Positions 1-64,000 of a stretch of DNA of 64,000 nucleotides are shown here, one piece after another. The notes below the pieces were generated by a model. It was not told where the DNA came from. It ran no database searches and was given only the letters and a program-made list of their open reading frames with translations. Source of the DNA: Thioalkalivibrio sp. ALJ7 (lineage in GTDB: Bacteria; Pseudomonadota; Gammaproteobacteria; Ectothiorhodospirales; Ectothiorhodospiraceae); assembly GCF_000376865.1 (NCBI RefSeq), contig NZ_AQXQ01000012.1, positions 62,001 through 126,000 on the forward strand, written 5' to 3'. A program made the position numbers and the translations under genes. Numbering within the stretch: position 1 is the first letter of the stretch; the number at the start of each line of letters is the position of its first letter.

Positions 1-690
1 CTGCAGGCCGTCTGGCTCACTACTTTCGTGATCGTGACGGGCGGCAGGGGTCGGCGTAACGCTCATTTCCAGTTCGACAATGGATTCATCGCGGCCTTCC
101 AGGCGCGAAACGCCAAGCGTTTCTGTGGGTCCCTCGGCACGTGGGTGCCAGAAATACACAGCCGTTGCAGCGGTCGGCAATCGGTCCAGCCGCGCGCGAC
201 CGTCGGGTCCTGTATGCGCAAAAACCGAGGTATCAACGACGTAGATATAGCCCAGCATGCGGTCATGGATGTTGCAACCCAGTACGACTTCACCGGCTTT
301 TTCGAAAAAAACCGGCTCTGCAGGTACACCCGAGTAGAGAGGCAACTCGAAGGACTTGGCCTCCGAAAACGAGTAAACGTGATGCCGAACGTCGTCGCTA
401 TTTGGGAAGTCGACCGCGGCGCCGCGTTGAACGGGAAGCACGTGTGGCAAAAACGCATGATTCACCTGGTCCATAATGGCCGGTGCTGCGGGACCCATGT
501 CGTCATCGGGCAAGGCGTACACGACAACATCCGCCAACGGCTCGCCATGTTGGTCGGTTACCGCAAACGTAATCCCGTCGCGGGTATCCGCGACGACAGG
601 ACTTCCTGCAAGGACACACCCAACAAGAAAAAACCCTTTTCGGCAAAAGGCCGCGAACCAGGAAAACCGCTTACATCGCTTGTCCGACAC
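1..690 (-). CDS. Methylamine-utilisation-like cupredoxin protein (partial)
   Basis: The gene runs off the left window edge, so its C-terminus is missing; 230 codons are visible with no stop. It starts at a GTG (688-690) preceded by a GAGG Shine-Dalgarno six bases upstream. A short basic N-terminus and a hydrophobic stretch ending near Ala-Gly-Ser predict a signal peptide. The body reads as a cupredoxin-like fold: an early beta-rich part (DGITFAVTDQHGEPLADVVV), then VRHHVYSF and, about 45 residues later, GCNIHDRMLGYI. This His...Cys-x2-His-x2-Met pattern matches a type I copper site. Such proteins are often annotated as methylamine utilisation proteins and commonly sit next to membrane signalling genes. 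Function is inferred; copper binding is plausible from the ligands. Confidence 0.8.
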   Translation of the reverse strand, partial: MSDKRCKRFSWFAAFCRKGFFLVGCVLAGSPVVADTRDGITFAVTDQHGEPLADVVVYALPDDDMGPAAPAIMDQVNHAFLPHVLPVQRGAAVDFPNSDDVRHHVYSFSEAKSFELPLYSGVPAEPVFFEKAGEVVLGCNIHDRMLGYIYVVDTSVFAHTGPDGRARLDRLPTAATAVYFWHPRAEGPTETLGVSRLEGRDESIVELEMSVTPTPAARHDHESSEPDGLQ

Positions 691-959
691 ACGTTACCTC
701 GTCCTAGTAGCCATGGTGTCGGCGCATGGAATCGCAGCACGCCGCGCTTCAGCCCCTCACCCATAAGGCACGCTCGCAGACTTGGTCGGAGTAATCAAGC
801 ATGCGATCCCTGCCTGCGCTTATGACCGGTATCGCCGGACAAGAGCGCAGGCAACTGCAACACTCCGAAAGGTCCCTCACTCAAAGCCAGTTCGAGGCAA
901 TACCTTGCTCGGCGCGATACAGTGGGGACGTTATTCAAATACCGGAGACCCCTCGACTC

Positions 960-1523
960 ATGCATAAGGCCATCCAGTGCGTTCGCCGCATCCGCCGCGG
1001 GCCCTTCATCGCCCTTCTCGCCCTTTTCCTCCTGGGCCTCGCCGTGCCAGGGGCGGCGCAACAGATGGGACAACCCGGCGCACAGCAGCCTGCGCAGCAG
1101 GAGCCGGAAACCACGGTGTATCAGGATTGGGAGGTCGCCTGTTTCGACACCCAGGAAGGCGAGCGCTGTCGTATGCAGCAGACGCTCGAGATCCAGGACG
1201 AACAGGCACAGGGGCTATTCCTGCAGGCCACGGTCCGCCGTGAAGGCGACCAGCACGTGATCGAGGTACTGGTCCCGCTGGGTGTGGACCTGCGCCCCGG
1301 CATCCGCATGCAGGTCGATGATGCCGGCGAGGAAATGGATGCCGGATTCGTGACCTGCGTGCAGCAGGGTTGTGTGGCGGGCCGTGAACTGAGCAGCGAC
1401 CAAATGAGCGCACTGCGCGGGGGCCGCGCGCTGACCGTGGCCTTCCGCGCACTGCAACAGGAACAGCCGTTTGTGTTCGACATCTCGCTGATGGGCTTTA
1501 CCGACGCGAGCAACGAACTCTAG
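960..1523 (+). CDS. IalB-family secreted protein
   Basis: 187 residues from the ATG at 960; an upstream in-frame extension exists, but this start leaves a clean signal peptide (two Arg pairs, then FIALLALFLLGLAVPGAAQ). The mature part has the features of the invasion-associated locus B family: an aromatic WEVACF segment, paired cysteines (ACF...ERCRM and VTCVQQGC) and an FDISLMGF C-terminal strand. IalB-like proteins are small periplasmic or outer-membrane-associated proteins of unclear biochemical role in free-living bacteria. It ends 36 bases before the Mrp operon and could be cotranscribed with it, but nothing links the two functionally. Confidence 0.8.
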   Translation: MHKAIQCVRRIRRGPFIALLALFLLGLAVPGAAQQMGQPGAQQPAQQEPETTVYQDWEVACFDTQEGERCRMQQTLEIQDEQAQGLFLQATVRREGDQHVIEVLVPLGVDLRPGIRMQVDDAGEEMDAGFVTCVQQGCVAGRELSSDQMSALRGGRALTVAFRALQQEQPFVFDISLMGFTDASNEL

Positions 1524-1559
1524 GGGTTCACCCAACGCGGGCTGCACCACCTGCACAAA

Positions 1560-2123
1560 ATGACACCAACGACCCGCTCGGGACCCACCAAAACCCGCTT
1601 CGCCGGCCGCACACGCTCGCGCAGTCGGCGAGCCGTGGCGACCGTGGTGGGTGCGGCCATCTTGTGGTGGATTCTGGCCGGTCCGGAAGCCCTGCTTGAG
1701 CCGCTGGCCCTGCTGGCGATGCTCCTGGCGGGCGGCGCCAGCCTGTTGCTGCCAGTCGGGCGCCCGTTGCCGCTGCGGCCGCGAGCCATCCCTGCGCTAT
1801 TGGGATTCTTCCTGCGCAGCTCTTTCGTGGGTGGGCTGGATGTTGCTCGCCGGGCCCTGCACCCGCGTCTGCCGATCGAGCCGGCCTTTGTCACCTACCG
1901 CAGCGAGCTGGCCCACGGCCCGCCACTGACGCTGTTCATGGCGGTGGTGAGTCTGCTACCGGGTACGCTTAGCGTGCGCCTGGAGGGGCGCCTGCTGACG
2001 CTTCATGTGCTGGACCGTAATGCGGACACCCGATCCGCGTTGATCGCCCTTGAGGGGCGCATCCGGGCGGCCTTCCGCGACCCGCGCAAGGAACGGGGAC
2101 GTCACGAGGAGAAGAACGCATGA
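1560..2123 (+). CDS. mrpE: Mrp Na+/H+ antiporter subunit E
   Basis: 187 residues, MnhE/MrpE family. After a basic N-terminal tail of about 25 residues there are two or three hydrophobic helices, then the conserved domain with the motif LVSLLPGTLSVRLEG-like (here MAVVSLLPGTLSVRLEG) and a cytoplasmic tail ending in charged residues. MrpE is a small accessory subunit of the cation/proton antiporter complex in the inner membrane. No convincing Shine-Dalgarno is visible, so translation may depend on an upstream message. Its stop overlaps the next start (ATGA at 2120-2123), showing translational coupling with mrpF. Confidence 0.88.
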   Translation: MTPTTRSGPTKTRFAGRTRSRSRRAVATVVGAAILWWILAGPEALLEPLALLAMLLAGGASLLLPVGRPLPLRPRAIPALLGFFLRSSFVGGLDVARRALHPRLPIEPAFVTYRSELAHGPPLTLFMAVVSLLPGTLSVRLEGRLLTLHVLDRNADTRSALIALEGRIRAAFRDPRKERGRHEEKNA

Positions 2124-2437
2124 GTGCTTTTTATCTGGCGGCCGCGCTATTCCTACTCGCCACCATCCTGCTTGGCCTGATCCGGGTCCTGCGCGGTCCG
2201 GGCTCCGGCGACCGCATGCTCGCGGCACAGTTGTTCGGCACCACCGGTGTGACCATCCTGCTCCTGTTGTCGATGGCCCTGGGCGAATCGGCCCTGGTGG
2301 ATGTGGCCCTGGTCTTCGCGCTGCTGGCCGTGGTCGCGGCCGTCGCCTTTGTCCGTCAGCACGGCTTGCCGGAACCGCCGGATACACCCGTCCATCGTCA
2401 GCATCCCGAAGATAGGGGCCCTCGCGATGATCGCTAA
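2120..2437 (+). CDS. mrpF: Mrp antiporter subunit F
   Basis: 105 residues with three predicted membrane helices: an N-terminal helix, then the MrpF hallmark LRGPGSGDRMLAAQLFGTTG, then a second and third helix (LLLSMALGESALVDVALVFALLAVVAAVAF). The GDRM motif is characteristic of MnhF/MrpF. The polar C-terminal tail runs past the start of mrpG, so the two genes overlap by 11 bases. Part of the translationally coupled antiporter operon; accessory membrane subunit. Confidence 0.9.
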   Translation: MSAFYLAAALFLLATILLGLIRVLRGPGSGDRMLAAQLFGTTGVTILLLLSMALGESALVDVALVFALLAVVAAVAFVRQHGLPEPPDTPVHRQHPEDRGPRDDR

Positions 2438-2723
2438 CACCCTGACTGTCATCCTGGTACTCGCGGGGCTGGTCTTCTTCGCAGCGGGAACCGCCGGGCT
2501 GCTGCGCTTCCCGGATGTCTACTCGCGACTGCACGCGCTGACCAAGGCCGACAACGTCGGGCTGGGCCTGGTCATCCTCGGACTGATGTTCCAGGCGGGC
2601 GGGCCGGCGGACATCCTCAAACTGATACTGATCTGGGTGCTGGTTCTAGCCGCCGGGACCACCGCCGCGCACATGGTTGCCCAGCGCACCTGGACCCACG
2701 GGGAGTTCGAGTCGGACCGATGA
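2427..2723 (+). CDS. mrpG: Mrp antiporter subunit G
   Basis: 98 residues from the ATG at 2427; the longer open frame upstream is antiparallel to mrpF coding and is rejected. The MnhG/MrpG pattern is clear: GLVFFAAGTAGLLRFPDVYSR followed by LHALTKADNVGLGLVILG, i.e. the conserved RFPDxYxRxHAxTKA signature, and two further helices. The gene overlaps mrpF upstream and the A'B-type gene downstream (2720-2723). Small integral subunit of the cation/proton antiporter. Confidence 0.92.
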   Translation: MIANTLTVILVLAGLVFFAAGTAGLLRFPDVYSRLHALTKADNVGLGLVILGLMFQAGGPADILKLILIWVLVLAAGTTAAHMVAQRTWTHGEFESDR

Positions 2724-3715
2724 GCTTGCTGCTGGTGATCTTCGATCTGGTCCTTCTGGCCGGGATCATCGGGGTGGCCTGGCGCTGCCTGGCAAGCACG
2801 GATCTGTTCCGGGCGGTGGTGCTGTTTATCACCTTCGGGCTGTTGCTGGCCCTGGCCTGGGTGCGCCTGGAGGCCCCGGATATCGCGCTGGCCGAGGCCG
2901 CAATCGGCGCCGGCATCACCGGGGCCCTGCTCCTGGTCACACTGGAACGCCTGCGCAGCATCATGGCGGAGCGCCATAGCGGGCGACCCCACACGCCGCC
3001 GCCCGACCCGAGCGGACCGCATGCCCTGCTACGCGCGCTGCATGACCCACCACCCGAACGCCACAGCTTCTTCCCGGCGCTGATCTTTGCGCTGGTAGTG
3101 GGCAGCCTGCTGGTGACTGCCTTGTGGCATCAGCCGCAATCCACCGGGCTGGAACCGGTCGTCGATGCCCACATGGATGTCTCCGGTGTCGATCACCCGA
3201 TCACGGCGGTACTGCTGAACTTCCGTGCCTATGACACCTTCCTGGAACTGGCGATCGTGCTCATCGCGCTGCTGGGCGCCTGGTCCCTGGGGCGTCATGA
3301 CCTGATCCCGGCGCGCCCGGCACCGGGGCCGATCCTGCCCGGCACGCTGCGCCTTCTGGTCCCGGTGGCGATCGTCACCGGGGTATACGTGCTCTGGGCC
3401 GGGAGTCACGCGCCCGGCGGGGCCTTTCAGGCCGGGGCGATCCTCGGCGCGGCGGGTATCCTCCTGGTGCTGGCGCGGCCCCGGCAGTTGCCAATGGCGC
3501 CGGGCATTCCTCTGCGCCTGGGCATTACTGCCGGGGTCGCACTGTTCCTGCTCGTGGGGCTGTACGGCCTCGGCGCCGGGCACGGATTCCTGGGCTATGC
3601 CGACGCCTGGGCCTATCCACTGATCATCCTGATCGAGGTCGCCGCGACACTCTCCATCGCGCTGACCCTGGTCGCCCTGTTCGTGGCCGGGCGCCCGGCG
3701 GGAGATGACGCATGA
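2720..3715 (+). CDS. mrpB: Mrp antiporter subunit: DUF4040 (MrpA C-terminal) fused to MrpB
   Basis: 331 residues in two parts. Residues 1-80 form the DUF4040/MrpA C-terminal-like domain (FITFGLLLALAWVRLEAPDIALAEAAIGAGITGALL). After a Pro/His-rich linker (about 85-110), residues 115-331 match MnhB, with NFRAYDTFLELAIVLIALLG and GSHAPGGAFQAGAILGAA, the typical PGGGFQ-type loop. In Bacillus-type Mrp the first part belongs to the large MrpA; here it is joined to MrpB while the antiporter-like part of MrpA is a separate gene downstream. Overlaps both neighbours by four bases. Roughly nine membrane helices expected. Confidence 0.88.
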   Translation: MSLLLVIFDLVLLAGIIGVAWRCLASTDLFRAVVLFITFGLLLALAWVRLEAPDIALAEAAIGAGITGALLLVTLERLRSIMAERHSGRPHTPPPDPSGPHALLRALHDPPPERHSFFPALIFALVVGSLLVTALWHQPQSTGLEPVVDAHMDVSGVDHPITAVLLNFRAYDTFLELAIVLIALLGAWSLGRHDLIPARPAPGPILPGTLRLLVPVAIVTGVYVLWAGSHAPGGAFQAGAILGAAGILLVLARPRQLPMAPGIPLRLGITAGVALFLLVGLYGLGAGHGFLGYADAWAYPLIILIEVAATLSIALTLVALFVAGRPAGDDA

Positions 3716-4137
3716 ACGGACTGGCCGAACTCGCGCATACGCTGGCCCCGGGCCTGCTGTATCCGACTGGCGGTGCCATCCTGTTTGCCATGGGGCTGTA
3801 CGGACTGATCCGACGACATCACCTGGTGCTGCGTATCCTCGCTCTGAACATCATGGGCTCGGGTGTATTCATGGTCCTGCTCGGGGTTGCCGCCCGCGGC
3901 GAGGGCCCGCCCGATCCGGTGGCGCAGGCACTCACGCTGACCGGCATCGTGGTCGCGGTCAGTGCCACCGCCTTCGCCCTGGCCCTAGTCGTACACCTCA
4001 CCCGCCTGACCGGTCATGCGGTCATGCTGCCCGGCCCACCGGACGACGATGCCCCGGTGGAGGACATCTCGCGCGAGGAACACCACGCCGACGGCGGGCC
4101 TGCCGCACCGCACCCGGATCAGGACCGCAACCCGTGA
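3712..4137 (+). CDS. mrpC: Mrp antiporter subunit C (NuoK-like)
   Basis: 141 residues, MnhC/NuoK family. Three membrane helices occupy residues 10-105; the central helix carries LRILALNIMGSGVFMVLLGVAA and the third VAQALTLTGIVVAVSATAFALALV, matching the PxxxALxLTxIVI core of NuoK/MrpC. A polar, acidic and His-rich tail of about 35 residues follows, longer than in most MrpC. Overlaps the next gene through GTGA (4134-4137). It forms part of the antiporter membrane domain related to complex I. Confidence 0.9.
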   Translation: MNGLAELAHTLAPGLLYPTGGAILFAMGLYGLIRRHHLVLRILALNIMGSGVFMVLLGVAARGEGPPDPVAQALTLTGIVVAVSATAFALALVVHLTRLTGHAVMLPGPPDDDAPVEDISREEHHADGGPAAPHPDQDRNP

Positions 4138-5618
4138 TCGAGGCCCCTGAGACGTGGTTGCCGACGGCCATCGCCGGACTGGTCGGCCTGTCGCTGGCGG
4201 TCGCCGTGGTGGCCACCGCCTGGCCGCGCCAGGCGCATCGTATTGGGCTATTCGGGGCCCTGGCGGTATTCGCCTGGGTGCTCGGACTCAGCGCGCTGTT
4301 CGTGGCGGCAGGGCCCGAGGCCGAGGCCGCCGCAACCCGCGTGGCACTGGGTGGATGGGAGGCGCCTCTGGGTCTGATGCTGCACCTGGACGGACTCTCC
4401 ATGACCCTGCTGGTACTGACCGCCATCGTGGCGCTGGCGACCAGCCTTTACAGCCTGGGCTATATCCACGACCGCATCGAACGGCGCCAGTTCTGGCCCC
4501 TCTGGTTGTGGCTCTGGGCCGGGCTGAACATGCTGTTCCTCTCCGGGGATGCCTTCAATCTGTACATTACCCTGGAGGTGGTCTCGCTATCCGCGGTCGC
4601 GCTGGTCGCCTTCACCGGGACGGCCGCGGCCGTCTCCGGCGCCGTGCGCTACCTGCTGATCAATATTCTCGGATCGCTCAGCTTCCTCATGGGCGTGGTG
4701 TTGCTGTTTGGCGAGCACGGGGTACTCGATCTGGTGCTGCTGGAGGCGCGCAGCGAGGCAGGACCCACCGAGCGCATGGCGGCCGTGCTGATGACGGCCG
4801 GGCTGATGTTGAAGGCGGCGTTATTCCCGCTGCATGTATGGCTGGCGCCGGCCCATGGCTCCGCCCCCGCTCCAGTCAGTGCAGTGCTGTCGGGCCTGGT
4901 GGTCACCGGATCGTTCTATCTCCTTTTGCGCCTGTGGATGGGCGTATTCGCCCCGCTGGCGACGCCGGCCTTCGGCATCCTGATTGGCCTGCTGGGGGTT
5001 GCCGCCCTGATCTGGGGCTCCGCGCAGGCCCTGCGTGCCGGGCGCCTGAAGTCGATTGTGGCCTACTCCACGGTTGCTCAATTCGGCTATCTGCTCGTGG
5101 CCTTTCCGCTGATGCTGGTCGATCCCGACGCGTGGCGCGTAGTGGTGTTCTTCGCGGTGGTACATGCCCTGGCCAAGGCCTCGGTGTTTCTGGCCGCTGG
5201 GACCCTGCAACATGCCGCTGGCCATGACCGCCTGGCGGAACTGGGCGGCGTGCTGCGCGCCCGACCGCGAACGGTCTTTGCCCTGGGACTGGCCGGCGTC
5301 AGCCTGATGGGACTGCCGTTTACCGGCGGCTTCATCGCCAAGTACCTGTTGCTGGAGGCCGGCCTGGGCACGATCCTGGCGGGAAGCGTGATTGGCGTGC
5401 TGTGGGTGGTGGCGATCGCCGGGGGAGGCCTGTTGGCCGCCGCCTACGTGCTGCGCATGGTGGCCCCGGCGTTCCATCGCGGCCCTGAGCGCGCAGGTGA
5501 AGCGGTCTCGCCCTGGATGGACTGGGTTCCGCTGGGTCTCGCAACCGTCGCCGCCCTGGCCGGCTTTGCCGGCACCCTGACCCTGCACACCCTCACGCTG
5601 ACCCCAGGGGCCCCGTAA
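4134..5618 (+). CDS. mrpD: Mrp antiporter-like subunit D (first NuoL/M/N homologue)
   Basis: 494 residues from a GTG start that overlaps the mrpC stop. Proton-conducting membrane transporter of the NuoL/M/N family with about 14 helices. The TM5 glutamate is present in NLYITLEVVSLSAVAL, and the TM7 lysine in GLMLKAALFPLHVWLAPAHG, followed by the APAPVSAVLSG loop. A second lysine lies in the broken-helix region (LRAGRLKSIVAYST). These are the residues that carry ion transport in complex I and Mrp. Closest by type to MrpD/MnhD. Overlaps the following gene by one base. Confidence 0.9.
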   Translation: MIEAPETWLPTAIAGLVGLSLAVAVVATAWPRQAHRIGLFGALAVFAWVLGLSALFVAAGPEAEAAATRVALGGWEAPLGLMLHLDGLSMTLLVLTAIVALATSLYSLGYIHDRIERRQFWPLWLWLWAGLNMLFLSGDAFNLYITLEVVSLSAVALVAFTGTAAAVSGAVRYLLINILGSLSFLMGVVLLFGEHGVLDLVLLEARSEAGPTERMAAVLMTAGLMLKAALFPLHVWLAPAHGSAPAPVSAVLSGLVVTGSFYLLLRLWMGVFAPLATPAFGILIGLLGVAALIWGSAQALRAGRLKSIVAYSTVAQFGYLLVAFPLMLVDPDAWRVVVFFAVVHALAKASVFLAAGTLQHAAGHDRLAELGGVLRARPRTVFALGLAGVSLMGLPFTGGFIAKYLLLEAGLGTILAGSVIGVLWVVAIAGGGLLAAAYVLRMVAPAFHRGPERAGEAVSPWMDWVPLGLATVAALAGFAGTLTLHTLTLTPGAP

Positions 5619-7138
5619 TGGATGGCGGTTGGCTGCTACTGGCGATCCTGTTCAGCTCCCTCGGGCCGGGGATCGCGATCTTCTTTCTGCCGGAACACCG
5701 GCACCGACTGCGCATCACGCTGAACCTCGGCGGTGCGGGTATCAAGCTGGCCCTGGTCGGCGTTCTGCTGGCCGGGGTCCTGCGCGGCGACGAGTACCAA
5801 TTCAGCCTGCCCCTGATGCCGGGGATCGACCTGGTGCTGGCGGCGGATGCCCTGTCGCTGCTATTTGCCTCGCTGTCCGCGGTGCTGTGGTTCGTGACCA
5901 CGGTCTACGCGATCGGCTACCTGGAGGGATCCCCTCGGCGCAGCCGTTTCTTCGGATTCTTTTCGCTGTGCGTCAGCGCCACGGTGGGGATCGCGCTGTC
6001 CGGCAACCTGATCACCTTCCTGATCTTCTACGAAATGCTGACCCTGGCGACCTGGCCACTGGTGGTCCACCGCGGGACCCCAGCCGCGTTGCGGGCCGGC
6101 CGGCTCTATCTTGGCTACACCTTGACCAGCGGGCTCGTGCTGTTCACTGCCATCGTCTGGCTTACCCTCCTGGCCGGGGCCGAGGGCTTCACGCCGGGTG
6201 GCTACCTGGGTGACCTGAGCGAGACCCACGCCCTCTCGCTACAGGTGCTGTTCGTGCTTCTGATGATCGGGTTCGGGGTCAAGGCTGCGTTGTTTCCCCT
6301 GCATTCCTGGCTGCCGATCGCCATGGTGGCGCCGGCCCCGGTGAGTGCGCTGCTGCATGCGGTGGCCGTGGTCAAGGCCGGGGCCTTCGGCATCATCCGC
6401 GTGGTCAACGACGTCTATGGCGCGGAGCTCGCGATCGAGCTGGGGCTGACGGCCGGACTTCTGGTCGTCGCGGCCTTCACCATTATCTACGGGTCCATCC
6501 AGGCATTACGGGCCGACGACCTGAAACAACGCCTGGCCTTCTCCACCGTCAGCCAGGTCTCCTACATCATCCTGGGGGTGGCACTGGCGGGACCGCTCGG
6601 GATCATCGGGGGACTGGTACACCTGGTGCACCAGGGCATCACCAAGATCACTTTGTTCTTCTGCGCGGGCAACTTCGCCGAGACCCTGGGGATTCACCGC
6701 ATCAGCGAGCTCAACGGGATTGGGCGGCGCATGCCGTTGACCATGCTCGCCTTTACGCTCGGGGGGCTGGGCATGATCGGCCTGCCGCCGCTGGCCGGGT
6801 TCGTGACCAAGTGGCACCTGGGGCTGGGGGCACTGGAGGCCGAGGCCCACTGGGTACTCGGCGTCCTGGTGCTGAGCAGCCTGCTGAATGCGGCCTATTT
6901 CCTGCCCCCGATCATCCGCGGCTGGCTGGGTGAACGCCGCGAACCCTGGCACGAACCCCTAAGAGATCACGCGGGTCCGACCCGCTTCGAGACCCACTGG
7001 ATGCTGTTGTTCCCGGTCGTCTTCACGGCCGTGTTGGGCCTGGCCGTCGGCTTGTTCTCCGGGTTGGGCCTGAGCCCGCTGGGCTGGGTTAGCCTGATCG
7101 TGCAACGCGACTATTCCCTCCCGGAGTTCAGCCTGTGA
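5618..7138 (+). CDS. Mrp antiporter-like subunit (second NuoL/M/N homologue)
   Basis: 506 residues, again a NuoL/M/N-type antiporter-like protein. The TM5 glutamate sits in TFLIFYEMLTLATWPLV, the TM7 lysine in GFGVKAALFPLHSWLP, with APAPVSALLHAVAVVKAG after it and DDLKQRLAFSTVSQVSY in the discontinuous helix. LLHAVAVVKAG is the form usual in MrpA/NuoL-like proteins, so this gene probably supplies the function of the MrpA N-terminal part, split from its DUF4040 domain. It lacks the long C-terminal extension of full MrpA. Start coincides with the last base of mrpD; the end overlaps the next gene by four bases. Confidence 0.87.
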   Translation: MDGGWLLLAILFSSLGPGIAIFFLPEHRHRLRITLNLGGAGIKLALVGVLLAGVLRGDEYQFSLPLMPGIDLVLAADALSLLFASLSAVLWFVTTVYAIGYLEGSPRRSRFFGFFSLCVSATVGIALSGNLITFLIFYEMLTLATWPLVVHRGTPAALRAGRLYLGYTLTSGLVLFTAIVWLTLLAGAEGFTPGGYLGDLSETHALSLQVLFVLLMIGFGVKAALFPLHSWLPIAMVAPAPVSALLHAVAVVKAGAFGIIRVVNDVYGAELAIELGLTAGLLVVAAFTIIYGSIQALRADDLKQRLAFSTVSQVSYIILGVALAGPLGIIGGLVHLVHQGITKITLFFCAGNFAETLGIHRISELNGIGRRMPLTMLAFTLGGLGMIGLPPLAGFVTKWHLGLGALEAEAHWVLGVLVLSSLLNAAYFLPPIIRGWLGERREPWHEPLRDHAGPTRFETHWMLLFPVVFTAVLGLAVGLFSGLGLSPLGWVSLIVQRDYSLPEFSL

Positions 7139-8850
7139 CGGCCGCGCTGCTCCTCACCGTCCCCTTGCTACCGCTGATGCTAGCGGTACTGATCGGGCTG
7201 CGTCCGGGCCGAACTCGCCTCAACCATCTGGTGCCCTGGGTCGCACTGCCTGGGCTGTTGCTCGCCGCATTCGCGCCGCCCGGTCTCGAGGCCTCGATCG
7301 ATGGCCTGTTGATGGGGACGCAGCTGGCCCTCGACCCGACCGGCCGGGCCTTCCTTGCCCTGACCGCCGGACTGTGGCTGGCCGCCGGCCTGTTCGCGCT
7401 AGGCGATCGCGGCCAGGACCCTCAGCGCCATCGCTTCTACGTGTTCTGGCTGCTGGCCTTGACCGGCAACCTGGGGTTGATCCTTGCGCAGGACGCCCTG
7501 AGCTTTTATCTGTTCTTCGCGCTCATGAGCCTGTCCGCGTACGGGCTCGTCGTACATTCGGGCAAACCCGAGGCCTGGCGGGCCGGACGCATCTATCTGA
7601 TTCTCGCGGTGCTGGGCGAGGTGCTGCTGTTCGCGGGCCTGGTCCTGGCCGTCCATGCGGCCGGGCAATCGGGGCTTGCGGCGGTCGCGGCGGCGCGCCC
7701 CGAAGGCTGGGCACTCGCACTGTTGGTCCTGGGACTCGGAATCAAGGCCGGCATGCTACCCCTGCATTTCTGGCTACCACTGGCTCACCCAGCAGCCCCG
7801 GTGCCCGCCAGCGCGGTACTATCCGGGGCGATGATCAAGGCGGGCCTGCTCGGCTGGATGCGCCTGCTCCCCTTTGACGCCACGGGTCATATGATTCTGG
7901 GCGAGCTCCTGGTCGCACTGGGCCTCACCGCGGCCTTCCTCGGGGCAGTGATCGGCGCACTTCAGGTCCGTCCGAAGACCATCCTGGCCTACTCCAGCAT
8001 CTCGCAGATGGGCCTGATGACAACGGGCATCGGACTGGCCCTGCTGCTGCCGGAAGTCCGTGGCTGGCTGCTGGCCGCGGTCACGCTCTACGCCGTTCAC
8101 CACGGGCTGGCCAAGGGGGCGCTGTTCCTGGCGGCCGGCATGCAGGATCAGCGGCCGACCGGGCCATTGGCCAGCCGTCTGTTCGCGTTGTTCGTCCTGT
8201 TACCGGCCGCGGCCTTGGTCGGTGCCCCTCTGACCAGCGGCGCAGTAGCCAAGAATGTCCTCAAGGGACCACTGGACGCCGAGGCCCTGCCGGGCTGGCT
8301 GGCCCACACGGAGCTGCTGCTGACCCTGGCCGCCACCGCAACCACCCTCGTGCTGCTGCGCTTTCTGTGGCGCTGGCGAGCCGGACTCCAGGCGCCCATC
8401 GAGGGACTCGACCATAGCCGGTGGTGGGCCTGGGGGAGTCTCGCCCTGATGGCGCTGTTGATCCCGATCTGGATCGTCTGGACCGCACCCGGCGCGTTGC
8501 CTGCCGAGGTCCACGATCTGTTTGGATTCAGCCTACTCTGGCCCATCGCCCTCGGGCTCGGACTTGGATGGCTCACCTATCTTTGTGTGCGGGACCGCGC
8601 CACCCCACGCCTGCCGGAAGGCGACCTTGCGATCCTGATGGAGGCCGCCTGGAGGACGGCCCGGCACAAGCGCCGGAGCCTGGCCCTGCCCCCTCCACGG
8701 CCGCGCCGCATTCCGGCACGCCTGCGTGGCATCCGCTTGCTCTGGCGCGCACGCCTGGAGGCCGCCGAACGCGTATTAACCCGCTGGGAGACCATCGGCC
8801 TTTTGTTCGCCAGCGCCCTGCTCGGCCTCTACCTGACCTTGCTGCCGTAG
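7135..8850 (+). CDS. Mrp antiporter-like subunit (third NuoL/M/N homologue, TM5 Glu replaced)
   Basis: 571 residues from a GTG start overlapping the preceding stop (GTGA). It is a NuoL/M/N-family membrane protein with GLGIKAGMLPLHFWLPLAHP (TM7 lysine present) and VRPKTILAYSSISQMG in the discontinuous helix. At the position of the otherwise conserved TM5 glutamate it reads LFFALMSLSAYGL, with Ala instead. The C-terminal 90 residues form an Arg-rich cytoplasmic segment (CRHKRR..., PPPRPRRIP) and one last helix. Last gene of the operon. A third antiporter-like subunit is not part of the canonical seven-gene Mrp; it may be a degenerate or structural channel module. Confidence 0.82.
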   Translation: MTAALLLTVPLLPLMLAVLIGLRPGRTRLNHLVPWVALPGLLLAAFAPPGLEASIDGLLMGTQLALDPTGRAFLALTAGLWLAAGLFALGDRGQDPQRHRFYVFWLLALTGNLGLILAQDALSFYLFFALMSLSAYGLVVHSGKPEAWRAGRIYLILAVLGEVLLFAGLVLAVHAAGQSGLAAVAAARPEGWALALLVLGLGIKAGMLPLHFWLPLAHPAAPVPASAVLSGAMIKAGLLGWMRLLPFDATGHMILGELLVALGLTAAFLGAVIGALQVRPKTILAYSSISQMGLMTTGIGLALLLPEVRGWLLAAVTLYAVHHGLAKGALFLAAGMQDQRPTGPLASRLFALFVLLPAAALVGAPLTSGAVAKNVLKGPLDAEALPGWLAHTELLLTLAATATTLVLLRFLWRWRAGLQAPIEGLDHSRWWAWGSLALMALLIPIWIVWTAPGALPAEVHDLFGFSLLWPIALGLGLGWLTYLCVRDRATPRLPEGDLAILMEAAWRTARHKRRSLALPPPRPRRIPARLRGIRLLWRARLEAAERVLTRWETIGLLFASALLGLYLTLLP

Positions 8851-8875
8851 CAATCAGAGGCGGATGGGCGCGCAC

Positions 8876-8909
8876 AAAAAAGGCCGGCTCCAAGCCCGGA
8901 ACCGGCCTT
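8876..8909 (-). terminator. Rho-independent terminator of the secreted hydrolase gene
   Basis: A 12-bp stem (8880-8891 with 8898-8909, one mismatch, loop AAGCCC) is followed on the minus strand by a run of T (plus-strand A tract 8876-8881). It begins 20 bases after the stop of the minus-strand hydrolase gene. The plus side lacks a T tract, so it is mainly a minus-strand terminator, though the hairpin also closes the convergent Mrp operon. Confidence 0.8.
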
Positions 8910-8928
8910 CAGGGTCAAAGCGTAGCGA

Positions 8929-9831
8929 TCACTGCTGGTTGATGAAGTCCGCCGCAAAGTCGGCCACGTCATCGGCGAAGAAGTCGCGGAAGAAGTGATC
9001 CGCACCGTCCACCGTCATGACGCTGATATCGCCAGAGTCCTTCACCGCCTCGACCTTCTCCGGCAGATCCGGCACCACGTCATCCTCGGAACCCACAATC
9101 ACCAATGTCGGGGTCTGAATGCCACGAATGACAGTCGGAGTGTCGTTCTCGCTGGTCGGCTCGTAGGAGCCCAGGAAGGCGCGCGGGGTGACGTCCAGTT
9201 CCTCGCAAAAGAGGAAGCGCACGTCTTCCATCAGGGTCTCTTCCTGATCCATGCGCTGGAGCTCCTTGGCACGGTCCAGCAGCACCTGCAGTGGCGTCCC
9301 GGCCTGCTCCTCGTACTCGGCGGCGGCCTCTTCCTCGTCGAAGGTGGACGCTGCCACCAGCACCAGCCCCTTGATGTCCTCCGGTTCGTGCGCGGTCAGA
9401 TAGCGCGCCATGTGGTTGGCACCGCGGGAATGCCCGAACAGGGTCACGGGGCCATACCCCTCATCCTGCAGCCACTGGTGCCACAGGCTCACTTCCTGCA
9501 TGTGATCATCGATACCGTGGCCCACTGGGGCGTCGCATTCAAACATCCCTTCGCGGGCATCGATGCCATAGCTAAGATTGATGGACAGGGAATTCAGCCC
9601 GTGGTCGGCCAGGAGGTCCTGCACCGCAGCCATTACCTCCATTCGGCCATGGGCCAGGGTGCCGTGAAGCATCAGCACCACGCCATCGGACGGACTGGCC
9701 CCCATGCCCTCTTTCATATGCCCGACCAGCGTCAGGTCGTCGTGCTCTAGCGTGACCTTCTCCGCAGCCATGGCAGAAGAAGCGAAAAGGCCGGCAACCG
9801 CCAGCGCGGTTGTTGCAATCCATCGAGACAT
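8929..9831 (-). CDS. Secreted alpha/beta hydrolase
   Basis: 300 residues from the ATG at 9829-9831, chosen because of a strong AGGAGG site six bases upstream and a signal peptide beginning there (RWIATTALAVAGLFASSAMAA). The alpha/beta-hydrolase fold is shown by VVLMLHGTLAHG (oxyanion loop), the nucleophile elbow GHSRGAN with Ser, and late VGSEDDVVPDLP and DGADHFFRDFF segments supplying Asp and His. Between them lies a charged cap (EEEAAAEYEEQ). Similar proteins are annotated as DUF3530-type or dienelactone-hydrolase-like; the substrate cannot be told. A single-gene unit with its own terminator; its upstream end faces the polysaccharide operon's end. Confidence 0.85.
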   Translation of the reverse strand: MSRWIATTALAVAGLFASSAMAAEKVTLEHDDLTLVGHMKEGMGASPSDGVVLMLHGTLAHGRMEVMAAVQDLLADHGLNSLSINLSYGIDAREGMFECDAPVGHGIDDHMQEVSLWHQWLQDEGYGPVTLFGHSRGANHMARYLTAHEPEDIKGLVLVAASTFDEEEAAAEYEEQAGTPLQVLLDRAKELQRMDQEETLMEDVRFLFCEELDVTPRAFLGSYEPTSENDTPTVIRGIQTPTLVIVGSEDDVVPDLPEKVEAVKDSGDISVMTVDGADHFFRDFFADDVADFAADFINQQ

Positions 9832-9967
9832 GGGGACCTCCTGATTGTGGAATCCTGAAATAGACTCACTGGCTGCAGGAAAATTCCCTGGAGACATATC
9901 GCGCTCGGCACAGCACTTGCCGGAGATCGCCCTCAACAGGTTGTCCACGCCCCGCCAACTGTCGGAT

Positions 9968-11014
9968 TCAGAACTTCACTCGAACCGGCAGACGATCCAC
10001 TCGCCAAATCTCGGGCAAGGCCTCTTCCGGCTCCACGATCACAGGTACCGCACTCTGACCATCCCCAATGCCCGTTCGCAACTCGGCGGGCAAACGATTC
10101 GCCGCACCGAAGGTGTCCCGCACCACCGCCGCCCGCTGCGTGCGGTCGGGGAGGATGAGCGTCACTTCCCGACCAGGGACGATTCGCCGCTCCAGATGGC
10201 GCGGCTCGATGTACGCCACGATACGCAGCCGGGTGCCGCTGTAACGCAACAAGGGGGTTCCAACGTTCACGAACTGCCCGGGCTCGACGAGCTGCTCCGT
10301 AATCACGCCATCCAGCTCGGCCTCTTTCACCAGCAAGGCCCGCTCTTGCTCAAGCCCAGCCCGTTCGGATTGAAGCTGGGCGTGGCGAATTTGCATGGTA
10401 TCGGGCCAGGTGGCGACAGCATCGACCTCCGGAAGGCTTTGCAACTCGCCTTCTAGCTCGGCCAGGCGCTCTTCGAGCCGCCCCCGCTCGGAGCGAATCG
10501 GTATCCGTTCCCCCTGATTGGCCGACCCCCGTTCAATCAAGCGACCCAGGCGTTCTTCGTGGTCACGAAGGTCGGCCAAATTGACCTCCAGGAGCCCGAT
10601 CCGTCGCTCCAGGTCCGACTGTTGCTCGCGTCTTGAATGCGCCACGCGTTGCCGCAAATCCACGAGATCCACCTCAACCTGCAGCAGTTTGCTGGTCAGT
10701 TCCGGACTCCGCAGCGCCACGACCTGATCACCCTGAGTCACGCGGTCCCAGGGCTCGACTTCGACCGAGTCGACAAACCCCGGGACCCGCGCCAGAAGTT
10801 GGTGCTGCGGATACCAGATCATCGCCGGGACCTCGGTCGATACTTGGTCACTGATCAGCGAGTACAGGAAGTACAGGACCGGACTGGCCACCAGTAGCAG
10901 GATCAGATACCAGCGCAGGCGGAACGCCGCCCGCCGCGCGGGCCCATAGCGAACGCGCAGCCCTGAGTCCTGGCCTGCTCGCCGCCGCTCGTTACCATCA
11001 AAGCGAATCTTCAT
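9968..11014 (-). CDS. HlyD-type membrane fusion protein of the polysaccharide operon
   Basis: 348 residues. A cytoplasmic basic tail of 30 residues precedes one membrane helix (AFRLRWYLILLLVASPVLYFLYSLI). Then a split biotinyl-lipoyl-like domain (YPQHQLLARVPGFVDSVEV... and ELDGVITEQLVEPGQFVNVG) encloses a coiled-coil hairpin of about 120 residues (LRQRVAHSRREQQSDLERR, RGRLEERLAELEGEL), and a beta-barrel domain follows. This is the layout of periplasmic adaptors that join an inner-membrane component to an outer-membrane channel. Its start overlaps the end of the TolC-like gene by 17 bases, so the two are translationally linked. Last gene of the operon. Confidence 0.87.
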   Translation of the reverse strand: MKIRFDGNERRRAGQDSGLRVRYGPARRAAFRLRWYLILLLVASPVLYFLYSLISDQVSTEVPAMIWYPQHQLLARVPGFVDSVEVEPWDRVTQGDQVVALRSPELTSKLLQVEVDLVDLRQRVAHSRREQQSDLERRIGLLEVNLADLRDHEERLGRLIERGSANQGERIPIRSERGRLEERLAELEGELQSLPEVDAVATWPDTMQIRHAQLQSERAGLEQERALLVKEAELDGVITEQLVEPGQFVNVGTPLLRYSGTRLRIVAYIEPRHLERRIVPGREVTLILPDRTQRAAVVRDTFGAANRLPAELRTGIGDGQSAVPVIVEPEEALPEIWRVDRLPVRVKF

Positions 11015-13079
11015 CTGCCCACATGTCCTTCAAATCCGAATAACTCTGGATGGCGATCGGGAGCTGCGACTGACCCAGTGGCTCCAACGCGGCCTGCAAT
11101 CCCTCGCGCATGGCCGACCAGCCGTGCTGGAACCAGCTGTTCTCCGGCGGCAACACCCGCTCCACACTTTGCGCCAGCACCCAGTCCAGTCCCGGTTCGC
11201 GTGCGAGGATGGGCTCCAGGCGATCTCGCAGGCTCGCGGGGCGCGTCACATAGGCCATCAGCGCGATCTCATCCACGCCACGATCGGCGAATTCGCAACT
11301 CAAGCAGCGATCCGCCTGCCCAAAATCCCGTGGATGCGCACTAATGCCCACTCGCCATGGAGAGACTCCGGTTGCGGCAGCGACGGTCGCCAGCCATTCC
11401 TCCAGGAGCCAATCGCGGTCGTGGGTTTCGGTGTCGAGTTGATCAATCTCGATATCCAGGTGCAGATCGCTGAACCCGATATGGGCCAGGTCCCGGATGA
11501 TGTCCAGGAGATCATCGCGGTAGTCCGGCAGCGTCCAGGTGGGCTCGCCCAGAAGAAGGCCGACCTCGACCCCCTTGCCTTCGGCCTCGCCCAGGAATCG
11601 TTCCAGATCGGCCGGGGTCTCTCCGTACCGATCGATCTGGTCACCGTCGAGTGACAACCAGACATGGTCCACGCCGGCTCGTTCCACGATGGGCCAGAAA
11701 TCCGTGTCACGGCCGGTAATGACCGGCTCGCTCTGCCAGACATAAAGGCGTGCCGGCCCGCTAAGTGGGCGTATGGTCTGCACGGGTTCTCCGAGCTGAT
11801 GGCGTGCCTGCGCCTCACGCTCGAGGCTGCGCGGCTGATCCGTTGCCAGCTGATCACATCCAACCTGCGCCAACCAAATCTCCAGGCTGGCATCCAGCCA
11901 GTCTTTGGCGGCGCGGTAGTAGTCCGCGCGGGCGGGCAATACCTCCTCCCACGGTACCGCGAGGGCCTCTTCGGTTCGGTCCTGCGCCACGCGAAGGGAC
12001 CGCGCAGCCCGATCGACCTCGGCCGCCCGGTTCTCTAGCCGGCGCTGGTGAACACTGAGTCGCCGTTCGGCCAGACTCTGGCGCTGCTGGACGGAACCGC
12101 GCGCCTCGGTCTTGAGATGTTCAAGGCGGCGCTGTTCGGCTTGCAGCTCGCGCCGGAGGGGACTATCGCCGCTGAACGATCGCAACGGGATCGACACGGT
12201 CCAAATAAACTCGAGTCCGCCACCCAAGCGGCTCACGTCGTCTTCATAGGTCGACGAATAGCGAAACTGCAGATTGGACTGCAACGCATCAAAGCGTGTC
12301 AGTTCCTCGCGGTCCACGGCGCTTTGCAGCTCCACCTCGACGGCCCTGACCTCGGGCGCCTGGTGGGCCTCCTGGAGCGGACAGGTCGTCCGGTCAGGAT
12401 CGAACCAGGCCGGCACTTGCCGCAAATGGACGGGGCGTCCCAGCAGACTCTCCAGTTCAAGAAGGGCTTCTTCCTCATCGATCGCGGCCTGATCAGCATC
12501 CATGCGCGCGGTGTCGAGTGTTTGCTGCAAACGTCCGATCTCGTCCTCACGCATCAACTGCTGATCGCGGCGTTCCCTCAGGGCGCTCTCGAGGTCTGCC
12601 TCCACCGACTGCAGCGCACGGCTAAGCGCCTGAACACGGCGGGCATGCCAAACTCGGGCATAGGCCTCGGCGATATCGCGGCGGATCTCTTGGAGCTGTT
12701 CCCGATAGCGGTATTCGGCCGCCCCCGCCTCCCCTTGCGCCTGCAGGAATGCCCGCCGCTGCTCCTCGTCGCTACCCAGCAAGGGGCGTTGCACCCCAAC
12801 CGATGCGCTCGTGCCGGTGTAACGGCGGTTAATACCCGCGGCGACAGGCTCTTCGAAACGCCCCGCACCTGCGCTGCCGAACAGCTCCCAGCCGTGGCTT
12901 TCATACTGGCGATCTTGTTGTGCCCGCAAACGATCGGCCTCGGCCTGTTCCGCCAACAACGAGGGCGAATATACGGCGTCCTCCAAGAGCTCCGGCAAGC
13001 GATCCCCGGCGCCCACGCTTCCACCCAGGGCAACCCCCAACAGACAGCACAAACCCATGGAAAGCATTCGTAGCGTCAT
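10998..13079 (-). CDS. TolC-like outer-membrane protein fused to a GH18-like TIM-barrel domain
   Basis: 693 residues with a signal peptide (MLSMGLCCLLGVALGGSVGAG). Residues about 30-425 resemble an outer-membrane efflux protein: repeated long coiled coils (EIRRDIAEAYARVWHARRVQ, EEEALLELESLLGR) and a second repeat half. Residues about 445-690 form a different domain that looks like a TIM-barrel glycosidase: FSDLHLDIE with a D-x-E pair at the position of the GH18 catalytic motif, ISAHPRD, and ALMAYVTRP like the GH18 M-x-Y strand. Fusion of an export channel with a putative glycan hydrolase is unusual. The neighbours (glycosyltransferase, HlyD adaptor) indicate polysaccharide export. Confidence 0.78.
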   Translation of the reverse strand: MTLRMLSMGLCCLLGVALGGSVGAGDRLPELLEDAVYSPSLLAEQAEADRLRAQQDRQYESHGWELFGSAGAGRFEEPVAAGINRRYTGTSASVGVQRPLLGSDEEQRRAFLQAQGEAGAAEYRYREQLQEIRRDIAEAYARVWHARRVQALSRALQSVEADLESALRERRDQQLMREDEIGRLQQTLDTARMDADQAAIDEEEALLELESLLGRPVHLRQVPAWFDPDRTTCPLQEAHQAPEVRAVEVELQSAVDREELTRFDALQSNLQFRYSSTYEDDVSRLGGGLEFIWTVSIPLRSFSGDSPLRRELQAEQRRLEHLKTEARGSVQQRQSLAERRLSVHQRRLENRAAEVDRAARSLRVAQDRTEEALAVPWEEVLPARADYYRAAKDWLDASLEIWLAQVGCDQLATDQPRSLEREAQARHQLGEPVQTIRPLSGPARLYVWQSEPVITGRDTDFWPIVERAGVDHVWLSLDGDQIDRYGETPADLERFLGEAEGKGVEVGLLLGEPTWTLPDYRDDLLDIIRDLAHIGFSDLHLDIEIDQLDTETHDRDWLLEEWLATVAAATGVSPWRVGISAHPRDFGQADRCLSCEFADRGVDEIALMAYVTRPASLRDRLEPILAREPGLDWVLAQSVERVLPPENSWFQHGWSAMREGLQAALEPLGQSQLPIAIQSYSDLKDMWADEDSL

Positions 13080-13080
13080 A

Positions 13081-14418
13081 TCAGCGCTTGCCCTTGCGGA
13101 GCACCCACCAGGGGGCCATGGAGGATTCCTGATTCGAGTGGCGCCACCACTCGTTGATGATGGCCACCAGTGACCAGATCCGCATGATCATCGCGAAGAA
13201 GGGGAAGATCGGGATGAGCCAAGCCAGGCGCGCGTCGCGGCTGCGACGTTCCGAGATAAACACGAGGGCTGTGATGTACATCAGGAAGGTCAGTACCGCG
13301 TACAAACCCATGATGATCGTAAAGGTGGCCACGACAACCGCAGGCGCCACCGCGATGACCAGCCACAACGTGTACATCACGATCAGGACGGGCATAACCA
13401 TCTGAAACAGCATGCCGTACCACACCCCCAGCAGAACATTCCAAAAGCCCATCTGCCGCACCGAAAACGCCGATCGGTGCTTGCGCATGTACATATAAAA
13501 AAGATCCCCGTCCCAGCGCAGACGCTGCATCAGGAAGCCCTTCCAGGTTTCAGGACAATCGGTGTGCCCTATGGCTCGGGGCTCAAACACGATACGAAAC
13601 CCCGGGTAGCGGCCGAAGTACTGCTTGAGCCTCAGGGTAAGGTCGAGGTCCTCCGCCGACCCGGTCGTCCAGCCCCCGATCTTGCGCACCATTTCGGTCC
13701 GAAACACACCGAACGCACCGGAGATGTTGTTCACCCCGTGCAACTCTCCCAGCCCCACCTTGGCCAGGTGAATCGTGATCATATATTCGAGCGACTGGAA
13801 CCGAGTCAACAGGTTGCGCCGCCAGTTCCGCACTCGCAGTGAACCCGCCACGGCAATCACGTTGGGGTCGCGGAAATGCCCGGCGACCTCGGTCACCATG
13901 GTGTTATCGAATGAGGTATCCGCATCCAGCGCCAGCAAGATCTCACCCCGCGCCATGGCCAATCCTGCATTGAGGGATGAAACCCGCCCGCCTCGAGGCG
14001 TCTTGGGCACAACCACCAGACGCCGACTGGCGTACTGTTCAACCTCGGGCATCATCTCGCGCAAGGCGCGCAACGTACTCGGATTCTGGTCCGCCCCGTC
14101 CACTACCGCGATGATCTCGATCTGTCCCGGATACATCTGTTCCATAAGGGATCGCACCGTCCCCTTGACCGCATCGCCCTCGGAGTAGCAAGTCACAACG
14201 CAGGTCACTCTCGGGGTGAAGGGGTATTGCGTGGGAACGGCATAGATCCGGCGCGTGTAGTAGCGCAGCACACCCAGCCAGATCATCAGGTTGAGAGGAA
14301 GCTCGAGAAACAGCACAAACGGGATAAACATGTACGCCAGTGCCAGCGCATCCGTCTCGTAGAACAGCCCGCCGAGGATAGTGGCCACCTCGGCGAAAAA
14401 TTCGAGGATTGCCGTCAT
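13081..14418 (-). CDS. Membrane family 2 glycosyltransferase (polysaccharide synthase)
   Basis: 445 residues. One or two N-terminal helices, then a processive GT2 domain: CVVTCYSEGD, VVDGAD, the metal-binding LLALDADTSFD (D-x-D), TGSAEDLDL (acceptor-site acidic motif) and QRLRWDGD (the Q/RxxRW motif of cellulose, chitin and hyaluronan synthases). At least four C-terminal helices follow. All catalytic motifs are intact, so an active processive synthase is expected; the sugar cannot be told. Its start overlaps the stop of the TackOD1 gene (ATGA), and it ends one base before the TolC-like gene, so it is in one operon with both. Confidence 0.9.
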   Translation of the reverse strand: MTAILEFFAEVATILGGLFYETDALALAYMFIPFVLFLELPLNLMIWLGVLRYYTRRIYAVPTQYPFTPRVTCVVTCYSEGDAVKGTVRSLMEQMYPGQIEIIAVVDGADQNPSTLRALREMMPEVEQYASRRLVVVPKTPRGGRVSSLNAGLAMARGEILLALDADTSFDNTMVTEVAGHFRDPNVIAVAGSLRVRNWRRNLLTRFQSLEYMITIHLAKVGLGELHGVNNISGAFGVFRTEMVRKIGGWTTGSAEDLDLTLRLKQYFGRYPGFRIVFEPRAIGHTDCPETWKGFLMQRLRWDGDLFYMYMRKHRSAFSVRQMGFWNVLLGVWYGMLFQMVMPVLIVMYTLWLVIAVAPAVVVATFTIIMGLYAVLTFLMYITALVFISERRSRDARLAWLIPIFPFFAMIMRIWSLVAIINEWWRHSNQESSMAPWWVLRKGKR

Positions 14419-15848
14419 TGCGAGAGGGAGACCATCCGGGCCATCACGGCCGCTGCGTTTTCTGCCTCGCTCATGCCGAACGAAGACTCGTGATACACCC
14501 GCCCCAGCCGATCAAGTTCGGTCCCTTCGACACTGTCCTCCATCAACTGGGCCAAACGGCCGGCCAGCACATCCACCCCATCCGCGGAGGTCTGCGGCAG
14601 CAAGAGCCAGATCCGGTCATCGGCGGTACGAGTGACCAGATCCGTGGTGCGCACCAGTGCCTTGACGCGCTCGGCAAACGCATCCACCAGCGCGGCCCCC
14701 CGGCTATGCCCCAAGGTGTCGATCACACGCGCCAGGCCATTGAGGTGCAACAGAATCAGGCCAAAGCGCATCTCATCGTGGCGTTGACGCAGCTTCAGGA
14801 GCCAATCACAGGAAAACTCGAAATGCTCCGGCGTAACGTAGTTGATCTCATCGAAGACCCCATAGAGATCGCCAATATCACCGGTACGCGCCAGCAGACG
14901 CCCGGCTTCGGACAGGCGGTAGCGGTAAATCCCAAACGCCTCAAGTTCATTCGGGTCATGCGCCTGTCCGCAGGCCATGCACCGAGCCAGCACCCGCCCA
15001 TCCATGAACATATGCTGGCAGCTGCCGCAGACATGGTTTTCCAGCGGACGGTCGTAATCCTCGCCAATGTGGCGCAACACCGCCGAACAGTTCGGACAGC
15101 TCAGCATGCCGTTGTCCTGGAACAGCCGTTGCGGCCCGACATGCCCGCAACTGAAGCAATGCAACCCCGGCTCGGTCCGGATATCCAGGGAGTCACACTC
15201 CGGACACACATCGACAAAACTGAGGTGTCCGTGGCGACACCCCGGACACAGGCGCACCCGGTCGACAAGGTCCTGTCCCTCGATCAGCCGTCGATGCTTC
15301 AACCCGCGCAGCCAGAACTCGGTCGTGTCTTCCTCCAGCAGCGCATCCAGTAACGGATAACGATAAAGTTCCGGCGCCGACCAATCCCGCAGCGGCTGCA
15401 GACTCAGCGAAGGGTGACTCCACAACAACGACAGCAGGACTTGGTCCTGGCTCCGCATCGGCTGTCCACCGTTCGCCGTCGCCAGGCGCGCGGCACAGCT
15501 TTCGATCCGCTCGCGCGGGTTGTCCACCGTCCGAAACTCCCCGTCGGTCAGGGCTTTAATCTCCGGGCCCGCATCCCCCTCGGTCCAGATCAATCGCAAC
15601 TGCCAAACTGGATGGCGGCGAAGCGCCCGTACCAATTCCAGCGCACCCGACAGCGAATCCAGATCCACCACAAAGGCCAACGTGGCTTGTTCCAGGACCT
15701 CTTCCAACCCCTCGGAGTGGAGTTCCTCAAGCGAGGCAAACTGATCCGTTGGCAGAGTCGCACCGAGCGCGTCGGAGAATCCCGGACGTCGGGAAAAGGT
15801 TACGACCCGAGAGGCGCCTTCTATGTCACGTTCCTGTTGCTTCGCCAT
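14415..15848 (-). CDS. TackOD1 zinc-ribbon protein with degenerate GGDEF domain
   Basis: 477 residues. An N-terminal receiver-like region (about 1-120) is followed by a cysteine-rich segment: RLCPGCRHGH, DVCPECDS, LHCFSCGHVG, LSCPNCSAVL, HVCGSCQHMF, ARCMACGQ, i.e. several CxxC pairs typical of the TackOD1 output domain. Residues about 350-477 are GGDEF-like (FGLILLHLNGLARVIDTLGHSRGAALV) but the signature loop reads RTADDRI instead of RGGDEF, so diguanylate cyclase activity is very unlikely. It is the first gene of the polysaccharide operon and probably senses or relays a signal, perhaps c-di-GMP, to the synthase. Role inferred. Confidence 0.82.
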   Translation of the reverse strand: MAKQQERDIEGASRVVTFSRRPGFSDALGATLPTDQFASLEELHSEGLEEVLEQATLAFVVDLDSLSGALELVRALRRHPVWQLRLIWTEGDAGPEIKALTDGEFRTVDNPRERIESCAARLATANGGQPMRSQDQVLLSLLWSHPSLSLQPLRDWSAPELYRYPLLDALLEEDTTEFWLRGLKHRRLIEGQDLVDRVRLCPGCRHGHLSFVDVCPECDSLDIRTEPGLHCFSCGHVGPQRLFQDNGMLSCPNCSAVLRHIGEDYDRPLENHVCGSCQHMFMDGRVLARCMACGQAHDPNELEAFGIYRYRLSEAGRLLARTGDIGDLYGVFDEINYVTPEHFEFSCDWLLKLRQRHDEMRFGLILLHLNGLARVIDTLGHSRGAALVDAFAERVKALVRTTDLVTRTADDRIWLLLPQTSADGVDVLAGRLAQLMEDSVEGTELDRLGRVYHESSFGMSEAENAAAVMARMVSLSQ

Positions 15849-15850
15849 TG

Positions 15851-15864
15851 AATACCTTGGTATT
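15851..15864. promoter_or_regulatory. Perfect 14-bp palindrome at the start of the polysaccharide operon
   Basis: AATACC-TT-GGTATT is a perfect inverted repeat whose edge lies two bases upstream of the TackOD1 start codon. It could be an operator covering the ribosome entry region or a small RNA hairpin. No regulator is identified. Confidence 0.35.
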
Positions 15865-15945
15865 TCGATACGCCGTCTCTATGCAAATGGATAAGAAGCG
15901 GCAGGTCCTATTGATCACGTCATGCGGCCCGCAAGGGGCCATCCC

Positions 15946-15961
15946 TGTGATGTCCGTCACA
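15946..15961. promoter_or_regulatory. CRP/Clp-type binding site upstream of polysaccharide operon
   Basis: TGTGA-TGTCCG-TCACA is an exact match to the TGTGA-N6-TCACA consensus of CRP/Vfr/Clp-type regulators. It lies about 100 bases upstream of the TackOD1 start, a normal distance for activation. The assignment rests only on the motif. Confidence 0.5.
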
Positions 15962-16141
15962 TATTAACGGTACAAGTGCGCGATTGCTTGGCCCGCACCC
16001 AGCAGTCCCTTGCAAGGCGGCCACCCGCATCCGCCGGCGGGGAGTGAAGGCATCCTCCGGGGTGCGCTACTAGTGAACTGCGCTGGCACGCGGCGAAGGC
16101 TCCCAAGCCGCCCCACCCAAATCGAGTTTTTCAGGAACACC

Positions 16142-16264
16142 ATGGCGCAGCACATCTTCACCATGAACGGCGTAGGCAAGATCGTCCCGCCGAAGAAATA
16201 CATCCTCAAGGACATCAACCTGAACTTCTTCCCGGGCGCCAAGATCGACGTGCTGGGTTACAAC
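16142..16264 (+). pseudogene. Truncated 5' copy of ettA
   Basis: The first 123 bases of an ettA gene, 116 of 123 identical by eye to the intact copy at 20129-20251, including the start codon and most of the ribosome-binding stretch (CAGGA...C.CATGGCG). Similarity ends at the codon for Asn just before the Walker A glycine-lysine, after which the frame runs into the 3' flank of the fluoride-channel gene. Two of the seven differences change amino acids (Tyr to His, Gly to Asp). It cannot make a functional ATPase. It marks a duplication or insertion boundary. Confidence 0.85.
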
Positions 16265-16286
16265 GCGGCCGGCACCGCCGCGACGT

Positions 16287-16703
16287 TCAACCCTGCGCCG
16301 CCGCGGCGTTCAGGCGCCGTCCCATGCGGCTGCCCAGCCACACCCCGACAATCCACAACACCAGGGAGACGGCGCCATAGAGCGCCGCACGCGCCGGATC
16401 CCCGGTCTGCACCAGCCACAGGCTCTCCAGGCTGAACACCGAGAAGGTCGTAAAGCCGCCGCAAACCCCCGCCAGCATGAAATGACGAAACACCGGGTCG
16501 GCCGGGCGGCAGCCGCCCGGCGCGCTGATCACCGCATACAGCCCAATCAGCCACGATCCGGCCACGTTCACGGCCAGCGTGTCCCACGGAAAGCCGGTAC
16601 CGGCCAGGTGCAACCCGGTCCAGGAGACGCCGTAGCGCGCCATGCTGCCGAGCGCGGCCCCCAGCGCCACGAACAGCGAGAGACGCAGCGAATACCCGGT
16701 CAC
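16287..16703 (-). CDS. crcB: Fluoride channel subunit CrcB/Fluc (second of pair)
   Basis: 138 residues with four predicted helices. The Fluc signature is clear: GAALGSMARYGVS in the first helix, FPWDTLAVNVAGSWLIGL in the second (conserved Asn), and GVCGGFTTFSVFSLESL in the third, which carries the phenylalanine box and the central Na+ site. Fluc proteins export fluoride as antiparallel dimers. The gene overlaps its neighbour crcB by four bases, so the two are probably a heterodimer with fixed opposite topologies. No fluoride riboswitch was recognised upstream of the pair. Confidence 0.92.
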   Translation of the reverse strand: MTGYSLRLSLFVALGAALGSMARYGVSWTGLHLAGTGFPWDTLAVNVAGSWLIGLYAVISAPGGCRPADPVFRHFMLAGVCGGFTTFSVFSLESLWLVQTGDPARAALYGAVSLVLWIVGVWLGSRMGRRLNAAAAQG

Positions 16704-17098
16704 GCCGCGCCACCTGCCAAGCGGCCCAGCGCGTGTCCGATGGCCACCAGCGCCAGCCCCCCGCCCAGGGTCAGCAGGACGTAGACGAGCGCCGGGCGCA
16801 GCCCGTCCTGTTCCGCGACCCCGACCACCTGCAGGCTGAACGAGGAGACCGTGGTGAAGCTACCGAGCACACCCACCACCAGCAGCAGCCAGAGCCCGGA
16901 GGCCAGCGCCGGCCCCGAGGCCCATCCCAGCGCCAGCCCGATCAGCAGCGCACCGGAGGCATTCACCACCAGCGTCCCCCACGGGAAGCGGCCGCCCCCG
17001 GTGCGGTTGTCGATCCACTGCGACAGCCAGAAGCGCGCCACCCCCCCAAGCGCACCCCCGGCTCCCACCAGCAACAGTCCCTCCCACCACGCGATCAT
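16700..17098 (-). CDS. crcB: Fluoride channel subunit CrcB/Fluc (first of pair)
   Basis: 132 residues from the ATG at 17096-17098; a start 39 bases earlier is possible but adds a tail not usual before the first helix. Motifs: GAGGALGGVARFWLS, FPWGTLVVNASGALLIGL and GVLGSFTTVSSFSLQVV, with Val in place of Phe at the first Phe-box-like position (FTTVSSFSL). Only about a third of its residues match the partner subunit, as expected for an obligate heterodimer. Transcribed before the other crcB with a four-base overlap. Confidence 0.9.
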   Translation of the reverse strand: MIAWWEGLLLVGAGGALGGVARFWLSQWIDNRTGGGRFPWGTLVVNASGALLIGLALGWASGPALASGLWLLLVVGVLGSFTTVSSFSLQVVGVAEQDGLRPALVYVLLTLGGGLALVAIGHALGRLAGGAA

Positions 17099-17324
17099 GG
17101 CCCCATTGTCAGCGGCACCGCCCAAGCTGTCGAGCATCGGGGTCAGAGCAACACTGACTCATGAACGCGCCCGCGTACCCTTCACGCGACAACGTTACAG
17201 CGCAGACGCCTGGGGGCCACCCGTCGCGATCGCCGCGGGTCCGGAACCGCCAACCAAAGCAACACCCCGTCGACAGAGGCGCGATGGCAACTGAGCGCAC
17301 GTCCAGACACACGCGCCGCAGAGC

Positions 17325-18230
17325 TCAATCCTCGTCGAGAGCGGCAAAGCCTTCGGCCAGATGATCGATCAGGCCACGCACGGCCGGCAGCTGACCGCGC
17401 CGCGACGGGAACACCGCATGCACGATCTCGCGCGGCGGGGCCCAGCCGTCCAGCACCGGCAGCAGACGGCCATCCGCCAGCTCCGTGGTCATCATCATGG
17501 TCGGCAACTGCACGATACCGACCCCGTGGCAGGCGGCAATCCGCAGGGCCGTCATGCTGCGCGTGACCAGGCGCGGCTGGTGGGCAATCCAGGCCTCGCC
17601 ACCGTCGGGCCCGACAAGGTGCCACTGATAGCGTGCCTGCGGCCGGCTCAGTGCGAGACTGGGGAGGTCTGCGAGATCCGCGGGCACCTGCGGCGAGCCC
17701 TCGCGCTGAAGCAGGTCGGGGCTCGCCACCAGCCGCTGGGCCCGGTCGGCCAGGACGCGCAGGACAAGGTCGCTGTCCTCCAGCGGCGGCGGCTCCACGC
17801 GGATCGCGATATCGAAACCTTCCTCGATGACGTCCACGCGGCGGTTGGTCGCGTCCAGGTGCAGCTGCACCCGCGGGTAACGGCGCTGGTATTCCGCCAG
17901 CATGGTCGCCACCCGGGCATCCAGCAGCGCGACCGGACAGCTCAGCTTGACCGTGCCACAGGGCTCGTCGCGCAGGCCGTCGATGGCGTCCTGCGCGGCC
18001 TCCGCCTGCACCAGCATGGCCTTGCAGAAGCCATGGTAGATGCGCCCGATCTCGGTGACGCCGACATGCCGGGTGGAACGCTGTAACAGGCGCACCCCCA
18101 GTCGTTCTTCCAGCGCCGCGATCCGGCGGCTGAGCTTGGACTTGGGCTCGCCCAGTGCCCGCGCAGCCGGGGCAAACCCGCCGTGTTCGACCACACGGGC
18201 GAAATAGTAGAGATCGTTGAGGTCCTGCAT
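17325..18230 (-). CDS. LysR-family regulator divergent from pirin
   Basis: 301 residues from the ATG at 18228-18230 (an upstream ATG adds 19 non-family residues). The N-terminal winged helix-turn-helix reads DLYYFARVVEHGGFAPAARA...SKLSRRIAALEERLGVRLLQRSTR, the usual LysR pattern; the rest is a periplasmic-binding-like effector domain (VKLSCPVALL, FDIAIRVEP). It is of the subtype often found divergent from pirin genes, and here it faces pirin across 115 bases that must hold both promoters. It likely controls pirin and the adjacent hydrolase; the inducer is unknown. Confidence 0.88.
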   Translation of the reverse strand: MQDLNDLYYFARVVEHGGFAPAARALGEPKSKLSRRIAALEERLGVRLLQRSTRHVGVTEIGRIYHGFCKAMLVQAEAAQDAIDGLRDEPCGTVKLSCPVALLDARVATMLAEYQRRYPRVQLHLDATNRRVDVIEEGFDIAIRVEPPPLEDSDLVLRVLADRAQRLVASPDLLQREGSPQVPADLADLPSLALSRPQARYQWHLVGPDGGEAWIAHQPRLVTRSMTALRIAACHGVGIVQLPTMMMTTELADGRLLPVLDGWAPPREIVHAVFPSRRGQLPAVRGLIDHLAEGFAALDED

Positions 18231-18345
18231 CTTTATCGTTCCGTTGATGGAACGGTGAGTGTAATTTTTATGTACTACCAGCGCCATCGTCCCGCTGTCA
18301 GGATTCTCGTCAGGTCACCAACCACGGCCTTTCGAGGAGGACGAC

Positions 18346-19218
18346 ATGAAGACCATCCTGGGTGTCTACAGCGCCCCACCCCGCCACTGGGTCGGCAACG
18401 GCTTTCCCGTGCGTTCGCTGTTTTCCTACCAGACTCACGGCCGCCACGTGAGCCCGTTCCTGCTGCTCGACCATGCCGGACCCATGGATTTCGAACCCGC
18501 GACCCAACCGCGCGGCGTCGGAGAACATCCGCACCGGGGGTTCGAGACCGTCACCATCGTGCTGGATGGCGAGGTGGAGCATGCCGACTCCACCGGGGCC
18601 GGCGGCATTATCGGACCGGGCGACGTGCAGTGGATGACCGCCGGTGCCGGCATCCTGCACGAGGAGTTCCATTCCCGGCGCTTCACCCGCACCGGCGGGC
18701 GGCTGGAGATGGTGCAGCTCTGGGTCAACCTGCCGTCCCGATACAAGATGACCGCACCGCGCTATCAACACCTGGGCGTCACCGACATCCCGGAGATCGC
18801 ACTGCCGGACGCCGCCGGCCGGCTAAGAGTCATTGCCGGCGAGTATGCCGGGCAGCCAGGGCCGGCCCGCACCTTCAGCCCGATGCAGGTGTGGGATCTG
18901 CGCCTGGAGCGCGATGGCGAGGTCCGCCTGGACCTGCCGAACGGCTGGAACTCCATGCTGGTGGTACTGCACGGCACCGTTCAGGTGAACGGCAGCGAGA
19001 TCGCGCGCGGCGGCCAGCTCGTGATGCTGAGTGCGGAGCACGATGGGGTGATCGTCGAATCCAACAACGAGGCCACTGTACTGGTCCTGTCCGGCGAACC
19101 CATCGACGAGCCCATCGTCGGCCAGGGGCCCTTCGTCATGAACACCCCGGACGAGATCCACCAGGCCATCCGAGACTATCGCGAGGGCCGCCTGCAACAC
19201 TCCGCCCCATCCACTTGA
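18346..19218 (+). CDS. Pirin family protein
   Basis: 290 residues, bicupin. The N-terminal cupin carries the metal motif GEHPHRGFETVTIVLDG and GAGILHEEF (three His and one Glu), matching pirins with quercetin 2,3-dioxygenase activity. The C-terminal cupin (VHLRLERDGEV-type, MQVWDLRLERDGEVRLDLP) lacks obvious metal ligands. A GAGG site (AGGAGG, 18332-18340) precedes the ATG. It is the first gene of a two-gene unit with the YcaC-like hydrolase, divergent from LysR. Pirins act as redox or aromatic dioxygenase proteins; the substrate is unknown. Confidence 0.9.
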   Translation: MKTILGVYSAPPRHWVGNGFPVRSLFSYQTHGRHVSPFLLLDHAGPMDFEPATQPRGVGEHPHRGFETVTIVLDGEVEHADSTGAGGIIGPGDVQWMTAGAGILHEEFHSRRFTRTGGRLEMVQLWVNLPSRYKMTAPRYQHLGVTDIPEIALPDAAGRLRVIAGEYAGQPGPARTFSPMQVWDLRLERDGEVRLDLPNGWNSMLVVLHGTVQVNGSEIARGGQLVMLSAEHDGVIVESNNEATVLVLSGEPIDEPIVGQGPFVMNTPDEIHQAIRDYREGRLQHSAPST

Positions 19219-19288
19219 CCCCACCCCGCGGCGCACCCGCGTCGCGGCATTTCATGCCTGCCCGGCAGGCATGCACAAGGAGAACGAC

Positions 19289-19915
19289 ATGAATCACGAC
19301 TACACCTACCGCCGCCTCGACAAGGACGATGCCGCGCTGCTGCTGGTCGATCACCAGTCCGGTCTGATCTCGCTGGTCCAGGACTTCGAACCCAGCGAAT
19401 TCAAGAACAACGTGCTGGCCACAGCGGCCTGCGGCCGGTACTTCGGGTTGCCCACCATCCTGACCACCAGCTTCGAGGACGGCCCCAATGGGCCACTGGT
19501 GCCGGAACTGACGGAGATGTTCCCCGACGCCCCCTACATCGCGCGCCCGGGAAACATCAACGCCTGGGACAACGAGGAATTCCTGGCTGCCGTGAAGGCC
19601 ACCGGCAAGAAGCAGCTGATCATCGCCGGGGTCGTCACGGAGGTCTGCGTGGCCTTCCCGGCGCTGTCCGCCATCGAAGAGGGCTACGACGTGTTCGTCG
19701 TGACCGATGCCTCGGGCACCTTCAACAAGACCACCCGCGATTCCGCCTGGTCCCGCATGGAGGCCGCCGGCGTGCAACTGATGGGCTGGTTTGCGATGGC
19801 CTGCGAACTGCACCGCGACTGGCGCAATGACGTCGAAGGCCTGGGGGCGCTCCTCTCCGAGCACATCCCCAACTACCGCAACCTGATGACCAGCTACTTC
19901 GCGCGCAAAGCCTGA
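19289..19915 (+). CDS. YcaC-like isochorismatase-family hydrolase
   Basis: 208 residues from the ATG at 19289, preceded by AAGGAGA at good spacing. Isochorismatase-like fold with ALLLVDHQSGL (catalytic Asp), a middle RPGNINAWDNEEF region, and AGVVTEVCVAFPAL supplying the catalytic Cys. The length and the GNINAWDN motif match the YcaC subfamily, which forms octamers of unknown substrate. Placed 70 bases after pirin and followed by a terminator, so the pair is probably one transcript under the divergent LysR regulator. Confidence 0.88.
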   Translation: MNHDYTYRRLDKDDAALLLVDHQSGLISLVQDFEPSEFKNNVLATAACGRYFGLPTILTTSFEDGPNGPLVPELTEMFPDAPYIARPGNINAWDNEEFLAAVKATGKKQLIIAGVVTEVCVAFPALSAIEEGYDVFVVTDASGTFNKTTRDSAWSRMEAAGVQLMGWFAMACELHRDWRNDVEGLGALLSEHIPNYRNLMTSYFARKA

Positions 19916-19928
19916 TACATGGGCCATC

Positions 19929-19962
19929 AGGGCGGGTGGCCATCGCGGCTCCCGCCCTTTTC
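19929..19962 (+). terminator. Rho-independent terminator after the YcaC-like gene
   Basis: An 8-bp GC stem (AGGGCGGG 19929-19936 with CCCGCCCT 19951-19958) is followed by a short T run. It lies 14 bases after the stop codon of the hydrolase gene. Confidence 0.8.
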
Positions 19963-20128
19963 CGTGTTTGTCGATGCGGCCCCGGCGACCTGACGGCCAG
20001 GAGGCGTTCACAAGGTCCGGGATCACCGGGGACATGCGCCTCCAGATTGCCGGGATGGTAAAGTGCGGACCCAGCAAGGACCGTAAAGGGCCTGCCCTCA
20101 TTCAAACCGCATTGGTCGCAGGAGCATC

Positions 20129-21796
<1,668 letters not shown>

Positions 21797-21809
21797 GACA
21801 CCCCCGAAC

Positions 21810-21834
21810 AAGGCCCGGCATTGCCGGGCCTTTT
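21810..21834 (+). terminator. Rho-independent terminator of ettA
   Basis: The stem AAGGCCCGGC/GCCGGGCCTT with a short loop is followed by TTTT. It lies 13 bases after the ettA stop. Confidence 0.85.
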
Positions 21835-21925
21835 CATTGTCCGCGACGGGTACCCGTGATTCCCGGCCAGTACTCGAGCATTGTTGGCTATTGCCCGCGC
21901 AATGGTGCAAACCGCACAGAGGTGT

Positions 21926-21994
21926 CTAGGTGTGGAGTCTCACAAGGTTGTCCTCAGGTAGACCGAGGATAACCTTGTGAGACTCCACACCTAG
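21926..21994. repeat. 30-bp near-perfect inverted repeat
   Basis: Arms 21926-21955 and 21965-21994 match at 29 of 30 positions with a 9-base loop. The right arm contains the stop codon (TAG) of the minus-strand outer-membrane gene, and the left arm lies in the spacer after ettA. It has no T tract, so it is not a classical terminator. It could protect the 3' end of the carboxysome-operon message, or be a mobile-element relic or a protein-binding site. Confidence 0.85.
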
Positions 21995-22647
21995 TCGAAG
22001 CTGACCGAGAGGAACACACCCACCACGCCAGGCACATCCCAGCCGGACGTGCGCAATGGCGGAATGGCAAAACCGGTGACGCCCACCCCTCGGTAGTCGA
22101 TCGTCAGGGCCGGCATCACCAAGGGTGTCCACTGGGTTTCGCGCGACCAGTCATCGACTCGCGCCGTACGGCCGAATTGCGTGACGTTCTCGGCGCGCCA
22201 AGCCGTTTGCCGATAATGCGCACCGACCACGCCGTCCAGTCGTACCCGGAAGTTTTCGCGCCGATACGCCCCCACTTCAAAAGTGACGGCCCCCAGCGGA
22301 CCACGATAGCCAAGCGAGTCGCGCATCACCCCTCCCGCAAGGCCCCATCGACTGTCGCTGAGTCGATAGCCCGCAACGAACGACTCGTGACGTTCATTCC
22401 ACCCGCAACGGCCCGTCGGGCATCGCCCCGAGCCATCCTCCCAACGTGACGTCCCGGCCGGAAGACCGTTCACTGCGGGTGACGTGCCGCCTTCGTGGGC
22501 CGACCAGCCCCCCAACAAGAATTGCCATTCACCCGCAGCGGCCCCAGACGGAAAGGCCAACCAAACGGTTAGGAACACAATCAGCCAGGTGTCTCGCCAA
22601 CCGCATGACCGGACCAACAGGCCCAGCGAGTTCCGGGCGACGTGCAT
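21991..22647 (-). CDS. Predicted outer-membrane or periplasmic beta-barrel protein
   Basis: 218 residues from the ATG at 22645-22647, only two bases after the stop of the NTF2-like gene. A hydrophobic N-terminal segment (DTWLIVFLTVWLAFPSGAAAG) predicts export. The rest is rich in Gly, Trp, Tyr and alternating strands: GEWQFLLGGWSAHEGG, ESFVAGYRLSDSRWGLAGGVMRDSLGYRG, and a C-terminus ending in VGVFLSVSFD. This suggests a small eight-stranded barrel, but I do not recognise a specific family; PagL- or PagP-like lipid A enzymes were considered without finding their catalytic motifs. Last gene in the carboxysome direction of transcription. Confidence 0.6.
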   Translation of the reverse strand: MHVARNSLGLLVRSCGWRDTWLIVFLTVWLAFPSGAAAGEWQFLLGGWSAHEGGTSPAVNGLPAGTSRWEDGSGRCPTGRCGWNERHESFVAGYRLSDSRWGLAGGVMRDSLGYRGPLGAVTFEVGAYRRENFRVRLDGVVGAHYRQTAWRAENVTQFGRTARVDDWSRETQWTPLVMPALTIDYRGVGVTGFAIPPLRTSGWDVPGVVGVFLSVSFD

Positions 22648-22649
22648 GG

Positions 22650-23216
22650 CTACGCAGTCGGCATCATCGAAGAGTGGTGATGCACGATCTTCCACTCCCC
22701 GTCTCGGTTCTCGTAGACGAAGGTGTAGCGTGCGGGGACCTCTTTGGTCTCGCCGCCATCGGTGACGCGGAAAGTATAGGTGCCGGCATCGGTCAGCTTG
22801 TTGCAGCCCAGCTTCACGTTGCGGGTATTGATCGTGCCAAAGGGCTTTTTCTCCAGGAAGTGTTCGAAGTAATCCTGGATTTCGGCATGACTGGTCCGAG
22901 GAACATTGGACACCGTCGGCAACAAGACCGCGTCTTCCGCATAGCGCTCGGCTACCTTATGCGCATCACCGGTCTGAAGGGCATCATTCCACCCTTCGAA
23001 AAGCTCTTCAGCCAGGCGGCGGGTGGCCGGAGCACAGACCACGCAGCTTTCGTTGGCCGGAGTGTCGATCGCCCCGAACCCTGGATCACCGCCGGTGCCG
23101 GTCACCGGGTGGTGTTGGTCGCGGTGGGAGGCGCTCAGGCTCAGGCGCGAACGGGGCGCCTCATCGGCGCTGATAAACTGGGTACCGCTGATCCGCGGCC
23201 GGGTGCTCGTGCTCAC
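22650..23216 (-). CDS. SgcJ/CaMKII-AD NTF2-like protein with CsoS2-like N-terminal motifs
   Basis: 188 residues. Residues about 65-188 form an NTF2-like domain of the SgcJ/EcaC or CaMKII-association type (LAEELFEGWNDALQTGDA, VAERYAEDAVLLPT, HHHSSMM end). The N-terminal 65 residues are polar and probably disordered, and carry ISGT (9-12), VTGT (38-41, followed by GGDPGFG) and CVVC (58-61). CsoS2 encoded 10 kb upstream uses repeated V/ISGT, VTGT and spaced Cys motifs to contact the shell. This protein may therefore be carboxysome cargo; that is inference. It lies after cbbR with a 121-base gap. Confidence 0.8.
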   Translation of the reverse strand: MSTSTRPRISGTQFISADEAPRSRLSLSASHRDQHHPVTGTGGDPGFGAIDTPANESCVVCAPATRRLAEELFEGWNDALQTGDAHKVAERYAEDAVLLPTVSNVPRTSHAEIQDYFEHFLEKKPFGTINTRNVKLGCNKLTDAGTYTFRVTDGGETKEVPARYTFVYENRDGEWKIVHHHSSMMPTA

Positions 23217-23337
23217 TGACTGATCTCCGCATACGGCCGTCTCCGGCCGGGAAAGATGTGAATTGTAAGGGACCCTCTAGGGCCTGTCATGCCGCAGTGC
23301 ATCGCGGCGCTCGCCTTGACGGGTCATCCGGACACAT

Positions 23338-24372
23338 TCAGCTCGCTTGCGCCTTGAAGGCCGCCAGCAGGTCCTCGACCTGCCCACGCACACGGGCCTC
23401 GTCCTGAATGGCAAAGTCGAGGAAGGTCTGTGCAACCACCGACAATACCTTCTGCTTGGGGTGGACAATGTGCCACTGGCGATGGATCGGGAAATGCTCC
23501 ACATCCAGCAGCGCGACCGGTCCACCCGCACCCTCGGCACTGAGGGTATGCAACGACAGCACCGCGATCCCCAGCCCGCCAATCACCGCCTGCTTGATGG
23601 CCTCGTTAGACCCGAGCTCCATGCGCACGGTCGGATTGATGCCGTGCTCCTGAAACAGTTTCAGGGTCGCCTCGCGGATGCCGGAGCCGGGCTCACGCAT
23701 CAGGAAGGTCTCCTGCTCCAGTCGCTCGATCGGGATGTTGCGCTGTCCAACAAGGGGATGATCGCGGCTGGCCATCACGACCAACGGGTTCGGGGCAAAC
23801 GGGTACACCGCGATATCGGTCAGCCGCTCCGGCACATGGCCGATGATGTAGAGGTCGTCATCGTTGCTGGCCAGGCGATGCAACACCCGGTCGAAGTTGC
23901 TGACCTCCAGTGACAGCTCGATGTCCGGATAGCGCTTCGCGAACTGCCCGAGAATGGTTGGGGCAAAGTACTGCGCGGTGGTAATCACCGCCAGGCGAAG
24001 GCGCCCTCGCTTCAGGCCGTGCATCTCCGCCAGCTTCATCTCGAGGTTGGTCAGCGCGCCCAACATCTCACGGCAGGTGTCATACAGCAGAAGCCCGACC
24101 TCGGTTGGGAAGGCCTTGCGCCCGACATACTCGAACAGCGGCAGCCCCAGGGCCCCGGAGAGTTTCTTGATCTGGATGGAGACCGTCGGCTGGGTCAGGT
24201 AGAGCTCTTCCGCCGCGCGCGTGAAGCTGCCCAGGCGCACAATCGCCTCGAACACCTGCAACTGGCGCAAAGTGGCATGCCGGATCAAATGGGCCGGCAG
24301 CTCGGACTTCAGCATCACTTGGGGAAGGCTGGGATCCTTCGGCTCGGTCGTGCTGGTCCCTTTCCTGGCCAT
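23338..24372 (-). CDS. cbbR: CbbR-type LysR transcriptional regulator
   Basis: 344 residues with an N-terminal extension of about 25 residues ahead of the LysR helix-turn-helix (LRQLQVFEAIVRLGSFTRAAEELYLTQPTVSIQIKKLSGALG). The effector domain includes LRLAVITTAQYFAPTILGQF and REPGSGIREATLKLF, which are characteristic of CbbR. CbbR activates Calvin-cycle operons in response to metabolites such as RuBP or PGA. Unusually, it is on the same strand and directly behind cbbO (16-base gap), not divergent from cbbL, so it may be expressed within the operon it controls or from a local promoter. Confidence 0.92.
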   Translation of the reverse strand: MARKGTSTTEPKDPSLPQVMLKSELPAHLIRHATLRQLQVFEAIVRLGSFTRAAEELYLTQPTVSIQIKKLSGALGLPLFEYVGRKAFPTEVGLLLYDTCREMLGALTNLEMKLAEMHGLKRGRLRLAVITTAQYFAPTILGQFAKRYPDIELSLEVSNFDRVLHRLASNDDDLYIIGHVPERLTDIAVYPFAPNPLVVMASRDHPLVGQRNIPIERLEQETFLMREPGSGIREATLKLFQEHGINPTVRMELGSNEAIKQAVIGGLGIAVLSLHTLSAEGAGGPVALLDVEHFPIHRQWHIVHPKQKVLSVVAQTFLDFAIQDEARVRGQVEDLLAAFKAQAS

Positions 24373-24388
24373 GTTCGTATCATGACCC

Positions 24389-26710
24389 CTATCGGGTCAG
24401 GCCCGCGTACAGCATGGGCAGTTTTTCCGGCAGGCGCTCGATCTGGTCGAGCACCATGAAATGCTGCGGACCGAAGATTCGTTCAACGTATTCGTCGGCA
24501 TTCGGGTCCAGGCTAATGCAGAAGCTATAGACACCGTTCTTCCCGACCTCCTCCACCGCCCGCTTGGCGTCCTGGCGCAGGTACTGTGGATCACGCACAT
24601 CCGTGTCCGCGGGTTCTCCGTCGGTGATGATCAGCAACAGCTTTTTCTGGGTGCCCTGCTGATGCAACAGATTCCCGGCGTGACGGACGGCGGCCCCCAT
24701 GCGGGTCGAGAGCTGCCCCTTCATCCCGGCCAGTCGGGCACGGGCAGTCTCGTCGTAGGGGGCGTCGAAGTCCTTGAAACGGTAATACTCGACGTCGTGC
24801 CGCCCGTCGGAGGCAAAGCCGTGAATTGCAAAGGGGTCACCGATCTTGGAGATGGCCCCGCTCAGCAACGTGGTGGCCTCACGCGCCAGCTGGACGACGC
24901 TGGTCTCCGTCCCCTGGACCATCTCGTTGGTCGACTCGGATAGATCCAGCAGTACCAACACAGAGAGATCCCGCACCTGGCGGATATTACGCACGTAGAT
25001 CCGTTCATCGGGCTGGCGACGCATACGCAGATCAATCTGCGCCTCCACCAGGGCGTTCACGTCGAGTTCGTCGCCTTCGGCCTGCTTTCGCATGCGTTTC
25101 ACGCCCTGCGGCTGCATCGCCTCGATCAGGAACTTCAAACGCGAGATCAACGGCTTGTGCTTCTCGTTGATCGCGTCGATCTCTTTTACATCACCCTTCT
25201 GCGGGCGCCGCTCCAGCAGGGTTACCCAGTGCGGGCGTTCCAGCTGCATCTGGTAGTCCCACTCATGGTAGTGATAGGGCAGCGAGATCGGCTCCTTGCC
25301 CTCCTGCTGATTGATGCTCTCTTCTTCCCCGTCACGGAACCACTCGGTGGCCAGCACCATGATCATCTGGGCATCGTCGCCCGCCCCGGGCACATCCAGG
25401 GTGTTGATCATCTCCATGGGCGAGACATAGACACGCTCCTGGTTGGTGCGGCTCGCCATTAGCGTCTCGAAGTCGTCTTCCTCGCGGCCAAACGCCCACA
25501 TATAGCGGTTGTCATCGCGATACTGCACATCCGGTGCGACCTGGCGCGGGTTCATATAGCCCTGTTCGGGGAAGTCCGGTGCCAGCGCCTCCGCCAGCTC
25601 GCGAGCCAGCCCCGGCGCCTCAAGATTTCCTGCACGCCCCGCCAGCGCCGATCGGGCCTTGCCCACAAACGGGTGCTCGTCACGGTAGTCCGGATCCAGC
25701 AGCGCACGCGCCGTACGCGCCAAAAGTGCCTGCGGGCTTTCACCCTCCTCCGGTGTCGCGATGTGCAACGGCGTCCACAGGTTGCGCAAGCCGGGAAAGC
25801 CCTGGATCGCCAGGCCTTCTACCCGCGCATCCTCGAATAGCTCGGTCAGAACACCGACGACACCGCGCGGGGCCTCGTCCGGCTGCATCTCGCGGGTGTG
25901 GACCACATGCGCCGCCGCATGCGCGGCAGCAGCCCGGTACAAGTCCAACCCCGTCAGGCCTTCCCAGTCATCAAAGGCATCCGGGAGGAACATCGTAAAG
26001 CCCTCAATATAGGGCTTGTATCCCTCGCGCGACTCGAAGTCGCCACTGGTCGGCCGCATAAAGAAATCGCGCGCCCACAGCGACCGCAGGTAGAGATTGA
26101 TCCGCCGCTGGACATCAACGAACAGCGTTCCCCGCCGTTCCTTCTGGAACACCGAACGCGATTCCGGAGATTCCAGACCGAAATAGGCCACCTGGGCTTC
26201 GAGGTCCGTGCGGTGGGCCTGCGCGCCCCAACTCGCCCAGCGCCGAAGCCCGCCCAGCGTTAAGTGGGACAGCAATTCGTCCAGACGCTCCAGCATCGGA
26301 CGCACACCCCGTGGTGCCTGCGCGAGAAGGCTGTCCAGCAACCGCAGATAACCGGAGAAGAGGTTGAAATCGCCCAGGCGGCGGGCTGCGATCGGGCCCG
26401 TTGCAATCACCAGGGTGATGACTGCGGCACTGGTCTTGGAGTACATCTTGATCGCCGAACTGACCAACTCGGCCACGGCGTCTTCGCCCAACTCCTGAGC
26501 CAGGTCCGGCGCCTCCTGAATGAACGCGGTGACCATGTCCGAACCACGTCCGAGCGAATGCAGGCTGCGCGCGCCTTCCAGGTAGTAGCGTTTGAGACCC
26601 GTCGCACTGAACGCCCGCGTGGCTTCCTGCCACGACGCTTCCAGCAATCCGCCAGCGTGATCCCCGAGGTCTTCGAGGAGGTCTTGATAGTCCTCCAGAT
26701 GGATGCTCAT
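24389..26710 (-). CDS. cbbO: Rubisco activase subunit CbbO (VWA domain)
   Basis: 773 residues. The N-terminal two-thirds is the CbbO-specific helical region (AAAAHAAAHVVHTREMQPDEAPRG...TELFEDARVEGLA). The C-terminal von Willebrand A domain has an intact MIDAS, VLLDLSESTNEM (DxSxS), and LLIITDGEPADTD. CbbO is the adaptor that docks on Rubisco while the CbbQ hexamer drives removal of inhibitory sugar phosphates. It lies 21 bases after cbbQ. Length is normal for the family. Confidence 0.94.
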   Translation of the reverse strand: MSIHLEDYQDLLEDLGDHAGGLLEASWQEATRAFSATGLKRYYLEGARSLHSLGRGSDMVTAFIQEAPDLAQELGEDAVAELVSSAIKMYSKTSAAVITLVIATGPIAARRLGDFNLFSGYLRLLDSLLAQAPRGVRPMLERLDELLSHLTLGGLRRWASWGAQAHRTDLEAQVAYFGLESPESRSVFQKERRGTLFVDVQRRINLYLRSLWARDFFMRPTSGDFESREGYKPYIEGFTMFLPDAFDDWEGLTGLDLYRAAAAHAAAHVVHTREMQPDEAPRGVVGVLTELFEDARVEGLAIQGFPGLRNLWTPLHIATPEEGESPQALLARTARALLDPDYRDEHPFVGKARSALAGRAGNLEAPGLARELAEALAPDFPEQGYMNPRQVAPDVQYRDDNRYMWAFGREEDDFETLMASRTNQERVYVSPMEMINTLDVPGAGDDAQMIMVLATEWFRDGEEESINQQEGKEPISLPYHYHEWDYQMQLERPHWVTLLERRPQKGDVKEIDAINEKHKPLISRLKFLIEAMQPQGVKRMRKQAEGDELDVNALVEAQIDLRMRRQPDERIYVRNIRQVRDLSVLVLLDLSESTNEMVQGTETSVVQLAREATTLLSGAISKIGDPFAIHGFASDGRHDVEYYRFKDFDAPYDETARARLAGMKGQLSTRMGAAVRHAGNLLHQQGTQKKLLLIITDGEPADTDVRDPQYLRQDAKRAVEEVGKNGVYSFCISLDPNADEYVERIFGPQHFMVLDQIERLPEKLPMLYAGLTR

Positions 26711-26731
26711 CGCGCCGGGCTCGGGGTCGGC

Positions 26732-27535
26732 CTAGAAGAACGTCGTCACGGCGGAGTCGAGCGCGTCGCGCATGTCCGGGTCGTCCGTAATGGGACGCAC
26801 CAGGGCCATACGGCAGGCGGCCAGGGGGGCCACGTTCTTCGCGATCAGGGAGGCGGCATAGACCAGCATCCGAGTGGAGATCCCTTCATCCAGCCCGTGC
26901 CCCTTTAGGTTGCGTGCCCGTTCCGCGACGCTGACCAGTTTACCGGCCATCTCCTCGTTCACCCCGCCCTCATGGGCCACGATGCGGGCCTCGGTCTCAT
27001 GATCGGGATAGTTGAAGTCGAGCGCGCCGAAGCGCTGCTTGGTGGACTCTTTCAGATCCTTCATCAGGCTTTGATAACCCGGGTTGTACGAGATCACCAC
27101 CTGAAAATCGGGGTGCGCCTCCACCATCTCGCCCTTCTTCTCCAGCGGCAGCACGCGGCGGTTGTCCGTCAGTGGATGAATCACCACCGTCGTGTCCTGA
27201 CGCGCTTCCACAATCTCGTCGAGGTAGCAGATCGCGCCGAAGCGAGCGGCCTTGGTCAAGGGACCGTCCTGCCAGCGGGTGCCATCGGCATCCAGCAGGT
27301 AGCGCCCAACGAGGTCAGACGCCGTCATGTCCTCATTGCAGGCGACGGTAATCAACGGCTTCCCAAGCTTCCAGGCCATATGCTCGACGAATCGCGTTTT
27401 CCCGCAACCCGTCGGGCCCTTGAGCATCATCGGCATGCGAACCGAATAGGCCGCCTCGTACAGCTCCACCTCATCCGCGGTCGGCTGATAGTACGGCTCC
27501 TGGGTAATCAGGTGATCGCGTAATTCGTCCTGCAT
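26732..27535 (-). CDS. cbbQ: Rubisco activase AAA+ ATPase CbbQ
   Basis: 267 residues from the ATG at 27533-27535, which has GAGGAG seven bases upstream; a TTG 15 bases earlier only contains that ribosome-binding site. MoxR-type AAA+: Walker A GPTGCGKT (about 39-46), Walker [10 protein letters not shown], sensor region SYNPGYQS, arginine finger region. CbbQ hexamers work with CbbO as Rubisco activase and have been found in alpha-carboxysomes. Follows mcdB after a 59-base spacer. Confidence 0.95.
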
Positions 27536-27594
27536 TTTTCGACTCCTCAATCAGAAAGGCCGGGGCAAGCCCCGGCCACCGGCGCGGATATGCC

Positions 27595-27981
27595 TTAATC
27601 CGGCCAGATCCGTTCCGGGTGCAGCTGGCTACCGGTGTGACCCGGTTTTGTCGCCTTCTTGGCGGCCGGCTTCTTCTGTGCCGGGGTACTCTTGGCCGCA
27701 GCGCTCTTCGCCTGGGTGGTCGATCCGGTCTTGCGGGCAGCAGCCGGCTTCTTGCGTGCCGTCGTACGCTTGCGCGCAGGTGCCTTGCGGGTCGTCGTTG
27801 CTGCCTTCTTGGTGGCAGCATTCTTGGTGCTGGCCGCCGCACGCGGCGAACGGCTCGCGGGTTCCTGGCTCGTATCCTTCGGCGGTTCGGCCTTGGCCGT
27901 GTTGCCCTGGGTGCTGTCCTTGTCCTGGTCCTCACGCGCACTGCGCACACCGGCTGCCAGCTTGTCTTGCAGATTGCTCAT
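27595..27981 (-). CDS. mcdB: Carboxysome positioning protein McdB
   Basis: 128 residues, low complexity: a short N-terminal charged segment (NLQDKLAAGVRSAREDQDKD), a long Ala/Lys/Thr-rich histone-like stretch, and a C-terminal tail HPERIWPD with a tryptophan third from the end. Alpha-carboxysome McdB proteins are small, disordered, sit directly after mcdA and keep a C-terminal tryptophan needed for carboxysome association. The start overlaps the mcdA stop (TAATG). Assignment rests on context, composition and the terminal Trp, not on a domain match. The basic repeats could also bind DNA. Confidence 0.82.
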   Translation of the reverse strand: MSNLQDKLAAGVRSAREDQDKDSTQGNTAKAEPPKDTSQEPASRSPRAAASTKNAATKKAATTTRKAPARKRTTARKKPAAARKTGSTTQAKSAAAKSTPAQKKPAAKKATKPGHTGSQLHPERIWPD

Positions 27982-28613
27982 TACGACACCTCCTCGATGA
28001 TGGCTTCGATCTCCGCGGCCGCGGCTTCCCCGGGCTTGCCGAGGTCAAAGACGGAACACCCTTCCAGCGCAGAACGCCGATAAATTGCCCGCCGACGCAA
28101 GGCCTGCTCCAGGGCGGGGATGTCAATCTCCATCAGTGCGTGTTTCATCGCACGCGACAGCGCACTGCGGACCTCGAGCTGATTGACGACGATGAATGGG
28201 CGCAGTTTAGGGTTCTTGAGTCGGGCCTCTTCCAACCCTCGACCCATACGGACGCTGCCCCACAGATCGACAGGGGACGGCAACACGGGAATCAGGACCA
28301 CGTCGGAAGCCGCAAGTGCCCCGTTCACGGCGCCGCCTTCCAGGGTAGGCGGGCAGTCGACGACGATGTTGTCGTAGTCCTTGCGCAGGGCCTTCAGCTC
28401 GCGGTCCAGGGGACCTGCGACGGAGAACACCGAGGCCGGGAATGGGCGTTCGTCCGTCGCCATACGCGCCCATTGGCCGGCCGAACCCTGGGGATCCGCA
28501 TCCACAACAAGGGTTCGCCCTGCGCGCGCCAGACCGGCGGCGAGGTTCATGGTGAGGGTGGTCTTGCCCGTCCCACCCTTCTGATTGACTACCGCGATTA
28601 CCCTCGAACCCAC
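27981..28613 (-). CDS. mcdA: Carboxysome positioning ParA-type ATPase McdA
   Basis: 210 residues from a GTG start with AGGAGG upstream. ParA/MinD-type ATPase: deviant Walker A NQKGGTGKTTLTMNLA, VDADPQGSA, and NIVVDCPPTLEG. McdA coats the nucleoid and, together with McdB, spaces carboxysomes by a Brownian-ratchet mechanism. Unlike plasmid ParA there is no N-terminal HTH. Neighbouring mcdB and the shell genes support this assignment over a general ParA. Confidence 0.92.
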   Translation of the reverse strand: MGSRVIAVVNQKGGTGKTTLTMNLAAGLARAGRTLVVDADPQGSAGQWARMATDERPFPASVFSVAGPLDRELKALRKDYDNIVVDCPPTLEGGAVNGALAASDVVLIPVLPSPVDLWGSVRMGRGLEEARLKNPKLRPFIVVNQLEVRSALSRAMKHALMEIDIPALEQALRRRAIYRRSALEGCSVFDLGKPGEAAAAEIEAIIEEVS

Positions 28614-28673
28614 GCAACAGCCTCCTGCAGCAGGGAGCCAGGACGGCTCCCTCGAATCACCAGCGCCGCCGGT

Positions 28674-28955
28674 TCAACCGGTGGTCGCCTCGGCTAGCCG
28701 GTCCACCTCAAGGGCAAACCCCTTGTCGGCTTCACCCAGCTTTTCCCCGTCGCGAGCATCAATGGTGATGTTCACATAGGTGGTGCCGAAGCTGATATTG
28801 GGATGATAGCCATCCTGCTCGGACAATTCGGCCACACGGTCCAGAAACTCCCGCGTAATGCCGTAGCGGTCGAATGTGAACTGCTTGCTCATGGACGCCG
28901 AAGTCCCCTTGCCAGGCTCCCACCCGGACGGGACGACGAGATCGGAATCCGCCAT
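28674..28955 (-). CDS. acRAF: Alpha-carboxysome Rubisco assembly factor (PCD-like)
   Basis: 93 residues with the fold of pterin-4a-carbinolamine dehydratase: FDRYGITREFLDRVAELSEQDGYHPNISFGTTYVNITI. The dehydratase active-site signature (two adjacent His, then a third) is reduced to a single His in YHPN, consistent with acRAF, which acts as a Rubisco assembly chaperone and not as a dehydratase. A polar N-terminal tail of 20 residues precedes it; a second ATG at residue 22 is possible. GGAG lies five bases upstream. Located between the bacterioferritin-like gene and mcdA as in other cso clusters. Confidence 0.9.
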   Translation of the reverse strand: MADSDLVVPSGWEPGKGTSASMSKQFTFDRYGITREFLDRVAELSEQDGYHPNISFGTTYVNITIDARDGEKLGEADKGFALEVDRLAEATTG

Positions 28956-28989
28956 TGGCTACTCCATTCGTATGACTGGACCGACGTAC

Positions 28990-29412
28990 CTACGCCGGCT
29001 GGCCCTGGGCATCGATCTCGCGCACGTGTTCCAGCTCATCCTCGAGGATACGCTCGAACAGCGCGGCATCGTCCTGCGCGCCCACCCGGCGACAGTAGAC
29101 GGCGGCCTCGTCGTACAGACGCACGGCCTCCATCTCCAGCTCACGGTTGCGGGCCAACAGTTCGGCCATAGAACGACCAAGCCGCACCGGGGCCAACTGG
29201 CTCCCATTCGGGGTCACCCCATAGTGAAACATGCGGGTCATGAAACGATCCGCATGGTCCAGCTCTTCCTGGGCGTCCCGACGCAGACAGTCACTCACGT
29301 CGACCATGCCCCACATGGCGGTAAGCCGCGCCTGGGCCAGATATTGCTGAACCGCCGACAGCTCATGCGCCACCGCCCGGTTCAGGTACCCCACGATCCG
29401 TGGATCGGACAT
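28990..29412 (-). CDS. Bacterioferritin-like protein of the carboxysome operon
   Basis: 140 residues from the ATG at 29410-29412. Four-helix ferritin-like bundle: YLNRAVAHELSAVQQYLAQA, AQEELDHADRFMTRMF (E-x-x-H), ELEMEAVRLYDEA and ERILEDELEHVREI, so the diiron ligands are all present. It is ten bases behind the last csoS1 gene. Bacterioferritin homologues occur in this position in many alpha-carboxysome operons; whether they store iron or supply redox control there is not settled. Confidence 0.9.
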   Translation of the reverse strand: MSDPRIVGYLNRAVAHELSAVQQYLAQARLTAMWGMVDVSDCLRRDAQEELDHADRFMTRMFHYGVTPNGSQLAPVRLGRSMAELLARNRELEMEAVRLYDEAAVYCRRVGAQDDAALFERILEDELEHVREIDAQGQPA

Positions 29413-29422
29413 GGGCGTCGCC

Positions 29423-29737
29423 TCAGCTAGCCGAACCGCTTGCGGTCGGGGCCGTCGGCAGAATGCCTTCCACCTCGGAATGCACGCGGGCAATGATGTG
29501 CGCAGCCACCAGGCCGTCACCCACACGCTCGCAGGAATCCGCACCGGCGCGAACCGCAGCGTTCACCGCACCGGTCTCACCACGGACCAGCACGGTCACG
29601 TAGCCGCCACCGACAAACTGACGACCGATCAGGCGCACTTCAGAGGCCTTGGTCATCGCATCCGCCGCTTCAATCGCCGGCACCAGGCCGCGGGTCTCGA
29701 TCATGCCGAGGGCCACACCAGAAATTTCCCTAGCCAT
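29423..29737 (-). CDS. csoS1B: Carboxysome shell hexamer CsoS1 (CsoS1B-like)
   Basis: 104 residues, ATG at 29735-29737 with AGAGG upstream (a GTG one codon before is less likely). Single BMC domain: GVALGMIETRGLVPAIEAAD, EVRLIGRQFVGGGYVTVLVRGE, and RVHSEVEGILP. Nearly identical to the other two paralogues in the BMC core but with a C-terminal extension ending ASGSAS, as CsoS1B has. Forms hexameric shell tiles with a small central pore (FVGGGY). Third of three tandem copies. Confidence 0.96.
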   Translation of the reverse strand: MAREISGVALGMIETRGLVPAIEAADAMTKASEVRLIGRQFVGGGYVTVLVRGETGAVNAAVRAGADSCERVGDGLVAAHIIARVHSEVEGILPTAPTASGSAS

Positions 29738-29758
29738 CACTTACCTCTTCTCGATAAA

Positions 29759-29788
29759 GCCAGCGAGCCCATCCACGAGCCCGCTGGC
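29759..29788 (-). other. Hairpin between two csoS1 genes
   Basis: Arms 29759-29770 and 29777-29788 pair at 10 of 12 positions around a 6-base loop; on the minus strand it is followed by TTTAT. It is a candidate partial terminator or 3'-end stabiliser that sets the ratio between csoS1 paralogues. Confidence 0.5.
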
Positions 29789-29804
29789 GTTCAACTACCG
29801 TGAG

Positions 29805-30098
29805 TTACGGCTTCTCCGGGAGGATGTTTTCCACCTCGGAATGTACGCGAGCAATGATGTGCGCAGCCACCAGGCCGTCGCCCACACGTTCGCAGGAATC
29901 CGCACCGGCACGCACCGCGGCGTTCACGGCACCGGTCTCGCCACGAACCAGCACGGTCACATAACCGCCACCGACGAACTGACGACCAATCAGGCGCACC
30001 TCGGAGGCCTTGGTCATCGCGTCGGCGGCTTCAATCGCCGGCACCAGACCACGGGTCTCGATCATGCCGAGGGCCACACCAAAGTTTTCGCTAGCCAT
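29805..30098 (-). CDS. csoS1A: Carboxysome shell hexamer CsoS1 (CsoS1A-like)
   Basis: 97 residues, single BMC domain with the same core as its neighbours (ETRGLVPAIEAADAMTKASE, FVGGGYVTVLVRG), ending SEVENILPEKP without extension. GGAG lies upstream at good spacing. Middle of three tandem copies; major shell tile protein. Core amino-acid identity between the copies is close to complete, suggesting gene conversion or strong constraint. Confidence 0.96.
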   Translation of the reverse strand: MASENFGVALGMIETRGLVPAIEAADAMTKASEVRLIGRQFVGGGYVTVLVRGETGAVNAAVRAGADSCERVGDGLVAAHIIARVHSEVENILPEKP

Positions 30099-30129
30099 TA
30101 CTCAACTCCTATCAAGCGTTACTGATGAA

Positions 30130-30429
30130 TTACTTTTCAACCTGCTCGGGCAGGATGCTTTCCACTTCGGAATGCACGCGGGCAATGATGTGCGCAGCCA
30201 CCAGGCCGTCACCCACACGCTCGCAGGAATCCGCACCGGCGCGGACCGCAGCGTTCACGGCACCGGTCTCACCACGGACCAGCACGGTCACGTAACCGCC
30301 ACCGACAAACTGACGACCGATCAGGCGCACTTCAGAGGCCTTGGTCATCGCATCCGCTGCTTCAATAGCCGGGACCAGACCACGGGTCTCGATCATGCCC
30401 AGCGCCACACCAAAACGTTCAGTTGCCAT
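30130..30429 (-). CDS. csoS1C: Carboxysome shell hexamer CsoS1 (CsoS1C-like)
   Basis: 99 residues, BMC domain, first transcribed of the three csoS1 genes. Core identical to the middle copy apart from the termini (ATERFGVALG at the start, VESILPEQVEK at the end). GGAGA is eight bases upstream of the ATG. Follows csoS4B by about 40 bases. Confidence 0.96.
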   Translation of the reverse strand: MATERFGVALGMIETRGLVPAIEAADAMTKASEVRLIGRQFVGGGYVTVLVRGETGAVNAAVRAGADSCERVGDGLVAAHIIARVHSEVESILPEQVEK

Positions 30430-30470
30430 TGTTTTCTCTCCTGGATTAACAGTTTTTCAAAAAATGACGC

Positions 30471-30803
30471 TCACGCCGCCTTGCGGGGCCCAGCAGAGCG
30501 CTGTGCATCGGTCTGGTCTCGTCCAGCCTCGTCCTTCGACCCTTCCGTCTTCTTTCCACCATCGTCCCAGTGGTCGATGATGCCGCCGATCGTCAGATCG
30601 GTTGTTACCTTTGGATCATCAAGCGCGTAGCGCGCGGCCGACCCGGAGATCGTGAACACCCAGTTGCCCGGGTGCGCACCAACCGGATCCACGGCGACGC
30701 TAAGCGCGCCCTGCTGATCCACTAGCACGCGCAGCGACATGGTCTGGAGACCGTCCACTCGACGGGTCACCACCAACTCGTCCTGCACCTGCATGATTTC
30801 CAT
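30471..30803 (-). CDS. csoS4B: Carboxysome shell pentamer CsoS4B
   Basis: 110 residues from the ATG at 30801-30803 (the longer frame reads into csoS4A). BMV/EutN-CcmL domain: EIMQVQDELVVTRRVDGL, DPVGAHPGNWVFTISGSAARYA, and LTIGGIIDHWDD. BMV proteins cap the icosahedron vertices as pentamers. The C-terminal 25 residues are a charged extension (KKTEGSKDEAGRDQTDAQRS) beyond the domain. Four bases separate it from csoS4A. Confidence 0.93.
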   Translation of the reverse strand: MEIMQVQDELVVTRRVDGLQTMSLRVLVDQQGALSVAVDPVGAHPGNWVFTISGSAARYALDDPKVTTDLTIGGIIDHWDDGGKKTEGSKDEAGRDQTDAQRSAGPRKAA

Positions 30804-30807
30804 GGAG

Positions 30808-31059
30808 CTACTGCTCCTCCCAGTAATCGATGATCCCCACGATCGTCGCGTCACTCGGGTATTCCTTGCTGCCGGCGGCCTCGCGCGCGGCCGACGAGCC
30901 GACCACGATCACCCAATCACCTGGGACGCAGCCAACGGCATCCACCGCCACGGTGCGCGGACCACCGGCCTTCTCCTGGACCACCAGCAACGGCCGGTGT
31001 CCGAGATCGCGGATACGGTTGGTCGAAACCAGTGTCTTCTCAACCTTGCAGATCTTCAT
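30808..31059 (-). CDS. csoS4A: Carboxysome shell pentamer CsoS4A
   Basis: 83 residues from the ATG at 31057-31059. BMV domain: KICKVEKTLVSTNRI, DAVGCVPGDWVIVVGSSAARE, ATIVGIIDYWEE. Forms vertex pentamers with or beside CsoS4B. Lies 17 bases after csoSCA and four before csoS4B. The upstream open frame antisense-overlaps csoSCA coding and is not part of the gene. Confidence 0.94.
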   Translation of the reverse strand: MKICKVEKTLVSTNRIRDLGHRPLLVVQEKAGGPRTVAVDAVGCVPGDWVIVVGSSAAREAAGSKEYPSDATIVGIIDYWEEQ

Positions 31060-31076
31060 TCCTGTTCCCGTATGCG

Positions 31077-32621
31077 TCAGGCGACCAGCGGTTCCAGACG
31101 GCTGCCGCTGCGCTTGTCGCGAATGACCATGTGGCAGCCAATCAGGCCCTTCTCTGCCAGGTCTCGGTAGCGCTCCATGATCGTTCTGCGGATCCGGCGA
31201 CACCGTGCCTCGACCCGCTCCCGCGATCCCGGCACCTTGCGGTCGTAGCGGTAATGAATCACCACCGGCACCGGCAGGCCACGTTCAACATTCAACTTCC
31301 GAAAAATCTTGTTCACCCCGACATCGATCCCATCGGAGCCTTCTTCCATCGTCTCCAGGTGTGCGAAGTACGCGAAGTTCCGTACCTGCATCTCCTCGAT
31401 CTCCTGACCGACGATGATCACGCGCTCCCGATGGCCGACATCGGCGTAGTGGCCTCCGTGGTAACGCGCCACATACTCAAGCTGCGAGATATTGTTCAGC
31501 AGCAACCGCGAGATCAATCGCAGCATCCCTTCATGAGGCGCCCCATTCCCGCGTCCCCAGCCTTGCTGGTGGATCGCATCCTGGATTGCCTGATACACCC
31601 GCAGGGAGGCCGATTGCTCGTCCAGACCCTGCGTTTCCCGATAAAGCGCCGCACTATCCACAAACCGATACAGGCTCATGCGCGTGTCGCCATCGGGGAT
31701 ATGGATCTTCACCGCATCCGTATCCGTATCCACGCCAATCAGCAGCGTGTCGACCGAGGCCCCACAGCAGTAGGTGTTCTCGATCGCCTGACGGAAGGCC
31801 CGCAACTGGTGCAACGCACCATCCGCCGCATCGCGTTCGCTATTGCCATGTGCCGCACACCCCTGGTGCAGCGGATCGGCGCCACTGTAGTGGTACGCCG
31901 CAATCTTCAGGTACCGACTCGGCACGTCCGCCGTGGTCGGGCGCCCCTCGCGGAAGCGCAGCAACTCGCGCTTGGTCCAGTGCCGCACATCTTCCTCGAT
32001 GTCGAACTGCGCACCCGCATAACTCTTCACTCGGACCGCCAAGTCCGGCAGCCGCAGGATAAAACGCCGCAACCCCAGCAGCCGACCATCGGAACAGGGC
32101 GAGATGTCCACCTCGTGGAAGTCACAGTCGAGGAAATACGCAATGGCGCTTTCCGCTTCCGCGACCAGATCATCGCGTCCGGCCCAGTATTCGTTGACCA
32201 CCTGATCGAACAGCTCGAACGTGCCATGCAGGTACAGTTCGCGCGTGTCCAGATCATTGATCCAGGCATCTTCCAGCGCCTTCTCCGGCAACTGGTAGCC
32301 CAACCGATCGAGCACAATCCGTTGCGCCCGCTCCTGAAAATCGCGCTCGTGCTGCAGCGCATGCACTTCCTTCAACACCGGGACCAACTGGGCGAAGCGC
32401 TCACGAAAGCCCTGCTCGAACGCATGCAGGCGATCGTTCATCGCGGCGTCCGCCAGCGGATGCCCCGGGCGCAATTCACCGACCGCTTCGGTTCGCGGCA
32501 CCGACGGCGCGGGTACCGGGGCCACCGGACCCGGCTCCGTCACCGTCGACCGGGCCGCACCCACCCTTGGCTTCACAAAGCGTGAGCCAAACGGGCTGTT
32601 CTTGCGGCGACCGCGCACCAT
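31077..32621 (-). CDS. csoSCA: Carboxysomal carbonic anhydrase CsoSCA
   Basis: 514 residues from the ATG at 32619-32621; a TTG seven codons earlier is less likely. Domain order of the epsilon/beta-type CsoSCA: a disordered basic N-terminus (RGRRKNSPFGSRFVKP) that in this family binds Rubisco, a helical domain (about 60-140), the catalytic domain and a symmetric C-terminal domain without active site. Zn-site candidates are the Cys in DISPCSDGR with its Asp/Arg dyad, and His and Cys in HQGCAAHGN. It dehydrates bicarbonate to CO2 inside the carboxysome. 24 bases after csoS2. Confidence 0.94.
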   Translation of the reverse strand: MVRGRRKNSPFGSRFVKPRVGAARSTVTEPGPVAPVPAPSVPRTEAVGELRPGHPLADAAMNDRLHAFEQGFRERFAQLVPVLKEVHALQHERDFQERAQRIVLDRLGYQLPEKALEDAWINDLDTRELYLHGTFELFDQVVNEYWAGRDDLVAEAESAIAYFLDCDFHEVDISPCSDGRLLGLRRFILRLPDLAVRVKSYAGAQFDIEEDVRHWTKRELLRFREGRPTTADVPSRYLKIAAYHYSGADPLHQGCAAHGNSERDAADGALHQLRAFRQAIENTYCCGASVDTLLIGVDTDTDAVKIHIPDGDTRMSLYRFVDSAALYRETQGLDEQSASLRVYQAIQDAIHQQGWGRGNGAPHEGMLRLISRLLLNNISQLEYVARYHGGHYADVGHRERVIIVGQEIEEMQVRNFAYFAHLETMEEGSDGIDVGVNKIFRKLNVERGLPVPVVIHYRYDRKVPGSRERVEARCRRIRRTIMERYRDLAEKGLIGCHMVIRDKRSGSRLEPLVA

Positions 32622-32645
32622 GGCTTCCGGGGACCTGTGCAACCC

Positions 32646-35600
32646 TTAACCGCGTGCCCCACCGGACAGCGTCACCAGAGAACCGGCATCGCTGTTCCCG
32701 GAGGAACCCGTGATCTTGCTCGCGGGCACGTCCTTGCGCTCCAGCTCCCGGTTGACGTAGGCACTACGGCCCTCGCCCCGCGGGTTCCCTTTCTGTGTGG
32801 CGTTGCGGCGGGTCGACATCCCCTCGGTACCGGTCACCCGGTCGCCGCGACCCCAATCATCGCCGGTAATGGAAATACCATTGCTGCTGCCATTCACCGT
32901 CACACGATCGGCGCCGATCTTCTGGCCCTCGTCCACCGGGGCCGAGGCCACCTGCTGCTGGCCCCCGCTGTAGCGGAATTCTTCGGTGCCAGACACCAGG
33001 CCCATCGCTTTGTTGATCGAGCCCGTCAGACGGCCGCTCGTGCCATAGGCGGTGCCCGTCACGCGTTCACGGCGTTCGGCCGCTGTGCGCGCAGGTGTCT
33101 CCACGCTAAAGCCTGCGTTCGGCATCGGTCGCGCTGCGGCCGGCGCCGGGGCGGCTGCTCGGGCCGGGGCCCCCTGCATCCCTTCCGGGCGCAGACGCGG
33201 ATGCAGATTGCCAGCCACGTTGGCGCAGGTCTGGGCAAACTCGTTGGCGCCCACATACGGGGCCCCGGAGACGTCCTGGCAGGCGCCGCGTTCGGTGCCG
33301 GTCACACGCTCGTCGTAGCCCGGCTGACTCCCGGAGACCGCGTGCCCTGGCGTCGACTGACGGTCGGCCACGCGCACCTCGGCGGCCTGCGAATCCTGGG
33401 TCTCGCAGAACTGGTCATACTGGTCGGGTCCGATATAGGCGGTCCCGCTCACGGGCTTGCAGGCACCATACTCATCGCCCGTTACCCGAGCCGAACGGCC
33501 CACGGCGGTCCCGGAGACCGACTGCTGGTTCCAGGTGCGGCCGACCGTAACCTTTTCCGGCGCCGCATCCGGGCGTTGACCGCCACAGAACGCATCGTAA
33601 TGCTCGGAGCCCGCGTATTCGGTTCCGGTTATCGGCTTACAGCCGCCGTACTCGTCACCGGTCACGTGGATGGAATGATCCACCTGCGTACCCGATACCT
33701 CGCGACCCCGCAACGTGTGCATCACCCCGACCTTCGGCACACCACCCGCGGCGGGCTGGTCACACAGATCGCCAAAGTCCGCCTTGTTGTAGTACGGCGT
33801 CCCGGTGAGCGACTTGCAGGAACCGCTCTCGTTGCCGGTCACCTTGGAGCTGCGGCCAACGGCCACGCCCGTCACGGTCTGGTCTTCCATGGTGTGCGAC
33901 TCCTGGACCTTGGCCGGCGTCGGCTCCGGGCGGGTACCACAGAAGCCCTGGAACTGTTCCGTACCGAGATATTCGGTGCCGGTGACCGGCTTGCAGCTGC
34001 CGTACTCGTCACCGGTGACATGCACGGAGCGCCCGACTTCGGTTCCGGTCAGTTCACGACCGCGAAGCGTGTGCATGACGCCAACCTTCAGCGGCGCTCC
34101 GTTCGACTTTCCCGAATTGCAGGGCACCTCGCTCGCGGCCGTATTCAGGTACTCGGTACCGGTTACGTCGCGGCAGGAGCCCGATTCATCACCGGTCACC
34201 TTCGGGCTGCGCCCCACTGAGGTCCCGGAAACACCCTCACCGTGACGGGTGACCATCACGCTAGTGCGGGCCGGGCCGGCCTCCGGGCGGGTGCCACAAA
34301 AGCCTTCATACTGTTCAGTGCTGAGGTACTCGGTACCCGTAATCGTCTCGCACGAACCCCGCTCGTCGCCGGTCACGCGCGAGGAACGGCCGACTTCGGT
34401 GCCACTCACGGACTGACCGTGGGCGGTGTGCGAGGCACCCACCTTCGGCGGGTTGCCGGAGGGGCGAACACCGCAGTACCGCTCGTAGTGTTCCAGGCCC
34501 AGATACTCGGTCCCGGTGATCGAAGAGCAGCTACCGGCTTCGGTACCCGTGACGCTGGAGGTCCGTTCAACCTGGGTGCCACTCACATGGCTACCCGCCA
34601 GGGTCGTCCCTTCTTCCACCTTGGGCGGCGCATCACCTTCAATGGGGCGCGGCCGACCACAGGGCCGCCCCGGCTCCGAAGAACCTCGGCCCAGCTTGCA
34701 AAGCTCTTCACGACGCTGGCGAGCCACCTCCCGGGTGGACATGCCCTTACGCTTTGCCGCCTTCCAGGCACCTTCCTGCGGCAACGTGCCGCGGGCTTGA
34801 CCGCCCTTGAAGCGACGGCGCAGGGCCTGCTTGCCGTTCTGCGCCATCGCGTCGCGGCGCGCCATGCAGATCGCTCGGACTTCGGAAATCATCGGGTGCG
34901 GGCCAGCGGCTTCGCCCCCGGACTCGACCTTGTCGCAGAGCTGATCCAGCCCGCTCTCGACCACAGTCTCTTCGCGAGTCGGGGTAGCATCAGCCGATGC
35001 ACCCTTCTCGCCCTTGCAACCGCAGCCGCAATCCTTCTTGGACGATTCGCTCGTGGCGGCGACCGGTTCCGATCCCTTAAGCCGATCTTCACGGCGCGGC
35101 TCGGGCGCCACGGCCTTCTTGCCATCGGTCGACAACGCCTGGCGCCGCAGACGGCAGATCTCGCGACCGCTCATGTTCGAGCAATCGACTTCCACGTTCT
35201 GCGACTGGGCCAGCGCTTCCAGCTGGCGCGAACGGTCTGCACCGGCTCGCGCCATACCGCCGGAAACCTGGGCACGGGTATTGGTACGGCCAACGGCCTT
35301 CTTGCCCTGGCGCGCCATTTTCTGGCGACGCTCAAGGGCGGCCTGGCGACCGTTGGAGGCCCCCGCGTGCGCGCCTGGCTCAGGACGCCGTTCGGGGCTG
35401 GCATCGCGGGTCTCGAAGGAGACCTGCGACGAGGATTCACTGGAGGGCATTTCCGGCTCCCGCGCCTGGGGTGCCGGAGCAGAGGCCGATTTCGCCTGGC
35501 GCGCGTCATGCGCAGCCGAGGACGAGCGGGCGCTCGCCTTGTTTTGGCCGGTCGATTTCACGGCAGCCTTGCCATTGTGAGACATGGCCTTGCGCCGTTC

Positions 35601-35654
35601 CCGAGCGAGTTCACGACCCGAGAGACCTTCAGACGCAGATGTCGGATTACTCAT
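32646..35654 (-). CDS. csoS2: Carboxysome scaffold CsoS2
   Basis: 1002 residues, largely disordered, long for the family. N-region (1-350): five Rubisco-binding repeats of the type SGRELARERRKAMSHNGK, at about 13, 102, 162, 258 and 307. M-region (355-810): eight repeats built as V/ISGTxVGRS, VTGDExGSC, I/VTGTEY and a late Cys; the eighth is divergent (AVSGSQPGYDER). C-region (811-1002) contains ITGDDWGRGDRVTGTEG and the conserved end ITGSSGNSDAGSLVTLSGGARG-type tail that anchors to the shell. CsoS2 links Rubisco to CsoS1. I could not identify the programmed frameshift site that yields the short form in some species. Confidence 0.96.
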   Translation of the reverse strand: MSNPTSASEGLSGRELARERRKAMSHNGKAAVKSTGQNKASARSSSAAHDARQAKSASAPAPQAREPEMPSSESSSQVSFETRDASPERRPEPGAHAGASNGRQAALERRQKMARQGKKAVGRTNTRAQVSGGMARAGADRSRQLEALAQSQNVEVDCSNMSGREICRLRRQALSTDGKKAVAPEPRREDRLKGSEPVAATSESSKKDCGCGCKGEKGASADATPTREETVVESGLDQLCDKVESGGEAAGPHPMISEVRAICMARRDAMAQNGKQALRRRFKGGQARGTLPQEGAWKAAKRKGMSTREVARQRREELCKLGRGSSEPGRPCGRPRPIEGDAPPKVEEGTTLAGSHVSGTQVERTSSVTGTEAGSCSSITGTEYLGLEHYERYCGVRPSGNPPKVGASHTAHGQSVSGTEVGRSSRVTGDERGSCETITGTEYLSTEQYEGFCGTRPEAGPARTSVMVTRHGEGVSGTSVGRSPKVTGDESGSCRDVTGTEYLNTAASEVPCNSGKSNGAPLKVGVMHTLRGRELTGTEVGRSVHVTGDEYGSCKPVTGTEYLGTEQFQGFCGTRPEPTPAKVQESHTMEDQTVTGVAVGRSSKVTGNESGSCKSLTGTPYYNKADFGDLCDQPAAGGVPKVGVMHTLRGREVSGTQVDHSIHVTGDEYGGCKPITGTEYAGSEHYDAFCGGQRPDAAPEKVTVGRTWNQQSVSGTAVGRSARVTGDEYGACKPVSGTAYIGPDQYDQFCETQDSQAAEVRVADRQSTPGHAVSGSQPGYDERVTGTERGACQDVSGAPYVGANEFAQTCANVAGNLHPRLRPEGMQGAPARAAAPAPAAARPMPNAGFSVETPARTAAERRERVTGTAYGTSGRLTGSINKAMGLVSGTEEFRYSGGQQQVASAPVDEGQKIGADRVTVNGSSNGISITGDDWGRGDRVTGTEGMSTRRNATQKGNPRGEGRSAYVNRELERKDVPASKITGSSGNSDAGSLVTLSGGARG

Positions 35655-35707
35655 GGCACTTCCTTACAGTTGGCGGCAGCAACGGTAAATAACGCTGAAC
35701 TGAACTA

Positions 35708-35730
35708 CCGGGCCCGCATGCCGGGCCCGG
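35708..35730 (-). other. Strong hairpin between cbbS and csoS2
   Basis: CCGGGCCC (35708-35715) pairs with GGGCCCGG (35723-35730) over a 7-base loop. There is no T tract. In the cso operon such hairpins may protect the abundant cbbLS message and reduce read-through to csoS2. Confidence 0.6.
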
Positions 35731-35745
35731 CAGGTACCGGGGTCC

Positions 35746-36078
35746 TTAGCGACCGCGGTCGACCACGAAGGCCATGCCCTGGCTCTGGGCGTAGTTATCG
35801 TAGGCAATAAAGCGAACCATCATGCCCGGATTGGCACGGCGGCACTCTTCAACTTCCTGGAGGACGGACTCCACGGACTGCTCACCGAAGAACGGCAGCT
35901 TCCACATGTACCAGTAGTGGGCCATGGCGTTGGCCTTCTCGCTGTACTCGATGGCCGGGTTCCAGCCCTGGGCGAGGCAGTATTCGATCTGCTTGCGCAC
36001 CTGGTCGGCGTTCATCTCCGGCAGGTAGGAGAAGGTTTCGTACTTCTGCGACTGCTTGAAGTTCTGAATATCAGACAT
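35746..36078 (-). CDS. cbbS: Ribulose bisphosphate carboxylase small subunit, form IA
   Basis: 110 residues. Typical short form IA small subunit: [61 protein letters not shown], and the end FVVDRGR. It completes the L8S8 enzyme with the adjacent cbbL. AGGA lies upstream. Between them is a 68-base spacer with a hairpin. Encoded in front of csoS2, so this is the carboxysomal Rubisco. Confidence 0.97.
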
Positions 36079-36111
36079 GTCGGTAATCCTGTGCTCTTGT
36101 TCTGTCAGGGT

Positions 36112-36136
36112 GCGGACGGCCCATCAGGCCGCCCGC
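36112..36136 (-). other. Hairpin between cbbL and cbbS
   Basis: GCGGACGGCC (36112-36121) pairs with GGCCGCCCGC (36127-36136) with one mismatch and a 5-base loop. No T tract follows. Possible message stabiliser that adjusts the cbbL to cbbS ratio. Confidence 0.55.
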
Positions 36137-36146
36137 ACTCGGGCGA

Positions 36147-37568
36147 TCACTTGTGCTGGGTGTCCAGCTTGTCGACGGTATCGAACTCGAACTTGATCTC
36201 CTTCCAGGTCTCCATCGCCACTTTCAGCTCGGGGCTGTGCTGGGCGGCCTGGGTCAGGATCTCCTTGCCTTCCTTCTCGATCTCGCGACCTTCGTTACGC
36301 GCCTGCACACAGGCTTCCAGCGCAACACGGTTGGCCGCCGCGCCCGGGGCATTGCCCCACGGGTGGCCCAGCGTACCGCCGCCGAACTGCAGCACGGAGT
36401 CGTCACCGAAGATGGCCACCAGGGCCGGCATGTGCCAGACGTGGATACCACCGGAGGCCACGGCGAACACGCCCGGCATGGAGCCCCAGTCCTGATCGAA
36501 GAAGATGCCGCGCGAGCGGTCTTCCGGCACGAAGGATTCGCGCAGCAGGTCGATCCAGCCCAGAGTCGCGGCACGGTCGCCTTCCAGCTTGCCGACCACG
36601 GTACCGGTGTGGAGATGGTCACCACCGGACAGACGCAGGATCTTGGCGAGCACACGGAAGTGGATACCGTGCTTCGGATGACGGTCGAGCACGGCGTGCA
36701 TGGCGCGGTGGATGTGCAGCAGCACACCGTTGTCGCGGCACCAGTTGGCCAGACCCGTGTTGGCGCAGAAGCCGCCGGTGATGTAGTCGTGCATGATGAT
36801 CGGCGCGCCAATCTCCTTGGCGAACTCGGCACGCTTGTACATCTCTTCCGGGGTCGGAGCGGTCACGTTCAGGTAGTGGCCCTTGCGCTCGCCGGTTTCG
36901 AGCTCGGCCTTTTCGGTCGCTTCCTGCACGAACTCGAAACGATCACGCCAGCGCATGAACGGCTGCGAGTTGATGTTCTCGTCGTCCTTGGTGAAGTCGA
37001 GACCACCACGCAGGCACTCGTACACGGCACGGCCGTAGTTCTTCGCGGACAGACCCAGCTTCGGCTTGATGGTGCAACCCAGCATCGGACGGCCGTACTT
37101 GTTGAGCTTGTCGCGCTCGACCTGGATACCGGAAGGCGGACCCCCACAGGTCTTCACGTAGGCGATCGGGAAGCGCACGTCTTCCAGACGCAGGGCACGG
37201 ATGGCCTTAAAGCCAAACACGTTGCCGACCAGCGAGGTGAACACGTTCACGACCGAGCCTTCTTCGAACAGGTCGATCGGGTAGGCGATGAACGCGTAGA
37301 AGGACTCGTCGTCACCCGGCACGTCCTCGATGGAGTACGCCCGACCCTTGTAGTAATCCATGTCGGTCAGGAGGTCGGTCCACACCGTGGTCCAGGTCCC
37401 GGTGGAGGATTCGGCCGCCACAGCGGCTGCCGCTTCTTCGCGGTCGATGCCCGGCTGCGGGGTGATCTTGAAACATGCCAGCAGATCGGTATCCAGCGGC
37501 ATGTATTCCGGCATCCAGTATGTTTCGCGGTAATCCTTGACACCCGCGGAGTACTTCTTGGCGGCCAT
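36147..37568 (-). CDS. cbbL: Ribulose bisphosphate carboxylase large subunit, form IA
   Basis: 473 residues. The active-site motif [22 protein letters not shown] (Lys of TIKPK), the carbamylated-Lys motif [17 protein letters not shown] and loop 6 [11 protein letters not shown] are all intact. It carries the conserved large-subunit end region ([17 protein letters not shown]). GGAG lies nine bases before the ATG. It is the first gene of the carboxysome operon and catalyses CO2 fixation on RuBP; the linkage to csoS2 assigns it to the carboxysomal form IAc. Confidence 0.98.
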
Positions 37569-37599
37569 GTGGCTTTCTCCTACGCGTTGGTTAATCGTG

Positions 37600-37690
37600 A
37601 CGGTCGACTAGATTAGGGAGGGCAATCGCTAATAACAAATAAATAATCTAGATGCGACCAATAGACTATCGTTTATATAAAAGCCGGACA
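37600..37690 (-). promoter_or_regulatory. cbbL promoter and candidate CbbR-binding region
   Basis: Upstream of cbbL is a markedly AT-rich block (37623-37681) in an otherwise GC-rich window, including ATAGTCTAT, TTATTTATTTGTTATTAG and TATATAAA on the minus strand. LysR-type regulators bind T-N11-A motifs in such blocks, and several fit. The exact operator and -10/-35 boxes cannot be fixed by eye. The rest of the 313-base spacer up to the RND gene (37691-37881) shows nothing I can name. Confidence 0.5.
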
Positions 37691-37881
37691 GCGGGAGGAC
37701 CGCTGACCGGCAGGGGTTCGGGTTCGCGATGGCACAGCCAGGCGCCAGAACGTCGGCTTCGCCAAAATGCGGACGTCGATTGTAGTCCAAGACCGTAGCG
37801 CTTGCATGCCTTTTGCGCGACGGAGTGCAAAGCCCCGCCTCAGGGGCCGCCAAACACGCTTCTGTGGGCCGCCTCCCGAAG

Positions 37882-40800
37882 TCAGGAGGCCGCCGTGGTC
37901 ACCGGCTCGCCGCTACCCGCCGCACGGTGATCCCGCGCGAGGTACAGGTAGATCGCGGGCACCACGAACAGAGTGAACAGCGTACCGATTGCCATGCCAC
38001 TGGCGATCACCAGGCCCATCGCGAAGCGCGAACCCGCGCCGGCGCCGGTGGCCATCAGCAGCGGCACCATGGCGACCACGGTGGCGGTCGTCGTCATCAG
38101 GATTGGGCGCAGGCGCAGCGAAGCCGCCTCCTCGATTGCCTCACGCAAGGTACGCCCCTGACGTTGAAGCTGGTTGGCGAATTCCACGATCAGGATGCCG
38201 TGCTTGGCGATCAGACCGATCAGGGTCAGCAGCCCCACCTGGGTGTAGATATTCAGCGAGGTCACCCCGAGGCTGATGAAGATGAGCGCCCCCGCGATCG
38301 ACATCGGTACGGTCGTTAGAATGATCAATGGATCACGGAACGACTCGAACTGCGCCGCCAGCACCAGGAAGATCACGACCAGCGCGAAGAAGAAGGTCAC
38401 GATCAGGTCGCCACCCTCCGCCTTCAGCTGACGGGACTGTCCAGCGTAATCGACGTTGACGTCCGGCGGGAGCACCTCGGCCGCAATCTCGTCGACAATC
38501 GCCAGGGCCTCACCCAAGGTCACGCCGGGCCGCGGCACACCGGACAACGTCACCGCATTGAGCTGCTGGAAGCGCTGCAGCGAACGCGGCGTCACGGTCT
38601 CCTCCAGCATGACCACACTGGACAATGGGATCGGCTCGCCGTCCCGCGTGCGGGTAAACAGTTCTTCCAGCTGTTCCGGATTCAGTCGCTCGGCACGCTG
38701 CACCTGCGGGATCACGCGATAGCTACGATTCTCCATCGCAAAGCGCCCGGCAAACCCGCCGGAGAGCATCGTGGAGATATCCGCGTTCAACGTCGCCATG
38801 TCGATGCCCAGCTGCGCGGCGCGCTCGCGGTCGATCTTCAGATTCACCTGCGGTCGATCAAAATCGAGATCGGTGTCCATGAAGATGAACCGCCCGGTCG
38901 CCATCGCCCGCTCCATGATTTCCTGGGCAAATTCGTCCAACTCCTCGAACGACCCAGTTGAGCCCAGGACCACGCTGACCGGCGTACCCCCTCCGGGGGT
39001 GGGGAGCTGCGGTGGCTGGACCGCGAAGACCTCCAGACCCGGCAGCTGCTCCAGACGGGGCTGCAGATCCTCCTGCAGGATGGTCTCGGTATCGCGTTCG
39101 CGCTGATCCCAGGGCGCCAGCACAAAGCCACCCAAGGCCTGGTTGCCCACCCCGGCGATGCCGGGGCCGCCGCCAAAGCCATTCACAATAAAGATGTTCT
39201 CGAGTTCCGGGATCTCGTCGAAGAAGCGATCGGTCAGCGCCGTATTACGCTCCAGCCAGTCCAGTCCCATCTGGGCGTCACCCTCCATTATGGAGAAGGC
39301 AAAGCCCTGATCCTCCGGCGGCTCCAGCTCGGTCTGGGACGTCACAAACAGGAAGTAGCAGGCCACCAGCACGATCGCACCGAACACCGCAATGGTGAAG
39401 CGATCGTTCAGCGCCCCATGCAGGCGCTTGCGGTAGCGTTGCTGCAGGCTGTCGAAGCGCGCATCCAGCCAGCTCTCAATGCGCCCGCGCCGCTCGACCG
39501 AACCGTCGCGCAGGATCTTCGAACACATCATCGGCGACAGCGTGATCGCCACGATGCCGGATATGACCACGGTCGCCGCAAGCGTGAAGGCAAATTCGAT
39601 GAACAGCGTACCGGTCAGTCCGCCGATAAAGCCCAGGGGCAGGAACACCGCGACCAGCGTGGTCGACATCGCCACGATCGGCCAGGCCAATTCCCGCGCC
39701 CCCTGGATCGCTGCATCCATGCGCGACATCCCCTCCTCGATATGGCGGGAGATGTTCTCCAACATAATGATCGCGTCGTCGACCACGATGCCGATGGCCA
39801 GCACCATCGCCAGCAGGGTCAGCAGATTCAGCGAGAACCCCATCAGCAGCATCAGCATGAAGGTGCCCACAAGCGACAGCGGTACCGCCACGGCGGGGAT
39901 GATCACACTGCGCAACGAACCCAGGAACAGGTAGATCACCACCAATACAATCGCCAGAGCCAGGCCAATCGTCAGCAGCACCTCGTCGATTGCACTCTGG
40001 ATATAGTCGGTTGAGTCGTAGACGATCTCCCCTTCCAGCCCCGACGGGAGGCGCGGCTTGATGCGCTCGTCGAACACCTCGCGTACATCGGCGATCACGT
40101 CCAGTGCATTCGCATCCGGCGCCAGCTCGATACCCACGAAGGTCGCCGCCTCGCCGTTGAAGCGCACCGAGGTGTCGTAATTCTCCGAGCCCAGCTCGAC
40201 CTCCGCGACGTCACCCAGACGCACCAAGTCGCCATCGGCCTCGAACAGGATCAACTGCTCGAACTGCTCGGGTTCCTGAAGATCGGTATCCGCGGTCAGG
40301 TCCAGTCCGACCATCGAGCCACGCGTCTGACCCACGGCCGAGAGCACATTGTTGCGCTCCAGTGCCTCGCGCACATCGCGTCCGGTCACGCCAAAAGAGG
40401 CCATCCGATCGGCGTCCAGCCAGGCCCGCATCGCAAAGCTCTGGGCCCCCAGGATCTCCGCGCGCTGCACCCCGTTGATGGTGGCCAGCTCCGGCTGCAC
40501 CTCGCGGATCAGATAGTCGGTGGTCTGGTTGTTGGATAGCCGTTCCGAATAGAACGACATGTACATCGCCGCGACATCCTGGCCCACGGAGAGATCCACA
40601 ACGGGATCCTCGGCCTCGGCCGGCAAGTCACTGCGGATCTTGTCCACCTGTGCGGAGATCTGGGTCAGGGCCTGATTGGGGTCGTAATCCAGCTCCAGAT
40701 GGGCCTCGACGATACTGATCCCGGCCCGGCTGGTGGAGACCAGGTAGTCGATCCCTTCGGCCTCGGCCACCTCGCGCTCCATCGGCGTGGTAATAAAGCC

Positions 40801-40986
40801 CTGCACCAGGTCGGCATCGGCCCCGATGTATGCGGTGCTTACGGTGACGACCGCGTTCTGCACCTCGGGGAACTGGCGCACGTTCAGGTCAAAAACGGCC
40901 CGCACCCCAAACAGCAGGATGAACAGGCTCACCACCGTGGCGAGCACCGGCTTCTGGATGAAGATGTCGGTAAAACGCATGGCCAT
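37882..40986 (-). CDS. RND-family multidrug efflux permease
   Basis: 1034 residues, full-length HAE1-type inner-membrane RND pump (AcrB/MexB-like). N-terminus FTDIFIQKPVLATVVSLFILLFG, TM4 proton relay GIVVDDAIIMLENI with both Asp, TM10 lysine in LIGLIAKHGILIVEFANQ, and two large periplasmic loops. The order permease-last behind the adaptor is typical of operons such as mexEF or mdtABC. The start is at ATG 40984-40986; a second ATG two codons later is equally possible. Substrates are unknown. No outer-membrane partner is encoded beside it. Confidence 0.94.
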   Translation of the reverse strand: MAMRFTDIFIQKPVLATVVSLFILLFGVRAVFDLNVRQFPEVQNAVVTVSTAYIGADADLVQGFITTPMEREVAEAEGIDYLVSTSRAGISIVEAHLELDYDPNQALTQISAQVDKIRSDLPAEAEDPVVDLSVGQDVAAMYMSFYSERLSNNQTTDYLIREVQPELATINGVQRAEILGAQSFAMRAWLDADRMASFGVTGRDVREALERNNVLSAVGQTRGSMVGLDLTADTDLQEPEQFEQLILFEADGDLVRLGDVAEVELGSENYDTSVRFNGEAATFVGIELAPDANALDVIADVREVFDERIKPRLPSGLEGEIVYDSTDYIQSAIDEVLLTIGLALAIVLVVIYLFLGSLRSVIIPAVAVPLSLVGTFMLMLLMGFSLNLLTLLAMVLAIGIVVDDAIIMLENISRHIEEGMSRMDAAIQGARELAWPIVAMSTTLVAVFLPLGFIGGLTGTLFIEFAFTLAATVVISGIVAITLSPMMCSKILRDGSVERRGRIESWLDARFDSLQQRYRKRLHGALNDRFTIAVFGAIVLVACYFLFVTSQTELEPPEDQGFAFSIMEGDAQMGLDWLERNTALTDRFFDEIPELENIFIVNGFGGGPGIAGVGNQALGGFVLAPWDQRERDTETILQEDLQPRLEQLPGLEVFAVQPPQLPTPGGGTPVSVVLGSTGSFEELDEFAQEIMERAMATGRFIFMDTDLDFDRPQVNLKIDRERAAQLGIDMATLNADISTMLSGGFAGRFAMENRSYRVIPQVQRAERLNPEQLEELFTRTRDGEPIPLSSVVMLEETVTPRSLQRFQQLNAVTLSGVPRPGVTLGEALAIVDEIAAEVLPPDVNVDYAGQSRQLKAEGGDLIVTFFFALVVIFLVLAAQFESFRDPLIILTTVPMSIAGALIFISLGVTSLNIYTQVGLLTLIGLIAKHGILIVEFANQLQRQGRTLREAIEEAASLRLRPILMTTTATVVAMVPLLMATGAGAGSRFAMGLVIASGMAIGTLFTLFVVPAIYLYLARDHRAAGSGEPVTTAAS

Positions 40987-40995
40987 CGCCCTGAC

Positions 40996-42105
40996 CTAGC
41001 GGTTAGCCGGGCGCGGATCGCGCTCGGCGTCGGGTTGGGCGTCCTCGGTGATCTTCACCGGGGTATCATTCTGCAACTTCAGCAGGCCGCCCGCGGCGAC
41101 CCGCTCGCCCGGCTCCAGTCCATCAAGGATGCGCACCAGATCGCCACGGCGTTCACCGGTCTCGATCAGACGCTGCTCGACTCGCAACTGGCCATCGTCG
41201 TCCTCGTTGATCACGAACACCGACTGCCCCCAGGGCGCAAACCGGACCGCCGTCTGCGGGGCCACCACGGCCTCCTCGGCCTCGCCACGATCCAGCGTGA
41301 CGCGGGCAAACTGTCCCGGACGCAAACGCCCCTCCTCGTTCTCCAGACGCGCCTGCACGCGGAACATGCGCGAGGCGGCGCGCACGCGAGGCTCAATGGC
41401 CGTGACTTCGCCGATGAACCGATCGCCGTAGGCGTCCACATCCACGGTCACCTCCTGCCCCAGCGCAACCTCTCCCAAGCGCCGTTCCGGCAGGGTGAAA
41501 TTCACATACAACGGCTGCAGGGCCTCCAGTACCACGATCGGATCGCCTGGGCCAACGAACTGACCAACGTTCACCTCGCGAATGCCCAGCTCGCCCGCGA
41601 ACGGCGCACGCAGGCTCTTCTGACGGATACGGGCCTCCTGCGCCTTCACCGAGGCCTCGGCCTGCTCGGCCTCAGCCACGCGGCGCTGGAACTCGGAATC
41701 GGAGATATCGCGGCGTTCGATCAGGCCACGGGCCCGTTCCAGCTCGCGCCGCGCCAGGCGTTCGGCGGCGCGCAGGTTTTCGAGCTCGGCCTCGTCCAGT
41801 GTGGTATCCAGATCCACCAGCGGATCGCCGGCCTCGACCCGCGCCCCGTTCTCGAAGTGAATGGACTGCACGATGCCCTGTGCCTCAAAACTGAGCGTTG
41901 CGCCCTGCACCGCCTCCAGGCTGCCGATCGCGCGCACCTGGGGGGTCCAGGTATCGGTCGTGACCTCGGCGGCGTTGATGGTTGCCACCGGCTCTTCCAT
42001 CTCGTCGAAGTACTCGCCGATCTGTTGATCCACAAAGGCCTTGAAGCCAAAGATCCCGCCCAGCACGACGGCAACCGCCAACAGCATCAGGATGAAGCGT
42101 TTCAT
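40996..42105 (-). CDS. RND efflux periplasmic adaptor (membrane fusion protein)
   Basis: 369 residues. N-terminal signal anchor (FILMLLAVAVVLGGIFGFKAFV), lipoyl halves SLEAVQGATLSFEAQGIVQ and GELGIREVNVGQFVGPGDPIV, a coiled-coil hairpin between them (ENLRAAERLARRELERARGL ... RRVAEAEQAEASVKAQEARI), then beta-barrel and membrane-proximal domains. No lipobox Cys is seen, so it is probably anchored by its N-terminal helix. Nine bases upstream of the permease gene, same transcript. Confidence 0.94.
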   Translation of the reverse strand: MKRFILMLLAVAVVLGGIFGFKAFVDQQIGEYFDEMEEPVATINAAEVTTDTWTPQVRAIGSLEAVQGATLSFEAQGIVQSIHFENGARVEAGDPLVDLDTTLDEAELENLRAAERLARRELERARGLIERRDISDSEFQRRVAEAEQAEASVKAQEARIRQKSLRAPFAGELGIREVNVGQFVGPGDPIVVLEALQPLYVNFTLPERRLGEVALGQEVTVDVDAYGDRFIGEVTAIEPRVRAASRMFRVQARLENEEGRLRPGQFARVTLDRGEAEEAVVAPQTAVRFAPWGQSVFVINEDDDGQLRVEQRLIETGERRGDLVRILDGLEPGERVAAGGLLKLQNDTPVKITEDAQPDAERDPRPANR

Positions 42106-42183
42106 CGAGTTCTCCCTGGCCTGTCGGGCATCGCCCCACAGGCATGATTACGTGCGTTAACGCCAGCGAGTGGGTCGCTAGCG

Positions 42184-42921
42184 CTACGCAGATTCAGTCG
42201 CGATTCCGGCCACTCGCATGGCCGTCCGGACACGCTCGGTTTCAGCGCGCACTACCGAGGGCTCGTCCGGGTCCAGGCGCGGCTCCCAGCGCCAACCGGT
42301 CATCAGCGCATGGAAGTGGCGGATCAGATGTTCGTAGGGCCGATGGATGTCGTACGCATCCAGCAACCCCTGGGCATTGGCCAAATTCTGCATCCCGACG
42401 TTAAGCGCCCAAGGTCCAAGCCCCATCTCCTCTTCGGAAATCCCCTGCGCCGGCGGTAGGTCGCCGCTCTCGCGGGCCTCCGCCACCACCGCATGGACGG
42501 CTTCGCTAATGGGATTGCCAGCTTCCAGCAATGCGACCCGCCGCGCGGGCGAGACGTTGGCCCACACCACCTCCGTCACCAGGTACTGGACCAGCCGGTG
42601 GTAGTCCGGGTTGGCAGTCGCGAAATCGAGGTCCGACAGTACGATCGCCAGCATCCGCGAGCGCGTCCCCAGCGGTAGCCCCGGTACTTGGGCAAAGCCC
42701 TCGGCTCGGCGATGCGTGCTGCGGGTGGCGACCGCCGCCAGCAAATCCTCTTTGGAGGTGAAGTGCTGATACAACGTCCCGGTCGCATACTCGCAGGCGG
42801 CTGCCAGGCGCGACATCTGCAACGCCAGCAAACCCTCCTCGCGAATCAGCTCGTAGGCCTTTTCGATAAACAGCGCCTCACGCGCCTCGCGCTCGCGCTG
42901 CCTGCGATCCTCGGTACCCAT
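42184..42921 (-). CDS. TetR-family repressor of the RND operon
   Basis: 245 residues from the ATG at 42919-42921 (a GTG just before it is possible). TetR helix-turn-helix: IEKAYELIREEGLLALQMSRLAAACEYATGTLYQHFTSKEDLLAAV. The C-terminal ligand domain is unassigned. It is located directly upstream of, and on the same strand as, the adaptor and permease genes with an 78-base gap, so it most likely represses that operon and responds to an efflux substrate. Confidence 0.9.
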   Translation of the reverse strand: MGTEDRRQREREAREALFIEKAYELIREEGLLALQMSRLAAACEYATGTLYQHFTSKEDLLAAVATRSTHRRAEGFAQVPGLPLGTRSRMLAIVLSDLDFATANPDYHRLVQYLVTEVVWANVSPARRVALLEAGNPISEAVHAVVAEARESGDLPPAQGISEEEMGLGPWALNVGMQNLANAQGLLDAYDIHRPYEHLIRHFHALMTGWRWEPRLDPDEPSVVRAETERVRTAMRVAGIATESA

Positions 42922-42952
42922 CACGGCACCATACCGAACTTGCGCCGATTAT

Positions 42953-42965
42953 TGAACCCTGTTCA
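42953..42965. promoter_or_regulatory. Candidate TetR operator
   Basis: TGAAC-CCT-GTTCA, a perfect inverted repeat with a 3-base spacer, lies 32 bases upstream of the tetR start, where an autoregulatory operator would be expected. Confidence 0.45.
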
Positions 42966-43290
42966 CGAATGTCCCGGAAAATGCACTAGGGCAAGGTCAA
43001 GGACACGTCACAGGAAGACGGGGAGTTGATGAAGGTTGTGGATGTGGATGCGGCTGGGGACCGGGTAGCATCGGGGCATTCCGGCCGCAGCTTAGAGCCG
43101 GGATCTCCCAGGGCTGGCGCTACCTCGGTGGTAACCCCGGGAGATCCCGGATAACGGCTTTGCCGTTTCCGGGATTGTCTGTTGCAGAGGATGTGGCTGC
43201 CCCGCTTTGCGCAATGGCACGCTCGTGCCAATCCTGCCACCAACCGTGCTTAGTCGGCTTCTGCGCCTCGCAGCAGAGACAGGATGGGCG
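42966..43290. repeat. Gene-free spacer with a 12-bp inverted repeat
   Basis: No gene is seen in these 325 bases. The spacer holds a perfect 12-bp inverted repeat (CCGGGATCTCCC 43098-43109 with its complement 43139-43150) and a small hairpin (AACGGC-TTT-GCCGTT, about 43153-43167), followed by a further CCGGGATT half-site. It may be an intergenic repeat of this genome. No function is proposed. Confidence 0.55.
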
Positions 43291-43965
43291 CTATGCACCC
43301 TGGCGCAGGAGGCGCACGATGGCGTCGGCAACGCTCTTGCTGGACTGCGGGTTTTGGCCGGTTACCAGCTTGCCGTCGACCACCACGTGGTCCGCCCAGT
43401 CGTCGGCGGTCTCGACCTCGCCGCCCAGTTCCCCAAGCTTGTCCTGCAACAGGAACGGCATCGCCGTGTCCAGTTGCACCGCCTTCTCCTCGCTATTCGT
43501 AAAGGCCGCCACCTTGCGCCCCTTCACCGCGGAACTGCCGTCCGCCAGCATCGCCCCGACCAGGCATGCAGGCCCGTGACAAACCGCGCCCACAATCTTG
43601 TCGTTCTCCATGAACTCGGCCACCAGGCGCTGGACATGCGGGTTGTCCGGCAGGTCGAACATGGTCCCGTGCCCGCCCGGGAAGAAAATAGCGGCGTAGG
43701 CCCCGTGATTCATGTCCTCATCCAGGGCAATGGTGTCATCCAGGGCCTCCTGGGCCGCGACCACCGCCGGCCCCGAATGACTCGATTCCAGGCTTTTCGG
43801 GTCCAGTGGCACCGGCCCGCCCTTCGGGCTCGCCACCTTGACCTCGAAGCCGGCCTTGCGGAAGCGGTCGTAGGGTTCGGCAAACTCGTCAAACCACACC
43901 CCGGTCGCCTGGCCGGGCGTAATTTCGTCGTGACTCGTCACAACCATCAAAATGGTCCGGCTCAT
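43291..43965 (-). CDS. DJ-1/PfpI-family protein (Hsp31-like)
   Basis: 224 residues from the ATG at 43963-43965, which has AAGGAGG upstream; the longer frame reads across the spacer. Class I glutamine amidotransferase-like fold with FFPGGHGTMFDLPDNP and the nucleophile elbow GAVCHGPACLVG, containing the conserved Cys-His pair; TGVWFDEFAEPYDRFRKAGFEV resembles the Hsp31/HchA type. Members act as glyoxalase III, deglycase or stress chaperones. A monocistronic unit in the middle of unrelated genes; specific activity is unknown. Confidence 0.9.
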   Translation of the reverse strand: MSRTILMVVTSHDEITPGQATGVWFDEFAEPYDRFRKAGFEVKVASPKGGPVPLDPKSLESSHSGPAVVAAQEALDDTIALDEDMNHGAYAAIFFPGGHGTMFDLPDNPHVQRLVAEFMENDKIVGAVCHGPACLVGAMLADGSSAVKGRKVAAFTNSEEKAVQLDTAMPFLLQDKLGELGGEVETADDWADHVVVDGKLVTGQNPQSSKSVADAIVRLLRQGA

Positions 43966-44125
43966 CCTGATACCTCCTTGCTCATCCTGTCTCCGGTGGA
44001 CTCGGTGTATGCATACAGGTTCCTGCTCTCCATGCCTCGCGAACATAAGGAGACATCGAGCGCAGGGAGATACCTGGGAGGGGGAGAATAGAGCAGGCCG
44101 GACCCGAACGGCCCGGCCAGGACCA

Positions 44126-45133
44126 TCAGGCGCGGTAGTACTCGCGATACCACTCGACGAAGCGGGCGATGCCATCTTCTACTTCGGTGGCGGGCGCGTA
44201 GCCCACATCCTGGCGCAGGGCCTCGACATCGGCGTAGGTGTCCGGCACATCGCCTGGCTGCAGCGGAAGAAGGTTCTTCTCGGCTTTCTTGCCGAGACAG
44301 TCCTCCAACACCTCGATGTAGCGCATCAACTCCACCGGCTCGTGGTTGCCGATGTTGTACAGGCGGTAGGGAGCCGCACTGGTGGCAGAATCCGGCTCGT
44401 CCCCGTTCCAGTCCGGATTGCGCGGGGCCACATGGTCCAGGGTGCGGATCACACCTTCGACGATGTCGTCGATGTAGGTGAAATCGCGCCGGTGATGGCC
44501 GTAGTTGAAGACGTCGATCGGCTCGCCGGCCAGGATCTTCTTCGTGAACATGAACAGCGCCATGTCCGGACGACCCCAGGGACCGTAGACGGTGAAGAAG
44601 CGCAGCCCGGTCACCGGCAGGTCATAGAGATGGCTGTAGGTATGCGCCATCAACTCGTTGGCCTTCTTGCTGGCGGCATACAACGAGAGCGGGTGATCGA
44701 CGTTGTCGTGCACCGAGAACGGCATGGTGGTGTTGGCGCCGTAGACCGAGCTGGAACTGGCAAAAACCAGATGCTCCACCCCGTTGTGACGACAACCCTC
44801 CAGGATGTTGCCGAAGCCCACCAGGTTGGTATCGACGTAGGCCGCCGGGTTCTCCAGCGAATAACGCACCCCCGCCTGCGCCGCCAGGTTCACCACCCGC
44901 TCGGGCCGGTGCTCGCGGAAGACCCGCTCCATCGCGGCGCGGTCGGCGATATCCTCGCGCACATCGGTGTAGTTCGCGTGATCCTGGGTGCGCGCCAGAC
45001 GCGCCTCTTTCAGCGTGACGTCGTAGTAATCGTTCAGGTTGTCGACGCCGATCACCTCGTCGCCGCGCTCCAGCAGACGCAGGCTCAGGGCACTGCCAAT
45101 GAAGCCGGCCGAACCGGTCACAAGTACTTTCAT
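44126..45133 (-). CDS. UDP-glucuronate 4-epimerase-type SDR enzyme
   Basis: 335 residues. Extended SDR fold: Rossmann motif [29 protein letters not shown] (typical of UDP-GlcA epimerases), catalytic SSSSVYG and YAASKKANE (YxxxK), [17 protein letters not shown] and [12 protein letters not shown]. Converts UDP-glucuronate to UDP-galacturonate, a precursor for capsule, LPS or exopolysaccharide. It stands alone behind the min genes, four bases after minE, probably on the same transcript. Could supply the polysaccharide synthase at 13-15 kb; that link is speculation. Confidence 0.9.
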
Positions 45134-45137
45134 CGTG

Positions 45138-45401
45138 CTAGTCCCGATCGTCCGGCAGGGTAATGTTCAGTTCGAGGACCTCGCAGTCGCCCTCGCGATC
45201 AACGTTCATTTGTACGGCCTCGTCGTCCACCTGCACGTACTTGCGGATCACCTGCAGCAGCTCCTGCTGCATGGCCGGGAGGTAGTCGGGCCCGGAACGC
45301 GCCGCGCGCTCGCGCGCCACGATGATCTGCAGGCGTTCCTTGGCGACACTCGCGCTCTTCTGCCGCGGCTGGCGGAAGTAATCGAAGATCCCCATGATCA
45401 C
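45138..45401 (-). CDS. minE: Cell division topological specificity factor MinE
   Basis: 87 residues. N-terminal membrane-targeting and MinD-binding part ([31 protein letters not shown]) and C-terminal dimerisation domain ([19 protein letters not shown]). Overlaps minD by four bases. It drives MinD off the membrane and sets up the pole-to-pole oscillation that places the Z ring at midcell. Confidence 0.96.
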
Positions 45402-46207
45402 CCCTTGAACAGGCGCCCGAAGAAGCCCTTCTTCGGTACGTCGACAAAGCGCAGCGGACGTTCCTCGCCCAGGAAGCGTGCAACCGCATCCAAATAGGCC
45501 TGCCCGGCGTCGGATTCCTCGTCCAGCACTACCGGCAAGCCGGCGTTGGACGCATTCAGTACCGCCTGCGATTCCGGGATCACACCGAGGAGTTCGATCG
45601 CGAGGATCTCGCCCACGTCCTCGATGCTCAGCATCTCGCCGCGCTCGGCACGCTCGGCGGAGTAGCGGGTCAGCAGCAGCTTGCCCTCGATCGGCTCGCC
45701 CCCCTGCTCCACCCGGCGGGTTTTGCTCGCAAGAATGCCGAGTATGCGGTCGGAATCGCGCACCGAGGAGACCTCGGGGTTGGTCACCACGATCGCCTCG
45801 TCGGCAAAGTAGGCCGCCATCAGGGCGCCGCGCTCGATCCCGGCCGGGCTGTCGCAGACGATGTAGTCGAAATCCTCGGACAACTCGTTCAGCACACGCT
45901 CCACGCCGTCCTGAGTCAGGGCGTCCTTGTCGCGGGTCTGCGAAGCCGGAAGGATGTACAGGTTGTCCACCCGCTTGTCGCGGATCAGGGCCTGCTTCAG
46001 GTTGGCGTCACCGTTGATCACATTGACGAAGTCGTACACCACGCGACGCTCGCAGCCCATGATCAGGTCGAGGTTGCGCAGACCCACGTCAAAGTCGATC
46101 ACGGCGGTCTTGTGGCCACGCTGGGCCAGGCCGGTGGCAATCGCGGCCGAGGTGGTGGTCTTGCCCACCCCACCCTTGCCGGAGGTAATCACTACGATAC
46201 GTGCCAT
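45398..46207 (-). CDS. minD: Septum site-determining ATPase MinD
   Basis: 269 residues. Deviant Walker [47 protein letters not shown] and a C-terminal amphipathic helix ending [11 protein letters not shown] that binds the membrane. Together with MinC it prevents division at the poles. 91 bases separate it from minC. Confidence 0.97.
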
Positions 46208-46298
46208 GTTGGCTGCAGCTCCTTGTCGCCTTGCACGCCGGCGTCGGTACCGTGGCGTGCGGACGGGTTCCTGTCATTCGTCATCGGCGCGTGGCCGG

Positions 46299-47069
46299 TC
46301 AGATCTCCGCGATCTTGAGGCTTTCGCCGTCCAGTGTCACCAGCCGATTCTCGCCGCGCTCCACTTCCGTGATGTCTTCGGCGATCCGGTAATGCCCGGC
46401 AATGGACAGCAACTCCGCATCCAGGCGCCGGCAAAAGATACGCGCCGTCACCAGGCCGCGCACCCCGGCCAGCGCACGCCCACGTAACGGTCCCAACACA
46501 TGGATATGGCCATCCGCCAGCAGTTCTGCCCCCGGCGAGACCGCGCCGGTCACGATCAGGTCGCCCCCACGGGCGTAAATCTGCTGCCCGGAACGCACCG
46601 GCTGATCGACGATCCGGGTCGAGCTATGAACCGCCGACACCGCCGCGGGCGTGCTTTCGCTCTCGGGATCGGCGACCTTCTCGGGCGCCGGGGGCTCGTC
46701 TTCCAGCGGGACCTCGCCGGTGGGCGCGCCGCCACGGCCCCCCAATTGCAATACCGGCAGGACATCGAACAGCTCCGCATAACTTTGCAGGCGTTCGGCA
46801 GCCTCCCCTGCGTGCAACCCGATCAGCTTGAAACCCTCGGCGCGCACGCGCTCGATGGTCGCCTGCAGATCGGACTCCGGGGCCTCCGCCACCGCCTCCA
46901 GATCGAGCACGATGGGCATGTCGCGCATCAACTCAGGGGCCTGTTCGCGACGGGCGGCCAGGGCATTGCCGAGCGTCTGGGGATCGGTCTGGTACACCCG
47001 CAGCACCGAGACCAGCATCATGCGCCCTTTCAGTTCAATGGCCTGGACGGAACTCGGGGTCGCACTCAT
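46299..47069 (-). CDS. minC: Septum formation inhibitor MinC
   Basis: 256 residues. N-terminal domain (AIELKGRMMLVSVLRVYQTDPQTL ... PIVLDLEAV), a Pro/Glu-rich linker (EDEPPAPEKVADPESESTP), and the C-terminal beta-helix domain with RSGQQIYARGGDLIVTGAVSPGAELLADGHIHVLGPLRGRALAG. It inhibits FtsZ assembly when recruited by MinD. First gene of the minCDE-epimerase group. Confidence 0.96.
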   Translation of the reverse strand: MSATPSSVQAIELKGRMMLVSVLRVYQTDPQTLGNALAARREQAPELMRDMPIVLDLEAVAEAPESDLQATIERVRAEGFKLIGLHAGEAAERLQSYAELFDVLPVLQLGGRGGAPTGEVPLEDEPPAPEKVADPESESTPAAVSAVHSSTRIVDQPVRSGQQIYARGGDLIVTGAVSPGAELLADGHIHVLGPLRGRALAGVRGLVTARIFCRRLDAELLSIAGHYRIAEDITEVERGENRLVTLDGESLKIAEI

Positions 47070-47206
47070 CAGATCGGCTGGCTCGCTGGCAGTGGCACAT
47101 AGATCAAAAGAGATAACGTCCGGAATCAGAGACGCCGGACCGGTGCGCTTTATAGCGCGGAGGGGGAAAGCACAGCAAGGGACGCGGGGCCGCCAAGGTG
47201 GCCGAG

Positions 47207-47980
47207 TCAGCCGCGGGGCGGCCCCGGAATCAGCGTGTTGGTGCGGCGCACGTAGTCGGCGTACCCGGGTCGCGATTCATGCAGACGTCTTTCCAGCAAC
47301 GTGACGCCGGACACACGCAGGATCAGCAGGATCATCAGGACCGCCGAGGGCACGGCCCACCAGCCACCGGCGGCCAGGGCCAGCAGACCGAACCCGACCC
47401 AGACCACGATCTCGCCGAAGTAGTTGGGATGACGGCTGTAGCGCCAAAGCCCGCGATCCATCACCTGCCCGCGGTTGCCCGGGTCGCGGCGAAAACGCGC
47501 CATCTGGGCATCGGCCACCGCCTCGAACCACAACCCCACGCCCCAGGCCAGAAGCCCGGCGACAGCCAGCGGCCACCTTAGGCCATCGGCCTGAATCACG
47601 GCGAGCATGGGCAGGCCGATCACGGCCACCAGCGCGCCCTGCAGCCAGAAGATCGTCACCAGACTGCGTGCGGCGAAGGCCGTGTCACTGCGCCCTGCCC
47701 GCATGTCGGTATAGCGCCCGTCCTCGCCATGCCCCCAGTTGCGCCAGACAATAAAGGCAGACAGACGCAAACCCCATAAGAACACCGGGACCACGATCCA
47801 CAGCCCCTGTAGCGGCCAGCCGGCCAGGCCCCACCACACCAACGTGACCAGCACGAAGCCCAGCCCCCAGTAGCGGTCCACCAGGCTGGCATCGCGACGC
47901 ACCACACTGGCCGCCCAGGCCCCCGTCATCAGGGCCAGGGCCGCGCCCAGCCCGGCGAGAAATACCGCCCAGCCTGCCAC
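47207..47980 (-). CDS. DUF1295 membrane reductase-like protein
   Basis: 257 residues, about seven membrane helices. DUF1295 (steroid 5-alpha-reductase-like) signature: SLVDRYWGLGFVL at the N-terminus and RGLWRYSRHPNYFGEIVVWVGFGLLAL in the C-terminal half, the NADPH-binding type motif of the family. Starts three bases after the stop of the methyltransferase gene, so it is translationally linked to it. It probably reduces a double bond in a lipid made or modified by the partner; the substrate is unproven. Confidence 0.87.
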   Translation of the reverse strand: MAGWAVFLAGLGAALALMTGAWAASVVRRDASLVDRYWGLGFVLVTLVWWGLAGWPLQGLWIVVPVFLWGLRLSAFIVWRNWGHGEDGRYTDMRAGRSDTAFAARSLVTIFWLQGALVAVIGLPMLAVIQADGLRWPLAVAGLLAWGVGLWFEAVADAQMARFRRDPGNRGQVMDRGLWRYSRHPNYFGEIVVWVGFGLLALAAGGWWAVPSAVLMILLILRVSGVTLLERRLHESRPGYADYVRRTNTLIPGPPRG

Positions 47981-47983
47981 TCG

Positions 47984-49021
47984 CTAGGCCTCGGGCCGGC
48001 GAAACAGGATGTGCGAAACAAACCACTCGTTGCCGTCGCGATAGGCGAACAGCTCGGCGCAGGCCATATAGAACATGCGCCAGCGCTGGAACCACAACCC
48101 CGCGTCCTGCTCGCCATAGGTCTGTTCGAACAGGGGCATCAGCTCGGCCTTGGCGGTGTCCTGGCGCTCCAACCAGGCATTCAGGGTGCGCGCGTAGTGC
48201 AGGCCGTTCACCCGCCACTGGCGGGCCACCCGCAAATCGTCCTGGAAGTGCCGCGCCAGGTCATCCGATGGCATCAGCCCGTCGCGGAAGAAGTACTGCC
48301 CCATCCAATCGTGGGCACCCTCGCTCTCGAAGAAGTACGCGAATTCGCGGTGAGCAAAGACGTGCATGAAGAACTGGCCACCCGGGCGCAGCCAGGTCGA
48401 TATCCGCCGCAACAGCTCGGGCCAGTTACGCATGTGCTCGAACATCTCCACCGAGACCACCCGGTCGAAGCCGGTCCGATCCGGTGCGAAGGTATTCATG
48501 TCGGCGGTCACAATCGTCAGGTTGTCCAACCCACGGGCATCGCGCCGCGCCTCAATAGAGGCCCGCTGCGTCGCGGAATTGGATACCGACACAATGCGCG
48601 ACCCGGGGTATTGCTCCGCCATCCACAGTGACAGCGAACCCCAGCCACAACCCAGCTCAAGCACCTGTTGCCCATCTTCCAGGCCGGCCCGCTCGCAGGT
48701 CAGCTGCAGCATGCCGGCCTCCGCCGCTCGCAGGTCGTCCACACCCTCGGGCCACCAGGCGCAGGAGTACTTCAGCCAGGGCCCCAGGCAGCGCTCGAAG
48801 TATTCCGTAGGGACCTCGTAGTGCTGCTCGTTGGCCACCTCGGTGGACAGCGCCACGGGTGCCGCTCGCATCGCCTCGATCAAGGCGTAACGACGTTCCA
48901 TCGCCTCCTCGGCCGGGGCCCCGCTTTCGCGTAGTCGCTCGGCCAGCAACCGCCGAATCCCGGCCCGTACCAGCGGGTCGGGCATGCGCCCTTGTTCCGC
49001 CCACTCGATCATATGCTGCAT
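47984..49021 (-). CDS. Cyclopropane-synthase-like SAM methyltransferase
   Basis: 345 residues from the ATG at 49019-49021; an ATG 78 bases further upstream is possible but adds a polar tail. CFA-synthase family: EVPTEYFERCLGPWLKYSCAWWPE, the SAM-binding QVLELGCGWGSLSLWMAEQYPG, and DRVVSVEMFEHMRNWPELL. The C-terminus RRPEA is shorter than in classical Cfa. Family members add a methyl or methylene group across cis double bonds of membrane phospholipids. Paired with DUF1295, which suggests methyl-branched rather than cyclopropane fatty acids. Confidence 0.88.
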   Translation of the reverse strand: MQHMIEWAEQGRMPDPLVRAGIRRLLAERLRESGAPAEEAMERRYALIEAMRAAPVALSTEVANEQHYEVPTEYFERCLGPWLKYSCAWWPEGVDDLRAAEAGMLQLTCERAGLEDGQQVLELGCGWGSLSLWMAEQYPGSRIVSVSNSATQRASIEARRDARGLDNLTIVTADMNTFAPDRTGFDRVVSVEMFEHMRNWPELLRRISTWLRPGGQFFMHVFAHREFAYFFESEGAHDWMGQYFFRDGLMPSDDLARHFQDDLRVARQWRVNGLHYARTLNAWLERQDTAKAELMPLFEQTYGEQDAGLWFQRWRMFYMACAELFAYRDGNEWFVSHILFRRPEA

Positions 49022-49163
49022 ATGCTGGAATCCCCCGCCTCGATGGATCGTTGACCCGGGGATACGGGAGCGGTTCCCCGACTCGTGAAGTACGCGCACG
49101 GCATAGAGGTCACACGTGCAGCCGCAGGGGTGCTAGATTGTGACTTGGACCAGCTGCAAACCC

Positions 49164-51323
49164 ATGATGGCACAACGTCACCGGATCCCGGCCCGAACTC
49201 TGCATCGCGTGTGGGCGCCTTTCTCCAAGGGCGTTCAGGCGCGGCTTGAAAGCTTCCTGGGCGAGCTTGACGATCGTCTGATGGAGGCCTCCGAGCGCGC
49301 AATCGACTCCCAGCGTTCCGCTCAGAATCTCGCCCTGTCGCGGCAGATCCGCATGGCCGGCGGCGCCATTCTCCAGCATTTTCGTGACCGGCTTCACAAT
49401 GCCGTGACCCCTGAAGAGGCGCCCGAAGAATCCGCTGGCGAGATCGAGCCCGAGCTGAGCCTGATGGACGCGGCCGACACCGAACGCGAGGTGGCCCTGC
49501 GCAAGCTGGTCGCCGGCGCCCGCTCGGTCATGGCGGCCGAGATCGATGCGCTGGAGACCGTCACGCGAGACTACCGCCTGGCCCCCACGCCCGAGGATGC
49601 CCCGTGGCATCCACACGCGCTAGGCGAGGCCTTTCTCGAGGCATTGGAGGCAGTGCCCCTGCCGCCGGAAGACTGCCTGATGCTGCTGCACTGGTTCGAC
49701 CGCGACGTGATCCGCGAGCTGCAGCCGGAGATGCAGACCCTGCTGCAGGCATTTCGCGACGCTGGCTTCACCGTACCCGAGGCGCGTTCCAGCGCCCGCA
49801 CCCGTCCAGGTGCCACGGCGCCCTCCGGACCCGCGGCTCAGGGACCCGTGGGCGGTGATGGACCGCCACCCACCGGCGCCTATGGACCCGCCAGCGGCCC
49901 CGCCGGTGGCGCGGGCAACTGGGCACAATTCGGCTACCAGGTCCCCGTCGCCGGACAGGTCATCACCACCACCGGCGCCGCTCCGACCGGGGCAGGCGGT
50001 TACGCCTCGCCCGGCGAGGCAGTCGCAACGGTGCTCAACAGTGCCTCGCCCAGCACCCTGGAACCTTTCGTGATGGACTTGCTGCAGGGTCTGTTCGACA
50101 TGATCCTGAAGCGCGACGACCTCAATCCGGCATTGCGGGAACCACTGTCGGACCTCCAGATCCCGCTGGTGCGCATTGCGATGCGCGAAACGCACTTTTT
50201 CCGCGACCGCAGCCACCCGGCCCGGCAGATGACCGGGCTGCTGCTGAATATTGCGCTGCGCATTGATCCCGACCTGCCGCTGGACGATGCGCGCCAGCTC
50301 CCCCTTAGCCGCCTGGTCTTCGAAAACGTCGAGCGCGTACGCAACGAAGGCCTCGGCGATAGCGAGGCCTATGAAGAGGCACTGACCCGGCTACAGGACG
50401 ACCTGGCCGAGGTCGAGGAAAAGATCGTCCACCAGGCAGCAAACGAACAGGCCGAGGCCCAAAGAGAAGAACGCACGCTGGAGATCACCTACGACGTGGA
50501 AACCACGGTGGAACGCACCGTGATCTCCATGGGACAGGACATCCCCGACGAGGCGCGCGAGCAGCTAATGGACGCCTGGGTCCCGCTGATGACGGCGCAG
50601 AAGACCGCCGCGGCAGAGGACGACCGCTCCGACGAGAGCCCCGCGGCCGCAGCCGGCGACGGGGAAGCGGCGGGCGACAACGATGGCATGGCCTTGCTGC
50701 ACGAACTGCTGGCGTTGATGCAGCAAGAACCCGACTTTCAGAAGTCCGCTCCGCTACTGGCCCGAATCCGCGGCTTCCTCGATAGCGCCCCGCTTTCCAA
50801 GGAGGAGCGCGCCCGGATCAAGCAGGACCTGGTCAGCGCCCACCTGGTGGCTGCCGGGAAGCGCCGCTCGGCACCAACGGAAAGCAACGAGTCCGATGCG
50901 TCCAAGAGCGGGGGCGCGGCAGATCGCGCCCCCGAGTCGAGCGAGGAGCGTCTGGACCAGGCGCGCAAGCGGGCGGCCAGCCGCAGCGGCGCCGTCTTTG
51001 GCAGCTCGCCGCGCCATGCCGATGACGACCCGTCCCTGATGCGCGACCACGACGACGAGCACGTCGAGCATGCCGACAACCTGATCTCCGGCACCTGGAT
51101 CCAGTTCACCTCCCCGGCCGGCACCAAGGTCACCCGTATGAAGCTCGTCTGGCGCGGCAGCCATGCCGGCCGGCTGCTGTTCACCGATGCCGCTGGCCGC
51201 TCCAAGCGACAGCACAGCATCCAGGGCCTGGCCCACGAGTTCCGCAGTGGGCGCGCGCAGATCATCCCCGAGGAATCTCTGTTCGACCATTTGATGGATC
51301 AACGCCTCGGCCAGACCGGCTGA
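49164..51323 (+). CDS. DUF1631 family protein
   Basis: 719 residues from the ATG at 49164; a GTG at 49140 and an ATG one codon later are alternatives and no clear ribosome-binding site decides. N-terminal region (FSKGVQARLESFLGELDDRLMEASERA), a Gly/Pro/Ala-rich linker (about 230-300), the DUF1631 core (SLEPFVMDLLQGLFDMILKRDDLNPALREPLSDLQIPL), an acidic linker, and a C-terminal PilZ-like beta domain (GTWIQFTSPAGTKVTRMKLVWRG). DUF1631 proteins are cytoplasmic, of unknown function and often linked to c-di-GMP or motility. Divergent from the methyltransferase gene. Confidence 0.85.
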   Translation: MMAQRHRIPARTLHRVWAPFSKGVQARLESFLGELDDRLMEASERAIDSQRSAQNLALSRQIRMAGGAILQHFRDRLHNAVTPEEAPEESAGEIEPELSLMDAADTEREVALRKLVAGARSVMAAEIDALETVTRDYRLAPTPEDAPWHPHALGEAFLEALEAVPLPPEDCLMLLHWFDRDVIRELQPEMQTLLQAFRDAGFTVPEARSSARTRPGATAPSGPAAQGPVGGDGPPPTGAYGPASGPAGGAGNWAQFGYQVPVAGQVITTTGAAPTGAGGYASPGEAVATVLNSASPSTLEPFVMDLLQGLFDMILKRDDLNPALREPLSDLQIPLVRIAMRETHFFRDRSHPARQMTGLLLNIALRIDPDLPLDDARQLPLSRLVFENVERVRNEGLGDSEAYEEALTRLQDDLAEVEEKIVHQAANEQAEAQREERTLEITYDVETTVERTVISMGQDIPDEAREQLMDAWVPLMTAQKTAAAEDDRSDESPAAAAGDGEAAGDNDGMALLHELLALMQQEPDFQKSAPLLARIRGFLDSAPLSKEERARIKQDLVSAHLVAAGKRRSAPTESNESDASKSGGAADRAPESSEERLDQARKRAASRSGAVFGSSPRHADDDPSLMRDHDDEHVEHADNLISGTWIQFTSPAGTKVTRMKLVWRGSHAGRLLFTDAAGRSKRQHSIQGLAHEFRSGRAQIIPEESLFDHLMDQRLGQTG

Positions 51324-51416
51324 ACGTTTGCCTGACCCGCCACCGGGAACCCTTCATCGCCGGACCTTTTCCCCGCGCCAGCGGTCCATCTTCCGAAACC
51401 ACTCTCGGAAACGCCG

Positions 51417-51947
51417 ATGCCTCGCACATTGACCGCCCTGCTCGCAGGCCTGGCCCTGGGGATTTTGATGACCGGATGCAGCTCGCCGCAGAAGATGCCC
51501 ACCGTCGATCACGTCGATCTCGAACGCTACATGGGCGATTGGTACGTGATCGCGAACATCCCGACCTTCCTCGAGCGCGATGCCTACAACGCCCTGGAGC
51601 AGTACGCGCTGAACGACGACGGCACCATCGACACCACCTTCTCGTTCAACAAGGGCGGCTTCGACGGCCCTCGCCGTGAGTACAACCCCACCGGCTTCGT
51701 GCGGAGCGACAACAACGCCGAATGGGGCATGCGCTTTGTCTGGCCCTTCAAGGCTGAGTTTCTCATCGTTTATCTTGACGAGGACTACAGCCAGACCGTG
51801 ATCGGTCGCAGCAAGCGTGACTACGTCTGGATCATGGCGCGCGAGCCGGAGATGCCCGAGGAGGACTACCAGTCCATCCTCGCCTACCTGGACGAACTCG
51901 GCTACGACACCGATGCCATCCAGCGCGTACCGCAGCGCTGGGACTAA
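51417..51947 (+). CDS. blc: Outer-membrane lipocalin lipoprotein (Blc-like)
   Basis: 176 residues. Lipoprotein signal with lipobox LMTGC (Cys about residue 21). Lipocalin motif YMGDWYVIANIPTFLER (GxWY) and late DYVWIMAREPEMPEEDY like Blc. Single domain of normal length. Bacterial lipocalins bind lysophospholipids or other lipids at the outer membrane and are induced by envelope stress. Monocistronic, 93 bases after the DUF1631 gene. Confidence 0.92.
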   Translation: MPRTLTALLAGLALGILMTGCSSPQKMPTVDHVDLERYMGDWYVIANIPTFLERDAYNALEQYALNDDGTIDTTFSFNKGGFDGPRREYNPTGFVRSDNNAEWGMRFVWPFKAEFLIVYLDEDYSQTVIGRSKRDYVWIMAREPEMPEEDYQSILAYLDELGYDTDAIQRVPQRWD

Positions 51948-51965
51948 ACAGGCTCGCGTGCGCCG

Positions 51966-52070
51966 GGAATCCGCGCCCGCGATTGCCGCAGCCCCTGCGG
52001 GGCCTCGCAATGACGAGCCCCTGTATTGAGAGATGGTCATCGCGAGGCGCAACGCGCCGTGACGACCTCC
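51966..52070. repeat. Intergenic repeat with CCTCGCAATGACGA-type palindrome
   Basis: Between the lipocalin and hydantoinase genes lies CCTCGCAATGACGA (about 52002-52016) and, inverted, TCATCGCGAGG (about 52034-52045). The CGTCATTGCGAGG unit is a widespread class of intergenic repeat in many bacterial genomes. The two halves can form an imperfect stem. Probably a mobile or REP-like element; also the 3' end region for both converging genes. Confidence 0.6.
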
Positions 52071-52127
52071 AGAGAAACCCTCTTGAAGAAGAGAGCCACA
52101 AGCCCATGGCGGGCTGCCGCGGGGCCT

Positions 52128-55100
52128 TCACGTCCGGCCGAAGCCACCCCCGCCAGGCGTGTGAATCTCGATTGCATCGCCCGGCTCGACCTCGCACCGG
52201 TCGCAACCCTCCATCCGCTCGCGGCGACCGTCTGCACGCAGGATCGCGTCCTCACCCAGCGCACCCGATTCGCCCCCTTCCAGGCCAAAAGGCGGCACCC
52301 GACGCCGGTTCGCCAGCAGTACGACTTCCATCGCCTGATCAAAACCCAGGCGTCGGATCACGCCGTCTCCGCCCCGATGTCGCCCCTTTCCACCCGAGCC
52401 GCGGCGATAGGCAAAGCGCTCCACACGCACCGGGAATCGGCTCTCCAGCACCTCGGGATCAGTCAGACGCGAGTTGGTCATGTGCGTCTGCACCGCGCTG
52501 GCGCCATCGAAATCCGGCCCCGCCCCGGCGCCCCCGGCAATGGTCTCGTAGTACTGGTGCTCGGCATTGCCAAAGGTCAGGTTGTTCATCGTGCCCTGGG
52601 CCGCGGCCTGCATCCCCAGCGCCCCGAACAGGGCATCGGTGACCACCTGCGAGGTCTCCACGTTGCCCGCCACCACTGCGGCCGGGGGCTCGGGGTTCAG
52701 CAGACAGCCCTTCGGAATCACCAGGTCCACCGGCTCCAGGCAGCCGTCATTCAGCGGTATAGCGTCTTCCAGTAGCGTGCGCAGCACGTACAGCGTCGCC
52801 GCTCGCACGATCGAGGCCGGGGCATTGAAGTTGTCCCCGCGCGCCGCCGAGGTGCCGGTAAAGTCGATGCGCAACCGGTCACCAGTGTGCTCCACCGCCA
52901 CATGAACCTCGGCGCCATTGTCCAGTGCGTAGACGAACGACCCGGGGGAGAGCCGGGGGATCAGCCGCTGCACCGCTTCACGGGCGTTATCCAGGACATG
53001 ACGCATGTAGGCCGTGACCACCCCGAGCCCGTACTCGTCCAGCAGCCGCCCGAGCTCCTCCACCCCCTTGCGGTTGGCCGCCACCTGAGCTTGTAGATCG
53101 GCCCGATTCTGCTCTGGGTTGCGCGCCGGCCATTCGGCCTCCGTCAGCCGGGCGCGCAATGCGTCCGCGGCGAACTGCCCGTCGCGCAGCAGCCGGGTTG
53201 GCGGGATCAGCACGCCCTCCTCGGCGAGCGTGCTGGAGAAGGCCGGCATCGACCCTGGGGTGATCCCGCCGACATCCGCATGATGCCCGCGCGAGGCCAC
53301 ATAGAAGGCCAACTCCGCCGAACGGTCCTGCAGATTCTCGGTCGCCGCGCCGGTGTCATCCACGAACACGGGCGTGACCACGGTGATGTCCGGCAGATGG
53401 GTGCCCCCGTTGTATGGGTCATTCAGCACATAGGCATCCCCGGGGCGCAGGTCATCCGCAAAGGCCTCCGCCACCGCACGCACGCTCGCCCCCATCGAGC
53501 CCAGGTGCACTGGCATGTGCGGGGCATTCGCCACCAGGTGGCCGTCGGCGTCGAACAGCGCACAGGAGAAGTCCAGGCGCTCCTTGATATTCACCGAGTG
53601 CGCGGTGTTGCGCAGGGTGAAGCCCATCTGGTCGGCGATCGCCATGAAGCGATTGTTGAAAACCTCCAGCAACACGGGATCGCGCACCGCATCCGCGGCC
53701 GGACGCTCGGCGCTCCGACCACTCGCCTCGGCACGATCCAGGCGCAGCGTCCCGTCGGGCTCGATCCGCCCATCCCAGCCGGGCTCCAGCACCAGGGTCG
53801 CGGTGGATTCGATCACGATGGCCGGCCCGGCAAGGCGCATGCCCGGCTGCAACGCCTCGCGCCGGTAGAGCGGCACATCCCGGCACGTGCCAGCGACTAC
53901 CATCTGCACGCAGTCGGCCTCCGGCGCCGCCCCGACCGAGGCCGTCCTACGAGCCGCTGACTTGGCTTCCACGGGATCGGCTGCAGCGATGGCCTCGGCC
54001 GCCGCAATCGCCACCACCAGCTCGCGATCCGGTGGGGCAAAGCCGTAGCGGTCACGGTAGGCGGTCGCGAACGCCTGCATCATCGCATCGAGGTCGCCAG
54101 CAGGAACCTCCAGCGCGGTATCGGAGCCGGCCAGGCGCAGGTGCAGACGCTGCTCGACCCGCATCGACGCGGCCGCCACACCCTGCTCCGCCAACGCCGC
54201 CGTCGCCGCCTCGCCCTCGGCCGCCAGCGCCTGCTTGATCGCGGGCAGGTGCTCGGTATCCAGGGGTTGTTCCAGGCTGCGCTCGCGCAATGCTCGCAGC
54301 TCGCCCAGGCCCATGCCGTAGGCCGACAGCACGCCACCCAGCGGATGGAACAGGATATGCCGCATACCCAGCTGCTCGGCGACGCGGCAGGCATGCTGCC
54401 CGCCGGCCCCGCCAAAGCACACCAGGGCATAGCGCGAGACATCGTGCCCGCGCTGCACCGAGATGGTCTTGATCGCCTGCGCCATGTGCTCCACCGCGAT
54501 CTGCAACAGACCCTCGGCCAGCGCCTCCGGGGTCGGGCCCTCGTCGGCGGCTTGCGCGACCGCATCCGCCAGTTCGGCGAATTGCTGCTTCACCGGCTCG
54601 GGGTCCAGGGGTCGGTCCCGATCCGGGCCGAACACGGCCGGGAAGTATTCCGGGCGCAGCCGCCCCAGCAGCAGGTTACAGTCGGTTACCGTCAACGGCC
54701 CTCCCTGCCCGTAGCACGCCGGGCCAGGCCGGGCGCCAGCCGATTCCGGGCCCACGCGCAGGCGGATCCCGTCGAAGCGGCAGATCGAGCCGCCCCCTGC
54801 CGCCACGGTGTGGATGTCCAGCATCGGTACCCGCAGCCGGGCCCCTGCGACTTCGCTCTCCTGGCGCCGCTCCAATTCGCCCGCCAGGTGCGCGACATCG
54901 GTGGAGGTCCCGCCCATGTCGAAGGTAATCAGGCGATCGAAGCCCAGCGGCTGCGCGGTCTTCAGCGCGCCGACAATGCCCCCGGCCGGGCCGGACAGGA
55001 TTGCGTCACGACCGCGAAAGCGCGCGGCATCGACCAGACCGCCATGCGACTGCATGAAACGCAGCGGCACCTCTCCCAGCTCGCCGGCGACCTGATCGAC

Positions 55101-55778
55101 GTAGCGGCGCAGAACCGGCGACAGGTAGGCATCGACCACCGTGGTCTCGCCGCGCGGCACCAGTTTGATTAACGGGCTGGTCGCGTGGCTGGTGACCACC
55201 TCGGCAAACCCCACCTCCCGAGCGAGGGCGGCGACCGCCTGCTCGTGGGCGGGATAGCGATACCCATGCAGGCAGACGATGGCCACGGCGCGAATCCCAG
55301 CGTCCAGCGCTGCCTGCAGTCGCGGGCGCAGCGCCTCCAGGTCCGGCGCTTGCAACACCTGCCCGGCCGCATTCACACGCTCCCGTACCGGCTCGACGCG
55401 GTCATAGACCGGTGGCGGCAGGCGGATCGCGCGGGCAAACAGGTCGGGCCGGGCCTGATGGCCGATGGCCAGCGTGTCCTCCAGCCCCTCGCTGATCACC
55501 AGCAGTGCCGGCTCGCCCTTGCGCTCCAGCAGGGCGTTGGTGGCCACCGTGGTGCCCATGCGCACCTCGTGAATCGCCTCCGTCGGGATGGCCGCGTCGC
55601 CCGCCAGACCGAGCAGATCGCGGATGCCCTGTACGGCGGCATCCGCGTACGCCTCCGGGTTCTCCGATAGCAACTTGCGAGTGTGCAATCGGCCTTCCGG
55701 GTCGCGCGCTACCAGGTCGGTAAAGGTCCCGCCCCGGTCGACCCAGAAATCCCATCCTGTCAGGCTATTGCGGTGCAT
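52128..55778 (-). CDS. Fused hydantoinase/5-oxoprolinase (HyuA-HyuB type)
   Basis: 1216 residues from the ATG at 55776-55778, with GGAG six bases upstream. Residues about 10-690 form the HyuA ATP-grasp/actin-like half: [42 protein letters not shown] and GGAGGQHAC. Residues about 715-1216 form the HyuB half: [28 protein letters not shown] and GGGGFGRT at the end. Single-chain proteins of this size hydrolyse 5-oxo-L-proline with ATP (OplAH/eukaryotic type) or N-methylhydantoin. It stands alone between an intergenic repeat and a divergent membrane protein. Confidence 0.92.
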
Positions 55779-55874
55779 GAATCTCCGTGAGCCTTTCGCC
55801 ACGCGAACTTGCCCGGCGCCCGCCGGTCGCAGGCTCGAACCAATCGCGTCCGCCACAAAGGAATTTGGTCCCGC

Positions 55875-57002
55875 ATGGATCCCATCACCCACGCCAGTTT
55901 GGGCGCCGTCGTTGGCGGCCTCGTACTCGGCTCCCGCCTCGGGCGGAAGGCCGTGTTGTTAGGTGCCGCCGTTGCGCTGCTGCCGGACCTCGATACCTTC
56001 ATAGCTTACGGGGATGAGCTCTCCGATTTCATCTATCACCGGGGCGTCACCCACTCGGTCCTGTTCCATCTCGTGTTCGCGACCGCGATTGCGGCCCTGC
56101 TGGCGCGACTGCCGCGCACCAGGGAGATTGGATTCGGCCGCTGGTGGCTCTTTCTGTTTCTGGTCCTGGCGACGCATGCCGTCAATGATCTGTTGACGAC
56201 CTATGGGACGCAGATCCTGTGGCCCTTGCCGGTAGGCCCGTTGTCGACCGGCTCGATCTTCGTGATCGATCCGTTTTACACGCTGCCACTGCTCGTCGCG
56301 GCCATCGGTGCGTTGTTCTACCGCTTTGCGCCCCGCTTGCTGGTCGCCGGTCTGGTGTTGTCGACGCTCTACGCCGGTTCCGGCCTGGCCCTGAAGGCCT
56401 GGATCGACCACCGCATCCAGCCTGTGCTGACGGCGATGGAGCTGGACGAACAGCCCCGGCTCGTGCAGCCGACCCCGTTCAATCTGCTGCTGTGGCGGAT
56501 CACGGTGATCAACGACGATGAGTTCTTGGAGGCCTGGGTCGGGATCTTCGACACCCCGATCCGCCCCGACTTCGAGCGCTTCGAACGCGGTGATCGCGAG
56601 CTTCGCGAGGCCGTACTGGCACTGGAGGATGGTCAGCGTCTGCAAGGGTTCTCAGGTGACTTCCTGCGTTTTCACCGCGCCGAACGCCCGGACGAGCCCG
56701 ACCGTCTGGTCGCGACCGACATCCGACTGGGCGCTCCCGGTTATTTCCCGTTCGGTTTCGAACTGGCACAAGAAATCGATGGCGAATGGCAGTCTGTCAC
56801 ACCACGGCGTGTCGCCGAATCCACTCGTGGTGAACGTCTGGACGCCATCCAGGCCATCGTTCGGCGCATCGTCGACCCGGAAGGGGCCCCCTGCATGATG
56901 GACCTGGCCGAACCCGATTACGCCATCGAGCAGCCGCCCCCGCGCTGCCGCATGGACTGGCCCTCGTCCGCTGCCCCGAGCGCCGATGCGGAACGGCCAT
57001 GA
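55875..57002 (+). CDS. DUF457/YdjM-type membrane metal-dependent hydrolase
   Basis: 375 residues from the ATG at 55875; the upstream frame overlaps the divergent oxoprolinase promoter. DUF457 domain (1-180) with metal-ligand motifs [30 protein letters not shown] and [12 protein letters not shown], and four to five helices. The C-terminal 190 residues are soluble ([23 protein letters not shown]). Members are annotated as metal-dependent hydrolases of unknown substrate. The end overlaps the HNH gene by four bases. Confidence 0.88.
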
Positions 57003-57325
57003 ACTCAGACGACCCGCAATCGCGGGAGGGAGGCCCGGCCTGCGAACTCTGCGGACGGGTCATGGACGACCTGACACGGCATCATCTGATCCCCCGCAAG
57101 CAGCATCGACGCAAGCGCATCCGTCGCCGCTACAGTCGATCCGAGCGCGAAGGCCGCATTCTGTGGGTCTGTCGGCCCTGCCATGACCACATCCACAAGC
57201 ATTTCGACGAGCAGACCCTGGCCGAACGCCTGAACAGCCGCGAGGCCCTGATCGCCGAACCCGTGATCCGCGACTTCGCGACCTGGATCGCCCGCCACCC
57301 ACCCGGCTTCAAACCACGCGGCTAG
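56999..57325 (+). CDS. Small HNH-type zinc-finger nuclease-like protein
   Basis: 108 residues. CELCGRVMDDLTRHHLIPRKQH ... ILWVCRPCHDHIHKHF gives the HNH beta-beta-alpha metal fold with two CxxC pairs and the catalytic His pair in TRHHLIP. A Lys/Arg-rich insert (RRKRIRRRYSRSERE) is suited to nucleic-acid binding. Translationally coupled to the DUF457 gene (ATGA-type overlap). Stand-alone HNH proteins of this size are common and mostly uncharacterised. Confidence 0.85.
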   Translation: MNSDDPQSREGGPACELCGRVMDDLTRHHLIPRKQHRRKRIRRRYSRSEREGRILWVCRPCHDHIHKHFDEQTLAERLNSREALIAEPVIRDFATWIARHPPGFKPRG

Positions 57326-57965
57326 GCCCCGGGCGCTGGACGGCCACTTTTCGAGCCCCGATCCCTTTCGCCTACGCTGGCGGTAGTTGGCCCCGGTTCG
57401 TCGCCAGTGTTTATGTGCCTTCGGTCTGCCACCTTTGGCTGGTCCCGGTTCATCCTCCGGTGTTTACGTGCCTTCGGTCCACGTACTGCCGAGCGCTGAC
57501 TCGCCAGCGCGCCCCGAGTGACTTCTTTGCTCGTGCAAAGAAGTACCCAAGAAACACGCCCGACTGCCGCGACCCCGGCCCGCTGCGCGGGCCGGGGTTT
57601 CCCTCGCTCCGAGGGTTTTCGCGGGCGGCGCTGAACTCGCTGCGCCTGCGGCTCCGCTCAGACATCCAGCGCCCCGTTTCTATTTAGAATCGTCCCGCGA
57701 AAACCCTCTCCGCTCGGCGCGACGACAACGGGGGGATCAAGGTCAAGACAACGGCCATCCCGACAGTCTTGCCAGTGGAGGATGGCTAGGTCTTCGCACA
57801 TCTGGGGCACGCTCGGCCTTGGGCCGTTGCGTGCCGCGCCTGCGGCGCGGGCGCTGGGGACTTTCAGGCGGCAGGGCTGTTGTGGTGTCGCTGAGCGCCA
57901 CCGGTCGAACCATCGTTTTGAATTATCGAGGGTTCGAATCCCGAAACGTCTAGGGCCAGACATGC
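57326..57965. repeat. Repeat-rich, gene-free spacer before tRNA-Ser
   Basis: No convincing gene is present in 640 bases. It contains an imperfect direct duplication (57387-57430 and 57439-57482), then a row of hairpins: ACTTCTTTGC-TCGT-GCAAAGAAGT (57521-57544), an 11-bp GC stem (57573-57597), and CCCTCG-CTC-CGAGGG followed by TTTT (57601-57619), which could end the upstream transcript. The TTTGCTCGTGCAAAG core recurs in intergenic repeats of many proteobacteria. At 57924-57942 is a 19-base match to the T-arm of the nearby tRNA-Ser. Confidence 0.6.
57601..57619 (+). terminator. Possible terminator after the HNH gene
   Basis: A 6-bp stem CCCTCG/CGAGGG with a 3-base loop, followed by TTTT. It is 275 bases after the HNH stop, inside the repeat region, so its role is uncertain. 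Confidence 0.35.
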
Positions 57966-57989
57966 AAAAGGGGCCACATGGGCCCCCTT
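57966..57989 (-). terminator. Terminator of tRNA-Ser
   Basis: On the minus strand GGGGGCC-CATGT-GGCCCC is followed by TTTTGC. It begins ten bases after the tRNA 3' CCA and fits a Rho-independent terminator. Confidence 0.75.
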
Positions 57990-57998
57990 GCTCAATCT

Positions 57999-58089
57999 TG
58001 GCGGAGAGGGAGGGATTCGAACCCTCGATACGGGGTTACCGTATACACACTTTCCAGGCGTGCGCCTTCGACCGCTCGGCCACCTCTCC
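57999..58089 (-). tRNA. tRNA-Ser (GGA)
   Basis: 91 bases including the encoded CCA. Acceptor arms GGAGAGG and CCTCTCC pair fully; D-arm GCCGAGCGGTCGAAGGC; anticodon loop CTGGAAA with anticodon GGA; a long variable arm (TACGGTAACCCCGTA) as in class II tRNAs; T-arm GAGGGTTCGAATCCCTC. The anticodon reads UCC and UCU serine codons. No pseudogene features. Confidence 0.97.
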
Positions 58090-58186
58090 GGTTTTCCGCA
58101 ACCGCCAGGCGGTCACGAAGCGCGAAATCCTAAACCAGGCGCCGCACCGGCGCAATGGACGGGGCGGAAAACAGGCGTTTGCAGCT

Positions 58187-58516
58187 TCAGCTGCCACCCT
58201 TGCCCGGCAACCCCGGGAAGGCATGGATATTCCCGCCCGACGCACCCGCATCGTGGATACGCGGCGTGCCGACCGCCGTGACCTCGTCGATGCGGATGAG
58301 GGCGTGCATCGGCACATGGAAGCGCTCTACACCCTCAAATTCGTTCCGCAGACGTTCCTCGGACGTATCCACCACCACTTGCGAACGCTCGCCGAACAGC
58401 AAGCCTTCGATGGTCACGAAGCCGTAAAGCTCGTCCTGATACACCTCGCGGGCAAACAATTCGTAGGTCTTGCCATTGTTCAGGAAACTGATTCGATAAC
58501 GTATGTTCTTGTCCAT
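58187..58516 (-). CDS. DUF1820 family protein
   Basis: 109 residues from the ATG at 58514-58516; an ATG three codons earlier is possible. The whole protein matches DUF1820: YRISFLNNGKTYELFAREVYQDELYGFVTIEGLLFGERS, VVVDTSEERLRNEFEGV, and HVPMHALIRIDEVTAVGTPRI. These small cytoplasmic proteins are conserved in gammaproteobacteria and have no known function. Divergent from the AurF-like gene across about 110 bases. Confidence 0.9.
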   Translation of the reverse strand: MDKNIRYRISFLNNGKTYELFAREVYQDELYGFVTIEGLLFGERSQVVVDTSEERLRNEFEGVERFHVPMHALIRIDEVTAVGTPRIHDAGASGGNIHAFPGLPGKGGS

Positions 58517-58626
58517 GGGCTCCATGATGGGGCAGCAACCGCAGATTGCAACGGGTTGGCGTTGGTCCCACGCTTCAGAGCCGGTATGATTCCGGCCTTT
58601 ATCCGCATCGGTCCGGCACGCCAACG

Positions 58627-59487
58627 ATGAATTCCTCCCAGGAGCTGCTCGATCATCTGAGCCGCAACAGCTCGCCCTATCAGGATCCGCTCACGCGGAT
58701 TCGCTGGGATGCGCTGTCGTCGGAGGACTACTGGATCCCCGAAGAGGCCATCTCCCTGTTCGGCACGCCGGAGTATTCGGCGCTCTCCAGCGCGCAGAAA
58801 CGGCGCCTCTCGCAATACGAGTTCCTCTACTTCATCAGTGGCGCACTGTGGCTGGAAGGCTTGTTCATGGAACGCATCTCGCGCATCTCCATGCACTCGA
58901 CCGGCCGACTGGACCGATTGAATTACCGCCTGCACGAACTACGGGAAGAGGCGGGTCACAGCCTGATGTTCATCGAGTTCATGCGCCGCAGCGGCCTGGA
59001 ACTGCCGGAACGGCGTTTCCCGAAGCCGAAACTCGCTACGCTGGTCGGCCGCTTCGCCCCCTTCGAGTCCTCGATCTTCTGGATCGCGGTGATGATCGGC
59101 GAAGAGGTCCCCGACCGGATGAACCGCCTGATCCATCAACGCCGCGACCAGATCAGCCCCACGGTGCACGACGTCGTCACCACCCACATGATCGACGAGG
59201 CCCGCCATATGGCCCATGCCCGCGACACGCTGGAAAGCTGCCTGGACACGCTCCCAGCCTGGCAAAAGGCGACCTACCGTCCCCTGATGCGTCGCGTGTT
59301 CCGCCAGTTCGTGCATGCCTTCTACTACCCCACGGCGGACATCTACCAGCTCGCGGGCCTGCCCGTCGGTCCGGACTACCGCCGCCTGGCACGCGACAAC
59401 CCGAGGCGGGCGGCCTTCATCGACACCTGCGTCGACCCCGCACTGCAAATCCTCCGTGCCCAGGGCCTGGTCCTGAACTGGCGATAA
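58627..59487 (+). CDS. AurF-like diiron oxygenase-family protein
   Basis: 286 residues. Ferritin-like helices with diiron ligand motifs: YFISGALWLEGLFMER, ELREEAGHSLMFIEFMRR (E-E-x-x-H), GEEVPDR and HMIDEARHMAHARD (D-E-x-R-H). This set matches the para-aminobenzoate N-oxygenase AurF family (PF11583), which uses a diiron centre to oxidise amines or other substrates. The start at ATG 58627 follows immediately on a short leader; the substrate is unknown. Monocistronic, 47 bases before mltF. Confidence 0.85.
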   Translation: MNSSQELLDHLSRNSSPYQDPLTRIRWDALSSEDYWIPEEAISLFGTPEYSALSSAQKRRLSQYEFLYFISGALWLEGLFMERISRISMHSTGRLDRLNYRLHELREEAGHSLMFIEFMRRSGLELPERRFPKPKLATLVGRFAPFESSIFWIAVMIGEEVPDRMNRLIHQRRDQISPTVHDVVTTHMIDEARHMAHARDTLESCLDTLPAWQKATYRPLMRRVFRQFVHAFYYPTADIYQLAGLPVGPDYRRLARDNPRRAAFIDTCVDPALQILRAQGLVLNWR

Positions 59488-59533
59488 GAGATCGGTCGCC
59501 CCTCCCCGGCAGTCCCCGTGAGGACGATTGGGT

Positions 59534-61099
59534 ATGATCGAACGCATGTCCCCGCTCCTCCACCTACGCCCGCCCAGCACTACCTGGCGCCAGATCGAAC
59601 TGGGCGTATTCATCGTGCTACTGGTGATGATTGGGCTTCGGGTCTGGTTTCAGCCACCCTCGGCCCTGGAACTACTCACGTTTCGCGAGGAGTTCCAGGT
59701 GGTCCTGGTCGAACACCCGTTGGGGCGCTCCGAACTCGCCACAACCACCGGCCACGACCAGCTGGAACTGGACCTGCTGCACGGCTTTGCTCAGGAACTG
59801 GGTACCCGCATTCGGGTCACCCGAGTGGAGACAGCGGCGGAGGCCCACCGACGCCTGCGCGAACAGCGCGTCGATCTGGCCGCGGGGTTCCTGGTGGACC
59901 CTGAAGAACCCGCCATTGAACGCGGCCCGGAAATCCTTTCAATCCAGCAAGTTCTGGTCTTCTGGAACGATAACGCGCGCTCCTCCGTTCTGCCGAGGAT
60001 CACCGACCTTCCGGTCGGGGCCCGTCTGGGGTTCACCGCACAGTCTCCCCTGCCCGAACATCTCCGCCTGCACCTGGCCCACGCCAGCAATCCCGACGAA
60101 GCCACCGTCGATACAGAGGACAACGGCGAAACCGCGCCGTCAGATCCCGGTGCCTTCGGACCCGTCGGCCTTGCGCCGGGCGAACCACCCGTCGAGCTGG
60201 TACCCAAGGGGACGGCGGAGGCATTGCGCCAAGCCCTCGAGTCCGGCGAGATCGACTATGCCCTGATGAACTCCCTGGAATTCGGGCGCCTGCGGCGTCT
60301 ACATCCCGAACTACGCATGGCCTACGAATTCGAGGACGGTGCTTCGGTTGCCTGGCTGTTCCCCTCCGGGTTTGATCGCAGCCTCATTGATGCGGCCGAA
60401 CGCTACATCCAGCGCTTGCGCGACAACCGCGAGCTGGAACAGATGCTCGATCGCTACCTCGGTCACCTGGAAATCCATGACCTGGTGGATGCGCTGACCT
60501 TTGCCCGCCGTGTCGAAAACCGCCTGGACCGGTATCGCCACCTGTTCGAACGTGCGGGCGAGGAATACGGTCTGGACTGGCGCTTCATCGCCGCAGTCGC
60601 CTACCAGGAATCTCATTGGGATGCCGGCGCCATCTCTCCCACTGGCGTACGCGGCCTGATGATGCTGACCCAGAACACGGCAGCCGGCCTCGGCATCCAG
60701 GACCGTACGGACCCGGAAGCCAGTGTCGACGGGGGTACCCGTTACCTGCTGGATCTGCGCGAGCGTCTGCCCGAACGCATCCCGGAACCCGACCGCACCT
60801 GGATGACCCTGGCCGCGTACAACGTGGGTCTCGGACACCTGTTTGATGCCCGCCGCCTAGCCGAAGCCAACGGCGACGACCCCGACCGCTGGCTGGACGT
60901 GATGCAATGGCTGCCCCGCCTGGCCGAAAGCGAATGGCATGAGCAGACGCGCTACGGCTACGCCCGCGGCTGGGAACCTGTGGTCTACGTACAGAACATC
61001 CGCAGCTACTACGACAAGCTGATCCAACGCTTCCCCGACAGCAACGATCCACTTCCACCGCCGCCCGCCCCCTATCGGCGCGTACCCCTGACGCTCTGA
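59534..61099 (+). CDS. mltF: Membrane-bound lytic murein transglycosylase F
   Basis: 521 residues from the ATG at 59534 (TTG 59528 and ATG 59546 are alternatives). One N-terminal helix (LGVFIVLLVMIGLRVWF), then a periplasmic solute-binding-like regulatory domain (about 45-330), then the lysozyme-like GH23 domain: FIAAVAYQESHWDAGAISPTG with the catalytic Glu in YQESHW, GLMMLTQNTAAGLG and LAAYNVGLGHL. MltF cleaves peptidoglycan glycan strands and forms 1,6-anhydro-muropeptides. No purine-synthesis neighbour as in E. coli; the context gives no further clue. Confidence 0.94.
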   Translation: MIERMSPLLHLRPPSTTWRQIELGVFIVLLVMIGLRVWFQPPSALELLTFREEFQVVLVEHPLGRSELATTTGHDQLELDLLHGFAQELGTRIRVTRVETAAEAHRRLREQRVDLAAGFLVDPEEPAIERGPEILSIQQVLVFWNDNARSSVLPRITDLPVGARLGFTAQSPLPEHLRLHLAHASNPDEATVDTEDNGETAPSDPGAFGPVGLAPGEPPVELVPKGTAEALRQALESGEIDYALMNSLEFGRLRRLHPELRMAYEFEDGASVAWLFPSGFDRSLIDAAERYIQRLRDNRELEQMLDRYLGHLEIHDLVDALTFARRVENRLDRYRHLFERAGEEYGLDWRFIAAVAYQESHWDAGAISPTGVRGLMMLTQNTAAGLGIQDRTDPEASVDGGTRYLLDLRERLPERIPEPDRTWMTLAAYNVGLGHLFDARRLAEANGDDPDRWLDVMQWLPRLAESEWHEQTRYGYARGWEPVVYVQNIRSYYDKLIQRFPDSNDPLPPPPAPYRRVPLTL

Positions 61100-61187
61100 C
61101 TGCAAGAGCGGCGCGCAGAAAAGGGCGCGAGCGGCCGAGCAATTCCCCTATAATCCGGCCCGAATCCAAGACGCCGGACCCAGGCCC

Positions 61188-62489
61188 ATGAATGCTTCCA
61201 CCCGCGCCTCCCTGCGCGCAGCCATCGGACCCGGGCTTCTGATGGCTGGAGCTGCGGTAGGCGTTTCGCATCTGGTCCAGGCGACCCGAGGCGGTGCCGA
61301 GTACGGGCTGTTGCTCATCCCGATCGTACTTCTGGCCTGCCTGTTCAAGTATCCATTCCTAGAGTTCGGCCCGCGCTACGCGGCCGCCACTGGACATCAC
61401 CTGCTGACCGGCTACCACCGGCTCGGCAACTGGGCACTCGGGCTCTACATCGCGGTGACCGTGGGTACCCTGTTTACCATCCAGGCAGTGGTCACGTTGA
61501 CCACTGCCGGGCTGGTCACACTGGTCTTTGACCTGGATCTGTCGGTCACCCTGGTCTCGGCACTGGTGCTGGCCGCATGCATTACATTCCTGATGATCGG
61601 CGCCTACCGCGGGCTGGATCTGGGCATGAAGATCATCATGGCGGCGCTCAGCGTCTCCACCGTGGCCGCCGTGGCACTCGCCTTCCGCGAGGCTCCGGAC
61701 CTGGTCACCCTGTCCGGCGCGCAAGAGTGGTCGAGCCTCTGGACCCTGGCCGGCTTTGCGTTCGTGCTGGCCCTTCTGGGATGGATGCCCATCCCGCTCG
61801 ATGTGGCCGCCTGGCATTCGATCTGGACCCAGGAGCGCGCCCGCCAGACGGGCCACGCCCCGACGGTACGCGAGGCGATCTTCGACTTCCGCCTGGGCTA
61901 CCTGGGCGCGGTGGTGATTGCCCTTGCGTTCATGCTGCTGGGCGCGGTGCTGATGTATGGCAGCGGGATCGGCTTTGCCCCAGGGGCGGCCGCCTTCTCC
62001 GCTCAGCTGGTAGACCTGTACGCCCTGAGTCTGGGCGAATGGAGCCGCACCCTGATCGCCGTGGCCGCCCTGACCACAATGTTCTCAACCACCCTGGCCG
62101 TGACCGATGCCTACCCCCGCGTGATCGTGGCGATCATCCGCACCCTGCGCGAGGACGGCCACGCACCACAGACCATGGATCCCTCGCGCAAGGGCGAGCG
62201 AGGCCTGGACTGGTGGGGTTACCGGATCGCGCTGCTGGTGGTCGCCAGCGGGGCCGTGCTGCTGATCTCGCAGGCCGGGGAACACTTCACCCGCCTGGTC
62301 GATTTCGCCACGCTGCTGTCGTTCCTGTCCGCCCCGGTACTGGCCTGGATCACCTTCAAGGTGGTGATGTCACCGGACATGCCGGAGCAACACCGACCAG
62401 GGCGCGGCATGCGCGCCCTGTCCTGGGCCGGGATCGTATTCGGCCTGGTGTTCTCGGTGCTCTACATCCTCTGGCGCCTGTTCGGCTGA
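61188..62489 (+). CDS. Divergent Nramp-family divalent metal transporter
   Basis: 433 residues, eleven predicted helices, Nramp-like. The first helix reads IGPGLLMAGAAVGVSHLVQATRGGAEYG where canonical Nramp has the metal-binding DPGN, and TM6 reads GWMPIPLDVAAW instead of MPHN. The two metal-site motifs are therefore absent, as in Nramp-related transporters of altered specificity. Annotated in relatives as a divalent metal cation transporter. Cation identity cannot be inferred from these residues. Confidence 0.82.
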   Translation: MNASTRASLRAAIGPGLLMAGAAVGVSHLVQATRGGAEYGLLLIPIVLLACLFKYPFLEFGPRYAAATGHHLLTGYHRLGNWALGLYIAVTVGTLFTIQAVVTLTTAGLVTLVFDLDLSVTLVSALVLAACITFLMIGAYRGLDLGMKIIMAALSVSTVAAVALAFREAPDLVTLSGAQEWSSLWTLAGFAFVLALLGWMPIPLDVAAWHSIWTQERARQTGHAPTVREAIFDFRLGYLGAVVIALAFMLLGAVLMYGSGIGFAPGAAAFSAQLVDLYALSLGEWSRTLIAVAALTTMFSTTLAVTDAYPRVIVAIIRTLREDGHAPQTMDPSRKGERGLDWWGYRIALLVVASGAVLLISQAGEHFTRLVDFATLLSFLSAPVLAWITFKVVMSPDMPEQHRPGRGMRALSWAGIVFGLVFSVLYILWRLFG

Positions 62490-62511
62490 CCCGCTACACC
62501 AAGAACCGCCT

Positions 62512-63423
62512 TTATCGCCCTTGATCGTCACGGGCGTGAAGGCAAAAACGCGCCAGGATGGCCACATCGTGATCGGCCTGGCCGGCCTCCAATGCCTCGT
62601 CCACCGCGCGCCGCACCGGCACGAGTCCGTCGAGGCTCAGCCCCACCTCCTCGCCCAGCCCGGCCACAATGCCCAGGTCCTTGTGGTAGAGACCGGTCTG
62701 GAAACCGGGCTCGAAGTCGCCATCCAGTAGCCGCTGGCCGTGTACCTCCAGGATGCGCGAACCGGCAAAGCCTCCCATTAACGCCTCGCGCATGCGTGCC
62801 GGGTCCACCCCGGTCTGTTCGGCCAACGCAAACGCCTCCCCAATCGCGACCAGGGTCTCGCCCACCACCAGCTGGTTGCAGGCCTTGGCAATCTGGCCGG
62901 CCCCGCTGTCCCCGACATGCGTCAGGGTGGACCCCACCACGTCGAAAATCGGTCGCAGCGACTCAACGGCCGCAGCCGGACCGCCCACCATCAGGCTGAG
63001 CGTTCCGGCCCGCGCGCCCGGCTCGCCACCCGACACCGGCGCATCCACGAACGCGACCTCATGCTCCGCCGCCGCCCGCGCCAGGGCACGGGTGCGCATC
63101 GGGTCGATGGTGCTGTGGTCAACCACAATCAGACCGGGGCGGGCATGTTCCAGGATCCCGCCCGATCCCGTCATCAAGGCCTCGACATCCGGCGTGTCGG
63201 AGACATTCAGAACCAGTACACGAACACCCCGTACCAGTTCCGCCAGGCTGTTGTGCACCTTGGCACCATCGGCCTCCAGGGCTTGGGCGGTCTCCGGCCG
63301 CCGAGCCCACACATGGAGCTCAGCTCCCGCAGCCAGGAGGTTGCGATTCATGGGGGCACCCATGATGCCGAGGCCGACCGCCCCGATCGGCTGCAGCTCG
63401 GGCGGGATGATGGGTTGGGACAT
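62512..63423 (-). CDS. Beta-hydroxyacid dehydrogenase (3-hydroxyisobutyrate/tartronate semialdehyde reductase-like)
   Basis: 303 residues from the ATG at 63421-63423 with AGGAG upstream; the longer frame has no ribosome-binding support. Rossmann motif GAVGLGIMGAPMNRNLLAAG, then VDAPVSGGEPGARAGTLSLMVGG (substrate motif), HVGDSGAGQIAKACNQLVVGETL (catalytic Lys) and YHKDLGIVAGLGEEVG (KDLxxA). This is the pattern of NAD(P)-dependent beta-hydroxyacid dehydrogenases such as GarR or MmsB; the precise substrate is unclear. Convergent with the Nramp-like gene. Confidence 0.92.
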   Translation of the reverse strand: MSQPIIPPELQPIGAVGLGIMGAPMNRNLLAAGAELHVWARRPETAQALEADGAKVHNSLAELVRGVRVLVLNVSDTPDVEALMTGSGGILEHARPGLIVVDHSTIDPMRTRALARAAAEHEVAFVDAPVSGGEPGARAGTLSLMVGGPAAAVESLRPIFDVVGSTLTHVGDSGAGQIAKACNQLVVGETLVAIGEAFALAEQTGVDPARMREALMGGFAGSRILEVHGQRLLDGDFEPGFQTGLYHKDLGIVAGLGEEVGLSLDGLVPVRRAVDEALEAGQADHDVAILARFCLHARDDQGR

Positions 63424-63949
63424 GTGGCACTCCTGAAAGGGTATCCGGGCACTGTAGCAATCCCACCCGAAAAACGGCGCATGAAGGGTAAACAGGGTCA
63501 TGCAACGCGAACACTTGCACGGGTTCTGGCCGTTTCCAGCGTGATGGCACTAAGTTTCGACGGGCTGCTGGTGCGCCGGGCCAACACGGCGGGAATGAAC
63601 ATCGTCTTCTGCCGGCGGCCTACTGATGGCCCTGGCCCTGGCACTGGCGCTGATTGCGTGTCCACGCGCCTCCGTCCAGCCGGCGAGGTGGCCGTGTCTT
63701 TCGTACTCTAGGCCGCGATTGGGACCCTCAGGGTCTGGCTGTTTCGGTCCTAGGCCCCCGACACACTCATGCTGCTGGCAGGTGGGCTGGTCCTCGTCTC
63801 CCCGGCTGTGTCCATGCAGCCTCCGGTCCACACAGGGACCGCACCTTCTAATATTTTAATTTTCCACTCAACATCAGTCACTTAACCAACATTTGATCGG
63901 AATAATCTCCAACGGTTCCCGTCCTACCCATAACTGGAAATGATCAGCA
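63424..63949. other. Spacer without a convincing gene
   Basis: No open frame here has family-like sequence or a good ribosome-binding site. The last 100 bases (about 63850-63930) are AT-rich against a GC-rich background, which suggests a promoter for a gene to the right of the window. It also includes the promoter region for the beta-hydroxyacid dehydrogenase. Confidence 0.5.
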
Positions 63950-64000
63950 TGGAAGCCTGCCATCGGATCCAGTCTGCTGAATTCAGCGCGACATACGCCT
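63950..64000 (+). CDS. Possible start of a gene running off the right edge
   Basis: ATG at 63950 opens 17 codons without a stop to the window edge (MEACHRIQSAEFSATYA). A weak GGAA lies eleven bases upstream and an AT-rich block precedes it. Too short to assign; it may be chance. Confidence 0.25.

Follow-up and report, generated by a model that had tools for sequence, protein, structure and literature searches.

A window of 64,000 nucleotides from Thioalkalivibrio sp. ALJ7 (the whole stretch of DNA analyzed, from whose first letter all positions below are counted) carries an operon of four minus-strand genes. The host genome is 2.71 Mb in size; of the relatives that have a name, Thioalkalivibrio sp. 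ALMg11, in the same genus, is the nearest. The operon contains the following features, in the order of transcription.

14415-15848, minus strand: TackOD1 protein, 477 aa, with a pseudo-receiver (residues about 11-128), a TackOD1 zinc domain (132-312) and a degenerate GGDEF domain (326-477); no transmembrane segment
13081-14418, minus strand: GT2 synthase, a family 2 processive glycosyltransferase, 445 aa
10998-13079, minus strand: TolC-type channel fused to a C-terminal barrel, with a predicted signal peptide
10998-11774, minus strand: barrel domain alone, residues 436-693 of the fusion protein
9968-11014, minus strand: HlyD-type periplasmic adaptor, 348 aa, with one N-terminal transmembrane segment

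An ORF check and Pfam searches confirmed the four packed ORFs, with the identities given to them in an earlier interpretation made from the letters without database searches (hereafter, the sequence-only reading). TackOD1 and GT2 overlap by 4 bp, 1 bp separates GT2 from the fusion gene, and the fusion gene overlaps HlyD by 17 bp. The Pfam matches are TackOD1 (2e-60) and GGDEF (2e-12) in the first protein, Glyco_tranf_2_3 (6e-22) in the second, OEP (2e-11) in the third, and HlyD_3 (2e-8) in the fourth. Transmembrane predictions across the four proteins are consistent with an envelope machine. No Rfam match was found within positions 9500-16800 of the window. The alpha/beta hydrolase gene downstream (8929-9948) was excluded from the system because in two other loci of our survey (L009 and L010) its homologs are separated from the cluster by about 6 kb. 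On the other side, a tandem pair of small membrane-protein ORFs (16287-17137, minus strand) resembles a CrcB-type fluoride exporter pair and is a candidate for one.

The GT2 protein retains D107, DAD (165-167), ED and QRLRW, in agreement with the sequence-only reading, which had described a processive synthase with intact motifs. Transmembrane prediction gives two stretches at the N-terminus and three to four at the C-terminus, and with these flanking stretches and motifs the protein corresponds to the inner-membrane processive GT2 of synthase-dependent exopolysaccharide systems. The closest curated model is PgaC/IcaA (TIGR03937), and hhalign aligned the protein with PgaC at 1e-34 over 277 columns. 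An assignment as a PgaC/IcaA poly-N-acetylglucosamine (PNAG) synthase was rejected because the score of 157 bits is below the equivalog cut-off of 422 and the protein falls in a separate clade. Cellulose synthase CelA/BcsA (TIGR03030) was also rejected (24.9 bits vs. 699, and no PilZ match). PgaC itself is not known to have a PilZ domain, which calls for caution toward the earlier suggestion that TackOD1 replaces a PilZ-like regulator. In a tree that included nine reference synthases only, the TackOD1-linked GT2s form one clade with a support of 98/95. The GT2s of four loci with a permuted gene order (L049, L051, L053, and L058) have GPGLDGD where others have AEDLD, an alteration in the region of the catalytic-base motif. 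Hints at the polymer from the genomic context are mixed: GalE follows HlyD in L062, GH16 follows HlyD in L048, and the GT2 is PgaC-like. The GT2 family may yield more than one polymer. A plasmid of Roseomonas marmotae (L110, 810-5128) carries GH16, HlyD, and GT2 together without TackOD1; this is a separate GT2-HlyD lineage, which shares the GH16 neighbor with L048.

The survey of TackOD1 neighborhoods covered plasmids as well as whole genomes from the genus, the class, and the phylum of the host, and the first set supplied the profiles used for annotation. GT2 and HlyD genes are clustered with TackOD1 in 45 of the 47 proteobacterial loci; the exceptions are L045 and L059, the latter being one of two copies in its genome, of which the other has both. 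The TolC/barrel fusion was found in 21 loci, including that of the window; in two of them it is frame-broken (L050 and L056). A TolC gene is not adjacent in about half or more of the TackOD1 loci, and some consist of the TackOD1-GT2-HlyD trio only. The gene order of the window (TackOD1-GT2-TolC/barrel-HlyD) recurs in L043, L046, L050, L060, L091, and L093, and the permuted order TolC/barrel-HlyD-TackOD1-GT2 is found in L049, L051, L053, L054, L058, L095, L100, and L101. Methylocystis (L071) has the barrel as a protein of its own, encoded after the trio in one gene run together with a separate TolC gene. Conservation of the four genes together, which the sequence-only reading had proposed as its own check, therefore extends far beyond the genus Thioalkalivibrio.

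The linkage of TackOD1 and GT2 is reciprocal. Strong matches to the window GT2 (E <= 1e-70) occur in 10 of 369 gammaproteobacterial genomes, all 10 of which are among the 19 that are TackOD1-positive, and on plasmids the best 15 GT2 records coincide with the 15 that contain bacterial TackOD1. In Thioalkalivibrio, the six genomes that have TackOD1 are also those that have the TolC fusion; the module is thus acquired and lost as one. All four genes are also present on pKAM329_3, a 29-kb mobilizable plasmid of Aeromonas caviae (L060, locus 5851-11682). The plasmid operon adjoins partition and toxin-antitoxin genes, and its GT2 is close to the chromosomal GT2 of L043. The four TackOD1 copies on haloarchaeal plasmids (L067-L070) are stand-alone proteins of ~320-330 aa with no GT2 or HlyD neighbor; therefore, we do not claim the GT2 link for archaea.

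The outer-membrane part of the system is encoded together with the synthase in the window and the 20 other fusion loci. In an AlphaFold model of the fusion protein (pLDDT 83.5, 14 sequences), residues 25-418 adopt a TolC fold (matching VIA with a Z-score of up to 25.4), while residues 440-691 form a (beta/alpha)8 barrel. The score against OEP (PF02321; 44.6 bits vs. a gathering threshold of 22), together with this fold, places the N-terminal part in the TolC family. The relationship to outer-membrane efflux proteins, on which the sequence-only reading had staked its interpretation, is thus upheld by a TolC/OprM fold in the model. The TolC parts of the permuted-order relatives have no match to the Pfam OEP model. 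One TolC/barrel protein (L046, 10932-13442) carries an AMIN domain in addition, at its N-terminus (Pfam, 5e-13).

The closest structural matches of the barrel are Cwp19 (Z 18.3), a GH18 chitinase (6k7z; Z 17.5, rmsd 3.7 over 230 residues), the C-terminal domain of E. coli PgaB (Z 16.4), and BpsB (Z 15.9). The GH18 fold is thus present, and it is common to PgaB and others. GH18 enzymes have their catalytic residues in a D-x-E where strand 4 ends and in an M-x-Y of strand 6. In the barrel, strand 4 bears H540-x-D542-x-E544 and strand 6 bears M608-x-Y610; D542, E544, and M608 are invariant in 22/22 sequences, and H540 and Y610 are conserved in 21/22. The GH18 motif DxxDxDxE is replaced by HxDxE, in which H540 takes the place of the first Asp of the inner triad while D-x-E and MxY are retained, and by this motif the barrel is not a GH18 member. 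Neither the window protein nor the relatives tested has a Pfam glycosidase match, and hhalign found no sequence homology to PgaB or BcsZ, so the link to PgaB is by fold only. The GH18-like barrel of the sequence-only reading therefore stands as regards the predicted fold and the invariant residues, but not as regards motif and family membership. The termini of TolC are periplasmic, and the barrel is therefore expected in the periplasm. From its fold and conserved residues, it is likely a hydrolase of the GH18/PgaB type. The altered motif, with His in place of the Asp four positions before Glu, and the missing glycosidase match would also fit a domain that binds or guides the polymer and is not an active hydrolase. 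We regard this as possible but doubtful, given the near-invariance of D542, E544, M608, and Y610 at the strand ends where GH18 catalytic residues sit; it bears on the barrel alone and would leave the proposed machine otherwise unchanged.

Efflux is the commonest role of HlyD and OEP proteins, and the Pfam scores obtained here are generic. HlyD and TolC could accordingly serve other cargo, in an efflux or type I secretion route of their own, with GT2 making a glycolipid or modifying a surface molecule. We consider this very improbable, since the operon has no ABC, MFS, or RND pump, HlyD accompanies GT2 and TackOD1 in 45 loci whose surroundings differ widely, and the channel carries a sugar-hydrolase fold.

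The TackOD1 protein scores 203.9 bits against PF18551 (gathering threshold 32) and has the CxxC set, as expected of a family member. Its structural model (pLDDT 86.8) aligns with PleD over the receiver-like N-terminus and the C-terminal GGDEF domain. Inspection of the sequence revealed that the N-terminal part is without the usual acidic pair and lysine, and it is therefore labeled a pseudo-receiver. The dead GGDEF loop of the sequence-only reading is indeed ADDRI in the window, and the GG(D/E)EF signature of diguanylate cyclases is missing in all 45 of the 45 bacterial members compared. The earlier reading had missed that the I-site RxxD (R400 and D403) is intact. Among the gamma-type members, RxxD is kept in 36/36 and the secondary-site R356 in 35/36. 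In a ranking of 153 GGDEF columns by conservation, D403 is first and R400 third, and the active-loop columns are placed 28th to 132nd. The spacing of 44 residues between R356 and R400 equals that between R198 and R242, the secondary and primary I-site residues of WspR (compare R313 of PleD). Part of the RxxD conservation may be structural, R and D being common in GGDEF domains generally. By analogy, a retained I-site with a lost active loop is the pattern of c-di-GMP receptors such as PelD and BcsE.

The members from alphaproteobacteria are different. RxxD is kept in only 2/9 of them, and two carry true receiver domains; c-di-GMP therefore cannot be the universal input. Judged from the sequences, the TackOD1 domain seems to be constant across members and the input domain variable. 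In Roseibium and Palleronia (L063 and L064), TackOD1 with an N-terminal receiver is encoded beside histidine kinases and Hpt proteins, an arrangement that suggests phosphorelay control of GT2. These loci would also fit a TackOD1 protein that supports the structure or the assembly of the synthase, either as a zinc scaffold or as a pseudo-receiver relay from a kinase, with GGDEF a leftover that does not bind c-di-GMP. The persistence of TackOD1, GT2, and HlyD in alphaproteobacterial members without RxxD points the same way, as do the 11 near-invariant cysteines of TackOD1 next to a variable GGDEF part. Such a role is unlikely for the gamma-type clade that includes the window, where RxxD and R356 are kept while the catalytic loop drifts; here a receptor of c-di-GMP remains the preferred reading. 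The proposal that TackOD1 replaces a BcsE-like regulator is upheld in part. The kept I-site, the lost active site, and the pseudo-receiver-GGDEF order resemble BcsE, but a profile comparison by hhalign gave no significant match between the two proteins (E 0.37), so the likeness is one of analogy. BcsE and PelD are not among the structural matches listed for the TackOD1 model, which is uninformative in either direction. The 2.7-Mb host genome contains 49 GGDEF matches, a high density of c-di-GMP genes.

Several known systems share parts of this arrangement. PelD of the Pel system reads c-di-GMP by the RxxD of a degenerate GGDEF domain (PMC8461298), and Pel has a dedicated periplasmic hydrolase and an outer-membrane part (PMC12022489). 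The RxxD of a degenerate GGDEF domain, a putative periplasmic hydrolase, and an outer-membrane part recur here, but PelA-G are absent, the zinc and pseudo-receiver domains of TackOD1 replace the TM-GAF part of PelD, and HlyD-TolC replaces PelB/C. BcsE consists of a degenerate receiver and a degenerate GGDEF domain and binds c-di-GMP by RxxD (PMC7439463). E. coli cellulose synthesis (BcsA/B/C/Z and BcsE) therefore shares the receiver-GGDEF tandem regulator and a processive GT2 with our operon, which differs in having no BcsB, BcsC, or BcsZ homologs and no PilZ domain. Similarity to the PNAG system PgaABCD lies in a GT2 nearest to PgaC and a barrel with the fold of the PgaB hydrolase domain; the PgaA TPR-porin, the PgaB deacetylase, and PgaD are absent here, and the GT2s form their own clade. 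For cyanobacterial cellulose, tripartite export through XcsA, XcsB (HlyD), and TolC was proposed by Maeda et al. 2018; a review of this model points out that no single operon holds the three parts and that experimental validation is absent (PMC12430437). The combination of GT2, HlyD, and TolC is the same, whereas the cyanobacterial system has TolC outside the operon, PilZ regulation, and no hydrolase-channel fusion. The rhizobial mixed-linkage glucan genes BgsB-BgsA form a c-di-GMP-activated bicistron of HlyD-like protein and GT2 (PMC9495663, PMC5567048). This is likewise a GT2-HlyD pair under c-di-GMP, but c-di-GMP binds the C-terminus of the GT2 itself, and no TackOD1, TolC, or hydrolase gene is reported in the operon. 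In archaea, the cysteine-rich TackOD1 output domain is paired with receiver domains (PMC5847659); the domain and the receiver pairing are shared, while the archaeal contexts are stand-alone or response-regulator proteins. The main text of a large operon survey of synthase-dependent systems does not mention HlyD, TolC, or TackOD1, and no description of this gene set was found in the open-access literature. Precedents, known or proposed, exist for the GT2-HlyD pair (BgsBA) and for the GT2-HlyD-TolC path (cyanobacterial cellulose); the complete operon and the role of TackOD1 appear to be new, and the case for a distinct class that has so far gone undescribed is strong.

The conserved linkage, the TolC fold, and the I-site support the overall interpretation of a polysaccharide synthesis and export operon. 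From the computed gene content, linkage, clade, folds, and residue conservation, we propose, with a probability of roughly 75%, that the four genes make up a self-contained exopolysaccharide machine of the synthase-dependent kind, responsive to c-di-GMP, with HlyD-TolC export and a tethered periplasmic hydrolase. GT2 would polymerize a nucleotide sugar and thread the chain through its own membrane channel, as its processive motifs and transmembrane layout suggest. HlyD would bridge GT2 to the dedicated TolC-type channel, forming one conduit over the periplasm and outer membrane, a path indicated by linkage, folds, and topology. The periplasmic barrel on the C-terminus of TolC presumably trims or guides the chain, as its fold and conserved acids suggest by comparison with the PgaB hydrolase domain. 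The cytosolic TackOD1 protein, unable to make c-di-GMP, would bind it at the conserved I-site and relay the signal to the neighboring GT2 by a putative contact, as PelD and BcsE do in their own systems.

It is also probable, at a somewhat lower confidence than for the locus itself, that these loci represent a class of widespread and so far undescribed polysaccharide machines defined by an obligatory TackOD1 partner. TackOD1 would be the signal-reading partner of GT2, using the I-site in gammaproteobacteria and a receiver in some alphaproteobacteria, and the channel would carry its own polymer hydrolase. Export of GT2 products via HlyD-TolC is an open question in view of what the review says of the cyanobacterial model (PMC12430437); here, all three parts share one operon, with the hydrolase on the channel. 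The role of TackOD1 has been termed obscure in the single open-access paper in which the domain was found (PMC5847659). The locus offers a testable function for this domain, which, if true, would be its first assignable role, and the retained I-sites predict that these proteins are a new group of receptors for c-di-GMP, although some carry the annotation of diguanylate cyclases at present.

Follow-up and report, generated by a model that had tools for sequence, protein, structure and literature searches.

The gene and its surroundings

The window, meaning the whole stretch of 64,000 nucleotides of Thioalkalivibrio sp. ALJ7 that was analysed, contains a full cso locus whose genes lie in order on one strand. 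It begins with cbbL, cbbS, csoS2, csoSCA, two csoS4 genes, three csoS1 genes, and a bacterioferritin-like gene. These are followed by acRAF, parA, a McdB-like gene, cbbQ, cbbO, cbbR, and, at the end of the locus, a gene for an iota-carbonic anhydrase (iota-CA), about 120 bases from cbbR. The iota-CA reading frame (22650-23216, minus strand) starts with GTG and has GGAG some eight bases upstream. The following features are considered here.

22650..23216 (-): iota-CA gene, tailed, 188 aa, placed behind cbbR at the end of the cso locus
23022..23216 (-): tail, residues 1-65, predicted to be disordered (AlphaFold2 pLDDT, hydropathy), no signal peptide
23181..23192 (-): motif 1, ISGT, residues 9-12, of the [VI][ST]G shell-binding triplet type
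23094..23105 (-): motif 2, VTGT, residues 38-41 (VTGTGG is 38-43), of the [VI][ST]G type
23034..23045 (-): CVVC, residues 58-61, in which only C61 is invariant; C61 and C138 both belong to the enzyme domain
22659..23021 (-): CaMKII_AD/SgcJ-type iota-CA domain, residues 66-186 (Pfam, NCBIfam, 3H51, AlphaFold2)
22668..22682 (-): HHHSS, the iota-CA signature, residues 179-183, invariant in 22 orthologues
23338..24372 (-): cbbR, LysR regulator, directly upstream of the iota-CA gene on the same strand
31077..32642 (-): csoSCA, intact, beta-class carboxysomal carbonic anhydrase, PF08936 match in this genome (G000)
32646..35654 (-): csoS2, with 25 [VI][ST]G[TNDS] motifs

The iota-CA gene follows cbbR of the cso operon in all 12 of the fetched Thioalkalivibrio loci, and cbbR was found to be its conserved neighbour in L002-L012, L014, and L071. 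The genome codes for both CsoSCA and the iota-CA. Its csoSCA is intact, and the iota-CA comes in addition to it.

Several other reading frames are present in the window. A 234-aa ORF (21991-22695, minus strand) shares about 45 bases with the 3' end of the iota-CA gene and has a hydrophobic segment near its start. It has no matches in Pfam or NCBIfam, and among the fetched relatives a similar ORF was found at the same place only in L009 (62%). The ORF at 16010-16435 (+) contains residues nearly identical to those at the start of the ABC-F gene product encoded at 20129-21796 (+), QHIFTMNGVGKIVPPKKYILKDINLNFFPGAKI..., and it appears that a 5' fragment of this gene was duplicated about 4 kb away. 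A role in anti-phage defence was rejected, as PADLOC gave no matches.

Enzyme family

By its sequence, the protein belongs to the iota-carbonic anhydrase family (SgcJ/EcaC, CaMKII_AD, HHHSS). It matches PF08332 (CaMKII_AD) in Pfam with an E value of 2.2e-22 and 80 bits (cut-off 22.1), and TIGR02246 (SgcJ/EcaC) in NCBIfam with an E value of 4.7e-19 and 68.6 bits (cut-off 33.95). The closest solved relative is 3H51 from Xanthomonas campestris (E 1.3e-45; Foldseek rank 1, 55% identity in the structural alignment), which has been classed as an iota-CA (PMC8425729). An (H)HHSS motif near the C-terminus is the signature of iota-CAs, and a bacterial “SgcJ/EcaC oxidoreductase” with an HHHSS-type motif has been proven to be a carbonic anhydrase (PMC8425729). 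The HHHSS end of the present protein aligns with HHSS of the iota-CA structure 7C5X. T101, Y116, and S183, candidate counterparts of the catalytic residues T106, Y124, and S199 of AspCA, are invariant in 19 homologues, including tail-less ones; the alignment with 7C5X covered the HHSS end only. Metal-free iota-CAs may be poor in the dehydration direction (PMC8425729). The first-pass annotation had described an NTF2/CaMKII-AD-like protein. The fold was correct, but the protein is a recognisable iota-carbonic anhydrase rather than an anonymous NTF2 protein.

The N-terminal tail and its motifs

The ISGT, VTGTGG, and CVVC motifs that had been noticed in a disordered N-terminus are indeed there. 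The AlphaFold2 pLDDT is mostly below 50 for residues 1-44 and 52-57, with the exception of residue 10, and rises above 90 in the NTF2-type domain that starts at about residue 61. No helix is predicted for the tail in this model. The hydropathy of the tail is 0.11, compared with 1.8-2.5 in six tail-less homologues.

The background for the motifs was taken from 312 predicted proteins on about 410 kb of this genome (the window and 18 further stretches). Among these, [VI][ST]GT occurs at a rate of 8.2e-5 per residue. Two [VI][ST]GT motifs within 70 residues were found in the iota-CA alone, CsoS2 itself having been dropped by the codon-composition filter.

The shell-binding triplet of CsoS2 has the degeneracy (V/I)(T/S)G, CsoS2 repeats have 8 residues between triplets, and VTG mutants of CsoS2 lose shell binding (PMC11365436). 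The [IV]TG triplet contacts CsoS1A around His79 (PMC10484944), and each of the three CsoS1 proteins encoded in the window has the equivalent histidine (His80/81). The likeness of the tail to CsoS2 goes only as far as the triplets. There are 24-26 residues between the two triplets of iota-CA tails, the tyrosine and the cysteine pairs of the CsoS2 repeats are absent, and the CsoS2 profile PF12288 (CsoS2_M) gives no match to the iota-CA protein at E values up to 1. Profiles of 74 M-repeats and 15 C-terminal peptides of CsoS2 were also compared with the tails. In several cases the tails score above full shuffles. With the triplets held fixed in the shuffles or permutations, neither profile gives a significant result (63/300 for the C-terminal peptide, 300/300 for the M-repeat). 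The tail as a true CsoS2 M-repeat was therefore rejected, since its score is not above triplet-keeping shuffles. A copy of the CsoS2 C-terminal peptide (ITGSSGN...VTxSGGAR) was likewise rejected on the 63/300 result, although L054 and L055 are suggestive by eye.

The cysteines do not extend the likeness. CVVC as a whole is not conserved across orthologues. C61 accompanies the cysteine of GCNK in some tail-less homologues, and both are absent together in others. C61 is thus a feature of the domain and not CsoS2 mimicry, and the cysteines were rejected as a CsoS2-like element. Of the CsoS2 repeat pattern that had been proposed for this N-terminus, the triplets stand and the cysteines do not. The tail is best called a motif mimic and not a CsoS2 repeat.

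Conservation and descent of the tail

A scan of genome contigs gave 31 relatives. The tail is present in 21 of these, and all 21 show [IV][ST]G[TS] close to the N-terminus, followed some 25 residues on by another V/I-S/T-G. In close relatives that lack the tail, such as those of Pseudomonas and Hyphomicrobium, the protein mostly begins with a hydrophobic stretch resembling a signal peptide. When 19 diverse tails were aligned, the first motif was found in all 19. At the second place, 14 tails have a true [VI][ST]G triplet, and another three carry a VSG upstream of it. In L055, L070, L106, L111, and L117 the second triplet has degenerated or disappeared. V/I and S/T exchange freely and G is constant, while the remainder of the tail has diverged. 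Outside the triplets, S26, R32, and D51 are invariant or nearly so.

The tail and its motif are kept near cso loci and even when the gene lies away from them, as in L013, L015-L017, L077/L078, G285, and G133 (about 80 kb). This retention amid diverging surroundings and at a distance from the cso locus speaks for function. In a domain-only tree the tailed enzymes form a single clade, in which 45 tailed rows are set apart by a branch with support of 99/98, which suggests that the tail probably arose once.

In two cso loci without csoSCA, the iota-CA has no such tail but an FKBP_C domain (PF00254) at its N-terminus (L118 in G404 and L119 in G385). These genes are at L123:5202-5924(-) and L124:14877-15569(+), the L124 copy lying between cbbO and cbbR. 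In the tree, the FKBP-fused enzymes are placed beside tail-less ones and not in the tailed clade, and they were thus probably recruited to the carboxysome independently and in a different way. The tail is then not the only solution, which limits any claim that a triplet tail is generally required. In L123, a stretch with acRAF, csoS1, and csoS4B is present twice around the FKBP-iota-CA gene (3213-4439 and 10937-12308), and cbbQ is split into two frames.

Distribution of the tail, csoS2, and csoSCA

The tail follows csoS2 across genomes. In the genomes behind the first loci, csoS2 (PF12288) was found in 10 of 11 with a tailed enzyme and in 0 of 5 with a tail-less one. A class sample of 369 genomes gave 9/10 and 0/14, respectively (Fisher 8e-6, kinship ignored). 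The sole tailed genome of this sample that shows no csoS2 is G074, a MAG with a completeness of 84%. The Thiomicrospira-like genome G069 belongs to a family in which csoS2 is present in 23 of 23 tailed genomes, again with kinship ignored, and none of the 15 genomes of this family without csoS2 has an iota-CA match.

Four csoS2 genomes of the class sample have no CsoSCA (PF08936), namely G059, G200, G069, and G133. The coordinates place csoS2 near a contig end in G059 and G200, so csoSCA may simply be missing from these assemblies. G069 and G133 each have a tailed iota-CA. In the sample of the G069 family, an iota-CA is present in 10/10 csoS2 genomes without CsoSCA as opposed to 15/37 with CsoSCA. 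When G133 is added, all 11 cso genomes that lack csoSCA in an uninterrupted locus have an iota-CA. In G133, csoS2 is directly followed by csoS4A (L075:9008-12131(+)), and the tailed iota-CA gene is about 80 kb off on the same contig (L074:5881-6420(-)). Going by the tail, this enzyme is the predicted carboxysomal carbonic anhydrase of that genome's cso locus.

These genomes agree with reports on Thiomicrospira. According to PMC12628692 and PMC12646314, both of which cite Wieschollek et al. 2024 (PMC11409652), the iota-CA of Thiomicrospira is carboxysomal and takes the place of CsoSCA; PMC13159521 likewise cites that study. A degraded csoSCA between csoS2 and csoS4A has been described in Thiomicrospira (PMC9164163). 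The cso loci of Nitrosospira multiformis and of Actinobacteria are also said to be without csoSCA (PMC9164163). L071 has a 258-aa ORF at this place (14022-14798(-)), which is probably a degraded csoSCA of the same kind. L071, the Thiomicrospira-like locus, which holds tailed enzymes with L054 among them, appears from the locus itself to be from a Thiomicrospira. Wieschollek et al. (2024) themselves reportedly describe a carboxysomal iota-CA in Thiomicrospira. Two iota-CA genes are present near the cbbR end of one cso locus in G069 (L071:5340-5879(-) and 7276-7824(-)), and the same was found in G435 and G442. The second copy evolves fast; ITGT is retained in it, but the second triplet is gone.

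Proposed role in the carboxysome

The comparisons above establish the family, the motifs, the predicted disorder, the conservation, the linkage, the co-occurrence with csoS2, and the replacement of csoSCA in other lineages. The tail appears to fit the pattern of a cargo tag, with a short conserved motif in the disordered terminus of an enzyme that tracks the shell genes. It is probable that this cytoplasmic iota-CA serves the alpha-carboxysome as a second carbonic anhydrase in addition to CsoSCA, and that its disordered tail is a cargo address that acts through shell-binding triplets. We infer that the tail binds the shell, that the enzyme is located in the carboxysomes of this organism, and that it dehydrates bicarbonate there.

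The folded NTF2-type domain would be the catalyst and the disordered N-terminal tail of about 65 residues the address. The [IV][ST]GT triplets would bind the inner face of the shell at CsoS1 hexamers, in the groove around His79, as the [IV]TG of CsoS2 does. A presumed dimer would offer four triplets and could bind weakly and multivalently. Together with CsoSCA, the enzyme would then provide Rubisco with CO2, perhaps under the high-pH conditions in which these organisms live. The first-pass annotation had already suggested recruitment by a CsoS2-like code. That suggestion is partly supported. Orthologues near cso operons without the motifs would have spoken against it, but the orthologues near these loci, and even distant ones, have the motif, and the tail tracks csoS2. 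The cysteines are no part of the mimicry. Counting against the proposal are the restriction of the CsoS2 likeness to the triplets, the partial loss of the second triplet, the different spacing, G074, which shows a tail with no csoS2, the two FKBP-fused enzymes L118 and L119, and the possibly poor dehydration by metal-free iota-CAs (PMC8425729).

The enzyme could also be carboxysomal with a tail that binds Rubisco or CsoS2, the triplets being incidental or secondary. CsoSCA binds Rubisco through a disordered N-terminal peptide (PMC12646314), and the conserved S26, R32, and D51 are left unexplained by the triplet model. However, the most constrained stretch of the tail is the triplet motif, in which V/I and S/T are exchanged exactly as in CsoS2. 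In CsoS2-N, the elements that bind Rubisco form helices with many Arg/Lys residues, whereas no helix is predicted for this tail. A tail of this kind is considered rather unlikely.

The iota-CA could instead work free in the cytosol, as an enzyme or regulator expressed along with the cso operon, with a tail for oligomer packing, redox control, or the like. This would fit a genome in which CsoSCA is already present and a second carboxysomal carbonic anhydrase is not strictly needed. It is improbable in view of the tight co-occurrence with csoS2 and the replacement of csoSCA, and it is at odds with the carboxysomal location reported for Thiomicrospira. In CO2-concentrating mechanisms, a free cytosolic carbonic anhydrase would also short-circuit the accumulation of bicarbonate. 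The motifs could even be without function, a coincidence that common descent has preserved in a single lineage. The tailed enzymes do form one clade in which the motif probably arose once, and ISGT does occur by chance, as in a 320-aa protein of this genome (L082 17891-18853). Such a coincidence is very hard to reconcile with a first triplet kept in 19/19 tails and a second in 14/19 while the remaining tail diverged, or with a pair of motifs that is unique among 312 proteins, and it is given little credence.

Beyond this genome, [VI][ST]G(T) could be a general address for alpha-carboxysome cargo. The tail would have been gained once, after which the iota-CA would have joined CsoSCA and, in at least two lineages, replaced it, with the FKBP lineage taking a separate route. 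The chances for and against this wider scheme are regarded as even.

The idea of an unrecognised cargo, put forward in the first-pass annotation, is only partly true because an iota-CA is reported as carboxysomal in Thiomicrospira (PMC12628692, PMC12646314). In the literature searched, which did not cover Wieschollek 2024, no name or description of the iota-CA tail was found. Within that literature the CsoS2-like address tail appears to be new, and no explanation was found for the route of the iota-CA into the alpha-carboxysome. A conserved tail that reuses the CsoS2 triplet is a directly testable mechanism for this entry. If true, nature would have a cargo tag besides CsoS2, one that would be useful for shell engineering. 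The tail would also predict carboxysomal iota-CAs even where the gene is far from the cso locus, as in G133 with its cso locus without csoSCA. A further question is why a pair of carboxysomal carbonic anhydrases has been retained in Thioalkalivibrio, Guyparkeria, and other lineages.

Comparison with known systems

In both CsoS2 (PF12288) and the tail, [VI][ST]G(T) triplets sit in a disordered region; the two also share the locus and presumably the CsoS1 groove. They differ in that the tail has no domain match to CsoS2, another spacing, and no tyrosine or cysteine pair, and in that it is attached to a folded enzyme. CsoSCA (PF08936) shares with the iota-CA a disordered N-terminus and a cargo role, which is putative for the iota-CA. 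Its fold is unrelated, and it is recruited through contacts with Rubisco and the shell (PMC12646314), not through VTG triplets.

The XcaCA-type SgcJ/EcaC protein (3H51) and other tail-less iota-CAs have the same catalytic domain with (H)HHSS. They do not possess the tail, many close homologues have a signal peptide instead, and csoS2 was found in none of the 14 genomes sampled. The iota-CA of Thiomicrospira is of the same class and, if L054/L071 is a Thiomicrospira, of the same clade, with its gene beside cbbR in the cso locus. L054 has this tail too, with ITGT and ITGS as its motifs. Thiomicrospira has lost csoSCA, for which the iota-CA stands in, whereas in the Thioalkalivibrio studied here csoSCA is intact and the two coexist.
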